A stretch of DNA of 52,014 nt from contig JAGWVU010000032.1 in the NCBI GenBank assembly GCA_018970725.1, forward strand, positions 1-52,014. Direction: 5' to 3'. The first letter of the stretch is position 1; the number at the start of each line of letters is the position of its first letter. Under the pieces are notes generated by a model that had not been told where the DNA came from, did not search any database, and worked only from the letters and a program-made list of their open reading frames with translations. Both the position numbers and the translations under genes were made by a program. Positions 1 through 52,014 of this stretch are shown here, piece after piece. This stretch comes from Verrucomicrobiota bacterium. GTDB lineage: Bacteria; Verrucomicrobiota; Verrucomicrobiia; Verrucomicrobiales; DEV007.

Positions 1-1458
1 GGTGATGACGGCATCGGGGGGCGGGAGTTTCCGGGGGGAGACGCGTCGATCCGGCCAGAACGGTTCGCTCAGCGGCAGCGGGGTGAGATACCCTTCGTCG
101 TGAAGAAATCTGGCGCGGCGGAGGATGGTCGATGGATCCGACGTTCCGAAGGAAAGCGGATTCTCCGGAGGAAAAATCCTGCAGAGGTGGAGGGCCACGC
201 GGGCTCTGAGGCGGCTCTCGTATTGGTTCTGGAGCGTGGCGGTTCCCCGCACCCAGAGAGTCGCCTGGGTGCCGAGAAGGAGCAGGAGCAGAGCGGCGGA
301 GAGCAGTCTAGCCCTCGGGCGTCTTTGAGGACGGCCTGGGAGAAAGAGGGGGACGACGGCACCGAGAAGGACGGGGATCGCTGCAGGTTCCGGGATCATC
401 GAGCCGCCGTCTGGGGGGGCGAAGTTGCCTCCGGCGGAGAGCCGGGCGACCGCGACCAGGGCAATGCCCAGAAGACCGCCTCCCCCTAGGGCGAGCCAGG
501 GGGCCCGGCGCGCTCCAGGGCAAGGTGGACGGCGGGCGATCGTGGTGAAGAGCGTCCAAGAGGCGAGACCGAGCAGCGTGGTGGCGAGCGCCGCCCCGAC
601 CCAGATTTTGATCTTCGGAGGGGTGGACCGGGGATCGGTCAAGGGGGACGAGAGAACCTCGAAAACCATGGCCAAGCCCTGTTTCCAAGGTGGCATCCAT
701 TTTCCGCCATGGGAAGGCGGGCCGAAGTCTTGGAAATAGATGCGGAGGGCGAGAAGGGTGAAGAGGCCCCAGGTGCTGGCGATGATCCAAGGGCGGACCC
801 GGCAGGGAATGCCGATGGCGCAGGTGGCGAGTACCGGGATGGTGAGAAGAAGCGAGAGACCATAAATCCCGGTGGCGGAGGCGGTGACGGCGAGCAGGGC
901 GCAGGTCAGCAGCTTGAGGACCGTGGAGCCGGGAACCGAGGCGGCCAGATTGGCCCAGACGAGGCAAGCCACCGGCAGGATCACGGCGGATTCGCGCATG
1001 GCGAACCAATCCTGGGTCGGAGAAAAGAGGGCTAGGTTGGCGATCAAGAAAAGGATGGCAGACCCGGGGCCGCTGCCGAGGGTGCGCAGGAGCAACCAAA
1101 GAACCCCGAAGGAAGTCGCAGCAAGCCAGGTGAAGTTCATCCAGGCGTCGGTCCGGACATCGCCACCGGTGAGGCGGAGCGCGGACAAGTGAAGGATTTG
1201 GGGCAGGGGGATGCGTTCGCCGTCCACCGGGCGGCAGAGCTCGCTCCAGGAGAATTGGGAGAGGTGAAGTTTTTCGAGCTGGTCCACCAGTCGCCAATCA
1301 TCGCCAAACGGGGTATTGACGGCGTGGGTGGAGATCAGCTTGGCGGTCACCCAGACGGGAGAGAGCGCGAGCGTGAAGAGGACGATCCGGCAGCAAAAGA
1401 TCCGGAGAGCCTTCCCCCAATCGGATCCAAGGGCGTTTCGAGGCGAGCCGTTGCCCAT
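1..1458 (-). CDS. Large polytopic membrane protein, C-terminus cut by window edge
   Basis: The frame stays open from an ATG at 1458 to the window edge, at least 486 codons, so the C-terminus lies outside. After a short basic N-terminus there is a first hydrophobic segment (about residues 20-38), then a soluble loop with the acidic motif FGDDW, then many hydrophobic stretches separated by short loops. A final membrane segment near residue 385 is followed by a soluble tail. The architecture (acidic first loop, about ten or more membrane helices, soluble C-terminal part) resembles GT-C glycosyltransferases that use polyprenyl-phosphate sugars, but no specific family signature was recognised. It starts 15 bases after the TPR gene upstream and probably belongs to the same transcript. 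Another long frame inside it is Arg/Pro-rich and looks like a shadow. Confidence 0.6.
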   Translation of the reverse strand, partial: MGNGSPRNALGSDWGKALRIFCCRIVLFTLALSPVWVTAKLISTHAVNTPFGDDWRLVDQLEKLHLSQFSWSELCRPVDGERIPLPQILHLSALRLTGGDVRTDAWMNFTWLAATSFGVLWLLLRTLGSGPGSAILFLIANLALFSPTQDWFAMRESAVILPVACLVWANLAASVPGSTVLKLLTCALLAVTASATGIYGLSLLLTIPVLATCAIGIPCRVRPWIIASTWGLFTLLALRIYFQDFGPPSHGGKWMPPWKQGLAMVFEVLSSPLTDPRSTPPKIKIWVGAALATTLLGLASWTLFTTIARRPPCPGARRAPWLALGGGGLLGIALVAVARLSAGGNFAPPDGGSMIPEPAAIPVLLGAVVPLFLPGRPQRRPRARLLSAALLLLLLGTQATLWVRGTATLQNQYESRLRARVALHLCRIFPPENPLSFGTSDPSTILRRARFLHDEGYLTPLPLSEPFWPDRRVSPRKLPPPDAVIT

Positions 1459-1473
1459 GAAGCCCGGGGCGCC

Positions 1474-2025
1474 CTAGTTCAGGTTGTGAAGCAAAGCTTG
1501 TTCGAAGTCCGGGGGGACGAAGACTTCCCCCGTCTGCTTGGCTCGTTGGAGGAGGTCCATGGCGTAAGCGGAATTCCCCACGATATCGGCTTGGTATTCC
1601 GCATACGAGAGAAGGGCCCGGGCGTTCCGCGGATCCTCCTTGAGCACTTGCTCGAGGACGGTCCGGGCTTCGCCGTTCTGCTCGATATGCAACAGGGCCG
1701 TGCCGAAGCGCGCCCGCCGCTCGGCGGAGACGGGACGCCGGGATCCGGAGAGATGCCGCCGGTAGAGTTCGACCGCCTCCCGTTCCCTCTTCTGGAGAAA
1801 GCGGATGTCCGCGAGCCGGGCGAGGGACCGTTGGTCACCGGGATGCTTCAGGAGCCGGCTCTCGAGGTGGACGCTTTCCCGGGCCAAGGTTTCCGAGGTT
1901 TCCGCCGGAGGGGATTGCAACGGATCATACCCCGCCCAAGCCCGGTTCACCGTGGTGGACGAGCACTGGCAGAGACAGGGGACGGCAGCCGTGAGGCCAA
2001 GCAGCCGAATCCAGACCTTGAGCAT
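1474..2025 (-). CDS. TPR-repeat protein, putative lipoprotein
   Basis: This encodes 183 residues from the ATG at 2025. An in-frame upstream start at 2106 would overlap the preceding gene and spoil the signal sequence, so I prefer the internal ATG. Residues 1-20 form a hydrophobic export signal ending in a Cys-containing stretch (CLCQCSS), which suggests a lipoprotein, although the lipobox is not textbook. The rest is helical with tetratricopeptide-type repeats, roughly residues 45-165, including the typical NARALLSYAEYQ pattern. TPR proteins scaffold protein complexes, and no enzymatic motif is present. It sits between a TPR-AAA ATPase gene and a large membrane protein gene, all in one direction, so the three products may work as one envelope-associated unit. 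The TPR call is fairly secure. Partner and function are unknown. Confidence 0.65.
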   Translation of the reverse strand: MLKVWIRLLGLTAAVPCLCQCSSTTVNRAWAGYDPLQSPPAETSETLARESVHLESRLLKHPGDQRSLARLADIRFLQKREREAVELYRRHLSGSRRPVSAERRARFGTALLHIEQNGEARTVLEQVLKEDPRNARALLSYAEYQADIVGNSAYAMDLLQRAKQTGEVFVPPDFEQALLHNLN

Positions 2026-2065
2026 GTTCACCACGGTGGGAATTGAATTCTCGGGAAACCCGGAC

Positions 2066-3454
2066 TCACTCGTTCCTTGGACGCCAATACCGGGCCGAAG
2101 GTTCAACCTTCTTGATGGCGGCTTCCATGGTTTCCATCGTGATGGGCTCGATCTGCTTCTTGCGCATGGCGATTCGGATCGCGTCTTCCGCGGCCACTTC
2201 GAAGACTTGGGCGATGTCTGCGCCGGAATAATCCTCGAGCATCGTCGAGAGCTGCTCGTAGTCGAGTCCGGACACCGGGCGGTTGCGGGCCTGCATCCTC
2301 AGGATGGCGGCGCGGGAGGCCAGGCACGGCAGGGGAACGAGAATTCTCCGGTCAAATCGACCGGGGCGCAGGAAGGCGGAGTCGACGTTCGCGATGGCGC
2401 TGGTGGCGGCGATGATGAGTACTCCCTCGTTGCTGCCGTCGTGTCCGTCCAACTCGATCAGGAGCTGGTTCACCACGCTCCGGGCCGGGTTCTGTTTGGT
2501 TTCCCCGCGGTGCCCGGCCAAGGCATCGAGTTCATCGATGAAGATGATCGAGGGAGCGTTTTCCCGGGCCATCTGAAACAGGCTGTTCAGGTTTTTCTCG
2601 CTGCAGCCGATATACATTTCGAGCACCTGATGAAGGCGCAGGGAATAGAACGCCGCCTTGGTTTCCCCTGCCAGAGAGCGGCAGACGAGCGACTTCCCGC
2701 AGCCGGGCGGGCCGTAGAGGAGAACGCCACCGCCGGCCTTCTTGCCGTAGGCGCGGAACAAATCGGTGTATTGATACGGATAGACGAGCCGCATCAGGAG
2801 CTCCTGTTTCACGTCTTCCAAGCCGGCCACATCGGCGAACGAACCCTTCGGACGCTCGAACTCATCGATGTTGAACCCGAGATCGTCCTCCTCGAAGAGA
2901 TCGAAATCGTCTTGTCCGATGGAGTGGGTCTCGCGGCCGGCCAACTCGTTTTCCGCCTGCTCCGCCCACTCAAAGTCCTCGGCGTCCATGCTGAATCCGG
3001 CGGCGAGCCGGAGCCGGTCGTCCGCATCGCCGCGCTCGCCCCCCGGAGGGCGTGACCGTCCGTGACGAAGAATTTCCCGCTCCAGTTGGCCGTCCGCCAG
3101 TTCCTTGCTAATGGAACGGGCCGTCACGTAGTGCTCGTTCGCCTTGACCGCATCGTTCTCGGCCAGGTAGATCCGGGACATCAGAAGGTGGGCGGGAGCG
3201 AAGGTCGCGTCTGTTTTGAGGATGCACTGGGCGCGCACCGCGGCTTCGGAAAGGTTGCCCTCCCGGTAGAGCACTTGGGCGATCCCGAGCCGGGCTTCGA
3301 GGTCCGTGGGAGCGAGCTGGAGGGCCTGATTGAAGGCTCTGCGGGCTTCCGACAGTTCGCCTTGGCTGACCAGTGTCTGACCGAACAGAAGCCATAAGCG
3401 AACATTGGTGGGCGCTTCTTCGATGGCTTGGCGGAGCGTGGATAAACTCTGCAT
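2066..3454 (-). CDS. TPR-AAA+ ATPase fusion
   Basis: This 462-residue protein combines N-terminal tetratricopeptide repeats (about residues 1-125), an acidic linker (about 135-200), and a classical AAA module (about 205-460). The Walker A motif GPPGCGKS lies at 248-255, Walker B (IIFIDELD) at 303-310, and the second region of homology, including FLRPGRFDRR, at about 361-370. The AAA module resembles the FtsH/Cdc48 type, but no zinc protease domain follows, so it is likely an unfoldase or remodelling ATPase with substrates or partners bound through the TPRs. No signal peptide or membrane segment is present, so it is probably cytoplasmic. It leads a minus-strand operon with a TPR lipoprotein and a membrane protein. 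AAA assignment is secure; the substrate is unknown. Confidence 0.88.
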   Translation of the reverse strand: MQSLSTLRQAIEEAPTNVRLWLLFGQTLVSQGELSEARRAFNQALQLAPTDLEARLGIAQVLYREGNLSEAAVRAQCILKTDATFAPAHLLMSRIYLAENDAVKANEHYVTARSISKELADGQLEREILRHGRSRPPGGERGDADDRLRLAAGFSMDAEDFEWAEQAENELAGRETHSIGQDDFDLFEEDDLGFNIDEFERPKGSFADVAGLEDVKQELLMRLVYPYQYTDLFRAYGKKAGGGVLLYGPPGCGKSLVCRSLAGETKAAFYSLRLHQVLEMYIGCSEKNLNSLFQMARENAPSIIFIDELDALAGHRGETKQNPARSVVNQLLIELDGHDGSNEGVLIIAATSAIANVDSAFLRPGRFDRRILVPLPCLASRAAILRMQARNRPVSGLDYEQLSTMLEDYSGADIAQVFEVAAEDAIRIAMRKKQIEPITMETMEAAIKKVEPSARYWRPRNE

Positions 3455-3511
3455 GAGTAGCTGCTTTAAAAGGGGCGGCGAGTCTCTGCAATCTCAAACT
3501 GCGACCGATTT

Positions 3512-3541
3512 CTAATATGGAATTTCTAAAAAGCGAATCAA
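3512..3541 (-). promoter_or_regulatory. Candidate sigma70-type promoter for the TPR-AAA operon
   Basis: Read on the minus strand, TTGATT (3536-3541) is followed after 18 bases by TATTAG (3512-3517). It lies in an AT-rich stretch that stands out from the GC-rich surroundings and would start transcription about 50 bases before the ATG at 3454. This is pattern matching only. Confidence 0.35.
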
Positions 3542-3685
3542 AAGCCATCTCAATCTCAAAAAAGCCGAAAACTGGGAAAGTTTTGAATTGCTGACCTTGA
3601 TACTACAGGTTAGGCAAGGAACGGGCTCAGGTCGAGATCGTTCGGTAGGAACCTGATTGAGCTGGTCCGGGACACCCCGGAGGGG

Positions 3686-4921
3686 TCATTTGCCCTTGAT
3701 CAAGGAACGGAGACGGACCACCTCGGGGGTCTCGCGGGTCTTGGAGGCCGCCGGCTTGTGGACGTTCCTGCCGGTGACCGGAATCAAGGGCTTGATCATC
3801 GCCGCCGGGTTCTCGGCAAAGCCGCCCAGCAGATCCCGGATACGGACCATTTGAGGGCTCCCGTTCTCTTTCGCTACGGGGGCCGCGAACTCCTCCACGG
3901 GACGCGGAGCGGACTCCCACTCAAAGGGCGGCAACGGCTCCTCCGGTTCCGGGTGGGAACGTGAGGCGGGCCTTTTCCTGACTGGCGGGGCCGAGACCAC
4001 CGGAAAATCCTCCGGCTCCGCTTCCCCAGCGGGGGGCGCGACCATGGCGGGTCCCGGTTTGGCGACTTCCGTCGGCGTGGCAATCGCGATGGATTCCGGC
4101 GTGGGGAGGGCTGGGGGCGGCGGGGGAACCGGGGACGGCTCCGGTTCCAACGACGCTTCCTGCACCGAAGAGGGAACCTCGATCGTGACCGGAAGCGGAC
4201 GTTTCGGCGGGATGACCGGGACTGAAGTCACGGTGGCGGGGGTGGGGGTGGGGGTGGGCGACAAGCGGACGGGACCGAGCCAAGAGGCGCAAACATAAAC
4301 CATGGTGCCGTCCTCGATGAGGTCGAAAACGGTCTTCATGGCCGGTCGGGGAAAGCGGATGCAGCCGCTGGCGGCGGAAAAGCGGCGGATGTCGTCCGAG
4401 TGAAGTCCGAACGGGGTGGTGCCGAGCCTCAGGAAATACGAAGGCTTGACGTCTTCGGTCGACGAGAGGGCGGATCCGCGCGAGCGCCCGCTGACGGGAA
4501 GCCAGCCGAGAGGCACCGAATCCCCTTTCCCGACCACGCTCACCGGGGTTTCGAGGACCATGACGCCGTCAATCATGAGGTAAGCTTTTTTGCGGGACAC
4601 CTCCACAACGAGAGCGGTCCGGTCCGCCCCGCCGGTGGCGTTATCGATCAGGTCGCGGCAGGCGAAAACCGTGCCCGGAGTGCCCTCGGCGAGGGGGAAG
4701 TCCTCGGTGGGGCCTTCGTGGATCGCGCCGATCCGGGTCAGCGAATATTGTTCGCCAAGGGTCAGGGGCCGGAGACGCTGATCCATGGAGGCCGCGGCAT
4801 GGGCCTCACTGGCGGGGATCTCGACCACTTCGACGGGCGCGGAAGCGGAGAGCCGCCCCGGGCCGAGAACGAGCAGAGGCAGCAAGACGTGCGGGAAGAC
4901 GCGTGTCAGGATGGCACTCAT
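3686..4921 (-). CDS. L,D-transpeptidase (YkuD domain) with long Pro-rich C-terminal tail
   Basis: The protein has 411 residues from the ATG at 4921, chosen because it has an AGGAG-type ribosome site and begins a signal peptide (about residues 1-27); longer in-frame starts add only a low-complexity shadow sequence. The YkuD catalytic core spans about residues 100-200. It holds the conserved His174 in FGLHSDD and the nucleophile Cys187 in SGCIRF. Such enzymes form 3-3 peptidoglycan cross-links or attach proteins to the wall in the periplasm. After the core comes a tail of about 210 residues rich in Pro, Glu and Ala, including a PTPTPTP run, which may span or bind the cell wall. The gene follows a second L,D-transpeptidase 74 bases upstream in the same direction, so the two are probably paralogues in one operon. 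Confidence 0.88.
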   Translation of the reverse strand: MSAILTRVFPHVLLPLLVLGPGRLSASAPVEVVEIPASEAHAAASMDQRLRPLTLGEQYSLTRIGAIHEGPTEDFPLAEGTPGTVFACRDLIDNATGGADRTALVVEVSRKKAYLMIDGVMVLETPVSVVGKGDSVPLGWLPVSGRSRGSALSSTEDVKPSYFLRLGTTPFGLHSDDIRRFSAASGCIRFPRPAMKTVFDLIEDGTMVYVCASWLGPVRLSPTPTPTPATVTSVPVIPPKRPLPVTIEVPSSVQEASLEPEPSPVPPPPPALPTPESIAIATPTEVAKPGPAMVAPPAGEAEPEDFPVVSAPPVRKRPASRSHPEPEEPLPPFEWESAPRPVEEFAAPVAKENGSPQMVRIRDLLGGFAENPAAMIKPLIPVTGRNVHKPAASKTRETPEVVRLRSLIKGK

Positions 4922-4995
4922 GGGCTCCTGCCCCTTCGGCCATCCTGACAGATGCGTCAAACGAGAATTCTGCCGCTCCTGACCTTTTGGCGTTT

Positions 4996-5769
4996 TTAGA
5001 TTTGAATCCGGCTGAAGGTCTGGCCCAGGTTGTCGACAGGCACGGGACGGGTGGGCACGGGTTCCCGGCGCGGGGTCGGCGGGCTGTTCGGAACGGGGTT
5101 GGACGCGACCGGTTGGGCCAGGAGGGACGGTCTCCAATTACCGACGATGCGCACCCGGGTTCCCGGGCGGGTCTCGTTGAAGATGGACTGGGCCGCCTCG
5201 GCGGGGAGGCGGATGCAACCGGCGGAGGCCGGGTAGCCGGGAAGGAAGCCGGCATGGACGCCGAACTCGCTGTTGTTCAGGCGCATCCAAAACGGCATCT
5301 CCACGTCGTAGAGATTGGAGATCTTCCCGCTGCGGATTCTTTCCGTCATCACGAAGGTTCCGGTCGGCGTGTATTTCCCGGATCGGGCCGTGGAGACCGG
5401 CGTTTCCAAGCCCACCGCTCCGTTGACGAGGAGAAAGGCTTTCTGGCGACCGATATCGATGATGAGTTCGGTGTTTCGCGAGTTGGAACGCTGCATCACC
5501 TCCGGAACGCGGTAGGTGATGATGCGGTTCGAGGGGGACGAACCTTTTGGGGCGGTCTTTTTCAAGTGGGCCTTGCCTTCCCGGCTGGCGGCGTAACGTT
5601 CACTGGGGATCGCGGAGTTGAAACCCGGTTCCGGCCGGAAAAAGAAACCGCGGCGGGCCGGAGTCGGGTTCAGCGGGACGTCGATGTTCTCCCTGTGAAC
5701 CGCGGCGCCGGCCGCGGAGTGAAGAAGCAGAACAAAAGCGGTGAAAACCGCGATGGATGTGGTGCGCAT
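4996..5769 (-). CDS. L,D-transpeptidase (YkuD domain)
   Basis: This encodes 257 residues from the ATG at 5769. The frame is open further upstream, but that part would run into the divergent gene, and the internal ATG opens a clean signal peptide (residues 1-22). The YkuD core (about 98-205) contains His172 in FGVHAGF and the catalytic Cys185 in SAGCIRL, so it should be an active periplasmic peptidoglycan L,D-transpeptidase. The tail after residue 215 is Pro-rich but much shorter than in the neighbouring paralogue. It is divergent from the membrane-protein gene at 5828 with only 58 bases between starts, so both genes' promoters must share or overlap that AT-rich gap. Confidence 0.88.
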   Translation of the reverse strand: MRTTSIAVFTAFVLLLHSAAGAAVHRENIDVPLNPTPARRGFFFRPEPGFNSAIPSERYAASREGKAHLKKTAPKGSSPSNRIITYRVPEVMQRSNSRNTELIIDIGRQKAFLLVNGAVGLETPVSTARSGKYTPTGTFVMTERIRSGKISNLYDVEMPFWMRLNNSEFGVHAGFLPGYPASAGCIRLPAEAAQSIFNETRPGTRVRIVGNWRPSLLAQPVASNPVPNSPPTPRREPVPTRPVPVDNLGQTFSRIQI

Positions 5770-5827
5770 GGGGACAAAACTTAAAGGTTTCGGACCGAGA
5801 CCTAAACCAAACAAGGGAATTTGAAAA

Positions 5828-6991
5828 ATGGCAATCGAACGAAGGGTTGAAATTGCTTGCTTTTTTAAAGTAACGCGGATCTGCGGCCTCTGGTGGGCGG
5901 GGATCGCGGGCGTTTTTAGCATCGGCTGTTTGTGGGCTCATCAGATCTCCGCCGTGGCGGCGCACGCTGGGTTCGGGCGGGACGGTTCCTATCAATTCGA
6001 GTTGAGCCTTGACGTCACTGGATCGCCGGACCCGGTGATGAACGAAAAGGTTTCCCCGGAGGAAGCCGCCCTGGCGTATCTGCGTGACGCCTTGGAATTC
6101 CGGTTCGACGACACGGTGTTCGCCCCTTCGTTCGGCCCGCTGCGGGTGGTGCCGCGGAAAGATCCCTTGGAGCCGGGCGCGGAGGTGATGCGATTGGAAA
6201 CGACTGCCTCCGGCCGGATTCCGCAAGGGGCGAAGGCCTTTCAGGTGCGGTTGTCCCCGGAAACCGAGGTCGCTCTGGTGATGATGGTCTCAAAGGATGG
6301 GATTGCCCAGCGAAGGGCGCAGACCTTGTTCGCCGGGGAGGTGAGCCGGCCGATCGATCTGGGTTTTGTGGGGGAATCGGTCCGTCCGGGGGATCCCTTT
6401 GCCAAGGAGGCGGCGGCCGAGGAACCGGGGCCGACGCCGCGGGATGCGTTCCGGGCGGGAGCGGGGCGGATGCTGGCCCCGGGCGGGCGCTGCGTCTTGC
6501 TCCTGGTTCTCATTTTTCTCTGGTCCGGCGCATGGAGACAAACCCTGGCGCAATGGGGTTCGTTGTGCGGCGGCGTTCTGGCCGGGCATCTGATGGTTTG
6601 GGGGGCGGGCGTGGCGTTGGGGCCGGCCTTGGGGGAATGGCTGCTCCTGGTGGCGCTGGCGGGGGTGGCGTTGCACAACGTGCTCCGTTTCCGGGGGGAG
6701 GGGGGACGGCTGCGAGGAGCCCGCCTGACCTGGGTGGGATTGGCTGGCTTGTTGCTCGGGCTGGGAGCGGGGACTCCGGACGGGGTGCGCGGATGGACGG
6801 GCTTGGCGAGCTATCAGGCCGGTGTCTGGCTGGTGGGGGCGTTTTGCGCCCTCTTTGTCCGGCTGGTGCTCGGTTCTTTTGAGGCGAGGGATTGGTATCG
6901 GCAACGCCTGGTGGTGCCGCTGAGTTTCGCAGGGTTGGGTTTGGCGCTTTTCTGGGCGGTCCTCTGGGTTCTCTTGCGGCGGGCCACATGA
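5828..6991 (+). CDS. Membrane protein, possibly HupE/UreJ-like
   Basis: This 387-residue protein has an N-terminal hydrophobic segment (about residues 18-38, likely a signal or anchor). A soluble beta-rich domain follows (about 40-215), then at least five hydrophobic helices (about 220-385). The arrangement of an extracytoplasmic N-domain followed by a compact helical membrane domain matches the HupE/UreJ_2 group seen in metal-related or uncharacterised loci. The conserved His-containing motif of that family is not obvious, so the family call is tentative. The start at 5828 has no strong ribosome site, and translation could begin elsewhere in the first 15 codons. A sugar isomerase gene follows after 78 bases. 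Nothing in the context fixes the function. Confidence 0.6.
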   Translation: MAIERRVEIACFFKVTRICGLWWAGIAGVFSIGCLWAHQISAVAAHAGFGRDGSYQFELSLDVTGSPDPVMNEKVSPEEAALAYLRDALEFRFDDTVFAPSFGPLRVVPRKDPLEPGAEVMRLETTASGRIPQGAKAFQVRLSPETEVALVMMVSKDGIAQRRAQTLFAGEVSRPIDLGFVGESVRPGDPFAKEAAAEEPGPTPRDAFRAGAGRMLAPGGRCVLLLVLIFLWSGAWRQTLAQWGSLCGGVLAGHLMVWGAGVALGPALGEWLLLVALAGVALHNVLRFRGEGGRLRGARLTWVGLAGLLLGLGAGTPDGVRGWTGLASYQAGVWLVGAFCALFVRLVLGSFEARDWYRQRLVVPLSFAGLGLALFWAVLWVLLRRAT

Positions 6992-7069
6992 TCTTCCGCT
7001 GGCGTGGAGCGCCCGACCGTGTAGACTCCAGCCCCGTTCAACCGAATCGAACCCCAACCTGACCCATCC

Positions 7070-7933
7070 ATGCCATTTCAATTCACCGGATTCGCCGACG
7101 AGGCGGAGAAGAGTCTCGAAGGACAGATCGCCACGCTCAAGGAGGCCGGGTGGTCGGCCGTGGAACTCCGCCTGATCGGGGGGAAAAACGTCTGTGACCT
7201 GACCGATGACGAATGGTCCCGCGTTTGGGAACGCCTCGGGACGGAGGGCATCCGGATCGTGGGATTCGGCGGGCAGATCGCGAATTGGGCGCGTCCCATC
7301 ACCCACGATTTCGCAGTGGATGTGGCCGAACTGAAGCGGGTCGCTCCGCGCCTTCGCCAGGTCGGCGCGAAGTTCCTCCGGATCATGTCCTACCCCAACA
7401 ACAAGGAGAATCCCTTGGACCGGGCGGCTTGGAGAGCGGAAGCGGTGCGCCGGATCCGTGAGCTGGCCCGGATCGCCGAGGGGGAGGGGGTCATCCTGGG
7501 GCATGAGAACTGCAACGGCTACGGCGCGGATCCGCAGGGATTCCTTGAATTGGCCGACGCGGTGGCCAGCCCGGCGTTCCGGCTGATTTTCGATACCGGG
7601 AACAACAGCCTCCACGATCACTCGCTGGAATCGACCTGGGATTATTACCAGACCTGTCGCGACCACATTGCCCACGTCCATGTGAAATGCGCCAAGCCCG
7701 GGCCTGACGGCGCCTTCGTCACCTGCCATGTGGACGAGGATCCGACCCAGTTGCGGATTTTCGCCGACCTCGAGCGCACCGGTTATGACGGGTGGTTGTC
7801 GATCGAGCCTCACCTCAAGGCGGCGATTCACGCCGGTCAGGATGTGGATGACAGTGGGGAGGCCCGTCTGGTGTGGGTGGAATTCGCCCGCCGTCTGGAG
7901 CGTTTGATCGCCGGTCTGCCCCGGGCTTCTTGA
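7070..7933 (+). CDS. Sugar phosphate isomerase/epimerase (xylose isomerase-like TIM barrel)
   Basis: The 287-residue product matches the AP endonuclease family 2/xylose isomerase-like TIM barrel fold. Recognisable metal-site elements include HENCNGYG near residue 145, FDTGNN near 175, HVHVK near 203, and a late SIEPH Glu near 243, all in the order expected for a divalent-metal barrel active site. There is no signal peptide, so the enzyme is cytoplasmic. Members act on keto or inositol sugars, often in poorly defined catabolic pathways; the substrate cannot be read from sequence. The gene stands between a membrane-protein gene and an SNF2 helicase gene with no obvious pathway partner. A second, Tat-exported member of the same superfamily is encoded at 41909-42838. 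Confidence 0.82.
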   Translation: MPFQFTGFADEAEKSLEGQIATLKEAGWSAVELRLIGGKNVCDLTDDEWSRVWERLGTEGIRIVGFGGQIANWARPITHDFAVDVAELKRVAPRLRQVGAKFLRIMSYPNNKENPLDRAAWRAEAVRRIRELARIAEGEGVILGHENCNGYGADPQGFLELADAVASPAFRLIFDTGNNSLHDHSLESTWDYYQTCRDHIAHVHVKCAKPGPDGAFVTCHVDEDPTQLRIFADLERTGYDGWLSIEPHLKAAIHAGQDVDDSGEARLVWVEFARRLERLIAGLPRAS

Positions 7934-7982
7934 GCCGCCGGGAGTCAACGAATCGCTTGACGATAGCACCGATCTTGGTGAT

Positions 7983-8003
7983 GTGTCAGGGTGGTCCTGA
8001 CAC
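7983..8003 (+). promoter_or_regulatory. Perfect 8-bp inverted repeat before the helicase gene
   Basis: GTGTCAGG (7983-7990) and CCTGACAC (7996-8003) form a perfect inverted repeat around a 5-base loop. It ends 14 bases before the ATG at 8018 and covers a possible GTG start at 7991. No T run follows, so an operator or a structure over the ribosome site is more likely than a terminator of the upstream gene. Confidence 0.4.
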
Positions 8004-8017
8004 GACCGCCTTTTGTC

Positions 8018-11000
8018 ATGCTGGATTCCGTCGACTCTTCTCCTGCGGTTCGCGACACTCTGCGAGGATTTCCATGGCGCACTGATTTCAGCGAGATCAC
8101 GATCCAACGGGGGCGGGCCTATGCGGCTCGCGAGCGCGCGTTGGTCACTTCCGTCAGTGTGACGGACGAGGGCTGGGAGGTCGCGGGACGGGTCCGGGGC
8201 AGCCGTTCCACTCCCTACCTGACCACCCTGTATGTCCCCTTCGGCGGGAGAGGTGAGGATCTGGCGACGAGCTGTTCCTGCCCAATGGGCGCGGGCTGCA
8301 AGCACGCGGTCGCTCTCATCGAAACCCTTTTGGCGGAGACCGGTCCGGCGGTGGGGAAGCCCGGCCCGGTGCCATCGAAAGGGGGAGAGGCAGCCGCGGC
8401 CTCGGTGCCATCCTCGTTGCCGACGGATCTTCGGCACTGGATCGATGTTTCGCTGGGGGAAGGCGAGGGTGGGCGGAGCGGCGTTCCCCATGCCGATGGC
8501 GACCGGAGGGTGCGCTATTCCTTTCACCTCGGGGCCAGCGCGGTGAAAGAGCGGGGCGGAGTGGCGCGTCTCACCCTTCTGGCCTTCCCCGTTTCTGGCA
8601 AGGACCGGACGACCGGGCAGCGGGCTTTGGAGCGTGGCGTGGGACGCGGGTCTTATCCGGCCTGGCTTTCTGAGGTTGACGTCCGTTTGGTGCAGGAAAT
8701 GGAGAGCCTCTCCAATACCAAGCTGGAAGGCACCTTCGGTGCCGCTGGGATGGTGCCGCGGGGACGGTTTTGGTCGCTCCTGACCGATGACATTCTGGCC
8801 ACCGGCCGGGCGATTTGGGGAGGGGACGCAGAGGCGCTTCTCCAAAACGGACCCCCGCGTGAGCTGGAACCCCATTGGATCGCGGAATCCGCCGGAGGCA
8901 GGCTCCTGACGGCGGTTCGCTTTCTCGATTCCCAAAAACCGGCCGTGGTTTTGGGGACCACGCCTCTGCGGTATCTGGATCCGGAGTCGCTCACGGTGGG
9001 GGCGGCGGTTTGGCAGCAGAAGGTGGATGCGGTGCAATGGATGTCCGCCCCCGCGGTTGAACCGGCCCAAATGGGGAGGGTCAGCGAGCGGATGGCGTCG
9101 GTGGGATGGACCCCTGCGCTCCGTCCGGTCGAACTGAAAATCCGGGACCTGGATGTGGAGGAGGCTCCGCTCGTGCTGCGCCTCGTGCTGACCCGGCTCA
9201 AGGTGAAGCTGCGGAGCCATCCGGGGTATTTTGGAGCATGGCCGACCACTTCCGTCACGCGGGAGCTTCCCGTGGCCCTCTTTCAAGCGCGTTACGGATC
9301 CCTGATGGTCTCCAATCCCGTGGATGATGCGGGGGCAATTTTGACCGAGGTGACCGCGTCCGAGATTCTCCGGGTCACAAGGAACTTGGAGCGGGAGTCG
9401 GGGTATGCGTCGCTTTTCCAAGCGGCTGGCTTAAAACCGGTGACGGAGGTGGTCCATCTTGACCCCCGGGACCACCGGGTTCCGGGGAACGCCTTCACTC
9501 TGGCGCAGCAGGCGTCATTGCCCGAGCGGGACGCGGACGCATGGTATGCTTTCCAAGGGGTGGTCCCGAAGTTACGGGAGATGGGGTGGGAGGTCGAGGT
9601 CCGACCGGACTTCGGCATGGAACTGACCGAGGTGGATGATCTGTGGACCGATCTCGAGGCGGAGGGGCAGGAGGATTGGTTCCGTTTTGACGTCGGGATC
9701 CAGGTGGCAGGCCAGCGGATCAGTTTGTTACCGGTCTTGCGGGAGATCGCCGGGTTGTATGATTTTCAGAAAGACCTGGCGAAGCTGCTGGAGGCACGTG
9801 AAGAGGACACGGTGCCGATCAAACTTCCGGACCACGGCATGGTGGTCGGGTTTCCGGCGAAGCGGCTCGGGCAGTTGTTGCTCTCGCTGTTGCAGTTGTT
9901 TGAGCCGACCTCCGGAGAGGGGGCGACGGTGCACAAGCTCGGGGCGGCCCGTTTGGCTTGGCTTCTTCCCGATCTTGAGGGGGAAACCGCGAAGAGGCTG
10001 CGTCAGCTCGGGGAGCGATTGGCGGATTTCAAGGGCGTGACCCGGGTCAAGGCACCGCGGTCGCTCAAGGCGGCTTTGCGAGGCTATCAGGTGGACGGCT
10101 TGAGCTGGTTGCAGTTCCTCCGGACGCACGGGCTGGGCGGCATTCTGGCGGATGACATGGGCCTGGGGAAAACGGTGCAGACCCTGGCCCATCTTCTGGT
10201 GGAGAAAAAGGAGGGCCGTCTGGACCGTCCCTGTCTCATCGTTGCGCCGACCAGTGTGGTGGGCAACTGGGCGGCGGAGGCGGCTCGTTTTGCGCCGGGG
10301 TTGCGCGTTTTGGTCTCCCAGGGGGCGGACCGTCAGGCCGGGTTCGAGCGGATTCCGCAGCATGACCTCGTGATCACCAGTTACGCCCTGTTGCCCCGGG
10401 ATGAGGAAGTGATCGGCTCCCACCAGTATCACTATGTGATCCTCGACGAGGCGCAATACATCAAGAATCCGGTCTCCAAGATGGCGCAGGCGGCACGGGC
10501 GTTGCAGACCCGGCACCGTCTTTGTTTGACCGGAACCCCGATGGAAAATCATCTGGGGGAGCTTTGGAGTCTCTTCGCCTTTCTCATGCCTGGATTTCTC
10601 GGGGACCAGGATTCCTTCCGGAAGAACTGGAGGAAGCCGATCGAGTCCGGGGAAGACGGGCAACGGCGGGAAGTCCTCGCCAAACGGGTGGCGCCGTTGA
10701 TGTTGCGCCGCACCCGTGGCCAGGTCCTGGAGGAATTGCCGCCGCGGACGGACATTGTCCGGAGCGTGGCCCTGAGCCGGCCGCAGACGGAACTCTACGA
10801 GGTGGTGCGGGCCGCGATGGACAAGCGGGTTCGTGAGGCCATCCGGGCCAAGGGCTTGGCCCAGTCCCAAATCGTGGTGCTGGACGCGCTGCTCAAGTTG
10901 CGCCAGATCTGCTGTGATCCCCGGCTCTTGAAGTTGCCGGCGGCCCGCAAGGTCAAGGAATCCGCCAAACTTGAATCATTCCGTGAGCTGGTCACCGGTC

Positions 11001-11485
11001 TGGTGGCGGAGGGGCGCCGGATTCTGGTCTTTTCCCAGTTCACCTCGATGCTGGAACTGTTGGAAGCCTGTCTGGCCAAGGAAAAGATCCCCAGCATCAA
11101 GCTGACCGGGGACACTCCGGGGAATGAACGGACCGAGCTGGTCGATGCCTTTCAAGCCGGCAAAGCTCCGGTGTTCTTCATCAGCCTGAAGGCGGGCGGT
11201 TCGGGTTTGAACCTCACCACGGCTGACACGGTGATCCATTACGATCCGTGGTGGAACCCGGCGGTCGAGGAGCAGGCGACGGGTCGGGCCCACCGGATGG
11301 GGCAAATGAATCCGGTTTTCGTCTACCGGCTGATCACCGAGGGGACGATCGAGGAACGGATACTCCAATTGCAAACCCGCAAGGCGGCCATCGCCGCGGC
11401 GATCTTGGAAGGGCAATCCGGGGAGCCGGGGCAAGGTCTGGCGATTGAACGCGCTGATTTGGAAATGCTGCTGGCACCGCTCTGA
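8018..11485 (+). CDS. SWIM zinc-finger SNF2-family helicase
   Basis: This is a 1155-residue DEAD-like Swi2/Snf2 translocase. An N-terminal SWIM zinc finger has Cys86, Cys88, Cys94 and His96 (CSCPMGAGCKH). A long bacterial SNF2-associated region fills about 100-680. The ATPase part shows motif I (DDMGLGKT) from residue 712, motif II DEAQ at about 810-813, and a helicase C-terminal domain from about 1000 with VFSQFTSMLELLE and a GRAHRMGQ motif VI. These proteins move on double-stranded DNA and remodel DNA-protein complexes; in bacteria they link to transcription recycling or repair. The ATG at 8018 is preferred over the GTG at 7991, which lies inside an inverted repeat, but neither has a good ribosome site. 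No restriction or defence genes are adjacent. Confidence 0.92.
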   Translation: MLDSVDSSPAVRDTLRGFPWRTDFSEITIQRGRAYAARERALVTSVSVTDEGWEVAGRVRGSRSTPYLTTLYVPFGGRGEDLATSCSCPMGAGCKHAVALIETLLAETGPAVGKPGPVPSKGGEAAAASVPSSLPTDLRHWIDVSLGEGEGGRSGVPHADGDRRVRYSFHLGASAVKERGGVARLTLLAFPVSGKDRTTGQRALERGVGRGSYPAWLSEVDVRLVQEMESLSNTKLEGTFGAAGMVPRGRFWSLLTDDILATGRAIWGGDAEALLQNGPPRELEPHWIAESAGGRLLTAVRFLDSQKPAVVLGTTPLRYLDPESLTVGAAVWQQKVDAVQWMSAPAVEPAQMGRVSERMASVGWTPALRPVELKIRDLDVEEAPLVLRLVLTRLKVKLRSHPGYFGAWPTTSVTRELPVALFQARYGSLMVSNPVDDAGAILTEVTASEILRVTRNLERESGYASLFQAAGLKPVTEVVHLDPRDHRVPGNAFTLAQQASLPERDADAWYAFQGVVPKLREMGWEVEVRPDFGMELTEVDDLWTDLEAEGQEDWFRFDVGIQVAGQRISLLPVLREIAGLYDFQKDLAKLLEAREEDTVPIKLPDHGMVVGFPAKRLGQLLLSLLQLFEPTSGEGATVHKLGAARLAWLLPDLEGETAKRLRQLGERLADFKGVTRVKAPRSLKAALRGYQVDGLSWLQFLRTHGLGGILADDMGLGKTVQTLAHLLVEKKEGRLDRPCLIVAPTSVVGNWAAEAARFAPGLRVLVSQGADRQAGFERIPQHDLVITSYALLPRDEEVIGSHQYHYVILDEAQYIKNPVSKMAQAARALQTRHRLCLTGTPMENHLGELWSLFAFLMPGFLGDQDSFRKNWRKPIESGEDGQRREVLAKRVAPLMLRRTRGQVLEELPPRTDIVRSVALSRPQTELYEVVRAAMDKRVREAIRAKGLAQSQIVVLDALLKLRQICCDPRLLKLPAARKVKESAKLESFRELVTGLVAEGRRILVFSQFTSMLELLEACLAKEKIPSIKLTGDTPGNERTELVDAFQAGKAPVFFISLKAGGSGLNLTTADTVIHYDPWWNPAVEEQATGRAHRMGQMNPVFVYRLITEGTIEERILQLQTRKAAIAAAILEGQSGEPGQGLAIERADLEMLLAPL

Positions 11486-11558
11486 AGACTCGGAAAACTC
11501 CGGTTGCATGAAAGCCGGACGGCTGATCCCCGTGTGACAATGGAGTGTTTTTTTGCTG

Positions 11559-13862
11559 ATGAAGTCCCTTCCGGTCACCTTCGCCCTTCTATCCGCCCTC
11601 TCCGTCGCCCACGGGGCGGAGCCGGTGCGCTTCAACCGGGACGTCCGCCCGATTCTGGCGGAGAATTGTTTCGCGTGCCACGGTTTCGATCAGAAGGGGC
11701 GGAAAGCCGACCTCCGGTTGGATGTCAGGGAAGGAGCACTGTCCGTTCTGTCGGCGGAGCATCCGGAGGAAAGCGAATTGCTGGCCCGGATCTTCGCGGA
11801 GGATGGCGAGGAGTTGATGCCCCCCGGGAAAACCGGCAAGCGGCTCACTGCCGCGCAGAAAGAGACATTGCGGAGATGGATTGCGGAGGGAGCGGTTTAC
11901 GAGAAACATTGGGCTTTCGAGCCTCCGAAGACTGCGCCCGGGCTTGAGAGAGAAGGCGGGGCGGTGATTGACGCCCTGGTCCGGAAGAGGCTGGAAGTCG
12001 AAGGGCTGACTCCCTCTCCGGAGGCGGATCCGGAGACCTTGATCCGACGGGTATCCTTGGATCTCACCGGTCTGCCTCCCTCTCCCGAGGAGATCGATGC
12101 CTTCCTCCATGCCCGGAAGAGCGATCCTGAGAAGGCCTACGGTGAGTTGGTCGAACGCTTGCTGCAGAGCCCGCATCATGGGGAGCGGTGGGCGCGTTGG
12201 TGGCTCGATCAGGCGCGCTATGCGGACAGCAACGGATACTCCATCGACGCGCCCCGCCAGATTTGGAAGTATCGGGACTGGGTCATCGGTGCGTTGAATG
12301 AGGGGATGCCGTTCGACCGGTTCACCATCGAACAGTTGGCTGGGGACCTGCTGCCGGGAGCGACGGAAAGCCAGAGGATCGCCACCGGCTTTCACCGGAA
12401 CACGCAGATCAATCAGGAGGGTGGGATCGACAAGGAGCAATTCCGGATCGACAGCGTGTTTGATCGGGTGGCTACAACGGGGACGGTATGGCTCGGGCTG
12501 ACCATCGGGTGTGCCCAGTGTCATGATCACAAGTTTGATCCGATCGAGCAGCGGGAGTATTATCGGCTCTTCGCCTTTCTCAACAGCCAGGAGGAACCAT
12601 TCCTCAAGGTATCCAGTCCCGGCGTGGACTTCAGCGCGATGACGGCGGAATCGAAGGCGTTGGAAAAGCAGATCACGGAATACATGGAGAAACACGCCGC
12701 CGATCTGGCGGCTTGGGAAGCGGCCTCGACTCCGGAAAGCCGGAAGGTGCTGCCCTCGTCGACCACGGCGATTCTCAAGGTTCCGGCCGCGAAGCGCTCG
12801 TTCGCCCAGAAGCGGACCTTGTTTGCGGCGAGCCTCGGGGGAGTGGGGCCCTTCCGGGTGTTGAATGACCGGTATACGGAGCTGGATACCGTTTTGAATG
12901 GCGGGGTGACCACCTTGGTGCTCGCGGAGTCGGCCGCGCCGCGCAAAACCCATCTTCTCATCAAGGGGGATTTCACCCGGCCCGCGGAGGAAGTCCAGCC
13001 GGGGACTCCGGCGGTGCTGCATCCATTCGCGGCGTCTGCGGACCGGAGACCGAACCGGCTCGATCTGGCCCGCTGGATCATGAACACGGAAAATCCGCTC
13101 ACGGCGCGGGTCATCGTGAACCGGGTCTGGCAGCAATACTTTGGCCGGGGGCTGGTGGAGACGGAGAATGATTTCGGCATGCAGGGAACCGCTCCTTCCC
13201 ACCCCGAGCTTTTGGACTGGCTGGCGATACGGTTCCGGGATGGAGGGTGGAACCTCAAGGAGCTGCATCGGATGATCACGACGTCGCAGACCTATCGGCA
13301 GAGTTCGGTGCAGCGGGTGGATTCACGGGAGAAAGATCCGGGAAACCATCTGTTGGCGCGGCAGCAGCGCCTGAGGCTTGATGCGGAGATCGTCCGGGAC
13401 GTCGCTCTGGCGGCGAGCGGCTTGTTTGCGCCGAAGATCGGTGGGCCGCCCGTGTATCCGCCGATTCCGGACGGGGTGATGGGTCAAGGGCAGGTGAAGC
13501 GCACGTGGACGCTCAGCAAGGGGGAGGACCGGTATCGGCGGGGGCTTTACACGTTTGTTTACCGGGCTTCGCCGCCGCCTTCGTTGACGGTGTTCGATGC
13601 TCCTGACGGATACAGCACCTGCACCCGGCGGATCCGGAGCAATACCCCGCTGCAGGCGCTCACCTTGTTGAACGACGCCGCGTTCCACGAGTGTGCCAAT
13701 GCCTTGGGCGGCTTGATCCAGCGCGAGGGCGCGGAGCAGGCCTTCCGCCGTTGCACCTCGCGGAGACCGGGCGGGGAGGAATTGGCCGTTATCTCCAGGC
13801 TTCCACCCCCGGATGCCGCCCGGGTGCTGCTGAATCTTGATGAAACTGTGACCCGCGAATGA
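11559..13862 (+). CDS. Secreted PSD1-type protein: cytochrome c-like domain, DUF1549, DUF1553
   Basis: The product has 767 residues from the ATG at 11559; a TTG two codons earlier is possible. A signal peptide covers about residues 1-20. It is followed by a planctomycete-type cytochrome c domain with one heme-binding CxxCH (Cys37, Cys40, His41). DUF1549 occupies roughly residues 125-330 and includes the family's second Cys pair in GCAQCHDHKFDP. DUF1553 follows at about 490-745. These periplasmic proteins are expanded in Planctomycetes and Verrucomicrobia and are usually paired with a DUF1501 partner, as here, where the stop overlaps the next start by four bases (ATGA). They are suspected to act in polysaccharide use or redox chemistry, but no reaction is established. 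Domain calls are secure; function is open. Confidence 0.9.
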   Translation: MKSLPVTFALLSALSVAHGAEPVRFNRDVRPILAENCFACHGFDQKGRKADLRLDVREGALSVLSAEHPEESELLARIFAEDGEELMPPGKTGKRLTAAQKETLRRWIAEGAVYEKHWAFEPPKTAPGLEREGGAVIDALVRKRLEVEGLTPSPEADPETLIRRVSLDLTGLPPSPEEIDAFLHARKSDPEKAYGELVERLLQSPHHGERWARWWLDQARYADSNGYSIDAPRQIWKYRDWVIGALNEGMPFDRFTIEQLAGDLLPGATESQRIATGFHRNTQINQEGGIDKEQFRIDSVFDRVATTGTVWLGLTIGCAQCHDHKFDPIEQREYYRLFAFLNSQEEPFLKVSSPGVDFSAMTAESKALEKQITEYMEKHAADLAAWEAASTPESRKVLPSSTTAILKVPAAKRSFAQKRTLFAASLGGVGPFRVLNDRYTELDTVLNGGVTTLVLAESAAPRKTHLLIKGDFTRPAEEVQPGTPAVLHPFAASADRRPNRLDLARWIMNTENPLTARVIVNRVWQQYFGRGLVETENDFGMQGTAPSHPELLDWLAIRFRDGGWNLKELHRMITTSQTYRQSSVQRVDSREKDPGNHLLARQQRLRLDAEIVRDVALAASGLFAPKIGGPPVYPPIPDGVMGQGQVKRTWTLSKGEDRYRRGLYTFVYRASPPPSLTVFDAPDGYSTCTRRIRSNTPLQALTLLNDAAFHECANALGGLIQREGAEQAFRRCTSRRPGGEELAVISRLPPPDAARVLLNLDETVTRE

Positions 13863-15274
13863 ACCCGCACGATCTCTCTTCCCAAAGGCTGCGTGATCTG
13901 ACCCGACGGCATTTTTTCAGCCGATGCTCGATTGGAGTGGGTTCGATGGCGCTGGGCTCTCTCCTGGCCGGGAACCCCAGGACGCATTTTCCGGCCCGGG
14001 CCAAGCACGTGATTTTTCTCTTCATGGCGGGTGGACCGTCCCAATTGGAGACCTTCTCCTACCGGCCGAAGCTCACGGAATTGAATGGAAAGCCGATCCC
14101 CGAGAGCTATGTGAAGGGAAAGCGGTTTGCCTTCATGGACAGCAGCCACCGGAGTGAATTGCTGGGGCCGACGGTGGGATTCAAGCAGCATGGCCAGAGC
14201 GGGGCGTGGGTGAGCGATTATCTGCCGCACCTCGCCGGAATCGTGGACGAGTTGGCCATCGTGAAGACCTGCAAGACGGAACTCTTCAACCACGCACCGG
14301 CCAAGTTGTTCATGAATACCGGGAGCGGTCTTTTCGGCCGTCCGAGCATGGGGGCCTGGGTGACCTATGGATTGGGAAGTGAATGCGATGATCTTCCCGG
14401 GTTCGTGGTTTTGCAGAGCGGGCCCCGTGGTCCGCGCGGCGGAGCGGTGCTATGGGGCAGCGGGATGTTGCCCACGACCTATCAAGGCGTGCCTTTGCGG
14501 AATCAGGGAGACCCCATCGTCAATCTTTCCACTCCTTCCGGGATCACTCCGGAGCGTCAGCGCCGGGTGGTGGATGCCGTCCGCGAACTGAACCTGAAGC
14601 GCATGGTGGAGACCGGGGATGATGAGATCTCCACCCGGATCAATGCCTATGAGATGGCTTATCGCATGCAGACGAGCGCGCCTGAACTCATGGACATCAG
14701 CGGGGAGGGACAGGCGACCCTCGATCTCTACGGGGTCAAGGATCCCAAGGAGCCGAGTTACGCCCGAAACTGCTTGCTTGCCCGCCGGCTCGTGGAGCGT
14801 GGCGTCCGCTTTGTGCAGCTCTACGACACGAATTGGGACCACCACGGCGGCGCCACGGAGAATCTTCAGAAGCACATGCCGGAGAAGTGCCGGGACATCG
14901 ATCAGGCTTCAGCCGCTTTGGTGCTGGATTTGAAGCAGCGCGGGTTGCTCGAAGATACCGTGGTCATTTGGGGTGGGGAATTCGGACGCACCCCGATGGG
15001 AGAAGTGCGCGAGGCGACCGGCCGGAACCATCACATCGACGCCTTCACCATGTGGCTGGCCGGCGGTGGGTTCCGGGGCGGGGTGACCTACGGTGAAACC
15101 GATGAATTTGGCTTCGGAGCGGTGGAAAATCCGGTCCATGTCCATGATCTCCACGCCACCATTCTCCATCAATTGGGGTTGGATCACGAGCGGTTGAGTG
15201 TCCGGTCGCAAGGCTTGGATTTCCGCCTCACGGGGGTCGATCCCGCTCACGTGGTCCGGGATCTGCTCGCCTGA
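13859..15274 (+). CDS. DUF1501 protein, Tat-exported
   Basis: This 471-residue protein starts in an ATGA overlap with the DUF1549/DUF1553 gene. Its N-terminus has a twin-arginine signal (TRRHFFSR at about residues 15-22, then a hydrophobic stretch to residue 38), so it is probably folded before export. The body is the DUF1501 fold, an alkaline-phosphatase-like/sulfatase-like family. Supporting motifs are FLFMAGGPSQLETF near residue 55, YDTNWDHHGG near 320, and GEFGRTPMGE near 375, which carry candidate metal ligands. The translational coupling implies that the two proteins work together in the periplasm. A second such pair lies at 43016-46401. No substrate has been established for the family. 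Confidence 0.9.
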   Translation: MNPHDLSSQRLRDLTRRHFFSRCSIGVGSMALGSLLAGNPRTHFPARAKHVIFLFMAGGPSQLETFSYRPKLTELNGKPIPESYVKGKRFAFMDSSHRSELLGPTVGFKQHGQSGAWVSDYLPHLAGIVDELAIVKTCKTELFNHAPAKLFMNTGSGLFGRPSMGAWVTYGLGSECDDLPGFVVLQSGPRGPRGGAVLWGSGMLPTTYQGVPLRNQGDPIVNLSTPSGITPERQRRVVDAVRELNLKRMVETGDDEISTRINAYEMAYRMQTSAPELMDISGEGQATLDLYGVKDPKEPSYARNCLLARRLVERGVRFVQLYDTNWDHHGGATENLQKHMPEKCRDIDQASAALVLDLKQRGLLEDTVVIWGGEFGRTPMGEVREATGRNHHIDAFTMWLAGGGFRGGVTYGETDEFGFGAVENPVHVHDLHATILHQLGLDHERLSVRSQGLDFRLTGVDPAHVVRDLLA

Positions 15275-15308
15275 GACCGGCGGTGATGGCCGGAAGACGG
15301 TTGCGGGG

Positions 15309-16652
15309 TTATTTGCCGATGCAAAAGCGGCTGAAGACGACGTCGAGGATCTCCTCGATATCCGTCCTGCCCACGATTTCCGCGAGTTGGTGCAGAGCCG
15401 AACGAAGATCGACGGCGGCCAGTTCCGGAGGGGAGGAAGCGGCAAGTTGGTCCAAGGCATCGCGCAGATGGTCCCGGGCCTTGTTGATCGCCTGAAGATG
15501 ACGGGCGTTGACGGCGAGGTTCCAAGCGTCGGGAGAGCCGGCGTGATCGCTGGTCAATCTGGCGACCACGGTGGCCTTGAGGTGCGCCAGTCCCTCACCG
15601 GTGAGGCAGGAAAGCGGGAGGATGTCCGGGGCTTGATTCCATCCCGGATCAAGGCCGAGATCCATCTTGTTGAGAATCCTCAGATGCAGGGCGCCGGGCG
15701 GCACCTCGACGGCGGACGGGCGGGGCGGGAGGTGGCCGTCACAAACCTCGAGGACCAATTCCGCCTCCTCAAGGCTTTTGCCGGTGCGGGCCATCCCTTG
15801 CAATTCGACGAGATCGGCGCTGTCCCGCAGACCGGCGGTGTCAATCAGGCGCAAGGGGATGCCCTCCAAATCGAGGACTTCTTCGAGGGTATCCCGGGTG
15901 GTCCCGGCGATTTCACTGACGATGGCCCGTTCAAAGCCCAAAAGAAGATTCAGGAGGCTTGATTTGCCGACGTTGGGAGAACCGCAAATCACGGTGGCCA
16001 CCCCCTCGCGGAGGATCCGGCCTTGGCGGGCGGTGGCGCGGAGTTGCTCGAGGCCGGACAAGACCGGGAGGATCCGGGCGTTGAGTTGCTCCCCTGTTTC
16101 CGGATCGATATCTTCTTCCGGGAAGTCGATCCATGCCTCGAGGTGGGCCAGCACCGCAATGAGAGCCTGGCGGAGGTGCTCGACGCGTTCACCGAGGTGC
16201 CCTTGGAGCTGGCGTTGGGCGCAGCGCAAGGCCAGATCGGTCTGTGCCGAGATGACGTCCATGACCGCCTCCGCCTGGGTGAGATCGAGTTTCCCATTGA
16301 GAAAAGCCCGTTGAGTGAACTCGCCGCCTTGCGCCGCCCGCGCTCCGGCGTGAAGCAAGCGGTCCAGAATGGCCCGGCTGACGAGGCGCCCACCATGGCA
16401 GGTGATTTCGACGGTGTCCTCCCCGGTGAAGCTCTTCGGGCCGGTGAACCGGGTGAGCAGCACTTCGTCGATCAGGGAACCATCCTCCCGCACGATGCGC
16501 CCGAAGATCTGGGTCCGGGGAGGGCCGGAGGGACCTCGGAAAACTTCGGTGGCGATGGGGAAGGCCCGGGGCCCGGAGAGACGCAGGATGGCCAGACCAC
16601 CTTGACCGGCGGGCGTGGCGAGGGCCGCGATGGTGTCCCGCTCCGGGTTCAA
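15309..16652 (-). CDS. mnmE: tRNA modification GTPase MnmE
   Basis: With MnmG, MnmE makes the 5-carboxymethylaminomethyl group on uridine 34 of certain tRNAs in the cytoplasm. The 447-residue product has the N-terminal tetrahydrofolate-binding domain (DTIAALATP at 6-14), a helical domain, and the G domain inserted within it. The P-loop GSPNVGKS is at 224-231, followed by DTAG and NKMD, and the protein ends in the invariant Cys-Ile-Gly-Lys. The length matches the family (E. coli 454). I chose a TTG start at 16652 because family members begin just before this point. That TTG overlaps the TGA stop of hisC (TTGA), suggesting coupled translation. An ATG at 16733 would add about 27 unrelated residues inside hisC. 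Confidence 0.95.
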   Translation of the reverse strand: MNPERDTIAALATPAGQGGLAILRLSGPRAFPIATEVFRGPSGPPRTQIFGRIVREDGSLIDEVLLTRFTGPKSFTGEDTVEITCHGGRLVSRAILDRLLHAGARAAQGGEFTQRAFLNGKLDLTQAEAVMDVISAQTDLALRCAQRQLQGHLGERVEHLRQALIAVLAHLEAWIDFPEEDIDPETGEQLNARILPVLSGLEQLRATARQGRILREGVATVICGSPNVGKSSLLNLLLGFERAIVSEIAGTTRDTLEEVLDLEGIPLRLIDTAGLRDSADLVELQGMARTGKSLEEAELVLEVCDGHLPPRPSAVEVPPGALHLRILNKMDLGLDPGWNQAPDILPLSCLTGEGLAHLKATVVARLTSDHAGSPDAWNLAVNARHLQAINKARDHLRDALDQLAASSPPELAAVDLRSALHQLAEIVGRTDIEEILDVVFSRFCIGK

Positions 16653-17767
16653 TGGGACGCGGCGAGAACCTCGCGGAGGGCGCTGATGCAGCGCTGATTC
16701 TGATCGGGCGTGCCGATGGAAATGCGCACCCAATCGGGCAGCTTGTAGCTTCGCATGGCCCGGAGGATGATGCCGCGCTGCATCATCCCGGCGAAGACAC
16801 GGTCACCGTCGCCGGTCCGGACGAGAATGAAGTTGGCGTGGCTGGGGACGAATTCCAAGCCCATCTCCCGGAACGCGTCCTCGTAGAAACGCAAGCCCTC
16901 CCAAGTCAGTTCGCGGGTGCGCTGCTGGTGTTCCTCGTCCTCCAGCCCGGCGAGTGCACCGGCTTGCGCGATGGAGTTGACGTTGAACGGTTGGCGGCAT
17001 TTCTGCAGGATGGCGGCCAATTCTTTCGGCGCAAGGCCGTAACCGACCCGGGTGCCCGCCAGTCCCTGGATCTTCGAAAACGTGCGCAGAATGACGATGT
17101 TCCGGCCCTCGCGAAGGTATTTCAGGGTATCCGGGGGATTCCGCAGGAATTCGTGGTAGGCTTCGTCGAAGACCACCACCACATGATCCGGGACCTGATC
17201 CATGAATCGGTCCAAGGCATCCTGATCGACCAAGGTGCCGGTGGGATTGTTCGGGTTGGCAATGAAGACCTCCTTGGTCCGGGCGTTGATGGCGGCGGCC
17301 ATCGCGGGCAAATCGTGGATGAAATCCGGATCCGGAACCTCGATCGTCTCCGCCCCGAAAAGGGTTGCCATCAGTTTGTAAACCACGAAAGCGTGCCGGG
17401 CGGCGATGACATTGTCTCCGGGGCGAAGGAAGGCGTGCCCGCAAAGTTCGATGATTTCATTGGACCCGTTGCCGAGGATGACGTTCTCCCGTTCCAGACC
17501 GAATTTGGCGGCGATGGCGTTGCGCAGTTTCCAGCCCCCGCCGTCCGGGTAAAGGTGGACGGACTTGGCCACTTCCTGCATGGCCAGAATCGCTTTCGGC
17601 GAAGGGCCGAGGGGATTCTCGTTGGAAGCCAGTTTGATGATGCTTTCCGGAGCAAGCCCGAGTTCCCGGGCAACATCCTCGATCGGCTTGCCCGGTTCGT
17701 AGGAAACGAGGTCGCGGAGTTGCGGGTTGGCGAACTCCCAGATGGAAGGCTCGGTGGCCAGGTTCAT
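16649..17767 (-). CDS. hisC: Histidinol-phosphate aminotransferase
   Basis: This 372-residue fold-type I PLP enzyme fits histidinol-phosphate aminotransferase, which converts imidazole acetol phosphate and glutamate to histidinol phosphate. Visible features are SNENPLGPSPKA near residue 48, NPNNPTG at 171-177, Asp201 and Tyr204 in the FDEAYHEF block, and the PLP lysine Lys232 in TFSKIQGLAG. The length is typical. It begins in an ATGA overlap with the upstream nucleotidyltransferase gene and ends overlapping mnmE, so all three are on one transcript. No other histidine gene is near, and some family members act on other substrates such as phenylalanine or tyrosine, so the exact substrate is less certain than the family. 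Confidence 0.88.
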   Translation of the reverse strand: MNLATEPSIWEFANPQLRDLVSYEPGKPIEDVARELGLAPESIIKLASNENPLGPSPKAILAMQEVAKSVHLYPDGGGWKLRNAIAAKFGLERENVILGNGSNEIIELCGHAFLRPGDNVIAARHAFVVYKLMATLFGAETIEVPDPDFIHDLPAMAAAINARTKEVFIANPNNPTGTLVDQDALDRFMDQVPDHVVVVFDEAYHEFLRNPPDTLKYLREGRNIVILRTFSKIQGLAGTRVGYGLAPKELAAILQKCRQPFNVNSIAQAGALAGLEDEEHQQRTRELTWEGLRFYEDAFREMGLEFVPSHANFILVRTGDGDRVFAGMMQRGIILRAMRSYKLPDWVRISIGTPDQNQRCISALREVLAASH

Positions 17768-18501
17768 GCAGTGGTTTGGGTTTGATTCAGGTCGTGAACG
17801 ATTCCGGGGTCGCGAACGTCAGCCCATTCCCCTTGCAACTCAACGCCGCGGACGGAGAGCCCATCGTAAGCCATTTCCCGGATGGCATCGGTGAGTTCAT
17901 ACTCGCCGCGGGGCGAGAGTCGGAGACGGCTGACATAATCGTGGATCACCGGGCTGAAGGTGTAGATCCCGGCGTTGTAATACGGGCTGGTGGGCTGCCC
18001 GGGAGCACCTTTTTCGATCAGGTCTGTCATGAGACCTTCCTCATTGAGAAAGACGGCGCCTCCCTTGCTGACGTCCTGGTTCACCTTCACGGCGATCCGC
18101 GCGTCGTCCCCTTCCAAGCGGACCAGGGGCGCGTAGCTTGAGGCGGGGACAAGGATGTCGCCATAGCTGAGCACAAAGGGATGGTCACCGGTGAACGGGC
18201 GACCCAATTCCACCACCTTGCCGGTCCCGTTCTGCACTTCCTGGACCACGTAGGAGATGTCGAGTCCGAAGTCCCGGCCATCGCCAAAATGATCCATGAT
18301 GACTTCCTTGCGATAGCCGACCACCACGAGGACGTGGCGGACCCCGTTCTCCTGCAGACCGCGGATGATGGTCTCGAGGATGGGACGGCCGCGGACGGCA
18401 ATCATCGGCTTGGGGAGATCCTCGGTGAGATGCAGCATCCGGGTGCCACGACCCGCGGCCAGAATCATGGCATGGGTGACTTCGTGAGCGAAAGACGACA
18501 T
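17764..18501 (-). CDS. Sugar-phosphate nucleotidyltransferase
   Basis: The 245-residue protein is an NTP-transferase: it has the N-terminal nucleotide-binding signature LAAGRGTRM at about residues 12-20, then LPKPM with the conserved Lys at about 28-32. It resembles glucose-1-phosphate thymidylyl/uridylyl and mannose-1-phosphate guanylyl transferases, which make NDP-sugars for cell-surface polysaccharides or nucleoside-linked precursors. Base specificity cannot be assigned. The length is close to the catalytic domain alone, with no C-terminal beta-helix. An upstream in-frame ATG at 18549 would add a non-homologous N-terminus, so the ATG at 18501 is preferred. It heads a coupled operon with hisC and mnmE, which does not clarify the role. 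Confidence 0.82.
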   Translation of the reverse strand: MSSFAHEVTHAMILAAGRGTRMLHLTEDLPKPMIAVRGRPILETIIRGLQENGVRHVLVVVGYRKEVIMDHFGDGRDFGLDISYVVQEVQNGTGKVVELGRPFTGDHPFVLSYGDILVPASSYAPLVRLEGDDARIAVKVNQDVSKGGAVFLNEEGLMTDLIEKGAPGQPTSPYYNAGIYTFSPVIHDYVSRLRLSPRGEYELTDAIREMAYDGLSVRGVELQGEWADVRDPGIVHDLNQTQTTA

Positions 18502-18697
18502 CCCGGAGTTTAGTTGGAGATCCGGGCTGGAGCAAACGTCAACCCGCATTTCTCAGGGATCGGCGTCGCAAGGCGCGCGGGAGATGGCACGGAGCGCGGG
18601 TGGAAATGGCGCTCAAACACAGGTTGCGGCGGTCCCCCGGACGGATGAGAGTGAAACCGGGGAGTTTGGTGCCGTGTTCCCCGACCTCTTCCAGACC

Positions 18698-19399
18698 ATG
18701 GATGCTTCAGTGACCCCGCCCGTGCCGCCTGAAGAGGAGATCCCGGAGGGAGCGGAGCCGCATCTTTTGTCGGACCAGATCGACCAATTGATTCGGAAAT
18801 TCGAGCGGGACGATGTCAAGATCGGGGAAGTGGTCACCTTGTTGAAAGGGCGGGCGTTTCTCGGCCTGCTTTGTTTGTTCAGCATCCCCTTCTGCACTCC
18901 GGTGGCGATTCCGGGGATGTCCACTCCGTTCGGGGTGGTCATCAGCCTGATCGGCTTGCGGCTGGCCTTCCGCCGAAAACCTTGGTTACCCCGCAAGCTG
19001 CTCGATCTCAGGCTTTCCCAGCGTCTTTTTCCAAAGCTTCTGGAGGGGGCGAACCGCATCATCCGGAGCTTGGAAAAGGTTTCGAAGCCGAGGCACGAAT
19101 TTCTGGTGGAAGCCCCTCTGACGCAGCACTTCACAGGGTTCTGTATTTTTGTCTGCGGGGCTTTTTTGTTGCTTCCCCTTCCCATTCCGATGACCAACCT
19201 GCTGCCGGCAGCCACGGTGACCTTGTTGGCGATCGCCGCGATTGGCCGGGACGGTGTTCTGACCCTTGCGGGTTACGCTCTTTTCCTGGTCACCGTCTCC
19301 TTCTTCATCTTTCTTCTGATGGGAGGAGCCGCGGCGGCCGCTTGGATGTCGGAAACGTTCCGTGGTTGGTTTGAGCCGGGGCCGGAACATCTTCCGTGA
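18698..19399 (+). CDS. ExoD-family membrane protein
   Basis: The predicted 233-residue product matches the ExoD (exopolysaccharide synthesis) family. It has an N-terminal helical region with LKGRAFLGLLCLF near residues 50-62, then SIPFCTPVAIPGMST, and several membrane helices, about residues 53-100 and 145-225. The PWLP motif after the first membrane pair is typical. ExoD was first linked to exopolysaccharide and alkaline tolerance in rhizobia; its biochemical activity is not known. The start is uncertain: ATG codons at 18584 and 18698 are both in frame. I list the shorter form because the first 38 residues of the longer one do not look like the family, but neither has a good ribosome site. 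It is divergent from the nucleotidyltransferase operon. Confidence 0.75.
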   Translation: MDASVTPPVPPEEEIPEGAEPHLLSDQIDQLIRKFERDDVKIGEVVTLLKGRAFLGLLCLFSIPFCTPVAIPGMSTPFGVVISLIGLRLAFRRKPWLPRKLLDLRLSQRLFPKLLEGANRIIRSLEKVSKPRHEFLVEAPLTQHFTGFCIFVCGAFLLLPLPIPMTNLLPAATVTLLAIAAIGRDGVLTLAGYALFLVTVSFFIFLLMGGAAAAAWMSETFRGWFEPGPEHLP

Positions 19400-19426
19400 C
19401 GTCCGCCCCCCGGCCGTCCAATCAGT

Positions 19427-22400
19427 TTAGCGCAAGGTCCCGACGGGCGGAGGGATCAGGAGGAACTCGACGCCGTAGGCCCCGGCCGGGAACCAAACCC
19501 CTTGGTTGGGAGAGGGACGGACGCTGGCCCGACCCAGTTGGATCCAGAGGGTGGGATCGGTCTCCAGACTCACCGGCTGCCCGAAAGTTCCCCCGGTCTG
19601 CACGGGCGTGGCCGAAACCTTGCCCCACTGGCTCGCGAGGAGAAGTCCCCCGCGGGTCACAAGTTCATAGGTCGCGTGGGGAAGATTGACCGTGGCGGTC
19701 ACCCGGAAGCGACCGGCCACGGAGTCGAAGCCGAGGGCGGAGATTGGCTGGCTGGCTGCGGTGGTGCGGGCGACGAAGAGCTGCGCTCCCTCGCCCCGGG
19801 TGAAGGCGCTGACTTCGGATGGGCTGGTCCAGCTATCCATTTGGAACGCGCTCGATCCGTCGTAGGCGCAAGCCCGGAAGGTGCTTCTTCCGGGATCGAC
19901 GGTGAACAGGAGAGCCCCGCGGGCTTCCACATCGGACACGGCGACGAGTTCACCGGGGAGGGAAACGCGGTCCCGCACCACCGGGTCGCTGCCATTGCGG
20001 AAGTCGAGCACCTGGAGCCAGGCGCGCGATTGCACGGAGCGGACGCCATTCGTGGCGATCGATTCTGTCGCGTCTTCGAGATAGGAGAGGAAGAGGAAGC
20101 CGCCGGACGCTTGGGGCAGACCGGCTTCGATCCGCACCGGGGCGCCGTTGGGACCTTTGATGGTCAGCGGAGCGATGGCGGACGGCGCCGTGGGATCGGA
20201 GACCCGGACCGGACAGACGACCGAGGCCACATCATTCGAGCCGCCGCGCCAGATATTGGCGGAGAGGCGCGACTGCGAAGGCGCGGAGGAGAGGGAGATG
20301 CTTCCGGTGGGAGGATCCACCGCGATGGCGTTCGAAGCGACGGTGAGGGATTTTGCCACCGGAGCGGAAGAATCGACGGCAACCGGCAGGGCGACGACCG
20401 GGTCATCGATGAAAATCGGACCACCAAAATAAAAGGCATAGGAAGGAATGTGCCAGACGAGGGTGGAGCCATCCGCCCAGAGACCTTGGGTTTGATCCAA
20501 GTTGAGCCGTGAGGCACCTTCCGCCAGTGGGGAATCCGCATGGGCGATTTCCTTGAGTTCCGGGGCTTCGGAGGTATCAAAAACCCAGGTCCGCACCACA
20601 TCCCCGGGATCGGCGGCGGTGCCCTTCACGAATTGACCGAGGTAGAGATAACCGTCGCGCTCCAAGGTGCCGACGACCCGGCCGGGACCGAGATCGATCT
20701 CCTCGATGAGGTCGTCCGGGGAATCGGCCCGGGAGATCCGGAGCATCGTCTGCCTGCGCTGGGCGGGAGACCAGCATCTCAAGAAGCCCCAGCCCCAGAA
20801 GCCATTGTCAGCCTCGCCATCCTCGATCTGGATGAGGTGGTTCGGGCCGAAGGGGAGGACGCGGTCGACTTGCCAAGCCAGCGAGAGTTGCGCCTCCGGC
20901 GTCACGCTCGAGAGATCCCTCGCGTCGGCCACAATCAGCTCCTGACCCGAGATGGAGAGGATATGGCTCCCGGTGAATGCCGCCCGGCGCGCGGTGAAGT
21001 CATGGCGGATGGAGCCTTTCCAGCTCAAACCATCGGCATCCAGTTGCACCACGGCCGTGGCGTTTTGCCAACCCTCGCTGTTCCAGCTCTGGTAGGGAAC
21101 GAGGAGAACCCCTTGGTCGGGGAAAAAGCCGGCGGCCCGCTCGTCGTAATGGGCCTCACTCCAACTGTTTCCTTCCCCCAGGGCCACCCGGGAAGCGAGC
21201 GAAGGCTGCGCCGGATCGGTCACGTCGAAGACCGAAACGGTCACCTTCCCGTCTTCGACGCCGACGGCGAGGAGGCGGTTGCCATGGGGTTCAAGGTAAG
21301 TCGACCATCCCGGGATTTCAATGTGGCCCAGCACGCTCGGGGCTGCCGGATCCGAGAGGTCCACCACGAAGAGCGGATCGACCGTCTCGAAGGTGACCAC
21401 GTAGAGTTTGTTCCCATCGAACCGGGTGGCATGGAGCGATTCGCCCCGGGCCTCCTCCAGTTCCAATTGCGCGAGAGACTCGGTCCCGTCCCCGACGGCA
21501 GAGAAGTTCTCCACCCAGTTGGAGCGGCCCGGTCCCGAGGCATCCCAGGACCAGCTGTGGCTGACCGCGGTCATGACGCCTTGGGAGACGCGCATCTTGA
21601 ATTTGTCGGCCACCACGCCCTTGGTCTTCACGGTCTTGACCAGCCGGGGTTCTCCGGAAGGGGTGGCGATGTCCACCACATGGATCGAGGAACGCGACCA
21701 ATCAGAGGGCGTGGCCGTGGCAATCAAGAGGGTCTGGCTGTCTCCCTGGAGCGTCGGCCAATACCCATCGAGCGGAAGGGAGGGCAGCGCAACGGGTTGG
21801 GCGGGGTTCGAGAGGTCGTATCCGGACACCGTGATGCGGGGAGAGAAGGAGGAAAAACTTCCAAGCTGCCAGCCCCAATCGAAGGTGGTCACATAGAGGC
21901 GCGACCCGGAGAGCCGGCTGTCGATCACCTCGCCGCTCAAGGTCAGTTTCCGGTTCAGGGTGGGCACCCCGTTATTCACGGAGACCAGGTAGACCACTCC
22001 GTTGGAGGAACCTGCATCGGAGAATTCCCGGCCGAGCAGGGCCAGATTCGAACCGGCGGAGTCGAGCAGGTAAAACTCTTCGCCGCGGGCGGGCATTCGC
22101 AAGCCGCCGGTGCGGACTGGATTGGCCGGATCCGAAAGGTCGAAGAGTTGCAAACCCCGGTATTGATTGAAGAAAAAGAGGCGGTTCCCCGATAGTTTCC
22201 AGATGTCCGGCTCCGTCAACGCGACGGGTGCGCCCGGTGCCGAGGAGGAATCGGCGGCGGTTTGCATGGCGGAGGCCGAAACCCCGAGATTCGTTCTGGC
22301 CGAAGGATTCAGGGCTTTGTTGACCGGGACCCGGGCCCCGGAGAAACTCTTCGGGCCGCGAAGCCGGGACGCCGGGAACTTGGCCGGACTGGCGGTGATC

Positions 22401-22711
22401 CGCAATTGGTCGGAGGTGTATCCGGCGGGGATGACAAAGGAGACCGTGCCTTGGCCGGACCGGGCGGTGCGGCTGTTCCACGTGACGATGCCCCTGCCGC
22501 CGTATTGGACGGAAAGGGGCTTCCACCCGTTGCCGCTCCTCGCTTCGAGAACCAGCTGTTGGGTGGTGAGCCCCTGAAAGGTGGCGGTGACGTTTTTGCC
22601 GACCTTCCGCAGGGGGAGAATGGCGGGAGCGGGCGTGGCCGAAGGCGCGGCCGGGGCGTTTCCAAGAAGGAGAACACCGAGCCACAGGGACAGGAGTTTT
22701 ACTGGGCGCAT
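19427..22711 (-). CDS. Large secreted beta-propeller protein
   Basis: This 1094-residue protein begins with a signal peptide (about residues 1-22). The middle, about 150-700, resembles the secreted C-terminal beta-propeller family, with repeated blade-like units such as DLSDPANPV, VIDSRLSGSRLYVTTF, VVDLSDPAAPSVLGHI and VFDVTDPAQPSL. Each gives a hydrophobic strand followed by an Asp-Pro-ala-x-Pro turn. The region after 700 continues with looser strand-rich repeats. Such proteins usually bind ligands or partner proteins outside the cytoplasm; no catalytic motif was seen. It is longer than most members known to me. It lies 63 bases after the C13-like peptidase gene in the same direction, so it could be that enzyme's partner or substrate, which is inference only. 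Confidence 0.75.
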   Translation of the reverse strand: MRPVKLLSLWLGVLLLGNAPAAPSATPAPAILPLRKVGKNVTATFQGLTTQQLVLEARSGNGWKPLSVQYGGRGIVTWNSRTARSGQGTVSFVIPAGYTSDQLRITASPAKFPASRLRGPKSFSGARVPVNKALNPSARTNLGVSASAMQTAADSSSAPGAPVALTEPDIWKLSGNRLFFFNQYRGLQLFDLSDPANPVRTGGLRMPARGEEFYLLDSAGSNLALLGREFSDAGSSNGVVYLVSVNNGVPTLNRKLTLSGEVIDSRLSGSRLYVTTFDWGWQLGSFSSFSPRITVSGYDLSNPAQPVALPSLPLDGYWPTLQGDSQTLLIATATPSDWSRSSIHVVDIATPSGEPRLVKTVKTKGVVADKFKMRVSQGVMTAVSHSWSWDASGPGRSNWVENFSAVGDGTESLAQLELEEARGESLHATRFDGNKLYVVTFETVDPLFVVDLSDPAAPSVLGHIEIPGWSTYLEPHGNRLLAVGVEDGKVTVSVFDVTDPAQPSLASRVALGEGNSWSEAHYDERAAGFFPDQGVLLVPYQSWNSEGWQNATAVVQLDADGLSWKGSIRHDFTARRAAFTGSHILSISGQELIVADARDLSSVTPEAQLSLAWQVDRVLPFGPNHLIQIEDGEADNGFWGWGFLRCWSPAQRRQTMLRISRADSPDDLIEEIDLGPGRVVGTLERDGYLYLGQFVKGTAADPGDVVRTWVFDTSEAPELKEIAHADSPLAEGASRLNLDQTQGLWADGSTLVWHIPSYAFYFGGPIFIDDPVVALPVAVDSSAPVAKSLTVASNAIAVDPPTGSISLSSAPSQSRLSANIWRGGSNDVASVVCPVRVSDPTAPSAIAPLTIKGPNGAPVRIEAGLPQASGGFLFLSYLEDATESIATNGVRSVQSRAWLQVLDFRNGSDPVVRDRVSLPGELVAVSDVEARGALLFTVDPGRSTFRACAYDGSSAFQMDSWTSPSEVSAFTRGEGAQLFVARTTAASQPISALGFDSVAGRFRVTATVNLPHATYELVTRGGLLLASQWGKVSATPVQTGGTFGQPVSLETDPTLWIQLGRASVRPSPNQGVWFPAGAYGVEFLLIPPPVGTLR

Positions 22712-22774
22712 GGTGGGGGGGAGGAGTGTTTGGGGGATGTTGTCCCGGTCGCTCTGCCTGTGACAAGAAAAATC

Positions 22775-23704
22775 TCAGGGGCGGTTGGTGTAGAACTGGG
22801 GCAGGGACCGTTTGTCGAAGGGCACGTGATGGGTTTGTTCCATCCATTCGACCCGGTCCACCGCCGCGTTCGCGACTTCCTCGAAATCAATTTGCGGGAT
22901 CCGTTGGTTCTTGTGTTCGCGCAGGGCGGCGAGGTAGGCGGAGCCGTAATAGGTGGATTCATCCGTGGCCCCGCATCCGAAACTGGTCCGGTCATGGCGT
23001 GAGGCCGCGAGCACGCAGAGGTTGGGAACATTGCGCAAGGTTCGCGAGCGATACGGTTCCACCCTGGCTTCGACGAAGCCGCCGGCGTGACAACCCTGGA
23101 GAACCAGCGTTTTGGAAGTGGCCGCCGGGAGACGGTTCAGTGCGTTGCGCAACTCCGCGGGGCGGATGAAGGAGTGGACCTTGGTCCCGAATTCGAGCGG
23201 GTCGGCATCGTAGACCAAGGCGTAGTCATCGAGCTCTTCGGAAGGCGCGACCCCGTGGGAAGTGGTGTAGAGATAGAAGTGCGGGGGCGCTTCGGCGGCC
23301 AGCTGGGAGAGATGGGCGTAAAGCTGCTCGGGATTGGCCTGATAAAAACCGCGGACGTGAGGGGCGAGATCATCGAATTGCTCCTTGTCCTCCAGATAAT
23401 GCCGGGCATCCGGGCGGACGTAGTAACAGGCGATTTCGGAAGGACGGTAGCCGGAGCGGATCCAAAAGCTGCGTTGGTCGAGCACCTCCTGGAGGAAATT
23501 CGCCAAGGTGGAGCCTCCGGCCAAGAGAAGGATCTTGGTTTTCGGCGGAAGCGCCCCGGTCTCGTAGGGCGGAAACGGCCCGTTGCGCACCGTGGCGGTG
23601 AGCGACTCCGGTTGGTTGGGCGGGGCGGGGGTGGAGCAGGCTCCCGTCAGCAGGGTCAGGGCAAGGAGGAGCAGCGGACCGGGTTTGAAGGAAAAAAAGC
23701 GCAC
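22775..23704 (-). CDS. C13-like (caspase-fold) cysteine peptidase, putative lipoprotein
   Basis: The product has 309 residues from a GTG at 23704, supported by GAGG eight bases upstream. The open frame extends further but only as a shadow of the preceding gene. An export signal ends in LTGACSTP, giving a likely lipidated Cys23, though the residue at -3 is unusual. The core matches peptidase family C13 (legumain/GPI-transamidase group, clan CD). The catalytic His150 lies in YTTSHG and the nucleophile Cys205 in LQGCHAGG, each after a hydrophobic strand, at the spacing expected for a caspase fold. It is therefore predicted to be an envelope cysteine peptidase, possibly cleaving after Asn or Asp. 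It follows the PurC-like gene by 8 bases and precedes the beta-propeller gene. Confidence 0.78.
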   Translation of the reverse strand: MRFFSFKPGPLLLLALTLLTGACSTPAPPNQPESLTATVRNGPFPPYETGALPPKTKILLLAGGSTLANFLQEVLDQRSFWIRSGYRPSEIACYYVRPDARHYLEDKEQFDDLAPHVRGFYQANPEQLYAHLSQLAAEAPPHFYLYTTSHGVAPSEELDDYALVYDADPLEFGTKVHSFIRPAELRNALNRLPAATSKTLVLQGCHAGGFVEARVEPYRSRTLRNVPNLCVLAASRHDRTSFGCGATDESTYYGSAYLAALREHKNQRIPQIDFEEVANAAVDRVEWMEQTHHVPFDKRSLPQFYTNRP

Positions 23705-23712
23705 GGCAAGCC

Positions 23713-25014
23713 TCAGGTCATAGCATTGATCCGCAAAAAGTCTTCGATTTTTCTTAGCGAGTCGAAGTATTTTATTTCCTCGAGGGCGGTGGCAATCAGG
23801 GTCTCGCTCGCCGTCATGCCGCTGATTTTTTGCAACAGGCAATCCCGGATCGTCTCCAGTTTGCGGGCTTGAAGTTCCAGAAAGACCGCCGGGACGACCG
23901 GGGTCTCCGGGAACCGCCCTTCCGCGCGCCCCTCGCCCAGCACCTCCACGAAGGATCGTCCCTGGATCCGCGCCTCTTCCTTGGCCTGATTGACCGCGCC
24001 AATCCAATCCGGGTGGACGATGCGGTAGTAATCGCGCATCGATTGTTTGTTGCAGTGCACCGCCACCTTCCGCCCCTGCCACTCGAGGGAGAGGGTGGCG
24101 CGGATCGAGTCGGTATCAATGGTATCGACGAACACCAGACGCCCGCCTTCCCGGGCGAATTCCCATTTCAAATCCCAGAGCAGGAGACCGGTGGGTTCCA
24201 GCAGGTGGCGGACGGCCCAGGCTCCGAGCGCGGCGGATTCGAGGGCGCGGGCGAATTCCCCGCCGGTCAGTCCGCTGATGGTGAGGGCTTCCTGAAGGCT
24301 GACCGCGCGGTCCTCGGGTTCGTGCTTGGTGGTGCAGTCGGTCACGGGCCGGGGCAGCATCCGCCAGGCTCGGAGCGGTCCCTCCACCCCGAGTTCGCTC
24401 TCGTAGGCACGGCGGGCGGATTCCGGGAGGGCCAGGTATTTCCGGAGGACGGAAGAGGCGGAGGTCATTCCGAAGCGGACGATGAATTCCAGGGGGACGA
24501 CGTAGCCGTCCTGACCATTCATGAGGGAGTAATCATAGCAGAGGCGGTCGAGCACCCGGACGGGCAGTGGCTTGAGGATCCGGTAGCGCCGCACCACGTT
24601 CACCGCGCTCGGGTGCGGGGGGACGCCCTTCTGGAAAATCTCGCCCGAAACCGCGTCGATCATTCCGGCGTGATGCGTGGCCGCCCCTTCCCGGCAGAAG
24701 CGGTCGAGGGTCTCTCCCAGCAGCATGGACCGGCAGTTCGGTTCCAGTCCCGGAGCGTGGCGGATCGACTCCCGCACGGCGTTCCAGAGGGCGGGGTCGG
24801 CCATCCGGGAATAAAGGACATGGCGGAAGACGGCGCGGGAGACATCGCTCCCGGGAATTTCAAAAATGGAGCCGACGTCGAAGACGCTGCCACGACTGGT
24901 CGTTTCCGTGGCCATGTGGCGGTCATCGCCGGGGATCGGGTAAAGACGTTGGACGGAACCGACGTAAAACGGCTCGCCGAGGCGGTCGAGTGGCAGGCTG
25001 AGAGGCAACGGCAT
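23713..25014 (-). CDS. Long, divergent SAICAR synthetase-like protein (PurC family)
   Basis: The 433-residue product aligns by eye with SAICAR synthetase, the ATP-dependent ligase of purine biosynthesis. Family features in order are YVGSVQRLY (residues 17-25), FDVGSIFEIPG (45-55), VVPLEFIVR (172-180), DCTTKHEPEDRAVS (226-239), WDLKWEF (280-286) and VDTIDTDSIR (296-305). Usual bacterial PurC is about 240-300 residues, so this one carries an insertion, mostly between 55 and 170. The Gly-Lys normally found in the first motif is Gly-Ser here, and two signature glycines are Ser or Ala, so activity may be altered. The ATG at 25014 is the likely start. It is divergent from pyrD, and its downstream neighbour encodes a C13 peptidase, not a purine enzyme. 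Confidence 0.75.
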   Translation of the reverse strand: MPLPLSLPLDRLGEPFYVGSVQRLYPIPGDDRHMATETTSRGSVFDVGSIFEIPGSDVSRAVFRHVLYSRMADPALWNAVRESIRHAPGLEPNCRSMLLGETLDRFCREGAATHHAGMIDAVSGEIFQKGVPPHPSAVNVVRRYRILKPLPVRVLDRLCYDYSLMNGQDGYVVPLEFIVRFGMTSASSVLRKYLALPESARRAYESELGVEGPLRAWRMLPRPVTDCTTKHEPEDRAVSLQEALTISGLTGGEFARALESAALGAWAVRHLLEPTGLLLWDLKWEFAREGGRLVFVDTIDTDSIRATLSLEWQGRKVAVHCNKQSMRDYYRIVHPDWIGAVNQAKEEARIQGRSFVEVLGEGRAEGRFPETPVVPAVFLELQARKLETIRDCLLQKISGMTASETLIATALEEIKYFDSLRKIEDFLRINAMT

Positions 25015-25076
25015 GGGAGGCCAACCACTTCCGGCTGGCAAGGTTTGCAAGCGTTTTTGGTTGGCAGCGGGGCGAA

Positions 25077-26183
25077 ATGTCCGTTGATGAGAGTATGTGG
25101 GAGGGTGCATACAGGCTGACCCGTGGAGGGCTGTTCCGTCTCGATGCGGAGCAAGCGCACCATTTGACGTTGGCGGGCTTGTGTTGGGCGGAGCGGGCCG
25201 GATGGCTGCGGTCACCCGCCTGGAGCGGCGGGGAGGTCACGGTGATGGGGCTTCGTTTTCCCAATCGTCTGGGGTTGGCAGCCGGCATGGATAAGACCGG
25301 GGAGGCGGTGGACGGTTTTGGAGCCCTCGGATTCGGCCACATCGAGGTGGGAACGGTCACGCCCCGTCCGCAACCCGGGAACCCCGCCCCGCGCCTCTTC
25401 CGTTTGATCCGGCGGGAGGCGATCATCAACCGGATGGGATTCAACAACCCTGGATTGGAGGCGGTCGTGCGCAACCTGCAACGGCGGCGCAGTTTCCGCG
25501 GGATTCTGGGAGTGAATCTGGGGAAGAATTTCGATACCCCGAACGAGGTGGCGGTGCGGGATTACCTGACCGGTTTGCGGGCGGTGTATTCGGTGGCGGA
25601 TTACGTCGCGATCAATCTCTCCTCCCCAAACACGAAGGGGCTGAGGGAGTTGCAGGGGGTCGATGCGTTTGTGGCGCTTTTCGAGCCGTTGCTCGAGGAA
25701 CGCGAATCACTCCGCCGGGAACACGGCGTTTATCGCCCCCTCGCCGTCAAGGTGGCTCCCGATCTCACGATGGAGCAGACCGGGGCGCTGGCGGAGGCCG
25801 TGAACCGTTTGCAGTTGGACGCCGTGATCGCGACCAACACGACGATCGATCGCGCCGCGGTGGCCGGGGAGGCGCTGGCCGGTGAAGAGGGCGGTCTGAG
25901 TGGGAAGCCCCTGGCTCCAAGGGCGCTGGAGTGTTTGCGGATTTGGCACGGGCTTCTCGGGCGCGGAATTCCCTTGATCGGAGTGGGGGGAATCATGAGC
26001 GGTGCCGAAGCGAGGGAGCGACTTGCGGCCGGGGCCGCGCTCGTGCAAATTTACACCGGGCTGGTTTACCGCGGACCCGGCTTGGTGCGCGAGATTCTCC
26101 GGGCGACCCGGGACCTGTCTCCGGAGCGGGATGGTCCGTCCGTGGAGGGTCCCCCGCTGCCCGGATCGTCCGGGAGGATGTGA
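25077..26183 (+). CDS. pyrD: Dihydroorotate dehydrogenase (quinone), class 2
   Basis: PyrD oxidises dihydroorotate to orotate in pyrimidine synthesis, passing electrons to the quinone pool at the inner membrane. The 368-residue product has the N-terminal membrane-associating helical segment typical of class 2 (about residues 10-35). It then shows LGLAAGMDKTGEAVDGF near 62-78, NRMGFNNPG near 120, NLSSPNTKGLR with the class 2 catalytic Ser near 180, and ATNTTI near 260. Starts at 25077 and 25095 are both possible. It is divergent from the PurC-like gene and convergent with rsgA, whose 3' end overlaps the last 118 bases of this gene. The Gly/Pro/Ser-rich C-terminus after about residue 345 lies in that overlap and is probably unstructured. 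Confidence 0.93.
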   Translation: MSVDESMWEGAYRLTRGGLFRLDAEQAHHLTLAGLCWAERAGWLRSPAWSGGEVTVMGLRFPNRLGLAAGMDKTGEAVDGFGALGFGHIEVGTVTPRPQPGNPAPRLFRLIRREAIINRMGFNNPGLEAVVRNLQRRRSFRGILGVNLGKNFDTPNEVAVRDYLTGLRAVYSVADYVAINLSSPNTKGLRELQGVDAFVALFEPLLEERESLRREHGVYRPLAVKVAPDLTMEQTGALAEAVNRLQLDAVIATNTTIDRAAVAGEALAGEEGGLSGKPLAPRALECLRIWHGLLGRGIPLIGVGGIMSGAEARERLAAGAALVQIYTGLVYRGPGLVREILRATRDLSPERDGPSVEGPPLPGSSGRM

Positions 26184-27316
26184 CCGTAGCCACGCGCGAA
26201 GTGGGGATTGAGCCGATCCCGCTCGACATCGAGCCGGTCTTCCCGGTTGCGGGCCTTGATTTTGTGATCGCGTTTGCGGATGCGCTCGATGGTCATCCGG
26301 CGCTTTTTTTGTTTGCGTTTCAGTTCGGCGATCTCGTCCTCAAGCCGGAGAAACCCCTCGAATCTGGCCGGGTCGAGTTCCCCCGAGGCCAGAGCCGTGC
26401 GCAGGGCGCAACCGGTGTCGCTGCCGTGTTTGCAGTCGCGGAAGCGGCAGTGGTCCGTCAGAGCGGAGATGTCGGCGAAGGATTCTCTCAAGGTGCATTC
26501 GTCGGTCCACATCTGGACTTCCTTGATGCCGGGGTTGTCGACGAGCATGCCGCCCTTGGGGAGGAGGATCAATTCGCGGGCGGTGGTGGTGTGGCGCCCC
26601 TTGCCCGTGACTTCGTTGACTTCGCCGACCTCCTGCCATTCCTCCCCGAGGATTTCGTTGACGATGGCCGATTTTCCGACGCCGCTGGATCCGATCAGGG
26701 CGACCGTGACGCCTTTTCTGAAGCAGCGCCGCAGTTCCTTGAGACCGAATCCCTCCACGGCGCTGGTGATGAGGATGACGGTTTCCGCATGGAGCGCCCG
26801 GATTTGTTCCGCGGCCGCGTGGCAGACGGATTCCGGGTGGAGATCCGCTTTGTTGAGGACCACGGCGGGTTTGGCTCCGCTGCGCTGGATCAGGGCGAGG
26901 TAACGTTCCAAGCGCCGCAAGCTGAAATCCTCGCCCGGTTCGGTGATCACCATCACCATGTCAGCGTTCGCCACCAGCACCTGCTCCTGGACGCTTTCGC
27001 CGGAAGCCTTGCGGGAAAAACAGGTGAGTCGCGGCAGGCGCGCCCGGATCACCGCCTCCGCCGCGGTCAAGTCCAGCGCCACCCAGTCCCCGACGGCGGG
27101 CAGGTCGGCATCCGTTGCCGCCTCGTGATAGACTTTTCCGCTGAGCACGCAATCGAGTTCATCGAAGTCACGCTCTCCGAACGCCAGACATCCATAACTG
27201 ATTTTGTTGTCGCGCAGCAACCTCGCCGGTGTCCAACCCCGCTCCGCGTGGGGAGCGAAGCTGGTGGCAAGGCGATCGTTCCAGCCAAGGTCTTCACGGG
27301 TGATTTTGCGGGCCAT
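26066..27316 (-). CDS. rsgA: Ribosome small-subunit GTPase RsgA
   Basis: RsgA is a circularly permuted GTPase that helps late maturation of the 30S subunit. The order of GTPase motifs shows the permutation: NKAD at residues 155-158 comes before the P-loop GSSGVGKS (209-216) and DNPG (260-263). An OB-like N-domain precedes them. A C-terminal zinc site has Cys290, Cys295, His297 and Cys303. The product is 416 residues from the ATG at 27316; an upstream in-frame start at 27490 adds only a shadow of the neighbouring gene. The highly basic tail after about residue 330 is longer than usual and its last 39 codons overlap the end of pyrD on the other strand. The GNAT and maf genes lie upstream in the same direction. 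Confidence 0.93.
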   Translation of the reverse strand: MARKITREDLGWNDRLATSFAPHAERGWTPARLLRDNKISYGCLAFGERDFDELDCVLSGKVYHEAATDADLPAVGDWVALDLTAAEAVIRARLPRLTCFSRKASGESVQEQVLVANADMVMVITEPGEDFSLRRLERYLALIQRSGAKPAVVLNKADLHPESVCHAAAEQIRALHAETVILITSAVEGFGLKELRRCFRKGVTVALIGSSGVGKSAIVNEILGEEWQEVGEVNEVTGKGRHTTTARELILLPKGGMLVDNPGIKEVQMWTDECTLRESFADISALTDHCRFRDCKHGSDTGCALRTALASGELDPARFEGFLRLEDEIAELKRKQKKRRMTIERIRKRDHKIKARNREDRLDVERDRLNPHFARGYGHILPDDPGSGGPSTDGPSRSGDRSRVARRISRTKPGPR

Positions 27317-27357
27317 GCCTGGGAATCGGGGTCGGAGGACAAGTTGCCCCGGAACGG

Positions 27358-27900
27358 TCAGGGCGCAAGCCGGGGACTGCGTGGTTCGCCCGGGAGGTCT
27401 AGCCGCATCCAATGATCGTCCATGACAAACCCGCCGCCGATGTCGCTCAGCAGATCGCGCTCGATGCGGAACCCGTTGCGCAGGTAACACCTGAGGGCCG
27501 GAAGGTTGCGGCGGTTCACCCGCAAGGTCACGAAGGAAGCCCCCTCCAGGCCGGCCCGCCGGATGACCTCCCGGAGCGCGGCGGAGCCGAGTCCCCGGCC
27601 GTGAAAGCGCTTCGCCAGATAAAGCTTGGCCAGATGCTGCTCCCCGGGAGCCTCGCCCGGATGCCGGGAGGTGAACCCGGCCGCCTGTCCGTCCACCCGG
27701 AGGAAATCATAGCGCACCCTGCCGGCGGCGAGGTCCGAACGGAGGGTGGCCGGGGCATACATCCAGTCCAACATGAACCGGATCTGGTCTGCGGACAGGA
27801 TTTCGGGGTAGACATCCCACCAAATCGATTCGGCGAGGGCCCGGAGTTCACCGGCTGCGTCCGGTCCCGCTTCCACCAGTTGGATCGGGTCCCGGTTCAC
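27358..27900 (-). CDS. GNAT-family N-acetyltransferase
   Basis: This 180-residue protein has the GNAT fold: LYLAKRFHGRGLGSAALREV (about residues 92-111) is the acetyl-CoA-binding motif A, with the R/Q-x-x-G-x-G/A loop as RGLGSA. LRVNRRNLPALRCYLRNGF (about 128-146) is the motif B helix region. It should transfer an acetyl group to an unidentified amine in the cytoplasm; the substrate cannot be predicted. The GTG start at 27900 overlaps the TGA stop of maf (GTGA), so translation is probably coupled. It lies between maf and rsgA on the minus strand and may share their transcript. Confidence 0.87.
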   Translation of the reverse strand: MNRDPIQLVEAGPDAAGELRALAESIWWDVYPEILSADQIRFMLDWMYAPATLRSDLAAGRVRYDFLRVDGQAAGFTSRHPGEAPGEQHLAKLYLAKRFHGRGLGSAALREVIRRAGLEGASFVTLRVNRRNLPALRCYLRNGFRIERDLLSDIGGGFVMDDHWMRLDLPGEPRSPRLAP

Positions 27901-28478
27901 GCTTCGAAGGAGGCCAGGGCGCGGGCCAATCGCTCCATGGGGAGTCCGACGACATTGCTCCAGGAACCCTCGAGATTCTCGATGATCATCTCCCCATGCT
28001 CCTGGGCTGCATAGGAACCCGCCTTGTCGAGCGGATTGATCAGGCTAAGGTATCGGCGGATCTCCGCCTCCTCCAGAGGGCGGAAGGTCACCCGCGTCTC
28101 CTCAACGAAAATTTGTTCGCGGCCGTCGGCCAGGCGCAGGAGGCACACCCCGGTCAGCACCGAATGCGTGCGACCGGAAAGGCGGGAGAGCATGGCGAAT
28201 CCTTCGTCCAGATTCCCGGGCTTGCCGAGGGCGGTCCGGTCGAGGGCCACCAGCGTGTCCGAGCCGATGACGATCGAGTCCGGAAAGCGCCCGGCGACGG
28301 ACCGAGCCTTGAGCACGGCGTTCTGGCGGACCAACTCCTCCACCCGAAGCGCGGAATCGTCGATCTCGGCCACGTCGGAGGCAATCACTTGGAAACGGTA
28401 ACCCGCCGCGTTGAGGAGTTCCCGCCGGCGCGGCGAGGCCGAGGCCAGGATGAGGTCGGCACCGTGTTCCATCTCCAT
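27897..28478 (-). CDS. maf: Maf-family nucleotide pyrophosphatase
   Basis: Maf proteins hydrolyse canonical or modified nucleoside triphosphates to monophosphates and can affect septum formation. The 193-residue product has the Maf signature ILASASPRRRELL at about residues 10-22, the IGSDTLVAL block near 71-79, and a SYAAQEHG region near 154-161, all as expected. The length is typical. The start may be at the first or third codon (both Met). It is divergent from mazG, another NTP pyrophosphohydrolase, with 109 bases between the starts, which fits a shared nucleotide-cleaning theme. Confidence 0.92.
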   Translation of the reverse strand: MEMEHGADLILASASPRRRELLNAAGYRFQVIASDVAEIDDSALRVEELVRQNAVLKARSVAGRFPDSIVIGSDTLVALDRTALGKPGNLDEGFAMLSRLSGRTHSVLTGVCLLRLADGREQIFVEETRVTFRPLEEAEIRRYLSLINPLDKAGSYAAQEHGEMIIENLEGSWSNVVGLPMERLARALASFEA

Positions 28479-28587
28479 GAGAAACCGACGCGCATCTCCG
28501 GGCGGGAGTCAACCCGGGAGCACGGGCTCCGCCAAATTTCACGTGCGCCGGGCCCGGCCGATGCCAAGGTGCGGGAACCGCCGCCGT

Positions 28588-29364
28588 ATGAATGAACCGA
28601 TCGCCCGGCTTCGCCAGATCATGCACACCCTGAGATCCCCCGGCGGCTGTCCGTGGGATCAGGAGCAGACGCACCTCTCGCTGTTGCCCCATCTCATCGA
28701 GGAGGCTTACGAGACGGTCTCCGCGATCCGTTCGGGGGACGTGCGCCACATGGAGGAGGAACTGGGCGACCTGCTTCTGCAAGTCGTCTTCCATGCCGAA
28801 TTGGGAACGGAAACCGGGGCGTTTGACTTCGACTCGATCTGCGAGGCCATTTCCGGAAAACTGATACGCCGCCATCCCCATGTCTTCGCCGACGCGATCG
28901 CGGGGACCAGTGAGGAGGTGTTGCGGCAATGGGACCGGATCAAGGCCGCCGAGAAAGGGGCATCAGATCCGGCTCGAGGATTCCTCGACGGGGTGGGACG
29001 CGGCTTTCCCGCTTTGTTGCAGGCCCGGGAATTGCAGAAAAAGGCGGCCAAGGTGGGATTCGATTGGCCTTCGGCCGCACCGGTTCTGGCGAAAGTCCGC
29101 GAGGAGGTGGAAGAGGTGGCCGCGGAAATGGTCCCGGGTTCCGGGGGGCGGGTGGCGGAGGAAATCGGCGATCTGCTTTTCTCCGTGGTCAATTTGGCAC
29201 GGCATCATGGGCTGGACGCGGAGACGCTGCTGGGAGCGACCAACGAAAAGTTCACGGATCGTTTCCACCAGATGGAGGCTTTGCTCGAAGGGCAGGGAAA
29301 AAAGCTGGGGGAGGCGACGCTCGAGGAAATGGACGCCGCTTGGGAGAGGGTCAAACGCGCCTGA
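28588..29364 (+). CDS. mazG: Nucleoside triphosphate pyrophosphohydrolase MazG
   Basis: MazG hydrolyses (d)NTPs and related nucleotides to monophosphates, including damaged bases. The 258-residue product has two MazG repeats. The first contains GGCPWDQEQTH (about residues 18-28), EEAYE (about 38-42) and EEELGDLL, and the second contains EEVEEVAAEM with EEIGDLL near 190-197. The EExxE...ExxD metal site is thus seen in both. The ATG at 28588 agrees with the family N-terminus; a longer frame is Arg-rich and spurious. The TGA stop overlaps the ATG of the next gene (TGATG), coupling it to a predicted envelope C39-like protein, which is an odd partner. It is divergent from maf. Confidence 0.94.
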   Translation: MNEPIARLRQIMHTLRSPGGCPWDQEQTHLSLLPHLIEEAYETVSAIRSGDVRHMEEELGDLLLQVVFHAELGTETGAFDFDSICEAISGKLIRRHPHVFADAIAGTSEEVLRQWDRIKAAEKGASDPARGFLDGVGRGFPALLQARELQKKAAKVGFDWPSAAPVLAKVREEVEEVAAEMVPGSGGRVAEEIGDLLFSVVNLARHHGLDAETLLGATNEKFTDRFHQMEALLEGQGKKLGEATLEEMDAAWERVKRA

Positions 29365-30110
29365 TGAAGAACGGCTTGGCGAATCGAGAATCATCGGTCA
29401 TTGTCGTGGCCAGCCGAGTTCCGTCCTCATCCCGCCACGCCTTGAATCAACCGCCGCTGCTTGCCAACATCCTCATTGCCGCCGGTCTGGCCTTTTCCGC
29501 CGGGTGCGCCACCTCCTCTCCGGATTCCTTCGCGGACGCCGATTTTTCGAAGCGGTATGCCGGGTTCGACTACTGCGAGGTGCCCCTGACCAAGCAGACT
29601 TCCCAGAAGTCCTGCGGGGCGGCGGCCCTGGCCAGTGTGATCCGGTATTGGGATCCCGGGAGCACGGTGACGGAACCCGGTCTGCTCCAAGGCCATCCGC
29701 CCTCTTCGAAGCAGGGATATCCTCTCCTCCAGCTCAAGGAAGTGGCGGAGTCGCAAGGGTTGTTGGCCTTTGCCCTGGGCATGGAGCGGGAACCCTTGAA
29801 ACAGGTGCTGGAGCACTTGGCCGCCGGGCGGCCGGTGATCGCGGCTTTGGAGTTGCCGAAAGGGCGATACTTCGGGGAGAGCGTGCCGGTGATCGAGACG
29901 GTGGACCGGCGGACGGTGACCGGTCTTGGGGAGAAGACCAAGGCGCACTATGTGGTGGTGATGGGTTCCTCCGCTTCCCGGGTCTTGCTCATGGATCCAC
30001 AATACGGTTACGTGGACATCGACCGGGGGGAGTTCGTCCAGTTTTGGAAAGCCATGGGCTACCCAGCCCTTGTCTGTTCGGAGCGCCCGGCCGGTTTGCA
30101 ACGCCCTTGA
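29364..30110 (+). CDS. C39-like cysteine peptidase, putative lipoprotein
   Basis: The 248-residue product is coupled to mazG by a TGATG overlap, which decides the start. After about 30 residues comes a hydrophobic segment (about 32-47) ending in FSAGCAT, so Cys48 is a likely lipidation site; a TTG at codon 28 would give a more typical signal. The peptidase C39-like/papain-fold core has Cys84 in QKSCGAAALASVIRYW, His195 in AHYVVVMG and Asp211 in LLMDPQYGY. This is the triad order of bacteriocin-processing and related peptidases. It is probably periplasmic or surface-tethered. No ABC transporter or precursor peptide is nearby, so a stand-alone hydrolase is likelier than an exporter domain. A trypsin-like protease gene follows. 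Confidence 0.78.
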   Translation: MKNGLANRESSVIVVASRVPSSSRHALNQPPLLANILIAAGLAFSAGCATSSPDSFADADFSKRYAGFDYCEVPLTKQTSQKSCGAAALASVIRYWDPGSTVTEPGLLQGHPPSSKQGYPLLQLKEVAESQGLLAFALGMEREPLKQVLEHLAAGRPVIAALELPKGRYFGESVPVIETVDRRTVTGLGEKTKAHYVVVMGSSASRVLLMDPQYGYVDIDRGEFVQFWKAMGYPALVCSERPAGLQRP

Positions 30111-30183
30111 TTCCGGGCGGTCCGGGGGAAAGAACTGGACAACCGCGGTGGAAAAGGCGATTCCAAAGCAGGCTTTCGAGATC

Positions 30184-31326
30184 ATGAAAATCCTCTTCCC
30201 GCTCGTCTGGCTGGTTTTGAGTTTGGGGATGGCACCCGGCCAAAGCGTCGAACGGGTGCCCACCGGGGAGATCGACTCCGGGGTCTATCGATACTCCGGT
30301 ATTTTATGGAATGCGCTCTCCCAGGGCAGCGCCACCGTGGTGCGACATCCGCGGATCGCGGTTTCGGCCGCGCATGTCGTCTACGACGACTTTGCGTTCG
30401 ATCCGGGTGCGGCTTGGCTCAGTGGGAATTTTTTCCTGGCGCGGCACCATGATTCCCAAGACCCGGCGGATTCCGCTGACGCCAAGCCCTTGCGTGGCTT
30501 CTGGAATCTTTCGAGTTACGGAGGGACGGCCTCGGAGGTCGATTTCCATCGGGACGTGGTGGTGCACTACGCTTACGAGGAACTGGCCGGGGGGGGATTT
30601 GCCGGATGGGTCGCGAAGAACAGCAACGTCACCCATCCGTTGAATCTCACGCACTCGAAAATTCTCGTGGGCTATGCGTCCACTGACAGCTTTTTCATGA
30701 ACCGGACCGGTCCCTTCACCAGTCGCTTCCGGCGCTCCTACGGGATGCACTTGTGGAACCCCTCGGTTGCGGTGATCAGCGGGATGAGCGGAGGTGGGGC
30801 CTTTTTGCGGAGGGGGGCGTCCGGTGACTACGTTTTGGGGGGCGTGATTGTGTCCGGGAATCCGAAGGACGGAGCCCCCGGGGCCGGCATCCGTGCGTTC
30901 GACTCCAATTCCAACCGGCTCATGTCCCTCGCCGTGCAATCCGCTGCCCGCACCAGTGCCACCACGGTCACCGTGAACCGGACCGAGCCGGTGGAGGTGC
31001 CGGACAACGCTCGGACTTGGACGATCGTGAAACTTCCCGTTTCCGGCCTTCCTCCGACCGTGGAGGAGGTGCAGGTGTCGCTTTCGATCACGCATCCCTG
31101 GGTCAGTGACCTCGAGGTGGTGCTCCGGTCGCCCTCGCGCCGGACCCGGATCATGTTCCAGAGGGAGGGACAAGGTCTGGAAAATTTGCAGCTCCGCGGG
31201 GTGGTGGCGTCCGAATCCTTCCGCGGCACCTTGGCCAATGGAGATTGGGAGTTGCTGGTGAGGGATTTAGAGGATTTGGACACCGGAACCATCGACTCCG
31301 TCGAATTGAAAATCACCGGTCGTTGA
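30184..31326 (+). CDS. Secreted trypsin-like serine protease with C-terminal P domain
   Basis: The 380-residue product has a signal peptide (about 1-19), chosen by the ATG at 30184. A trypsin-like domain follows, with His64 in VSAAHVV, a probable catalytic Asp124 in HRDVVV, and Ser202 in SGMSGGGAF. Residues about 270-380 form a proprotein-convertase P (Homo B) domain, with the typical SITHPWVSDLEVVL core and a closing VELKITGR strand. P domains usually accompany subtilisins and help folding or targeting; pairing with a trypsin-like fold is less common. The enzyme should act in the periplasm or outside the cell. It lies 73 bases after the C39-like peptidase gene, and two genes of unknown function follow in the same direction. 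Confidence 0.82.
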   Translation: MKILFPLVWLVLSLGMAPGQSVERVPTGEIDSGVYRYSGILWNALSQGSATVVRHPRIAVSAAHVVYDDFAFDPGAAWLSGNFFLARHHDSQDPADSADAKPLRGFWNLSSYGGTASEVDFHRDVVVHYAYEELAGGGFAGWVAKNSNVTHPLNLTHSKILVGYASTDSFFMNRTGPFTSRFRRSYGMHLWNPSVAVISGMSGGGAFLRRGASGDYVLGGVIVSGNPKDGAPGAGIRAFDSNSNRLMSLAVQSAARTSATTVTVNRTEPVEVPDNARTWTIVKLPVSGLPPTVEEVQVSLSITHPWVSDLEVVLRSPSRRTRIMFQREGQGLENLQLRGVVASESFRGTLANGDWELLVRDLEDLDTGTIDSVELKITGR

Positions 31327-31335
31327 ACGAGGACC

Positions 31336-32568
31336 GTGGGCGACCCCTCGCAGAGGATGCGGAAACGGCTGTTCTGGCTGGGAATCGGAGGCATCGCCGC
31401 CCTGCTCTTCCTCCATTTTTTCCGTTCGACCGATCCGGGGCTGGGGTTGCCGACCGCTCCGGTGCCCGGGCCCGGCGTGGCGCCGTTGCTTTCCCCGGCG
31501 TCCTCCGGGCGGCAGGCTCCGCCCGCTCCGGGCGGTGGGGAGGAGGAAGTGCTGTGGATCGTGAGCCGGGCGGGAGAGAAGATCCGTGCATTGACGGCCC
31601 GGCTTTCGCCGCGGCGCGACTTGGAACGTGATGCCGGATGGATGGCCGGGATTCGGGAGGTACTGGAGGAATTGGCGGCCCGGTTGAGGGCGCTGCCCAA
31701 TGAAGTGGTTGCCGAGGCGATCCGCGCCTATCTGGAATCAGGCGAGGATGTCACCACGGGGCTCGGATTCAAGGTGGGGGAAGGCGGTCTCCTGCGGGAC
31801 GCGCCATCGATGAGGATGTTTCTGCTCGATCTCCTCGCCGATGTCGATGCCCCGGCTTCGGTGACGGAATCGATGGCCTTGCTCGAGGGAAGCGCTTCCC
31901 CGGGGGAGTGGGCTTTGGCCTTACGCAACATCGCTTGGCAGGATGGGCAGGGAAAGCACCGCGAATTCCTCCGGATGAAGCTGACTGAATTGTTGGATCG
32001 GCAGGAATGGCTGAGCCACCCGGATCAAGGGTTTCTCGAGGCTTTCGACCTCGCGGTGCACCTGGGGGACGAGGAGGCCTTGCGGGAAATGGGGAGCGTG
32101 TTGGGACTGCGGAATCAGCAAGGCGGGTTGGCAGACAACGGGATCACCCATGCGGCGTTTCTTGCGATGGATCGTCTCACGGCGCTGGATCCCGCCCAAA
32201 CGGTCGGATTGATCCAATCCGAGCCTGATTTCCTCGGATGGGCACCACGGCATCGGGGCGCTTTGATGTCCCGGGCGGATGTCAGGGACCCGCAACAGGC
32301 GGTCGACGTGGCCGGCTATTTGCTGCGACCGGACGTGGCTCCGGAGGAGCGCCGTGTCTTCCTGGAGCTTTTTCCCCAGGCGAACGGCGTCCTCGCGGAT
32401 TCCCTGATTTCAGCTCCAGGCACGCCCTTGGAATTTTCCTCCGGGTTGGCGAGGGATCGGGCGGCCTTGGAATGGGTGCGGGGGCGGCTCGCGGAGGCCC
32501 GGTTTCAAGGCATCCGGGGGGAACTGCTGGCCGCCGAGGCCAGGTTGCGCGGATTTGTGGAGAGATGA
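31336..32568 (+). CDS. Membrane-anchored protein of unknown function
   Basis: I do not recognise this 410-residue protein. It has a single N-terminal membrane anchor (about residues 12-26), then a Pro/Gly-rich linker to about residue 70. A mainly helical remainder contains repeated amphipathic helices such as EVLEELAARLRALPNEVVAEAI, which looks like a HEAT- or TPR-like scaffold. No catalytic motif or Cys cluster is seen. A GTG at 31336 has GAGG just upstream; an ATG at 31357 also fits and would bring the anchor closer to the N-terminus. The gene starts 9 bases after the trypsin-like protease gene, so it could encode an envelope partner of that protease. That is positional inference only. Confidence 0.6.
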   Translation: MGDPSQRMRKRLFWLGIGGIAALLFLHFFRSTDPGLGLPTAPVPGPGVAPLLSPASSGRQAPPAPGGGEEEVLWIVSRAGEKIRALTARLSPRRDLERDAGWMAGIREVLEELAARLRALPNEVVAEAIRAYLESGEDVTTGLGFKVGEGGLLRDAPSMRMFLLDLLADVDAPASVTESMALLEGSASPGEWALALRNIAWQDGQGKHREFLRMKLTELLDRQEWLSHPDQGFLEAFDLAVHLGDEEALREMGSVLGLRNQQGGLADNGITHAAFLAMDRLTALDPAQTVGLIQSEPDFLGWAPRHRGALMSRADVRDPQQAVDVAGYLLRPDVAPEERRVFLELFPQANGVLADSLISAPGTPLEFSSGLARDRAALEWVRGRLAEARFQGIRGELLAAEARLRGFVER

Positions 32569-32637
32569 GCGAGAAATTTTCTTTGTCCCTTGCCGATCCT
32601 TTTTGGCGGCGCGAGACTGTTGAATCGGGCAGTCATC

Positions 32638-33000
32638 ATGGATTTCATCACGGTTCCGGAACTCTTTCTCTCCCTTGGGGCCGTGGCTTCGGTTTTTGTG
32701 GCGGTGGCCGGTTTGATGATCTTGATCGCGACCGAGTTGACCGAGGAGGGGCGCTGGTTTTTTCCCGGGGTGGTGGTGCCCTTGGTCCTTCTCACGGCGG
32801 GCTTGTTTTTTCCCGGATGGCCCCGTTTGCTTTGCCAGTGCGGAGCGGGCCTTGTCGCCCTGGGGGTTCCGGGGTGCATGGCTTGGAGAAGGCCCGGGGA
32901 TTGCCTGCGCGCGGTGGCCACGGGCACCGGTCTCCTGATGGGTGGAGGCGCGGCCCTGTCAGGGTTGTTGTGGATTCACTTCGCGCACTTTGCCCGCTGA
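32638..33000 (+). CDS. Small four-helix membrane protein
   Basis: The 120-residue product is almost entirely hydrophobic, with four predicted membrane helices at about residues 7-30, 40-58, 64-80 and 92-115. I do not recognise a family. The only polar stretch between helices 1 and 2 (ATELTEEGRW) would face one side. The ATG at 32638 is preferred; in-frame codons further upstream add a non-hydrophobic segment. It ends one base before the ATG of the VOC gene, so the two are likely cotranscribed. Confidence 0.55.
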   Translation: MDFITVPELFLSLGAVASVFVAVAGLMILIATELTEEGRWFFPGVVVPLVLLTAGLFFPGWPRLLCQCGAGLVALGVPGCMAWRRPGDCLRAVATGTGLLMGGGAALSGLLWIHFAHFAR

Positions 33001-33001
33001 A

Positions 33002-33448
33002 ATGATCCGTTACGCCCACACCAATCTGATCGCGAACGACTGGCACCGGTTGGTCGGCTTTTACACCCGGGTTTTCGATTGTGTCGCGGTGAGCAGTGAA
33101 CGGGACCATCACGGAGCCTTGTTCGAGGCTTTGACAGGGATTCCCGGCGCACGGGCCAAGGGATGTCATCTCCGTCTGCCCGGGCACGGGGAGCAAGGAC
33201 CCACCCTGGAAATTTTCCAGTATACCGGGCAGGAGCCGTCCCTACCCCCCTCCCTGGTGCGGCCCGGCTTCGCGCACCTGGCCTTCGAGGTGCCGGATGT
33301 GGAGGCAAAGCGGGCCGAGGTGATCCGGGAGGGAGGCCGTGATCTTGGCAATTTGGTCACTCTGGACATCCCCGGTGCGGGACGCCTCACGCTGATCTAC
33401 ATGTGCGATCCCGAGGGCAACATCGTCGAGTTGCAGCGATGGCATTGA
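33002..33448 (+). CDS. VOC-family (glyoxalase/dioxygenase fold) protein
   Basis: The 148-residue protein fits the vicinal oxygen chelate fold: an N-terminal RYAHTNLIANDW strand with His6 as a likely metal ligand, then WHRLVGFYTRVFD. The second half has FAHLAFEVPDVEAK with its conserved His near residue 97 and a C-terminal YMCDPEGNIVELQ with the usual Glu ligand near 144. Members include glyoxalase I, extradiol dioxygenases and antibiotic-resistance proteins, and the exact reaction cannot be told. It starts one base after the small membrane protein gene stops and faces the DUF5069 gene at its 3' end. Confidence 0.85.
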   Translation: MIRYAHTNLIANDWHRLVGFYTRVFDCVAVSSERDHHGALFEALTGIPGARAKGCHLRLPGHGEQGPTLEIFQYTGQEPSLPPSLVRPGFAHLAFEVPDVEAKRAEVIREGGRDLGNLVTLDIPGAGRLTLIYMCDPEGNIVELQRWH

Positions 33449-33455
33449 GGGGGGG

Positions 33456-33899
33456 TCAGGAGGCGCGTCCCTCGTCCACATCGATGTAGTGCGGGAGCGT
33501 CAGGATATCGGTGCGATTAGCCAAGCCGCTCTCCTCCTTGCGGCGGCTCAGAATGGCGGCGAGATGGTCGTTCCAGCCCAGTTTGGTCACGAAGGCATTC
33601 CAGACCAAACGGTCCGTGTCATTGAGAGGACGCCCCTGACTCTGGCACCAATCGAGGATTTCCTCGTCGCTTCCGCCTTGGAGGACTCTGGATTTCAGGC
33701 CCTCGTAACCCGTCGGCAGATGTAGGAATTCGACGCACCACGCGTCCTGACCTTTGCCCAGATTGGCCTGCAGTTCCTCCCACAGGTTTCCTTGTTCCGC
33801 GAGACGGATCTTGGCTAGCATCCTCGGGAAGTAGGCAAAACCGTTGACTTGCTGCAGCGGACTGCAGGGGAGAAGGGCCGGATCGGGTTTGGATGACAT
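33456..33899 (-). CDS. DUF5069 protein
   Basis: The 147-residue protein has the DUF5069 pattern FAYFPRMLAKIRLAEQGNL near residues 21-39 and later the Trp-rich ILDWCQSQGRP and NAFVTKLGWND stretches. This family is small, soluble and uncharacterised, common in Verrucomicrobia and related bacteria. No signal peptide or membrane segment is present. It is convergent with the VOC gene (7 bases apart) and divergent from the SnoaL-like gene, with 74 bases between the starts. Function unknown. Confidence 0.72.
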   Translation of the reverse strand: MSSKPDPALLPCSPLQQVNGFAYFPRMLAKIRLAEQGNLWEELQANLGKGQDAWCVEFLHLPTGYEGLKSRVLQGGSDEEILDWCQSQGRPLNDTDRLVWNAFVTKLGWNDHLAAILSRRKEESGLANRTDILTLPHYIDVDEGRAS

Positions 33900-33973
33900 G
33901 CTTCACGACTACACTGGCCGGTGCCGGAAGAAAAGTGTCGACCCCGGGGCGTTGGAGGGAATGTAGGGAAAAA

Positions 33974-34423
33974 ATGATGAAAGCTTTCCTCGCATCCTGT
34001 CTCCTCGTCTTCGTTCCGTTCGTGGCGGGGGCCGCGGAGCCGTCGTTGTCCGCCAAACTGCAGGCAGCCGACGATCTCCGGGTCCGCGTCACCAAGGCGG
34101 CGGATGCGGAGGGATTGCGCCACATCCTTTCCGGCGATTTGCGCTATGCGCACTCCAACGGTTTGGTGGATACCCGGGATTCGTTCATTGAGTTGGTCAC
34201 GTCAGGAAAGGTGAAGTATGAGACGGTCGAGTATGAGGAGCGGAGCTTCAGCTTCCCGGCCCCGAAGATCGCGCTGATGAGCGGACGGGCCCACGTCGTG
34301 GCCCAGACCGCGACCGGGGTCATGGACAATGTGCTCAGCTTCCTCTCGGTTTGGAGGGAAGAAGAGGACGGGACCTGGAGATTCCTTGCTTGGCAATCCT
34401 GCCGCTTGCCGCCGAAATCCTGA
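33974..34423 (+). CDS. Exported SnoaL-like (DUF4440) protein
   Basis: The product is 149 residues from ATG 33974 (a second ATG follows directly at 33977). A signal peptide covers about residues 1-22. The mature part matches the DUF4440/SnoaL-like alpha+beta-barrel fold: an N-terminal helix (LSAKLQAADDLRVRV), the GDLRYAHSNG segment typical of DUF4440, and a final WRFLAWQSCRLP strand. These folds bind small molecules or catalyse cyclisation or isomerisation, but many are of unknown role. It lies 74 bases before the condensing-enzyme operon in the same direction and might belong to it, although being exported argues against a biosynthetic step in the cytoplasm. Confidence 0.7.
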   Translation: MMKAFLASCLLVFVPFVAGAAEPSLSAKLQAADDLRVRVTKAADAEGLRHILSGDLRYAHSNGLVDTRDSFIELVTSGKVKYETVEYEERSFSFPAPKIALMSGRAHVVAQTATGVMDNVLSFLSVWREEEDGTWRFLAWQSCRLPPKS

Positions 34424-34497
34424 AAGGCGTTGGCCTCAAGGTGGGGACGCACTCCGGGTTTGCATCCCGGGGGATTGCGGGAGATAGGAAGGTGACC

Positions 34498-35508
34498 ATG
34501 TCCCCGGCGCCCTCGCGACTCCCCGTTTCGGTGCGGATTGCCGCCACCGGCCGCTACTTGCCGCCCGGGGTCGTGCTCTCGGAGGAGATCGATGCCCTCA
34601 CGGGGATGCCGTGCGGTTGGACGCACGCCCACACGGGGATCAGGGAACGCCGCCACGCGAAGGGAACCACGGCGGCGGAGATGGGGAAGCAGGCTTTGTT
34701 GGAGGCTTTGCCAGAGAGCGGGTGGGGCGGGGCCCGGCCCGATCTGCTGATTTCGGGGGCGGGAACGCCGCAACAACCGATTCCGTGCAACGCGGCGCTG
34801 TTGGCGGCGGAGATGGGTTGGGACGGAGTGGCTTGTTTTGATGTCAACGCGACATGTCTGGGCTTTGTTGCGGCTCTGCAGGTCGCCGCGGGATTTCTTG
34901 GCTGCGGGCTCTACCAGCGGATTGCCATCGTTTGTTCCGAGATCGCTTCGGCCGGCTTGAACTGGAAGGAACCGGAATCCGCCGGGTTGATGGGGGACGG
35001 AGCCGCGGCGGTGTTGCTCGAGCCATGCGCCGACGGATCTTCCGCCTTTCTTGGAGCCAGATTGGAAAATGCCCCCGAAGGAGTCGGATTCACGGAGATT
35101 CGCGGGGGAGGCACCGCCTTGCATGCCACCGCACACTGTCCGGGAAGCAACACGGAGCAGTTTCTCTTCCACATGAACGGCCCCGCGGTGTTCCGGTTGG
35201 CGTCGGCCAGAATCGAGCCCTTCCTGGCCAAATTGATTGGCACGGGGGAGGGGCGGTGGGAGGCGATTGATTGGGTGGTGCCGCATCAGGCGAGCCTGCC
35301 CGCCCTGACGCACATTCGGCGCCGGTTGCGGGTTCCGGTCTCGAAGTTCGTAGAGGACATTGAACGAACGGGGAATGTGATCGCGGCTTCGATCCCACTG
35401 ACCTTGCACGGGTTGATTCGGTCCGGACGGTTGCGGCGCGGGCAAACGGTCTTGTTTCTGGGCAGTTCAGCCGGATTTTCGTTGGGAGCGGCCTTGGTCC
35501 GGTATTGA
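34498..35508 (+). CDS. 3-oxoacyl-ACP synthase III-type condensing enzyme (FabH/OleA-like)
   Basis: The 336-residue thiolase-fold enzyme has the complete Cys-His-Asn triad of KAS III: Cys120 in NATCLGF, His263 in VVPHQAS and Asn293 in TGNVIAAS. A glycine-rich end (LGSSAGFSLGAAL) completes the fold. Enzymes of this type join an acyl-CoA to malonyl-ACP (FabH) or condense two acyl-CoAs (OleA). The next gene encodes an OleD-like reductase, so an OleA-like role making a beta-keto acid is favoured. The ATG at 34498 is preceded by a GGAAGG ribosome site; a longer frame has a non-homologous N-terminus. It leads a run of six tightly spaced genes ending at 40776. No acyl carrier protein gene is seen nearby. 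Confidence 0.88.
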   Translation: MSPAPSRLPVSVRIAATGRYLPPGVVLSEEIDALTGMPCGWTHAHTGIRERRHAKGTTAAEMGKQALLEALPESGWGGARPDLLISGAGTPQQPIPCNAALLAAEMGWDGVACFDVNATCLGFVAALQVAAGFLGCGLYQRIAIVCSEIASAGLNWKEPESAGLMGDGAAAVLLEPCADGSSAFLGARLENAPEGVGFTEIRGGGTALHATAHCPGSNTEQFLFHMNGPAVFRLASARIEPFLAKLIGTGEGRWEAIDWVVPHQASLPALTHIRRRLRVPVSKFVEDIERTGNVIAASIPLTLHGLIRSGRLRRGQTVLFLGSSAGFSLGAALVRY

Positions 35509-35520
35509 GGAGGAAGGATG
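35508..35520 (+). promoter_or_regulatory. Strong ribosome binding site for the OleD-like gene
   Basis: AGGAGGAAGG ends directly before the ATG at 35518 and begins just after the TGA of the condensing-enzyme gene (ends 35508). It is one of the strongest Shine-Dalgarno matches in the window and fixes this start. Confidence 0.7.
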
Positions 35521-36513
35521 GGCCCTGTTCTTGTCACCGGTGCCACCGGGTTCTTGGGAGGAGCCGCCGCGCGGGCGTTGGTTCGCGCGGGCGTTGCCGT
35601 GCGGGCCACGGGCCGGAGCCTTGCCGCCGGATCCGTTTTGCAACGGGAGGGCATTGCCTTCGTCCCCTGTGATTTGCCTGCGGAGGAAGCCGCCCTAGAC
35701 CGTTTGGTGGAGGGATGTGAGGGGGTCATTCATGCCGCCGCCTTGTCCGCTCCGTGGGGACGCCGCCGGGATTTTGAGCGCATCAATGTGCGGGGCACGG
35801 AAAAGGTGATCGCTGCCTGCCGGCGCGCGGGGGTCGGCAGGCTCGTGCATGTGTCTTCCCCCTCGGTGAACTTCGCGTTTCGCCACCAGTCGGGCTTGCG
35901 CGAGGAGACGCGATGGACGGAAGCTCCGGCGAACCCTTACATCGCCACCAAGCGCGAGGCGGAGCGTCTGGCACTCGAGGCCGGGGCGGTCGTGCTGCGC
36001 CCGCGCGCACTGTTTGGCCCCGGAGATACCACGCTGTTGCCCCGGTTGATCCGGGTGGCGCGCCGTGGCGTTTTTCCCTTGTTTGGGCCGGGAGACCCGC
36101 TCTTGGAATTAACTTGGATCGGGGACGCGGTGCGTGCGATCGTGCTGGCCATGGAGGCACCGGGGCATGGCGTTGGCAGGGTCTATCAGATCACGAGCGG
36201 GCAGCCTTTGCCCACGAGCCTGGTGCTCGGGACCTTGCTGCGGGCCTGCGGGCTCGAGGTCCGCTTCGTCAGGGTGCCGCTCCAGCCGGCGCTCGCCCTT
36301 GCCGGTGGGTTGGAGTGGATCTCCAACCTGGGCACCGCGGGAAGGTGGGAACCACCGCTGACGCGCTACGCCGTGGGCGCCCTGGGTTTCGAGCAGACCC
36401 ATGATTTGACGGCGGCCCGGAGGGATCTCGGATACGCTCCGGAAACCGAGATCCTCGACGCCCTGGTCCGCTGCGGGAAAGAATGGCGCGAGCAACAGGG
36501 GAGGGCACGTTGA
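35518..36513 (+). CDS. NAD(P)-dependent epimerase/3-beta-HSD-type reductase, OleD-like
   Basis: This 331-residue extended short-chain dehydrogenase has a nucleotide-binding GATGFLG at residues 8-14 and the catalytic Tyr141 and Lys145 in YIATK, with Ser113-Ser114 in VSSPS. The AALSAPWG segment (74-81), RINVRGTEKVI and HVSSPSVNF blocks match OleD-type 2-alkyl-3-oxoalkanoate reductases and 3-beta-hydroxysteroid dehydrogenase relatives. It would reduce the beta-keto acid made by the preceding condensing enzyme to a beta-hydroxy acid. The stop overlaps a TTG start of the next gene. The fold is secure; the OleD-like substrate is inferred from the family motif and the neighbour. Confidence 0.87.
   Translation: MGPVLVTGATGFLGGAAARALVRAGVAVRATGRSLAAGSVLQREGIAFVPCDLPAEEAALDRLVEGCEGVIHAAALSAPWGRRRDFERINVRGTEKVIAACRRAGVGRLVHVSSPSVNFAFRHQSGLREETRWTEAPANPYIATKREAERLALEAGAVVLRPRALFGPGDTTLLPRLIRVARRGVFPLFGPGDPLLELTWIGDAVRAIVLAMEAPGHGVGRVYQITSGQPLPTSLVLGTLLRACGLEVRFVRVPLQPALALAGGLEWISNLGTAGRWEPPLTRYAVGALGFEQTHDLTAARRDLGYAPETEILDALVRCGKEWREQQGRAR
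36497..36509 (+). promoter_or_regulatory. Ribosome binding site supporting a TTG start
   Basis: GGGGAGGG (36498-36505, containing GGAGG) sits about five bases before TTG at 36510, whose last two bases are shared with the TGA stop of the preceding gene. The alternative ATG at 36483 lacks such a site. Confidence 0.5.
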
Positions 36514-37301
36514 GCGGCTGGCGCTGGACCGTGTTGTCCGACGGCTGGACCCAGGCCCGTGAAGCCCTGCTGATCCGGGGCGGTTCCTGGCGGAAAATCG
36601 TGCGATGCGCCGCCACCGCGGTTCTTTTGGAAAGCGACAGGTTCGGCCCGGTCCTCTTTGATTGTGGCTATTCATCCCGCTTTGCCAGCGAGACGGCCCA
36701 ATGGCCGGGCCGGCTTTACCGTCACCTCGCTCCCGCCACCCTGACGGAGCCGGATGGCATCGCCGGACTCTTACAGAAGCGCGGGCTCGATCCCGGGAAA
36801 CTTCCCCGCCTGATCGTCTCCCACTGGCATGCGGATCACGTCGGCGGGCTCCGTGATTTCCCGAACGCGATCGTCCATGCGAGCCGGGAAGGATGGCAGG
36901 CGGTGTCCGGCCTACGGGGGATGGCAGCGCTGCGGCACGGGGTCCTTCCCGGGCTCCTGCCGGAGGATTTGCCAGACCGGCTGCGTTGGGTCGGTGAGGG
37001 AAGCGATCTTTTCGGGGATGGATCGATGGTCGTTCTCTCGCTGCCGGGGCATGCGGTCGGCCAGATCGGGATTCGCTTCCAAGCCGGGGATGGAAGCCCG
37101 GTGTTGCTGGCGGCCGACGCCTGTTGGTTGAGTGAAGGCTATCGTCTCAATCGGTCGCCGCACCCCATCACCGGCCTGCTCCAGGATCTGCGGGCCTGTC
37201 AGGCCACCGTGGAACGGTTGCACCGGCTCCACCTTGCCGAGCCTTCCTTGCGCATCCTCCCCTGTCATTGTCCCGAAACGCTCGCCCTCGTCCCGGTCTG
37301 A
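36510..37301 (+). CDS. Metallo-beta-lactamase-fold hydrolase
   Basis: The 263-residue product (TTG start; an ATG at 36483 would add nine residues) has the MBL metal site HWHADH at residues 105-110, a later His181 in LPGHAVGQ, and Asp203 in LAADACW. The order is typical of AHL lactonases and glyoxalase II-like hydrolases. It belongs to the quorum-quenching lactonase-like part of the superfamily rather than to beta-lactamases, as far as the motif goes. In this operon it occupies the position where a canonical ole cluster has OleB, an alpha/beta hydrolase. A lactone, thioester or ester bond in the product or an intermediate is therefore a reasonable substrate guess. No signal peptide, so it acts in the cytoplasm. 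Confidence 0.88.
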   Translation: MSGWRWTVLSDGWTQAREALLIRGGSWRKIVRCAATAVLLESDRFGPVLFDCGYSSRFASETAQWPGRLYRHLAPATLTEPDGIAGLLQKRGLDPGKLPRLIVSHWHADHVGGLRDFPNAIVHASREGWQAVSGLRGMAALRHGVLPGLLPEDLPDRLRWVGEGSDLFGDGSMVVLSLPGHAVGQIGIRFQAGDGSPVLLAADACWLSEGYRLNRSPHPITGLLQDLRACQATVERLHRLHLAEPSLRILPCHCPETLALVPV

Positions 37302-37305
37302 AAAG

Positions 37306-38613
37306 ATGGAACGGATCGTCATCCTCCGGCACTATCTCGAGGCCAGAAGAAGGTTCACCGGCTGGTCCGACCGTTGCGCCTTGGAGCGTTGGCAGGAAAA
37401 CCGGGTCCGCCGTCACCTCCGCAGAATCGCCGGAGGATCGCCTTATTTTGCGCGCAGGGTCCGGGACTTCGGAGTCGCGGCGTGGCGGGACTGGCCGGTC
37501 ACCCACAAGGCGGAGATGATGGCGCATTTCGATGACTGGAATACCGCCGGGATCCAGCTGCAGGAGGCCTTCGCGTTCGCGGAGCGGGCGGAACGCTCGA
37601 GGGATTTCTCGGGAACTTTTCGCGGCCTGACCGTGGGGTTGTCATCCGGCACCTCCGGGAGCCGCGGACTTTTTTTGGCCAGCGCGTCCGAGCGCCGCCG
37701 GTGGGCCGGCGTCTTGTTGGCTCGGGTCCTTCGGGGAACCCTGTGGTCGCACCGCCACCGGGTGGCGCTTTTTCTCCGGGCGGACAGCCCGTTGTATCAC
37801 ACCATCGGTTCGCGGCGCCTGCGTTTCGCGTTCTTCGATCTCCTGATGCCCTTGGAGGAACACTGGCCCCGGTTGCGGACCTTCTCCCCGACGGTGCTGG
37901 CCGGCCCGCCATCGGTTCTGACGGAGCTGGCGGCATCCGGCCGGGTCTTGGATCTGCTTCGCCCGCCGGCGATCCTCCTCGGCGTTGCCGATGTGCTCGA
38001 TCCGGTCGACGGGGAACGGATCCGGAGCGGCTTCGGAGTGGATCCCGGGCAGATTTATCAGGCCACGGAAGGGTTTCTCGCCGCCACCTGCCCGCAAGGC
38101 CGCTTTCACTGGAACGAGGATGTCATCGTGGTCCAGAAAGAGTGGGTCGATGCGGGGCGGACCCGTTACGTGCCCGTGTTGACTGACTTCCGGAGGTCCG
38201 TCCAGCCGATCGTCCGTTACCGGTTGGACGATGTCATTGTCCGGGGCGATCCTTCGCCGTGTCCCTGTGGAAGCCGATTCGAGGCGTTCGAGGGGATCGA
38301 GGGGCGGTGCGACGACTTGTTGCGAATCCCGGGGACCGATGGGCGGGGAGAGGTCACCATCTACCCGGACTTTGTGCGGCGCGCCTTCCTGCTGTCCGTT
38401 CCGCTCGGGACAGACTTCGCAGTCACCCAGATTTCCGCGGAGGAATGGGAGATTTCCGTGCGGCCTGCCGTTGACCTTGACGGGGTGAGGCAGCAAATCG
38501 GGGAACTCTGCCGGTTGCAGGGGGCGCGGTCTCCGAAACTGACCGAGGTTCCTTGGGAGCCGCCGCCTCTCCACGCCAAAAGGCGCCGGATCCGCCGCCG
38601 TATCGCACCATGA
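37306..38613 (+). CDS. F390-synthetase-like adenylate-forming enzyme
   Basis: This 435-residue protein belongs to the phenylacetate-CoA ligase/F390-synthetase-like branch of adenylating enzymes. The P-loop SSGTSGSRG is at 113-121, an A5-type IYQATEG at 250-256, and VRYRLDD (A7-like) at 303-309, with PCPCGSR before the second subdomain. These enzymes activate a carboxylate as an acyl-AMP. It replaces the longer OleC ligase expected in ole clusters and is short for the family that OleC belongs to, consistent with a truncated C-terminal domain. The start at ATG 37306 is four bases after the MBL gene; an upstream in-frame ATG is a shadow. The stop overlaps the ATP-grasp ATG (ATGA). Confidence 0.85.
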   Translation: MERIVILRHYLEARRRFTGWSDRCALERWQENRVRRHLRRIAGGSPYFARRVRDFGVAAWRDWPVTHKAEMMAHFDDWNTAGIQLQEAFAFAERAERSRDFSGTFRGLTVGLSSGTSGSRGLFLASASERRRWAGVLLARVLRGTLWSHRHRVALFLRADSPLYHTIGSRRLRFAFFDLLMPLEEHWPRLRTFSPTVLAGPPSVLTELAASGRVLDLLRPPAILLGVADVLDPVDGERIRSGFGVDPGQIYQATEGFLAATCPQGRFHWNEDVIVVQKEWVDAGRTRYVPVLTDFRRSVQPIVRYRLDDVIVRGDPSPCPCGSRFEAFEGIEGRCDDLLRIPGTDGRGEVTIYPDFVRRAFLLSVPLGTDFAVTQISAEEWEISVRPAVDLDGVRQQIGELCRLQGARSPKLTEVPWEPPPLHAKRRRIRRRIAP

Positions 38614-39671
38614 TCCGGACGATCCTTCTGACGGGAACAAGGGCTCCGGTGGCGCTCGATCTGGCTCGCCGCCTCCAGAACGACGGCATCCGGGTCATCG
38701 GAGCCGATTCGTGCCGGTTCCCGTTGGGGCGATTCTCCAAGGCATTCGCCGCACATTTCCGGGTTCCTCCGGCGCGCTGGGATCGGGAGGCGTTCGTCGG
38801 GGCATTGGCCGGCATCGTCTCCAGTCAGGCGGTCGATCTGGTTTGGCCGACTTGCGAGGAGGTTTTTTCGGTCGCGTCCCTGCGCGGGCGAATTCCCTGT
38901 CCGGTTTTTCTGCCTCCCGCCGAAGTGTTGCTTCGGTTGCACCACAAGCTGCGTTTCGCGGAGTGGACGCGGGAATTGGGGGGCGGGGTGACCGCTCCGC
39001 CATCCTGGGAGGCGAGGGACGCCCCACCGGGAGAGCATTTGATCTGGAAACGGAAGTATTCCCGTTTTGGTTGCCAAGTTCGGACCACGCGTCCGGAGGG
39101 CGAACTGGAGCCGTGGATGGCGCAGGTCCGTCTCGAGGGACCGGAATTTTGTGCCTGGGCACTCTGTCGCTCCGGAACGGTCCAAGCCTTGACCCAATAC
39201 CGGTGTCCCGTTCGATCGGAGAGGGGGGCGGGTTGTTGTTTCGAGCCGGTAGGGTCCGAGCCGGTGGCGGAATTCATGAGGCGGATCGCCAGGATCACCG
39301 AATATACGGGGAGCATCGCCTGTGATTTTCTGGGCCCCGCGCGAGACGGAAAGACTTACGTGCTCGAGTGTAACCCAAGGATGACCAGCGGGTTGCACCT
39401 GCTTGACCCGGGGTTCTCCGTGGGGGCGGCGCTTGCCGGTGATGTCGTGCCCGGGGCTCCGGGGCGGCTTGGGGCGCAGCTGCTGGTTCCCACCCTGTTG
39501 CGGGCGCCGCGGCTCGCCGATCCCGCCCGTGACGTGGTGGGAGCCCGGGGAGACCTTCGACCGGTTCTGGGGCAGTTTCTCTCCCTGGCGGAGTTCGCGG
39601 GGATCGCCTGCCGGCAAGGCATCTCCTTGAGCGAAGCCACCACTTGGGACCTGGAATACAATGGAGACTGA
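38610..39671 (+). CDS. ATP-grasp enzyme
   Basis: The 353-residue product has a biotin-carboxylase-type N-domain (LLTGTRAPVALDLARRL, residues 6-22) and an ATP-grasp core. Lysines near residues 147-149 (WKRKY) probably bind ATP, and Asp239 plus Glu253 and Asn255 in LECNPRMTSG are the Mg ligands. ATP-grasp ligases join a carboxylate, through an acyl phosphate, to an amine or thiol; many stand-alone members build peptides or amino-acid conjugates in natural-product clusters. It overlaps the adenylating enzyme gene by four bases and the next gene by 11, so all are coupled. The substrate cannot be named. Confidence 0.85.
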   Translation: MIRTILLTGTRAPVALDLARRLQNDGIRVIGADSCRFPLGRFSKAFAAHFRVPPARWDREAFVGALAGIVSSQAVDLVWPTCEEVFSVASLRGRIPCPVFLPPAEVLLRLHHKLRFAEWTRELGGGVTAPPSWEARDAPPGEHLIWKRKYSRFGCQVRTTRPEGELEPWMAQVRLEGPEFCAWALCRSGTVQALTQYRCPVRSERGAGCCFEPVGSEPVAEFMRRIARITEYTGSIACDFLGPARDGKTYVLECNPRMTSGLHLLDPGFSVGAALAGDVVPGAPGRLGAQLLVPTLLRAPRLADPARDVVGARGDLRPVLGQFLSLAEFAGIACRQGISLSEATTWDLEYNGD

Positions 39672-40776
39672 AGCGCGGATTGCGGATGAGCCGGTCGATC
39701 AAGCGCTCCGCGGTTGGTTCGGGCCGCTGCTGCGGCACGGCACCTTGTGGTGTGCGCCGAATCTCGAGACACGGTGCGCCTTCCTGCGCGTGGGAGACAG
39801 GGAATTTCCCCTCACCGTCAATGACCGGGAGTGGGAGAATTCCTGGGTCTGTTCCCCTTACACGCATTACGTCAGTTATGCCCGGGAGGAAGTCACCCGT
39901 GCCATGCCGGGCGCGATCGGGATTCCCTTCGCTCTGCTGCTGTCCGGTCTCGGCGCATGGTTCCGGGCGGCGCGTCTCAATCAAGTCGTCATGGTGAACA
40001 ATTGGTTGATGTCGACCAATCCCTGGCCGGACGAGGAACCCGTCTGGCTGAAGAAGGGGATCGAGGCGTTGCAGCGGCGTTGGCCGGATCATGCCCTCGT
40101 CTTCCGTTCTCTCAACGGGAAGGAAAACCCGGCCTTGCTCGAGGCGCTGCGCAGGTCGGGGGCCCGCCTCATTCCGAGCCGCCAAATCTGGTGGTTCGAC
40201 CCGCGGTCCGACCGGGTCCTCCATTCCCGTGATTTGCGCAAGGACGCACGGTTGTTGCAACGGAACGATCTCCAGCGGATCAGGCACGAAGAATTCCGGG
40301 AATCGGATTTTCCGCGTCTCGCCTTCTTGTATGAGGACCTTTATGGAAACAAATATTCCCGGCACAATCCGCGTTATACCGCAGAGTGGTTGCACCATCT
40401 CTGGGAGGGGAACCATCTCCGGTTCACCGCATTGCGGGAGGAAACGGGCCGGATCGCGGGGGTCGAAGCCTGCGGCTTGATCCACGGCGTCATGGTTTCT
40501 CCGATCGTCGGTTATGACCTTCAGGTTTCGCGGGACGCGGGTCTCTATCGGCGGCTCGCCGCGATCCCCGTTTTGGAGGCCAGGAAACTCGGCGTTCCGC
40601 TCAATCTGAGCGCCGGAGTGGGCCGCTTCAAGGCGCTGCGCGGGGGGGAACCGATCATGGAATCCATCGCGGTGATCGACTCCCATTTGCCGATTGGGAG
40701 ACGGGTGCCATGGCGCTTCATCGAGGGCTTGAGCCGGGGACTGCTCGCGCCGGTGGTCCGGCGGCTCAAACTCTGA
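39661..40776 (+). CDS. GNAT/FemAB-like acyl or aminoacyl transferase
   Basis: The 371-residue protein starts 11 bases before the end of the ATP-grasp gene. Its middle and C-terminal parts (about residues 95-360) look like the double-GNAT fold of FemAB-like or Acetyltransf_6 proteins. Supporting stretches are FPRLAFLYEDLYGNKYSRHNP near residue 220 and GVEACGLIHGVMVSPIVGYD near 265, which resemble transferase strands around a CoA or aminoacyl-tRNA site. The N-terminal about 90 residues are unusual. A role adding an acyl or aminoacyl group to the product of the preceding enzymes is inference from position. Last gene of the coupled operon. Confidence 0.6.
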   Translation: METEARIADEPVDQALRGWFGPLLRHGTLWCAPNLETRCAFLRVGDREFPLTVNDREWENSWVCSPYTHYVSYAREEVTRAMPGAIGIPFALLLSGLGAWFRAARLNQVVMVNNWLMSTNPWPDEEPVWLKKGIEALQRRWPDHALVFRSLNGKENPALLEALRRSGARLIPSRQIWWFDPRSDRVLHSRDLRKDARLLQRNDLQRIRHEEFRESDFPRLAFLYEDLYGNKYSRHNPRYTAEWLHHLWEGNHLRFTALREETGRIAGVEACGLIHGVMVSPIVGYDLQVSRDAGLYRRLAAIPVLEARKLGVPLNLSAGVGRFKALRGGEPIMESIAVIDSHLPIGRRVPWRFIEGLSRGLLAPVVRRLKL

Positions 40777-40892
40777 GAGGACGTTCAAAGAGCGCCGGGC
40801 AGACGCAATGGGCCTGCCTGGAAGATTTCGAGGTGCAGAACCCGGGAAATGGTTTACAATTGCTTGTTATCAGGATTCCTTAACTACCGCTC

Positions 40893-41864
40893 ATGGACGC
40901 GCCCAGCCAATTCATCTATGCCATCACCACCGGGCGCAGCGGAACCGCGTTTCTTGCCCGGTTGCTGCATCTCAATCTGGCCGGAGCTGAGGTCCATCAC
41001 GAGTTCAAGGGATTCCCCCACTTCGGCCGCCGGACCCCCGACGCCTCGCAATTGACCACGTTCAACCACGTGGGGAATGTTCCCGAGGTGCGTTCCTTCT
41101 GGCGCAAGAAGTTCAACGAGGACCAGAAATCACGGGCCAGGGTTTATGCGGAGACGGCCCATGTCCACGCGAAGGCCGGGCTGGTGGAGAATCTCGATCT
41201 CTTGCCGGCGTCCGCGCGGATCGATCTGATTCGTCTTGAGCGGAATCCCTTTGAGACCTACTGGGCTCATTTGAGCCGGTTCGACTTCATTCAACCGCAG
41301 TTCACTTGGTTGTTCACCTTGGATGCCCGCTACCCAAATGTGATCGTCGATCCGTTACCCTACGCGGCGCATCGGCTCTTCGGGCAGGCACTTTGGTATG
41401 TTCACGAGATGGAGGCCCGGGGCGCCTACTACCAACGCCTGCTGGCCGCCGATCCCCGGGTTCACGTCCACAAGGTCCGTTTCGAGGACCTGGTCAATCC
41501 GTTCGGGGCGGCCACGTTGCTTCGCGCGTTGGGTCATGGCTGTGATCCGGCGGAAGTCGAACTTCCCCGGCCTTCCGCTTCGGTGAAACGCTCGTCGTTG
41601 GGGGATGCGGATCGGGATCTGGCGGAGACGATTTTTGCCGAGTTGCCTTGTGATACGGAGGAGGTTGGTTCGCGCTATCACGATGAAGGTCTGCGGCTGG
41701 GGGCTCCCGTGCACCTGTTTTTCCACGAATCCGGGGCCCTGCAACCGGAGTCTCTCTCCGTGCTCCCGGGACAGAGCAAGAAGGGGGCGGCCCCGGCCCG
41801 GGCGGGCGGCTTGAAGACACGTGGATTGTCCGGAGGGGCAGGGGATGTGGGGCTCTCCAGCTGA
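40893..41864 (+). CDS. Sulfotransferase-like P-loop protein
   Basis: The 323-residue protein has a PAPS-type P-loop TTGRSGT at residues 12-18 and a later IRLERNPFETYWAHL block near 109-124, where the 3'-phosphate-binding Arg/Ser of sulfotransferases lies. This supports transfer of sulfate from PAPS to an unknown acceptor. The C-terminal about 40 residues are Gly/Ala/Lys-rich and probably disordered. It is 116 bases after the GNAT-like gene, in the same direction, so it may be under its own control or part of the same locus. The gap is AT-richer than the surroundings and may hold a promoter, but no convincing pair of hexamers was found. Confidence 0.75.
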   Translation: MDAPSQFIYAITTGRSGTAFLARLLHLNLAGAEVHHEFKGFPHFGRRTPDASQLTTFNHVGNVPEVRSFWRKKFNEDQKSRARVYAETAHVHAKAGLVENLDLLPASARIDLIRLERNPFETYWAHLSRFDFIQPQFTWLFTLDARYPNVIVDPLPYAAHRLFGQALWYVHEMEARGAYYQRLLAADPRVHVHKVRFEDLVNPFGAATLLRALGHGCDPAEVELPRPSASVKRSSLGDADRDLAETIFAELPCDTEEVGSRYHDEGLRLGAPVHLFFHESGALQPESLSVLPGQSKKGAAPARAGGLKTRGLSGGAGDVGLSS

Positions 41865-41908
41865 CCGTCCCCGGGCGCGGAGGCAGTAGCTTTGCGCCAT
41901 GTCTGGGT

Positions 41909-42838
41909 TCACGCCTTTTCCGCGGCCTCGCGGAGTTGGGCGATGAAACCCGGGATGGCCTCGCGCGGATTCTCTTCCTCGTATTCCAAGACCAGGTAAC
42001 CTCTGTAGTTCGCCGCTTTGAGGAGCGATACGACGCGGGGAAGGTCCGTGGGGACTTTTCCCGCGGGCGTCTTTAGCGTCGTCTTGATCTGGGCGGTGAT
42101 CGCATACGGGGCGATCCGCTCCATCTGCCCGTATGGATCGGGATCGGGCTCGAGATTGCCGGAATCGAAAGTGCCCCCGAGCCAGGGAGAATCGATCGAC
42201 TGCATGATCCGGAGGAAGCGATCAATCCGGGTGGTGAAGTCGTGGTTCTCCAACCCAAGCAGAACGCCGCGGGCTTCGGCATGGGCCAAGGCCGCACCCA
42301 GATTCGCGATGATGTTGGCAATCGCCTGGTCCTCCGGGATTCCCTTGGCCGGGCCGCCTGCAAAGACGCGGATCGTCGGGATGCCCATCTCCGCATAAAA
42401 ATCGATCCAGCGGCGGGTCTCGGCCAGTTCCTGCTTCGAACGGTCGCTGTCCGGGGGAAAGCTGAAATTGTTTCCGATGGCGCCTCCGGTGAGATCGATC
42501 CCTAGGAGATGGGCTTGGCGCTTGATCTTGCGGCAGTAGGCGGAGTCGATGTCCTCCGGGAAGAAATAGGAGGTCAATTCGGCGCCACTCAGTCCGATCG
42601 AGGCGCAGTAGTCGAGAAAACCGGGCATCTGCAGCTTGCCATCCGTCGCTTTCCCCCGCATCACGGCGAACTCCGAGCGGAGGGAATAGGCGGCCAGGCT
42701 GATCCCGCTGATATGGAAGCCCTTCCGGTTCAACGGACCTGCCGCCAGCGGGTCAAGGCCGGTCAACCAAGCGAGACCCGGAAGACCAGCGAGAAAACGG
42801 CGGCGGGGGAGGCGGGAGAAAGCAAGGGGGCGGGACAT
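41909..42838 (-). CDS. Tat-exported sugar phosphate isomerase/epimerase-like protein
   Basis: The 309-residue protein begins with a twin-arginine signal, PRRRFLAG at about residues 11-18, then a short hydrophobic segment. The rest is the xylose-isomerase-like TIM barrel: GLENHDF near residue 196, FDSGN near 225 and VLEYEEENP near 283 give the metal-site Glu/Asp residues. Export of such a barrel is common in Planctomycetes and Verrucomicrobia, where related proteins take part in extracellular or periplasmic sugar conversion. It faces the sulfotransferase gene end to end and is divergent from the DUF1549/1553 gene at 43016. The substrate is unknown. Confidence 0.82.
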   Translation of the reverse strand: MSRPLAFSRLPRRRFLAGLPGLAWLTGLDPLAAGPLNRKGFHISGISLAAYSLRSEFAVMRGKATDGKLQMPGFLDYCASIGLSGAELTSYFFPEDIDSAYCRKIKRQAHLLGIDLTGGAIGNNFSFPPDSDRSKQELAETRRWIDFYAEMGIPTIRVFAGGPAKGIPEDQAIANIIANLGAALAHAEARGVLLGLENHDFTTRIDRFLRIMQSIDSPWLGGTFDSGNLEPDPDPYGQMERIAPYAITAQIKTTLKTPAGKVPTDLPRVVSLLKAANYRGYLVLEYEEENPREAIPGFIAQLREAAEKA

Positions 42839-42944
42839 GGATCGGACGGCTCGTGAGGAAACTGCGCATTTCCCCGCCGGGTGTCAACGGTGAAGCGAAG
42901 GGCCGGGGAGCCCGCGGAAATTTGCGGGGCCCCGTCTTTCCTGC

Positions 42945-42974
42945 TTGCCCGGAACCCGGTGTTTCGGTGATACT
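42945..42974 (+). promoter_or_regulatory. Candidate promoter for the second DUF1549/1553-DUF1501 pair
   Basis: TTGCCC (42945-42950) and GATACT (42969-42974) are separated by 18 bases and lie about 40 bases before the ATG at 43016. The match is moderate. The same 177-base gap must also serve the divergent isomerase gene. Confidence 0.3.
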
Positions 42975-43015
42975 ACTCCCGGTTGTTTGTTTCGGTTTCC
43001 ACCCTGAGTTCTCCT

Positions 43016-45106
43016 ATGTTTTGCGCTTCCAAACGGTTCGTCACGTCCTTGTGCGTGGTCCTGTTCGCCGCCCTCGGCCTGCCCCGCCTTGAGGCGCGGG
43101 TTTGGACCAGTTCCGACGGCCGGCCTCTCGCGGCCGAGTTCGTCGCGCTCCAAGGTGAAAACGTTCTCCTGAAAATCGCCGGGGGACGCACCGTTCCCGT
43201 GCCGCTTGCCCGGTTGAGCAAGGCCGATCAGGAAGCCGCCGGGCGCTTTGCGATCCTGGGGGACGACACCAACACCATGAAGGCGGCCAAGATGATCGAT
43301 GCCCTGCTGGCGAAAAATCTCGTCAAGGGCGGGATCCGGTCCTTCAACCAGCCGTTGCCGGATGATTTGTTCGCTCGTCGCGTTTACCTCGATATTCTCG
43401 GACGGATCCCGACCCGGGAAGAGTTCCAGGCCTTTGCGGAGAATTCCCGCCCCGACAAGCGCGAAGCCTTGATCGATGAACTCCTGACCGAACCGGGCCG
43501 GGCCTCGCACCTTTTCAATTACTTCGCGGACATGTTCCGCTTGAACGGGAACGCCGACTTCGCGCCCGGTCAGCGGGCCGAGCCCTACATCCAGTGGTGG
43601 AAAGAGCAGATCGCCAAGAACACTCCCTACGACGTGATGTTCCGCGAGATGTTGACGGCCAACGGGAACATCGGGCAGAACGCCGCTTCGGGTTTCCTCC
43701 TGCGCGACGCAGGGATGGAATTCGATGCCTTCTCGAATTTCGGCCAGATCGCGCTCGGCGTGGATATTTCCTGCGCCCAGTGCCACGACCATCCGTTCGC
43801 CGACTGGGTGATGTCGGACTTTTACGAGATGGCCGCCTACTTCGGGAACACCCAACGGACGATGGGGCAATACGCCGTGGCTGATTCCATGAGCATGAAG
43901 AGGGCTTCCATGCCCAATGCCCCGGAAGGCTGGGTCGAATCCTTCCGGAAGTTCGCCCAAGACAAAGGCTTGAATCTGGAAGATCCAGATGCTGCCAGAC
44001 CCTTCAACTTCTATGTGAACAACGCGCTCGGGTGGAACATTGCCGACAATCTGGCCATGGATCACCCGGTGCCAACCACCGTCGGGGAAATCGGTGGTCA
44101 GGTTTTCAAGCCACGCCCCATTGTGGGGGACAAGCCCGGAACCGGTGGAAAGACGCGGCGCGAGGCTCTCGCGGTGTGGTTGACCGCCAAGGACAATCCC
44201 CGCTTCGCCCTGGTCATCGCCAACCGGATGTGGTCCCGCGCCTTCGGTCGGGCCCTCCTCGAACCGGTGAAGGATTTTCCGCTGGATTGGGCCAAGACCG
44301 CCGGTCAACCGGAGGTGGCGGCGTTTGTCGCGGAGCAGATGAAACGCGTGAACTACGACCTCCGCGAGTTCATGCGCATTCTTTACAATACGAAGGCTTA
44401 CCAGACCTACGCGACGGCGAAGGAGCCTTCCCTCACAGAAAATTATCTTTTTCCCGGTCCGGTGCTGCGCCGGATGCGGGCCGAACAGGCTTGGGATTCC
44501 TTCATGCTTCTCGCCCATGGCGAGCAAATCGATGAAATCAAGGGGCGCGACGGTTCGTTCTACAAAGCGCTCCTCAACGTCGACTTCGCCAAGGACAGTT
44601 TCGAGGCGATTTGGGCCAAGTACGAGGCTTTCAAACAGAATCGTGGCCGGGGTTATGGCACCACGCTTGTTCTGGCCTCCGAGTCCGGAGCGCTTTCCGG
44701 CGTGGAACCGGACGTGCCAAAACTGGGGAACCTCGAACTCATCCGGGCCTCGGAAATGGTGCAACCGGCTCCGGGGGCCTCGTTGGTCGATACCTTCGGC
44801 CAGTCCGACCGCCTCATCACGGATCAGCACACCTATGACGGTTCCGTTCCACAAGTGTTGGCCCTCATGAATGGAGGCATCACCGAACGGCTCACCGGGC
44901 CGGCTTCCAAGGTGGTCGAGGATCTCAAGTCCCTCGATGCCGAGGAGGACAAGGTGCGCGGTGTCTTTTTCACCATCTTGTCCCGGTTCCCCACGGACGA
45001 GGAACAGGTCATGGGCGTGGAGCTGCTCGGGTCCTACGGGGACGACGGGATTCGCGATCTGGCCTGGGCCTTGATCAACAGCCCCGAGTTCCTCTTCATC
45101 CAGTAA
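43016..45106 (+). CDS. Secreted SHD1-DUF1549-DUF1553 protein
   Basis: The product is 696 residues from the ATG at 43016, which opens a signal peptide (about 1-27); an earlier TTG in frame is less likely. An SHD1 domain follows (about 28-80), with ARVWTSSDGRPL, then VPLARLSKADQEAAG. DUF1549 is at about 95-300 with SCAQCHDHPFADW, and DUF1553 at about 370-670. Unlike the protein encoded at 11559, there is no N-terminal heme-binding domain, so SHD1 occupies the same place. Proteins of this sort are thought to act outside the cytoplasm in polysaccharide use, without a proven reaction. The DUF1501 gene follows 35 bases later. Confidence 0.87.
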   Translation: MFCASKRFVTSLCVVLFAALGLPRLEARVWTSSDGRPLAAEFVALQGENVLLKIAGGRTVPVPLARLSKADQEAAGRFAILGDDTNTMKAAKMIDALLAKNLVKGGIRSFNQPLPDDLFARRVYLDILGRIPTREEFQAFAENSRPDKREALIDELLTEPGRASHLFNYFADMFRLNGNADFAPGQRAEPYIQWWKEQIAKNTPYDVMFREMLTANGNIGQNAASGFLLRDAGMEFDAFSNFGQIALGVDISCAQCHDHPFADWVMSDFYEMAAYFGNTQRTMGQYAVADSMSMKRASMPNAPEGWVESFRKFAQDKGLNLEDPDAARPFNFYVNNALGWNIADNLAMDHPVPTTVGEIGGQVFKPRPIVGDKPGTGGKTRREALAVWLTAKDNPRFALVIANRMWSRAFGRALLEPVKDFPLDWAKTAGQPEVAAFVAEQMKRVNYDLREFMRILYNTKAYQTYATAKEPSLTENYLFPGPVLRRMRAEQAWDSFMLLAHGEQIDEIKGRDGSFYKALLNVDFAKDSFEAIWAKYEAFKQNRGRGYGTTLVLASESGALSGVEPDVPKLGNLELIRASEMVQPAPGASLVDTFGQSDRLITDQHTYDGSVPQVLALMNGGITERLTGPASKVVEDLKSLDAEEDKVRGVFFTILSRFPTDEEQVMGVELLGSYGDDGIRDLAWALINSPEFLFIQ

Positions 45107-45141
45107 ACCGTTCCGACTCCCCCCTTTCACCCGTCATCATC

Positions 45142-46401
45142 ATGCACCTTGTCGAACTTGCCTCCCGGGATGCCTCCAGCCGCCGCCATTTCATGCGGCA
45201 CGCGGCCCTGTTTTCACTCGGGGTGGGTCTTTCCTACACGCCCTTGGCCCAAGCCCAAGCTTCTCCGAAAAAGGCGAAGGCCCTGATCTATATCTTCAAC
45301 CGCGGAGGCATGAGCCATCTGGATTCCTTTGATCCCAAGGACGGGGAATCGCTGATGGGCAAGACCACGGCCATCTCCACCAACGTGGCGGGCATCCGTT
45401 TCGGCGACAAGTTCACGGGGTTGGCCAAGCACGCCGACAAGCTCGCCGTCATCAACGGTATGAGTTCCTTCAACGCGGAGCACGAGCGGGGTGCGTATCA
45501 GATGCGCACCGGTTACAATCGGCTCGGCACCATCCAACACCCCACCGTGGGACCGTTCGCGGAGCGCCTTCTCGGCAAGCCGGGTGATCAGATCCTCCCG
45601 GCTTCCGTGCTGGTTGGCGAGAGCACTTCAAATGCCGGGTATCTCGATCCGAAATTCAGCCCCCTGCCCATCGCCGATCCATCCGGCGGTGTCCCCAACA
45701 CCGCGTTGTTGACCGAGACCGACCGTTTCGACAAGCGGATGTCGATCGCCAGCAAGCTCGGCCAGCAATTCCTCGCCAAATACAATTACGGGGGCCCGAA
45801 ATCGTATGTCGAATACTACGATCAGGCCACCAAGCTCCTCCGCAGCGACGAACTCTCCGCGTTCGACCTCACCTCCGAAACCAACCGGGAGACCTACGGC
45901 ATGACCAGGGTTGGGCAGGGCTGTCTGCTGGCACGGCGACTCGTCGAAAATGGCGTCCGGGTCATCGAGATCATCAATGACGGTTGGGATATGCATACGA
46001 ATGTCGATCAGGGCTTCGGTGAGAAAGGTCCTCAACTCGACCAAGCGGTCGCCGCCCTCTTGGACGATCTCAAGGCCAAGGGGCTTTTGGACTCGACTCT
46101 GGTGGCCGTGGCTTCCGAGTTCGGGCGCACCCCGGAAATCAATTTCAACGGCGGGCGCGATCACCATTCCATTGCCTTTTCCACGCTCCTGGCGGGAGGC
46201 GGAATCAAAGGCGGACAGGTCTGGGGAAAAACGGACAAACAGGGCAAAAAAGTCGTCGAAGGCAAGGTCATGCCCGAGGACTGGGTTGCGACCATCGGCT
46301 ATGGCCTCGGGATCAACCTCGAGGAAACGATCTTCGCGCCCAACGGCCGACCCTTCACCTTCTCCGACAAGGGCAAGCCCGTCACCCAGCTCTTCGCCTG
46401 A
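45142..46401 (+). CDS. DUF1501 protein, Tat-exported
   Basis: The 419-residue protein has a twin-arginine signal (SRRHFMRH at about residues 13-20) and a hydrophobic stretch up to AQA near 36. The DUF1501 core has YIFNRGGMSHLDSFDP near 51-66, INDGWDMHTN near 276 and SEFGRTPEINFNGGRDHH near 325-342, with candidate metal ligands His and Asp. It is the second DUF1501 of the window and probably works with the SHD1-DUF1549/1553 product encoded 35 bases upstream. Apart from those shared motifs, the protein differs clearly from the one at 13859, so the two pairs look like separate paralogues rather than a recent duplication. Function unproven. Confidence 0.9.
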   Translation: MHLVELASRDASSRRHFMRHAALFSLGVGLSYTPLAQAQASPKKAKALIYIFNRGGMSHLDSFDPKDGESLMGKTTAISTNVAGIRFGDKFTGLAKHADKLAVINGMSSFNAEHERGAYQMRTGYNRLGTIQHPTVGPFAERLLGKPGDQILPASVLVGESTSNAGYLDPKFSPLPIADPSGGVPNTALLTETDRFDKRMSIASKLGQQFLAKYNYGGPKSYVEYYDQATKLLRSDELSAFDLTSETNRETYGMTRVGQGCLLARRLVENGVRVIEIINDGWDMHTNVDQGFGEKGPQLDQAVAALLDDLKAKGLLDSTLVAVASEFGRTPEINFNGGRDHHSIAFSTLLAGGGIKGGQVWGKTDKQGKKVVEGKVMPEDWVATIGYGLGINLEETIFAPNGRPFTFSDKGKPVTQLFA

Positions 46402-46453
46402 GGCTCACCGGACGGGCGCGCCCGCTCCCGCGCGAAGAAGTCCGTCCAGCCGC

Positions 46454-46481
46454 TTGCGTTCCTTCAGGGATGGTTTAGGAT
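46454..46481 (+). promoter_or_regulatory. Candidate promoter of the tRNA gene
   Basis: TTGCGT (46454-46459) and TAGGAT (46476-46481) are 16 bases apart, and transcription would start about 22 bases before the tRNA. A moderate match only. Confidence 0.3.
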
Positions 46482-46509
46482 CCTCCCTCTTTCTCGAGAG
46501 GGGGTCAAA

Positions 46510-46581
46510 GCGCGGTTAGCTCAGCGGTAGAGCACTTCGTTCACACCGAAGGGGTCACTGGTTCGAACCCAGTATCGCGCA
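46510..46581 (+). tRNA. tRNA-Val (anticodon CAC)
   Basis: The 72-base cloverleaf is complete. The acceptor stem pairs GCGCGGT with ATCGCGC (one G-T pair); the D stem pairs GCTC with GAGC. The anticodon stem CTTCG/CGAAG encloses the loop TTCACAC, giving anticodon CAC for the valine codon GTG. The variable loop is five bases and the T arm is ACTGG-TTCGAAC-CCAGT. The discriminator base is A, and the CCA end is not encoded, as ATCC follows. No integrase gene or repeated tRNA end was found on the downstream side. Confidence 0.95.
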
Positions 46582-46761
46582 TCCTCAAATCCCGGAAGCC
46601 TTCATGGTCCGAGCCGCTAGGGGCGGCAAAGTCTTGCCGCGATTGCTATCGTTGGCTCGGGCGCACCGCCGTCCAAGGATCGATTCTTCGGCCCTTCGTC
46701 CAGCCTAGGCCCTGCCCCGCAGTCCGCGCACCGGGCCTAAGTGAGCAATCGTTAATAAATA

Positions 46762-46789
46762 TTGACAATCCTGAAATCAAAATTATCCA
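46762..46789 (+). promoter_or_regulatory. Probable promoter of the pilus-like operon
   Basis: A perfect TTGACA (46762-46767) is followed after 16 bases by TATCCA (46784-46789) within an AT-rich segment. Transcription would begin near 46796, which leaves the ATG at 46794 without a leader and favours translation from the ATG at 46866. Between the tRNA end (46581) and this ATG I see no other gene. Confidence 0.5.
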
Positions 46790-46865
46790 GTAAATGGGTA
46801 TTTCGCCCCCTCCGTCTCTCCCTTCAGGGGTGGTTGTCGGCGGGGAAGCAGGGCCCAACTCACTC

Positions 46866-47921
46866 ATGGAAGATTTCAGTGATCATTCTCCGCTTGGGCA
46901 TCGGATGCTGCATCTTTCGCAGGAACCGTCGGTCAGTGACTTCTATGTCACGCCTTGGGAGCCTCTTTGCTACAAAAGCAACGGTCGTCTCGTTTTTGAT
47001 TCCTTTGTCTATCAACCTCGGTCTCAGTTGACCTTCGGTCCGGGGTGTGAGGATTATGCCATGTCGGTCGGAGGGCGTCGTTTCCGGGTGAGTCGGATGA
47101 TGACCCAGGGGCGTGCGCGCTGGGTGATGCGTCTGCTGCCGGAGTCGATCCCCGATATCGAGAAGATCATGGTGCCTCCGGCGGCGGTGAAGGCGTTTCT
47201 CGAGGCGAAGAATGGTCTGTTTCTCGTCTGTGGGGCCACTGGAAGCGGAAAGTCTACGACGATTGCCTCTCTGGTGAAGGCCCGTGCCTCGCGTCGGCAG
47301 GAGCACGTGATTACCTTCGAGAACCCGATCGAATATATCTATCCGGGCGGGATGCCGTCGTTGGTGTCGCAGCGGGAGATGGGTTCGGATGAATTTGACT
47401 TTGTGTCGTCATTGCGAGCTGCGTTGCGGCAGGCTCCTGATGTCATTGTGGTGGGTGAAATTCGCGATGGGCAGACGGCGGAAATTGCCCTTCAGGCGGC
47501 GGAGACTGGGCACGTGGTTGTGGCTACATTGCACACCTCTTCAGCGGCTCAGACGGTGCAGCGTTTCTTGAAGTTGATTCCCTCGGAGCGCGTCGAGACT
47601 GCCATGATGTCGTTCGCTGACTCCCTCAGGGCGATCTTGTGTCAGCGGTTGCTTCTTGATGAGTCCAAGGGGAAGCGGTTTCCGATTCACGAGTTGCTTC
47701 TGCAGTATGACTCGGTGTGTGCCATGATTCGTCGCGGGGAGTTCAAGAAGCTTGATCAGGAGTTGGAGGTCGGGCAGGCCCGGGGCATGTTCAGTTTTGA
47801 TCATAGTATAGAGGGGCGTGTGGCTCAAGGGTGGCGTCCTCCTCTTGGGTCGCGTGCTACCGGTTTCTCCGCTCTCGAGGTTCGTGATTATCTGGAGCGT
47901 GAGTCCATTCTGGCGGGTTAA
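46866..47921 (+). CDS. PilT-like type IV pilus retraction ATPase
   Basis: The 351-residue hexameric ATPase is typical of PilT in length and motif order. An N-terminal SVSDFYVTPWEPLCYKSNGRL (about residues 22-42) corresponds to PilT's ASDLHL region. Walker A GATGSGKS is at 123-130, the Asp-box-like ITFENPIEY at 149-157, Walker B (DVIVVGEIRD) at 192-201, the His box ETGHVVVATLHT at 213-224, and a retraction-like CAMIRRGEF motif late. The usual EDP of the Asp box is ENP here. The start at 46866 fits the family and the likely promoter; an ATG at 46794 would add 24 residues. It probably drives pilus retraction or assembly. It opens the operon; no PilB-type assembly ATPase is seen. Confidence 0.88.
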   Translation: MEDFSDHSPLGHRMLHLSQEPSVSDFYVTPWEPLCYKSNGRLVFDSFVYQPRSQLTFGPGCEDYAMSVGGRRFRVSRMMTQGRARWVMRLLPESIPDIEKIMVPPAAVKAFLEAKNGLFLVCGATGSGKSTTIASLVKARASRRQEHVITFENPIEYIYPGGMPSLVSQREMGSDEFDFVSSLRAALRQAPDVIVVGEIRDGQTAEIALQAAETGHVVVATLHTSSAAQTVQRFLKLIPSERVETAMMSFADSLRAILCQRLLLDESKGKRFPIHELLLQYDSVCAMIRRGEFKKLDQELEVGQARGMFSFDHSIEGRVAQGWRPPLGSRATGFSALEVRDYLERESILAG

Positions 47922-47927
47922 GGTGGT

Positions 47928-48794
47928 ATGAATAGCGATGCATTGAGGCAAGTTCTGACCTTTCAGGCGTTTCGGCCGGAGCCGGACGATCCGTCCACTG
48001 TGCTGCCGCAGCGGATGGCTGGAAAAAGGTTTCTTTGTTTGAGTATCAGTAAAAACCGGGTCACGTGGCGGGGGGTGGATCGGAAGGGGCGGCTGGTCTC
48101 GGTGGGGCAGGCGGAGGGGGAGTTTCAGGAAATTCTAACGCAGAATGCGGAGGACTGGATGGGGCTGTGTGAGGCCGGGTGGGTGAATGTTTCCATCAAC
48201 AATCGTTTTGTGATAACGCTTGAGTCCAATCTTTCGAGGAAGCCGGGTAGTGAAGCCTTGCTCCGGACGAATCCGAGGGCTGTCGTGGGGGCGAAGTATG
48301 ATCGCTCCAAGCGCTATGCGGTCTATCACAATCCGGAGACAAGTGCGAGTCTCCTGCTTTCGTGTGAGGATTCGCTGATTCGTTCCGTTGAGGATGCCCT
48401 AGCTGCTTCTGGGTTCAGGGTGCTGCGTGTAACCTGTGGTCTTTTTGCGATGGTTGAGGATTACCTTCGCCGCCAGCATCAGGTCGGGGGGACGAAGCGC
48501 GATTTCGTGCTCATTGCATGCTGTGAAGGGTCCGCCTGTGTGTTGTCTCAGAAAAAGGGGCAGTGGAGCGAGTTGCGTGCCCGGGGCGGCTTTTTCACGG
48601 GCGCGGACACCGAGCCGGTGATGGCCATTTCGGCTCCTCTCATCAACGGTTCCGGCCCCGGTGTTCCCATTGTGCTCCTGCATGAGCATTCCGGCACTGC
48701 GCTGGCAAGCGCCCTGTATACAAGGCTTGAGCCCCACGGGGCGGTCGATGTCACCCAGTCTGATCATCTTTGGATGGTGTTAACCCAGAATTAG
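47928..48794 (+). CDS. PilM/GspL-like actin-fold protein (tentative)
   Basis: The 288-residue protein has no signal peptide or membrane helix. Two halves show alternating strands and helices. Phrases such as KRFLCLSISKNRVTWRGV (about residues 33-50) and SCEDSLIRSVEDALAASGFRVLRV (about 144-167) resemble the ASKHA (actin-like ATPase) fold of PilM and the cytoplasmic part of GspL. The nucleotide-binding residues of PilM are not clear, so it may not bind ATP. By position it should be the cytoplasmic ring component linked to the following PilN-like protein. Seven bases after the PilT gene, with GGTGG upstream. Family call is from position and fold pattern only. Confidence 0.5.
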   Translation: MNSDALRQVLTFQAFRPEPDDPSTVLPQRMAGKRFLCLSISKNRVTWRGVDRKGRLVSVGQAEGEFQEILTQNAEDWMGLCEAGWVNVSINNRFVITLESNLSRKPGSEALLRTNPRAVVGAKYDRSKRYAVYHNPETSASLLLSCEDSLIRSVEDALAASGFRVLRVTCGLFAMVEDYLRRQHQVGGTKRDFVLIACCEGSACVLSQKKGQWSELRARGGFFTGADTEPVMAISAPLINGSGPGVPIVLLHEHSGTALASALYTRLEPHGAVDVTQSDHLWMVLTQN

Positions 48795-48795
48795 A

Positions 48796-49383
48796 ATGGC
48801 TGCCGAACTTTACGTTTGTCATGATCTGAAGAGTCCCCGGGGTGAGGTTTCCCAGGGGCTTCCGCCTGTCTATCGTCTTGTGCCGATCGGCTTTTATCTC
48901 GCCCTAGTTGGAAGTACATTCGCCATGTGCTGGTTCGAGATGGAGCGCAGGAAGGCTGTGCTCGAGGCCTTGTCTTATTCCACACAGGCAGCGACCTATC
49001 AGGCTGAGACGGCGCGGATCGGCGGGGATCGGGGGAGGATTGATGCTCTGGTCATCCGGGCTACGGGCGTGGCCAAGTGGCTCGAGGGGGCTGTCGGTCT
49101 TCAGCCGATTTGCGTGGCGGTGAGTCGTGGTGCCGGAAAGCATGCGAATATCATTGACCTTTCCCTGACCAGGAACTCGGAGTTGCCCGAGCAGGTCAAG
49201 TTGGAGCTCAGGATGAGCAACGCAAACAGCGAGGTCATGGATGCCACGCTGCAGGGGATCCGCGATCTCGGGGTGAGGGCTTACTCGGCCCAGCAGAGCA
49301 CGGAGCTCGATCAGTTGGACTACAAGGCCACTCTCGTTTGGCAGAAGTCTAGCGGGCAAGGGCGCCAGAGTGGGGAGAATTAA
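48796..49383 (+). CDS. PilN-like inner-membrane protein
   Basis: This 195-residue protein has a short cytoplasmic N-terminus, one membrane helix (about residues 28-46, PIGFYLALVGSTFAMCWF), then a coiled-coil-like region and a small alpha/beta domain. That is the topology of PilN and of GspL/M fragments in type IV pili and type II secretion. Sequence similarity to known PilN is weak. The ATG follows the previous stop by one base, so the two are coupled. The N-terminal segment before the helix would contact the PilM-like protein. Evidence is topology and gene order. Confidence 0.5.
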   Translation: MAAELYVCHDLKSPRGEVSQGLPPVYRLVPIGFYLALVGSTFAMCWFEMERRKAVLEALSYSTQAATYQAETARIGGDRGRIDALVIRATGVAKWLEGAVGLQPICVAVSRGAGKHANIIDLSLTRNSELPEQVKLELRMSNANSEVMDATLQGIRDLGVRAYSAQQSTELDQLDYKATLVWQKSSGQGRQSGEN

Positions 49384-49395
49384 CGTGTCTGTGTC

Positions 49396-49935
49396 ATGAA
49401 AGATCAGCAATTGGCTTGTGTTATTCTTCTCCTCATCATCGGGGGCTTTCTCTATGGGGCGCAGACTTTCCAGCAGAGGGCCGCGGCGCAGCGGAGGGAG
49501 GCGGATACGGCCAGGGAGACAATGGATGCCGCCCAGATGAGCTTTGTGGCCGCCAAGCGGGGGCTTGACCAGCTCAAGACTTCCACCGGTGGGCTTCGCG
49601 AGTTCCTGGAGAAGTGGGAACCCTTCCTGCGCTCCACCCAGAGCGCCCAAGCCACGGAGCAGCGTGTCGTGGATCTGGTCAAGCAGTCGGATATTTTCAC
49701 GGAGTCACAAAGGTTTGAATTGATGGAACGCCGGGGTGATGCTGTGCTCACCGGGTGCCTTCGTGCGCACATCGTCGTCAAGGATGAATACGTCAAGGTG
49801 ATCAACTGGCTCGGCAACCTCGAGGAGTCGATTCCCACATCGCGGTTGACCAGCTGTGTTTTGCGTCGGGCCGAGTCCGGTAGCGACGTCCACCTCGAAC
49901 TGGTTGTTGATCTGCCAATCCTTCCCTCCATCTGA
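49396..49935 (+). CDS. PilO-like inner-membrane protein
   Basis: The 179-residue protein has an N-terminal membrane helix (about residues 7-22), a helical coiled-coil stalk (about 25-95), and a C-terminal ferredoxin-like domain with AHIVVKDEYVKVINWLGNLEESIP near 125-148. This is the layout of PilO and GspM. It sits directly after the PilN-like gene, as pilO follows pilN in canonical loci. In Akkermansia the well-studied pilus-locus protein Amuc_1100 has a similar arrangement, and this may be its counterpart; that link is a hypothesis from topology and gene order, not from an alignment. Confidence 0.5.
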   Translation: MKDQQLACVILLLIIGGFLYGAQTFQQRAAAQRREADTARETMDAAQMSFVAAKRGLDQLKTSTGGLREFLEKWEPFLRSTQSAQATEQRVVDLVKQSDIFTESQRFELMERRGDAVLTGCLRAHIVVKDEYVKVINWLGNLEESIPTSRLTSCVLRRAESGSDVHLELVVDLPILPSI

Positions 49936-49944
49936 CCCATCCGG

Positions 49945-50568
49945 ATGCACCCTTCCCCCGCCAGCCCGATCTCACTTGCCGCCTTGGCAGTGGTTGCCGC
50001 CTTGATTCTTCCTGTCCGGTCCGAGGAAGCGGGCCAGACGGCGGCTGATGTCGGCATTCTCCCGACCTACAAGAAGGGGGTTCTCGTCGAGCAGGATGAA
50101 AGGAATCCCTATGCTGTGCTCGCGGCCCCGAAGCAGCAGGTCGTTGCCACCGGTGTGGAGGGGGCCAAGCTGACCGCCATCCTCGAAGCGCTTCCTGTTT
50201 CAGGTGTGGCCAAGGGCGCGGAGGGGAAGGTAAGCGCCATCCTGCTTGGGGATCTCCGGTTGGAAGAGGGGCAGGCGGTTCCGCATTTGCTTGAGGGCCA
50301 GACCGACGAACTTGTGGTCCAGATGATTTCCCCGGATGAAGTGGTCATCGCCTGGCGTTTGGAGGCGGGTCGGTCTGTGTCCCAGCCCCGGGTTTTGCGG
50401 AAAAAGATCGACTTGAGCCCAAGGGTCCAGGCCTATCTCCCCGGTCAGATCGGGCTCGAAGCCACGAAGAATGCCGGGACTAGAAAGTCGACCGTCATTA
50501 TCAAAGGCAAGTCGGTGGTTCCCGAAAAGATCGTCCCAACCTCCGGTTTGCCCGCGCCCAGCCCATAG
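49945..50568 (+). CDS. PilP/GspC-like exported protein (tentative)
   Basis: The 207-residue product has a signal peptide or N-terminal anchor (about residues 8-26) and then a beta-rich region. KLTAILEALPVSGVAKGAEGKVSAILLGD (about residues 71-99) and the following EEGQAVPHLLEGQTDELVVQMISPDEVVI resemble the HR domain of PilP or GspC, in which small strands pair with the secretin. The C-terminus after about residue 165 is Lys/Ser-rich. By position it fits PilP, which links the inner-membrane PilNO complex to the outer-membrane secretin. No secretin gene is in the window. Family call tentative. Confidence 0.42.
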   Translation: MHPSPASPISLAALAVVAALILPVRSEEAGQTAADVGILPTYKKGVLVEQDERNPYAVLAAPKQQVVATGVEGAKLTAILEALPVSGVAKGAEGKVSAILLGDLRLEEGQAVPHLLEGQTDELVVQMISPDEVVIAWRLEAGRSVSQPRVLRKKIDLSPRVQAYLPGQIGLEATKNAGTRKSTVIIKGKSVVPEKIVPTSGLPAPSP

Positions 50569-50591
50569 GCACTCCGTAGCGCTCTGCCATC

Positions 50592-51818
50592 ATGCTCAAG
50601 AAAGTCAAGCTCACCAATATCCAGAATCGGCAGAAAGCCGAGGTAGTCGTCGACACAGTGGCGGACGATCGCGCCTTGGTTGGTGCTGGCCAGATGGCTA
50701 ACGAGCTGGCGGAGGTTTCTAGTATCAGCGGGCTTGATGAGACTATCCAGCGGCTGACGATGGGTGGCCCTTCGATGAATGACCGCGTGGGCTTCTTCAA
50801 TGGCCTCGCCAAGTGCTTCGAGAGGAACGTGCCGACCATCAAGGCTTTCCAGCTGCAGGTGAATCGGGTCAAGTCCCCACGCTACCGGGGAGCCATCGCG
50901 GACATTTGCAGTGACTTGAAGTCCGGGGACCGGATCAGTGACGCGATGGGGAAGAATCCGGACCTTTTTACTCCGGACATGATCGCGCTCATCAGGGCGG
51001 GTGAGGAGGCGGGTCAGCTCCCGGTGGTGCTTCGGCGGGTCGGGAACAGCCAGAAGAAGGCGTTGACCATCATGCGCAAGTTGAAAGCGGGGATGATTTA
51101 CCCGGCGATCGTTCTCGTGATCGGCGTGGCGGTGGTCATCACCATGAGCTTCACGCTGATTCCCGCCATGGTGAAGCTTTATTCTTCCCTAGGCTCCAAG
51201 TTGCCCTTCGCCACTACAATGCTCATGAAGCTGTCCGACACCTTGGTAAAGTATCCTTGGACGGCACTGATTCCTTTCGCCGCCCTCTTTTATTTATTCA
51301 AGAAGTGGGGCAAGATCATGGCGGTGCCGTCGGTGCAGCGCTTCATGATTGGAATTCCGGTGGTGGGTGACCTGATCAGGAAGTCCGCTGCGGCCACCAG
51401 TTTCCGGTGTTTAGCCCTGCTGGTGGATGCCAACGTGCGGATCAAGACGGCGCTTGAAATCACCGCAGATAGTTCCAAGCATGTTTTCTACAAGGAGTTC
51501 TTCACCCGCGTGAACAGTCACCTCACGGTCGGAAGGACCATGGCCGAAAGCTTTCTTCTGGAGTCCCATTGGCTGGGCCAGGACGGGCGGACGATCTGCG
51601 GGGTGATGGACCTGGCAGGTGAGACCGGTTCAGGCGCGGAGCCATTGAACGAGATCGCGGACGATTACGAGGAGGAGTTGGATCTGATGGCCAGTCAGAT
51701 CGACAAGCTGATTGAGCCGGTGACCATTCTTGTCTTGGGTACACTGGTTGGTTTTCTCATTTATGCGATTTATTCTCCCATATTTTCTCTCGGAGACGCG
51801 CTGCTCACCAAGAAGTAA
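50592..51818 (+). CDS. PilC/GspF-type inner-membrane platform protein
   Basis: The 408-residue protein matches the type II secretion F/PilC family. Two GspF domains (about residues 60-185 and 265-395) are separated and followed by membrane helices near 173-196, 222-240 and 378-395. Conserved stretches include FFNGLAKCFERNVPTIKAFQL, ALIRAGEEAGQLPVVLRRVG and LIEPVTILVLGTLVGFLIYAI. It forms the platform on which pilin subunits are assembled, acting with the ATPase of the system. It closes the six-gene run, with the PilP-like gene 23 bases upstream. The start at ATG 50592 lacks a strong ribosome site but the upstream gap is short. Confidence 0.9.
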   Translation: MLKKVKLTNIQNRQKAEVVVDTVADDRALVGAGQMANELAEVSSISGLDETIQRLTMGGPSMNDRVGFFNGLAKCFERNVPTIKAFQLQVNRVKSPRYRGAIADICSDLKSGDRISDAMGKNPDLFTPDMIALIRAGEEAGQLPVVLRRVGNSQKKALTIMRKLKAGMIYPAIVLVIGVAVVITMSFTLIPAMVKLYSSLGSKLPFATTMLMKLSDTLVKYPWTALIPFAALFYLFKKWGKIMAVPSVQRFMIGIPVVGDLIRKSAAATSFRCLALLVDANVRIKTALEITADSSKHVFYKEFFTRVNSHLTVGRTMAESFLLESHWLGQDGRTICGVMDLAGETGSGAEPLNEIADDYEEELDLMASQIDKLIEPVTILVLGTLVGFLIYAIYSPIFSLGDALLTKK

Positions 51819-52014
51819 TTTTTTAAGCTCGTTGTCTAATATCTGTTGAAGAGGTTGTTTCTTTGATTTACCTTGTGCCAGATGAAAGCTCAGGTTCGCA
51901 CAAATAGCGCGCTATCAAACTCGAAGTGCAATAATAACAGCCGCATATTCGTTGGTTTCAATTGTGGTGCAAGAGAAATCCGCTGCGCGTCGCCTGGCGC
52001 GAGGCGAGGACACA
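51819..52014 (+). other. AT-richer tail, no supported gene
   Basis: The stretch after the PilC-like gene is clearly richer in A and T than the rest. One frame stays open from an ATG at 51882 to the window end (44 codons), but it has no export or pilin signal and no ribosome site, so I do not call it a gene. TCGCCT and AGGCGA near the end form a short 6-base inverted repeat (6-base loop), not a convincing terminator. Confidence 0.5.

Follow-up and report, generated by a model that had tools for sequence, protein, structure and literature searches.

A conserved four-enzyme core in a Verrucomicrobiota genome resembles the bacterial olefin pathway in outline only and may assemble a lipid

Six adjacent genes at positions 34498-40776 of the window, by which we mean the whole 52,014-nt stretch of Verrucomicrobiota DNA that was analysed, were initially annotated as an Ole-like pathway with a replaced ligase and hydrolase. 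This raises the question of how far the relationship to the Ole enzymes extends and what kind of product the locus might make. The locus consists of the following genes.

34498-35508, plus strand: KAS III condensing enzyme of the clade that contains MxnB and CorB, core gene 1 (PF08541/PF08545, nearest solved chains, tree, C120/H263/N293)
35518-36513, plus strand: OleD-related extended-SDR reductase, core gene 2 (NF042422 below cut-off, S113/Y141/K145, tree)
36483-37301 (alternative TTG start at 36510), plus strand: AHL-lactonase-like MBL-fold hydrolase, core gene 3 (PF00753, nearest solved chains, HxHxDH)
37306-38613, plus strand: PaaK/F390-synthetase-like adenylating enzyme of TIGR02304, core gene 4 (TIGR02304 score, conserved residues)
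38610-39671, plus strand: ATP-grasp enzyme, add-on module (PRK06849 below cut-off, AlphaFold model, nearest folds)
39661-40776, plus strand: tandem-GNAT, FemX/MprF/Sbb17-like transferase, add-on module (AlphaFold model, nearest folds, PF13480 in homologues)

All six ORFs were recovered where the initial annotation had placed them. Its statement that every gap or overlap is shorter than 12 bases depends on the start of the MBL gene: it holds for the TTG codon at 36510, which overlaps the reductase gene by 4 nt (TTGA), but not for the ATG at 36483, which overlaps it by 31 nt. The other junctions are a 9-nt gap between the KAS and reductase genes, a 4-nt gap upstream of the adenylating enzyme gene, and overlaps of 4 nt and 11 nt at the starts of the ATP-grasp and GNAT-like genes, respectively. 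Promoter and terminator scans gave a signal no higher than the shuffled level. Pfam and NCBIfam searches bear out the family labels of the first four genes, except that the KAS is not nearest to OleA.

The core genes stay together across genomes, which is the outcome that the initial annotation required of a neighbourhood comparison. Of 80 loci, 71 contain all four at almost their full length, on a single strand in each case. Among 197 genomes of the Paenibacillus family, 70 carry both the KAS and the adenylating enzyme, one the adenylating enzyme only, none the KAS only, and 126 neither, a linkage far beyond chance. The MBL gene is missing from two Paenibacillus loci, and in three Brevibacillus loci no more than a fragment of the reductase is left, so some core steps appear dispensable. 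Carriers are found in Paenibacillus and its relatives, in Streptococcus, in Chlamydiota, among bacteria from gut metagenomes, and in E. coli; within the phylum of the window, the cassette ligase is uncommon, scoring over its cut-off in 2 of 387 genomes. Close relatives were not found on viral contigs, and the E. coli operon was unmatched in phage records.

The genes that accompany the core vary. In E. coli, the core occurs with PAP2, hydroxylase, and desaturase genes (PAP2_3, FA_hydroxylase, and FA_desaturase by Pfam) in 672 of 5426 complete genomes (~12%, or about one in eight), including those of Nissle, where the seven-gene operon comes after narGHJI, and of ATCC 25922, a reference strain. 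Elsewhere the core is accompanied by glycosyltransferase, PAP2, Rieske, or SDR genes; PAP2_3 partners occur in L073 and L125, and L088 and L115 carry glycosyltransferases of the GT2/GT21 type. The ATP-grasp and FemX/MprF-like genes of the window are likewise an optional add-on module outside the core. Among the larger ORFs of the flanking clusters scanned, no carrier protein was present save for a single fused domain, in L110. A sphingolipid-type pathway was considered in view of the GNAT, PAP2, hydroxylase, and GT21 genes; this was rejected, as no α-oxoamine synthase was present in the 20 flanking proteins or three E. coli partners scanned, and the titles listed in a literature search gave no sphingolipid link.

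The condensing enzyme matches PF08541 and PF08545, and the nearest solved chains to its profile are 4v2p (368 bits), which we take to be MxnB, and CorB (4yuc, 361 bits), with OleA (3row) at 126 bits. Cys120, His263, and Asn293 were correctly identified in the initial annotation and are retained in 80/80 aligned homologues (here and below, the alignments of 78–83 homologues include the window protein and one E. coli copy). In a quick tree with OleA set as the outgroup, 37 cassette rows cluster with MxnB and CorB at moderate support (SH-aLRT 81) and four OleA rows separate at 100. The position of the catalytic Glu117 of OleA, present in all four OleA rows of the alignment, is occupied in the 80 cassette copies by I (53), L (20), M (6), or V (1). 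The tree and this replacement rule out OleA membership, and the earlier description of the enzyme as OleA-like, for which phylogeny had been proposed as a check, has to be abandoned. A housekeeping FabH role is ruled out as well: the enzyme scores below the cut-off of the FabH model TIGR00747 (186.9 against 292.1 bits), and the same genome holds a separate FabH on contig C79 that exceeds it (415.6 bits).

The window KAS thus shares with MxnB and CorB, the ketosynthases of myxopyronin and corallopyronin synthesis, its clade, a Cys-His-Asn triad (C121/H264/N292 in MxnB according to the accessible text of PMC5724707), a hydrophobic residue where OleA has Glu (accessible text of PMC4578411), and Gln93, which is found in 80/80 copies. 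As MxnB and CorB make pyrones, according to the accessible parts of PMC4578411 and PMC5724707, the clade of the KAS alone is no sign that a lipid is made. The locus may then specify a pyrone or a related small signal or antibiotic, with the KAS fusing a β-ketoacyl to an acyl chain and the remaining enzymes trimming or decorating a soluble heterocycle. We consider this unlikely, despite the close relationship of the KAS to 4v2p and CorB. In the quick tree, MxnB and CorB branch from within the cassette enzymes (SH-aLRT 96), so their pyrone role may be derived; a dedicated reductase would take away the keto group that a pyrone needs; and among the partner genes are fatty-acid hydroxylases, desaturases, and members of the PAP2 and GT21 types. 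MxnB and CorB act on carrier-protein-bound polyketide chains (accessible text of PMC5724707), whereas the window KAS is linked to three other core enzymes and no PKS was seen.

The remaining core enzymes determine how much of the Ole comparison can be kept. The reductase contains the AALSAPWG motif reported initially and retains Tyr141 and Lys145 in 78/78 aligned homologues and S113 in 76/78 (2 gaps). Its score against the OleD model NF042422 is 202.7 bits, below the cut-off of 580, and in the reductase tree 14 OleD and OleD-like rows form a clade (support 100) without cassette rows. The Chloroflexota cassette rows L111 and L113 join this clade as its nearest neighbours (support 94). The tree and the score rule out OleD membership; of the original label and its phylogenetic check, the relatedness to OleD stands and the placement among OleD enzymes does not. 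The adenylating enzyme exceeds the cut-off of TIGR02304, the F390 synthetase-related protein family (385.8 against 251.9 bits), and has no PF00501 match in Pfam. Its S112, G114, T115, G117, Y250-Q251, T253-E254-G255, and D308 are found in 83/83 homologues and K424 in 81/83 with 2 gaps (Met1 not counted). Weak TIGR02304-like genes also occur without cassette partners, in genomes G217 and G404 (L050 and L051).

Both the locus and the canonical ole pathway have a condensing enzyme of the thiolase fold, an SDR related to OleD, a ligase that uses ATP for adenylation, and a hydrolase. The resemblance is one of outline only. The condensing enzyme comes from another clade and lacks the catalytic Glu, the reductase lies outside the OleD clade, a TIGR02304 enzyme stands in place of OleC, and an MBL-fold enzyme (PF00753) in place of the α/β hydrolase OleB. 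At L175, a canonical ole locus, OleA is adjoined by an α/β hydrolase and OleC (NF045786, 1007.6 against 900 bits). The adenylating enzyme and MBL profiles matched no ORF in seven OleD or OleD-like regions (L175 and six others), five of which contain OleA. The initial annotation was therefore right to see a real, conserved biosynthetic operon with a ligase and hydrolase unlike OleC and OleB, but its proposal that OleA and OleD make a β-hydroxy acid survives as an analogy, since the KAS stands apart from OleA and the reductase outside the OleD clade.

The same observations weigh on an Ole-analogous β-lactone pathway, in which the KAS would join two acyl-CoAs into a 2-alkyl-3-keto acid, the reductase would yield a hydroxy acid, and the adenylating enzyme, like OleC, would close a β-lactone that the MBL enzyme opens or protects. 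The parallel of the four activities with OleA, D, C, and B, the kinship of the reductase to OleD, closest in L111 and L113, and the lactonase-like hydrolase speak for such a pathway. We nevertheless regard it as improbable, more so than a pyrone, given the replacement of Glu117, the positions of the KAS and reductase in their trees, the different ligase and hydrolase found beside OleA, and the lack of matches to the cassette ligase and hydrolase profiles in the seven OleD or OleD-like regions.

The hydrolase matches PF00753, and AHL lactonases (AiiA, AttM, GcL) are its closest solved MBL-fold relatives. The metal ligands are kept: H114/H116/D118/H119 (HxHxDH) in 79/79 homologues, and H190 and D212 in 77/79, with 2 gaps. 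It scores, however, far below the AttM and AiiA family cut-offs (67.3 against 390 bits and 47 against 375 bits, respectively) and has Trp215 (76/79 homologues) where AiiA presumably has its catalytic Tyr. An operon for detoxification or salvage, degrading or recycling lactones or acyl chains and making no product, would account for this likeness, and imported acids could serve the reductase and adenylating enzyme, but we give it very little credence because the condensing KAS, its Cys-His-Asn triad intact in every aligned copy, and the glycosyltransferase, desaturase, and FemX-like genes beside the core indicate that a product is made.

The labels of the two add-on proteins, given in the initial annotation, draw their support from predicted folds. 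The ATP-grasp protein falls below the Pfam cut-off (20.5 against 23.2 bits) and that of the PRK06849 model (209.7 against 406 bits), yet its AlphaFold model (pLDDT 94) is nearest to ATP-grasp ligase and carboxylase folds, and the catalytic residues E253 and N255 are found in 61/63 aligned homologues. A PylC-specific reading was dropped because many ATP-grasp folds lie within ~2 Z units of one another (VIA-align). The GNAT-like window protein has no family match in Pfam or NCBIfam searches; of its 46 homologues, 19 match PF13480 at E ≤0.1. Its AlphaFold model (pLDDT 96) has a tandem-GNAT, Fem-type fold that matches Sbb17 (Z 17.3, rmsd 3.4, 259 aligned), FemX (Z 16.6, rmsd 3.7, 274 aligned), and MprF (Z 14.9, rmsd 3.6, 254 aligned), with further GNAT-fold enzymes at Z ≤13.1. 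This predicted fold is shared with the aminoacyl-tRNA-dependent FemX, MprF, and Sbb17 over most of the protein, but a sequence search of the PDB found no relation to the three. Enzymes with a FemX/MprF-like fold aminoacylate lipids or peptidoglycan.

Building on the observed genes, intact catalytic motifs, conserved linkage, and Pfam kinds of tailoring genes, we propose, with a probability of roughly 55%, that the locus encodes one variant of a modular pathway for lipid assembly, composed of the four-enzyme core and interchangeable tailoring genes. The KAS would load an acyl chain on Cys120 and condense it with a β-ketoacyl or malonyl thioester, since it lacks the base by which OleA enolises a plain acyl chain. 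The reductase would convert the β-keto group to a hydroxyl, the MBL enzyme may then cleave the thioester (or a lactone) to release a free long-chain acid, and the adenylating enzyme may activate the carboxylate and couple the acid to an acceptor, the order of the last two steps being a guess. Tailoring would set the head group: in the window, amino acids are probably added by the ATP-grasp and FemX/MprF-like enzymes, and in other loci genes of the glycosyltransferase, PAP2, hydroxylase, or desaturase kinds would replace this module. The candidate product is probably a lipid, either kept in the membrane or exported, made off the standard glycerophospholipid route; a lipid, ester, or amide in place of an olefin fits this pathway.

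On the side of a lipid we counted (i) the co-localisation of the core, (ii) the lipid-acting Pfam partners, (iii) the FemX/MprF-like fold, (iv) the hydrophobic residue that stands, as in MxnB and CorB, in place of the OleA Glu, and (v) the separate housekeeping FabH of the genome. On the other side, the partners differ between lineages and could yield chemically unlike products, and the structural neighbours of the ATP-grasp enzyme are generic. The pyrone-making members of the KAS clade, the rarity of the cassette ligase in the phylum of the window, the lack of a carrier protein outside L110 in the ORFs scanned, and the core genes missing or shortened in some Paenibacillus and Brevibacillus loci also count against it.

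A description of the operon was not found among the titles listed in our literature search, whose coverage excludes most subscription journals and bioRxiv; the Pbo cluster, going by the accessible text of PMC8473136, is unrelated. The locus therefore represents a tightly conserved pathway, catalytically intact by motif, for which we found no assigned product, and it gives a pathway context to TIGR02304, a family named only as ‘F390 synthetase-related’. Tentatively, and with slightly less than even confidence, we suggest that the pathway makes a new class of bacterial lipid with a hydroxylated, KAS III-derived acid backbone and exchangeable amino acid, sugar, or phosphate-related head groups, spread horizontally across many phyla and present in ~12% of complete E. 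coli genomes, Nissle among them. If its product is indeed a lipid, then this lipid has escaped notice in bacteria that are among the most thoroughly studied.

The six open reading frames of the operon occupy a single strand of the window almost end to end, as the initial annotation had placed them:

34498-35508, + strand, KAS (condensing enzyme)
35518-36513, + strand, reductase
36483-37301, + strand, MBL hydrolase; an alternative TTG start at 36510 gives a 4-nt TTGA overlap with the reductase
37306-38613, + strand, adenylating enzyme
38610-39671, + strand, ATP-grasp enzyme
39661-40776, + strand, GNAT-like transferase

The catalytic residues named in that annotation are correct, and alignments that combine the window sequence, a single E. 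coli copy and the homologues of the fetched loci (without removal of near-identical copies) show them to be conserved: KAS Cys120, His263 and Asn293 in 80/80 rows, reductase Tyr141 and Lys145 in 78/78. The MBL HxHxDH motif is likewise conserved, in 79/79. Cys261, His267, Cys318 and Cys320 of the adenylating enzyme (numbered without Met1) are present in 83/83 rows and could perhaps form a zinc site.

To follow the operon across bacteria, the adenylating-enzyme alignment was run against an 84,980-species collection, and the best 80 of 278 relatives, a sample that leans to near relatives, were searched with profile HMMs (E ≤ 1e-8). These 80 loci carry 12 phylum labels and contain the KAS in 77 cases, the reductase in 79, the MBL in 77, the ATP-grasp enzyme in 61 and the GNAT-like enzyme in 56. 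Counting matches of any length, the complete four-gene core (KAS, reductase, MBL, adenylating enzyme) was found in 75/80 and the complete set of six in 52/80; with at least 60% of each model covered, the counts are 71/80 and 47/80, and the core genes share one strand in all 71. The strict four-gene count excludes nine loci: L096, L117 and L119, which are short or cut records; L094, which has a reductase fragment at a contig end and the ligase on the opposite strand; L063 and L082, where no MBL was found by profile HMM; and three Brevibacillus loci (L067, L070, L072), whose reductase, near 7042-7992, is a fragment covering 44% of the model and continuing into the MBL gene. The GNAT-like gene always accompanies the ATP-grasp gene (56/56), which occurs without it in five of the 80 loci.

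A less biased sample comprised the 197 genomes in the family of G422, the Paenibacillus profundus genome of locus L056. The adenylating-enzyme model TIGR02304 scores above its cut-off in 71 of them, and a cassette-type KAS (E ≤ 1e-100) is present in 70, all within those 71; the other 126 have neither enzyme (Fisher p 2.6e-53, a value that ignores relatedness). In 70/70 the KAS lies upstream of the adenylating enzyme on the same contig and strand, 1.9-4.8 kb apart. The sole adenylating enzyme without such a KAS is at G648:C47:243178-244470; in G554 an additional KAS lies on a different contig, and five of the KAS matches in this set are reported with one in-frame stop each. The linkage data show that the genes form a functional unit. 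On a Pseudomonas sp. Leaf58 plasmid (L184), the genes annotated as KAS III, oxidoreductase, MBL and F390-synthetase-related are dispersed, with NYN-domain and hypothetical genes between them; this may be a rearranged form of the operon.

The KAS had initially been considered OleA-like, an identity that the comparison contradicts. Against solved chains its profile scores 368 bits with 4v2p, 361 with CorB (4yuc), 289 with FabH (2ebd) and 126 with OleA (3row). A 45-row tree from a quick maximum-likelihood run was rooted on OleA; its support is moderate, and the program flags the FabH and OleA branches as long. In it the 37 cassette KASs group with MxnB and CorB, the ketosynthases of myxopyronin and corallopyronin synthesis (SH-aLRT 81), separate from OleA (100) and FabH (99). 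As MxnB and CorB nest inside a small cassette group (96), the cassette KASs are not one clade. The OleA of reference locus L175, which also holds an olefin beta-lactone synthetase, exceeds its NCBIfam cut-off and reaches 622-632 bits with 3fk5, 3row and further crystallised proteins. PMC4578411 gives Glu117 as the catalytic base of OleA and valine at this position in MxnB and CorB. Glutamate occupies it in 4/4 OleA rows, whereas 53/53 cassette rows, and 80/80 in a larger set, have Ile, Leu, Met or Val, likewise lacking the glutamate as MxnB and CorB do. Since Glu117 has no equivalent in the window KAS, its sequence makes OleA-style enolisation of a plain acyl chain unlikely; a beta-ketoacyl or malonyl partner would be more likely.

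The reductase scores 202.7 bits against the OleD model (cut-off 580). In a quick tree of 54 rows, 14 OleD and OleD-like proteins (four above the OleD cut-off, one from a locus with OleA, nine others) form a clade with support of 100 that contains no cassette row; two cassette reductases from Chloroflexota, L111 and L113, attach to this clade at 94. Cassette reductases and OleD thus have a common ancestry, so that much of the OleD-like label given earlier stands, but the window reductase, placed outside the clade, is not an OleD. OleD-like proteins (E ≤ 1e-100) are common in the phylum (50/240 genomes), none of them above the OleD cut-off, and no KAS match lies beside OleD-like genes in the nine regions fetched.

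The adenylating enzyme exceeds the TIGR02304 cut-off (385.8 against 251.9 bits) and has PaaK-type ligases as its closest solved relatives. The closest solved chains to the MBL are AHL lactonases (≤101 bits), and it falls far under the cut-offs of both the AttM and AiiA models. The predicted GNAT-like model (pLDDT 96.0) best matches Sbb17, an aminoacyl-tRNA-dependent peptide synthase, in VIA-align (Z 17.3, rmsd 3.4, 259 aligned), followed by FemX (16.6, 3.7, 274) and MprF (14.9, 3.6, 254), with mycothiol synthase, other GNATs and N-myristoyltransferases at Z ≤ 13.1. Its predicted fold is of Sbb17/FemX/MprF type, but sharing a fold does not specify the donor. For the ATP-grasp model (pLDDT 94.3), the nearest folds (2pn1, GAR synthetase, biotin carboxylase, PylC) have Z scores from 24.9 to 23.0, differing by only about 2 units, so that only the superfamily is settled.

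The 4.9 Mb host draft genome, of which the window is the entire contig C1, has one TIGR02304 match, a separate FabH on contig C79 (415.6 bits, above its cut-off) and nothing above the 285-bit cut-off of NF006720, which canonical OleA passes at 463.2. TIGR02304-type ligases are rare in the phylum (2/387 genomes above cut-off); among 38 relatives, strong matches occur in four genomes in addition to that of the window. Two relatives, G388 and G387, belong to the same genus. Both flanking genes adjoin the six in same-genus locus L046, not in same-genus L047. The upstream one (33893-34423, +) encodes a DUF4440 protein and, among the loci examined, lies beside the operon only in L046 and its twin record L052; the downstream one (40893-41864, +) has no Pfam or NCBIfam match and begins with a P-loop-like TTGRSGTAFLARLL, which resembles sulfotransferases.

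A plasmid tblastn search turned up an E. coli record in which the four core genes, in the order KAS, reductase, MBL and adenylating enzyme, are followed directly by genes labelled PAP2, "sterol desaturase family" and acyl-CoA desaturase; by Pfam these last three are PAP2_3, FA_hydroxylase and FA_desaturase. The core proteins of strain JJ2434 are 39, 37, 34 and 40% identical to those of the window. Of 5426 complete E. coli genomes, 672 have DNA matching the seven genes, and in 671 of these the match covers at least 80%. In the four chromosomes checked (JJ2434, CFT073, Nissle, ATCC 25922) the operon is flanked by narI on one side and, on the other, by the tRNA-Tyr genes that precede purU; K-12 MG1655 lacks it there, having ychS, rttR/tpr and two tRNA-Tyr genes in this interval. 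In E. coli KE48 (L182, NZ_CP141085.1 80290-97447, labelled plasmid) narGHJI, purU, rssAB and galU surround the operon as in chromosomes, so this record may be a misassembled chromosome piece.

Flanking ORFs of the best 80 of 278 loci were clustered and representatives scanned with Pfam. An extra short-chain dehydrogenase occurs in 22 loci, all titled Bacillota (L082 scanned), a Rieske/VanA-type oxygenase in 8 (L109 scanned) and an EryCIII/GT28-like glycosyltransferase in 9, including all five Streptococcus loci (L128 scanned). GT21-type genes are present in L088 (scanned), L094 and L116, and L115 has one of GT2/GT21 type; scans of L073 and L125 showed PAP2_3 in each. RtcB, GH18, GDSL lipase, ABC transporter parts and other neighbours look incidental. 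The annotation of two plasmids confirms the gene order: the one from Paenibacillus urinalis carries the six genes and an SDR, and the one from Rhizobium sp. BT03 the six genes and a Rieske gene, although its ATP-grasp gene is read from the other strand. Directly after the core of L110 (Noviherbaspirillum), 9275-12283 encodes a 1002-residue protein in which about 400 residues without a Pfam match precede AMP-binding and phosphopantetheine-attachment domains, which hints at possible involvement of a carrier protein.

The operon components carry individual annotations in public records, and among the titles listed by full-text searches of an open-access library, none describes it as an operon. 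The pairing of KAS and reductase suggests a beta-hydroxy acyl product, which the MBL may release and the adenylating enzyme may activate for transfer. The chief rival to a lipid is a soluble, MxnB-like product. For the partner genes (fatty-acid hydroxylase, desaturase, PAP2, GT21-type glycosyltransferases and an MprF-like transferase), the best explanation is a lipid whose decoration can be exchanged; we infer each of the chemical steps.
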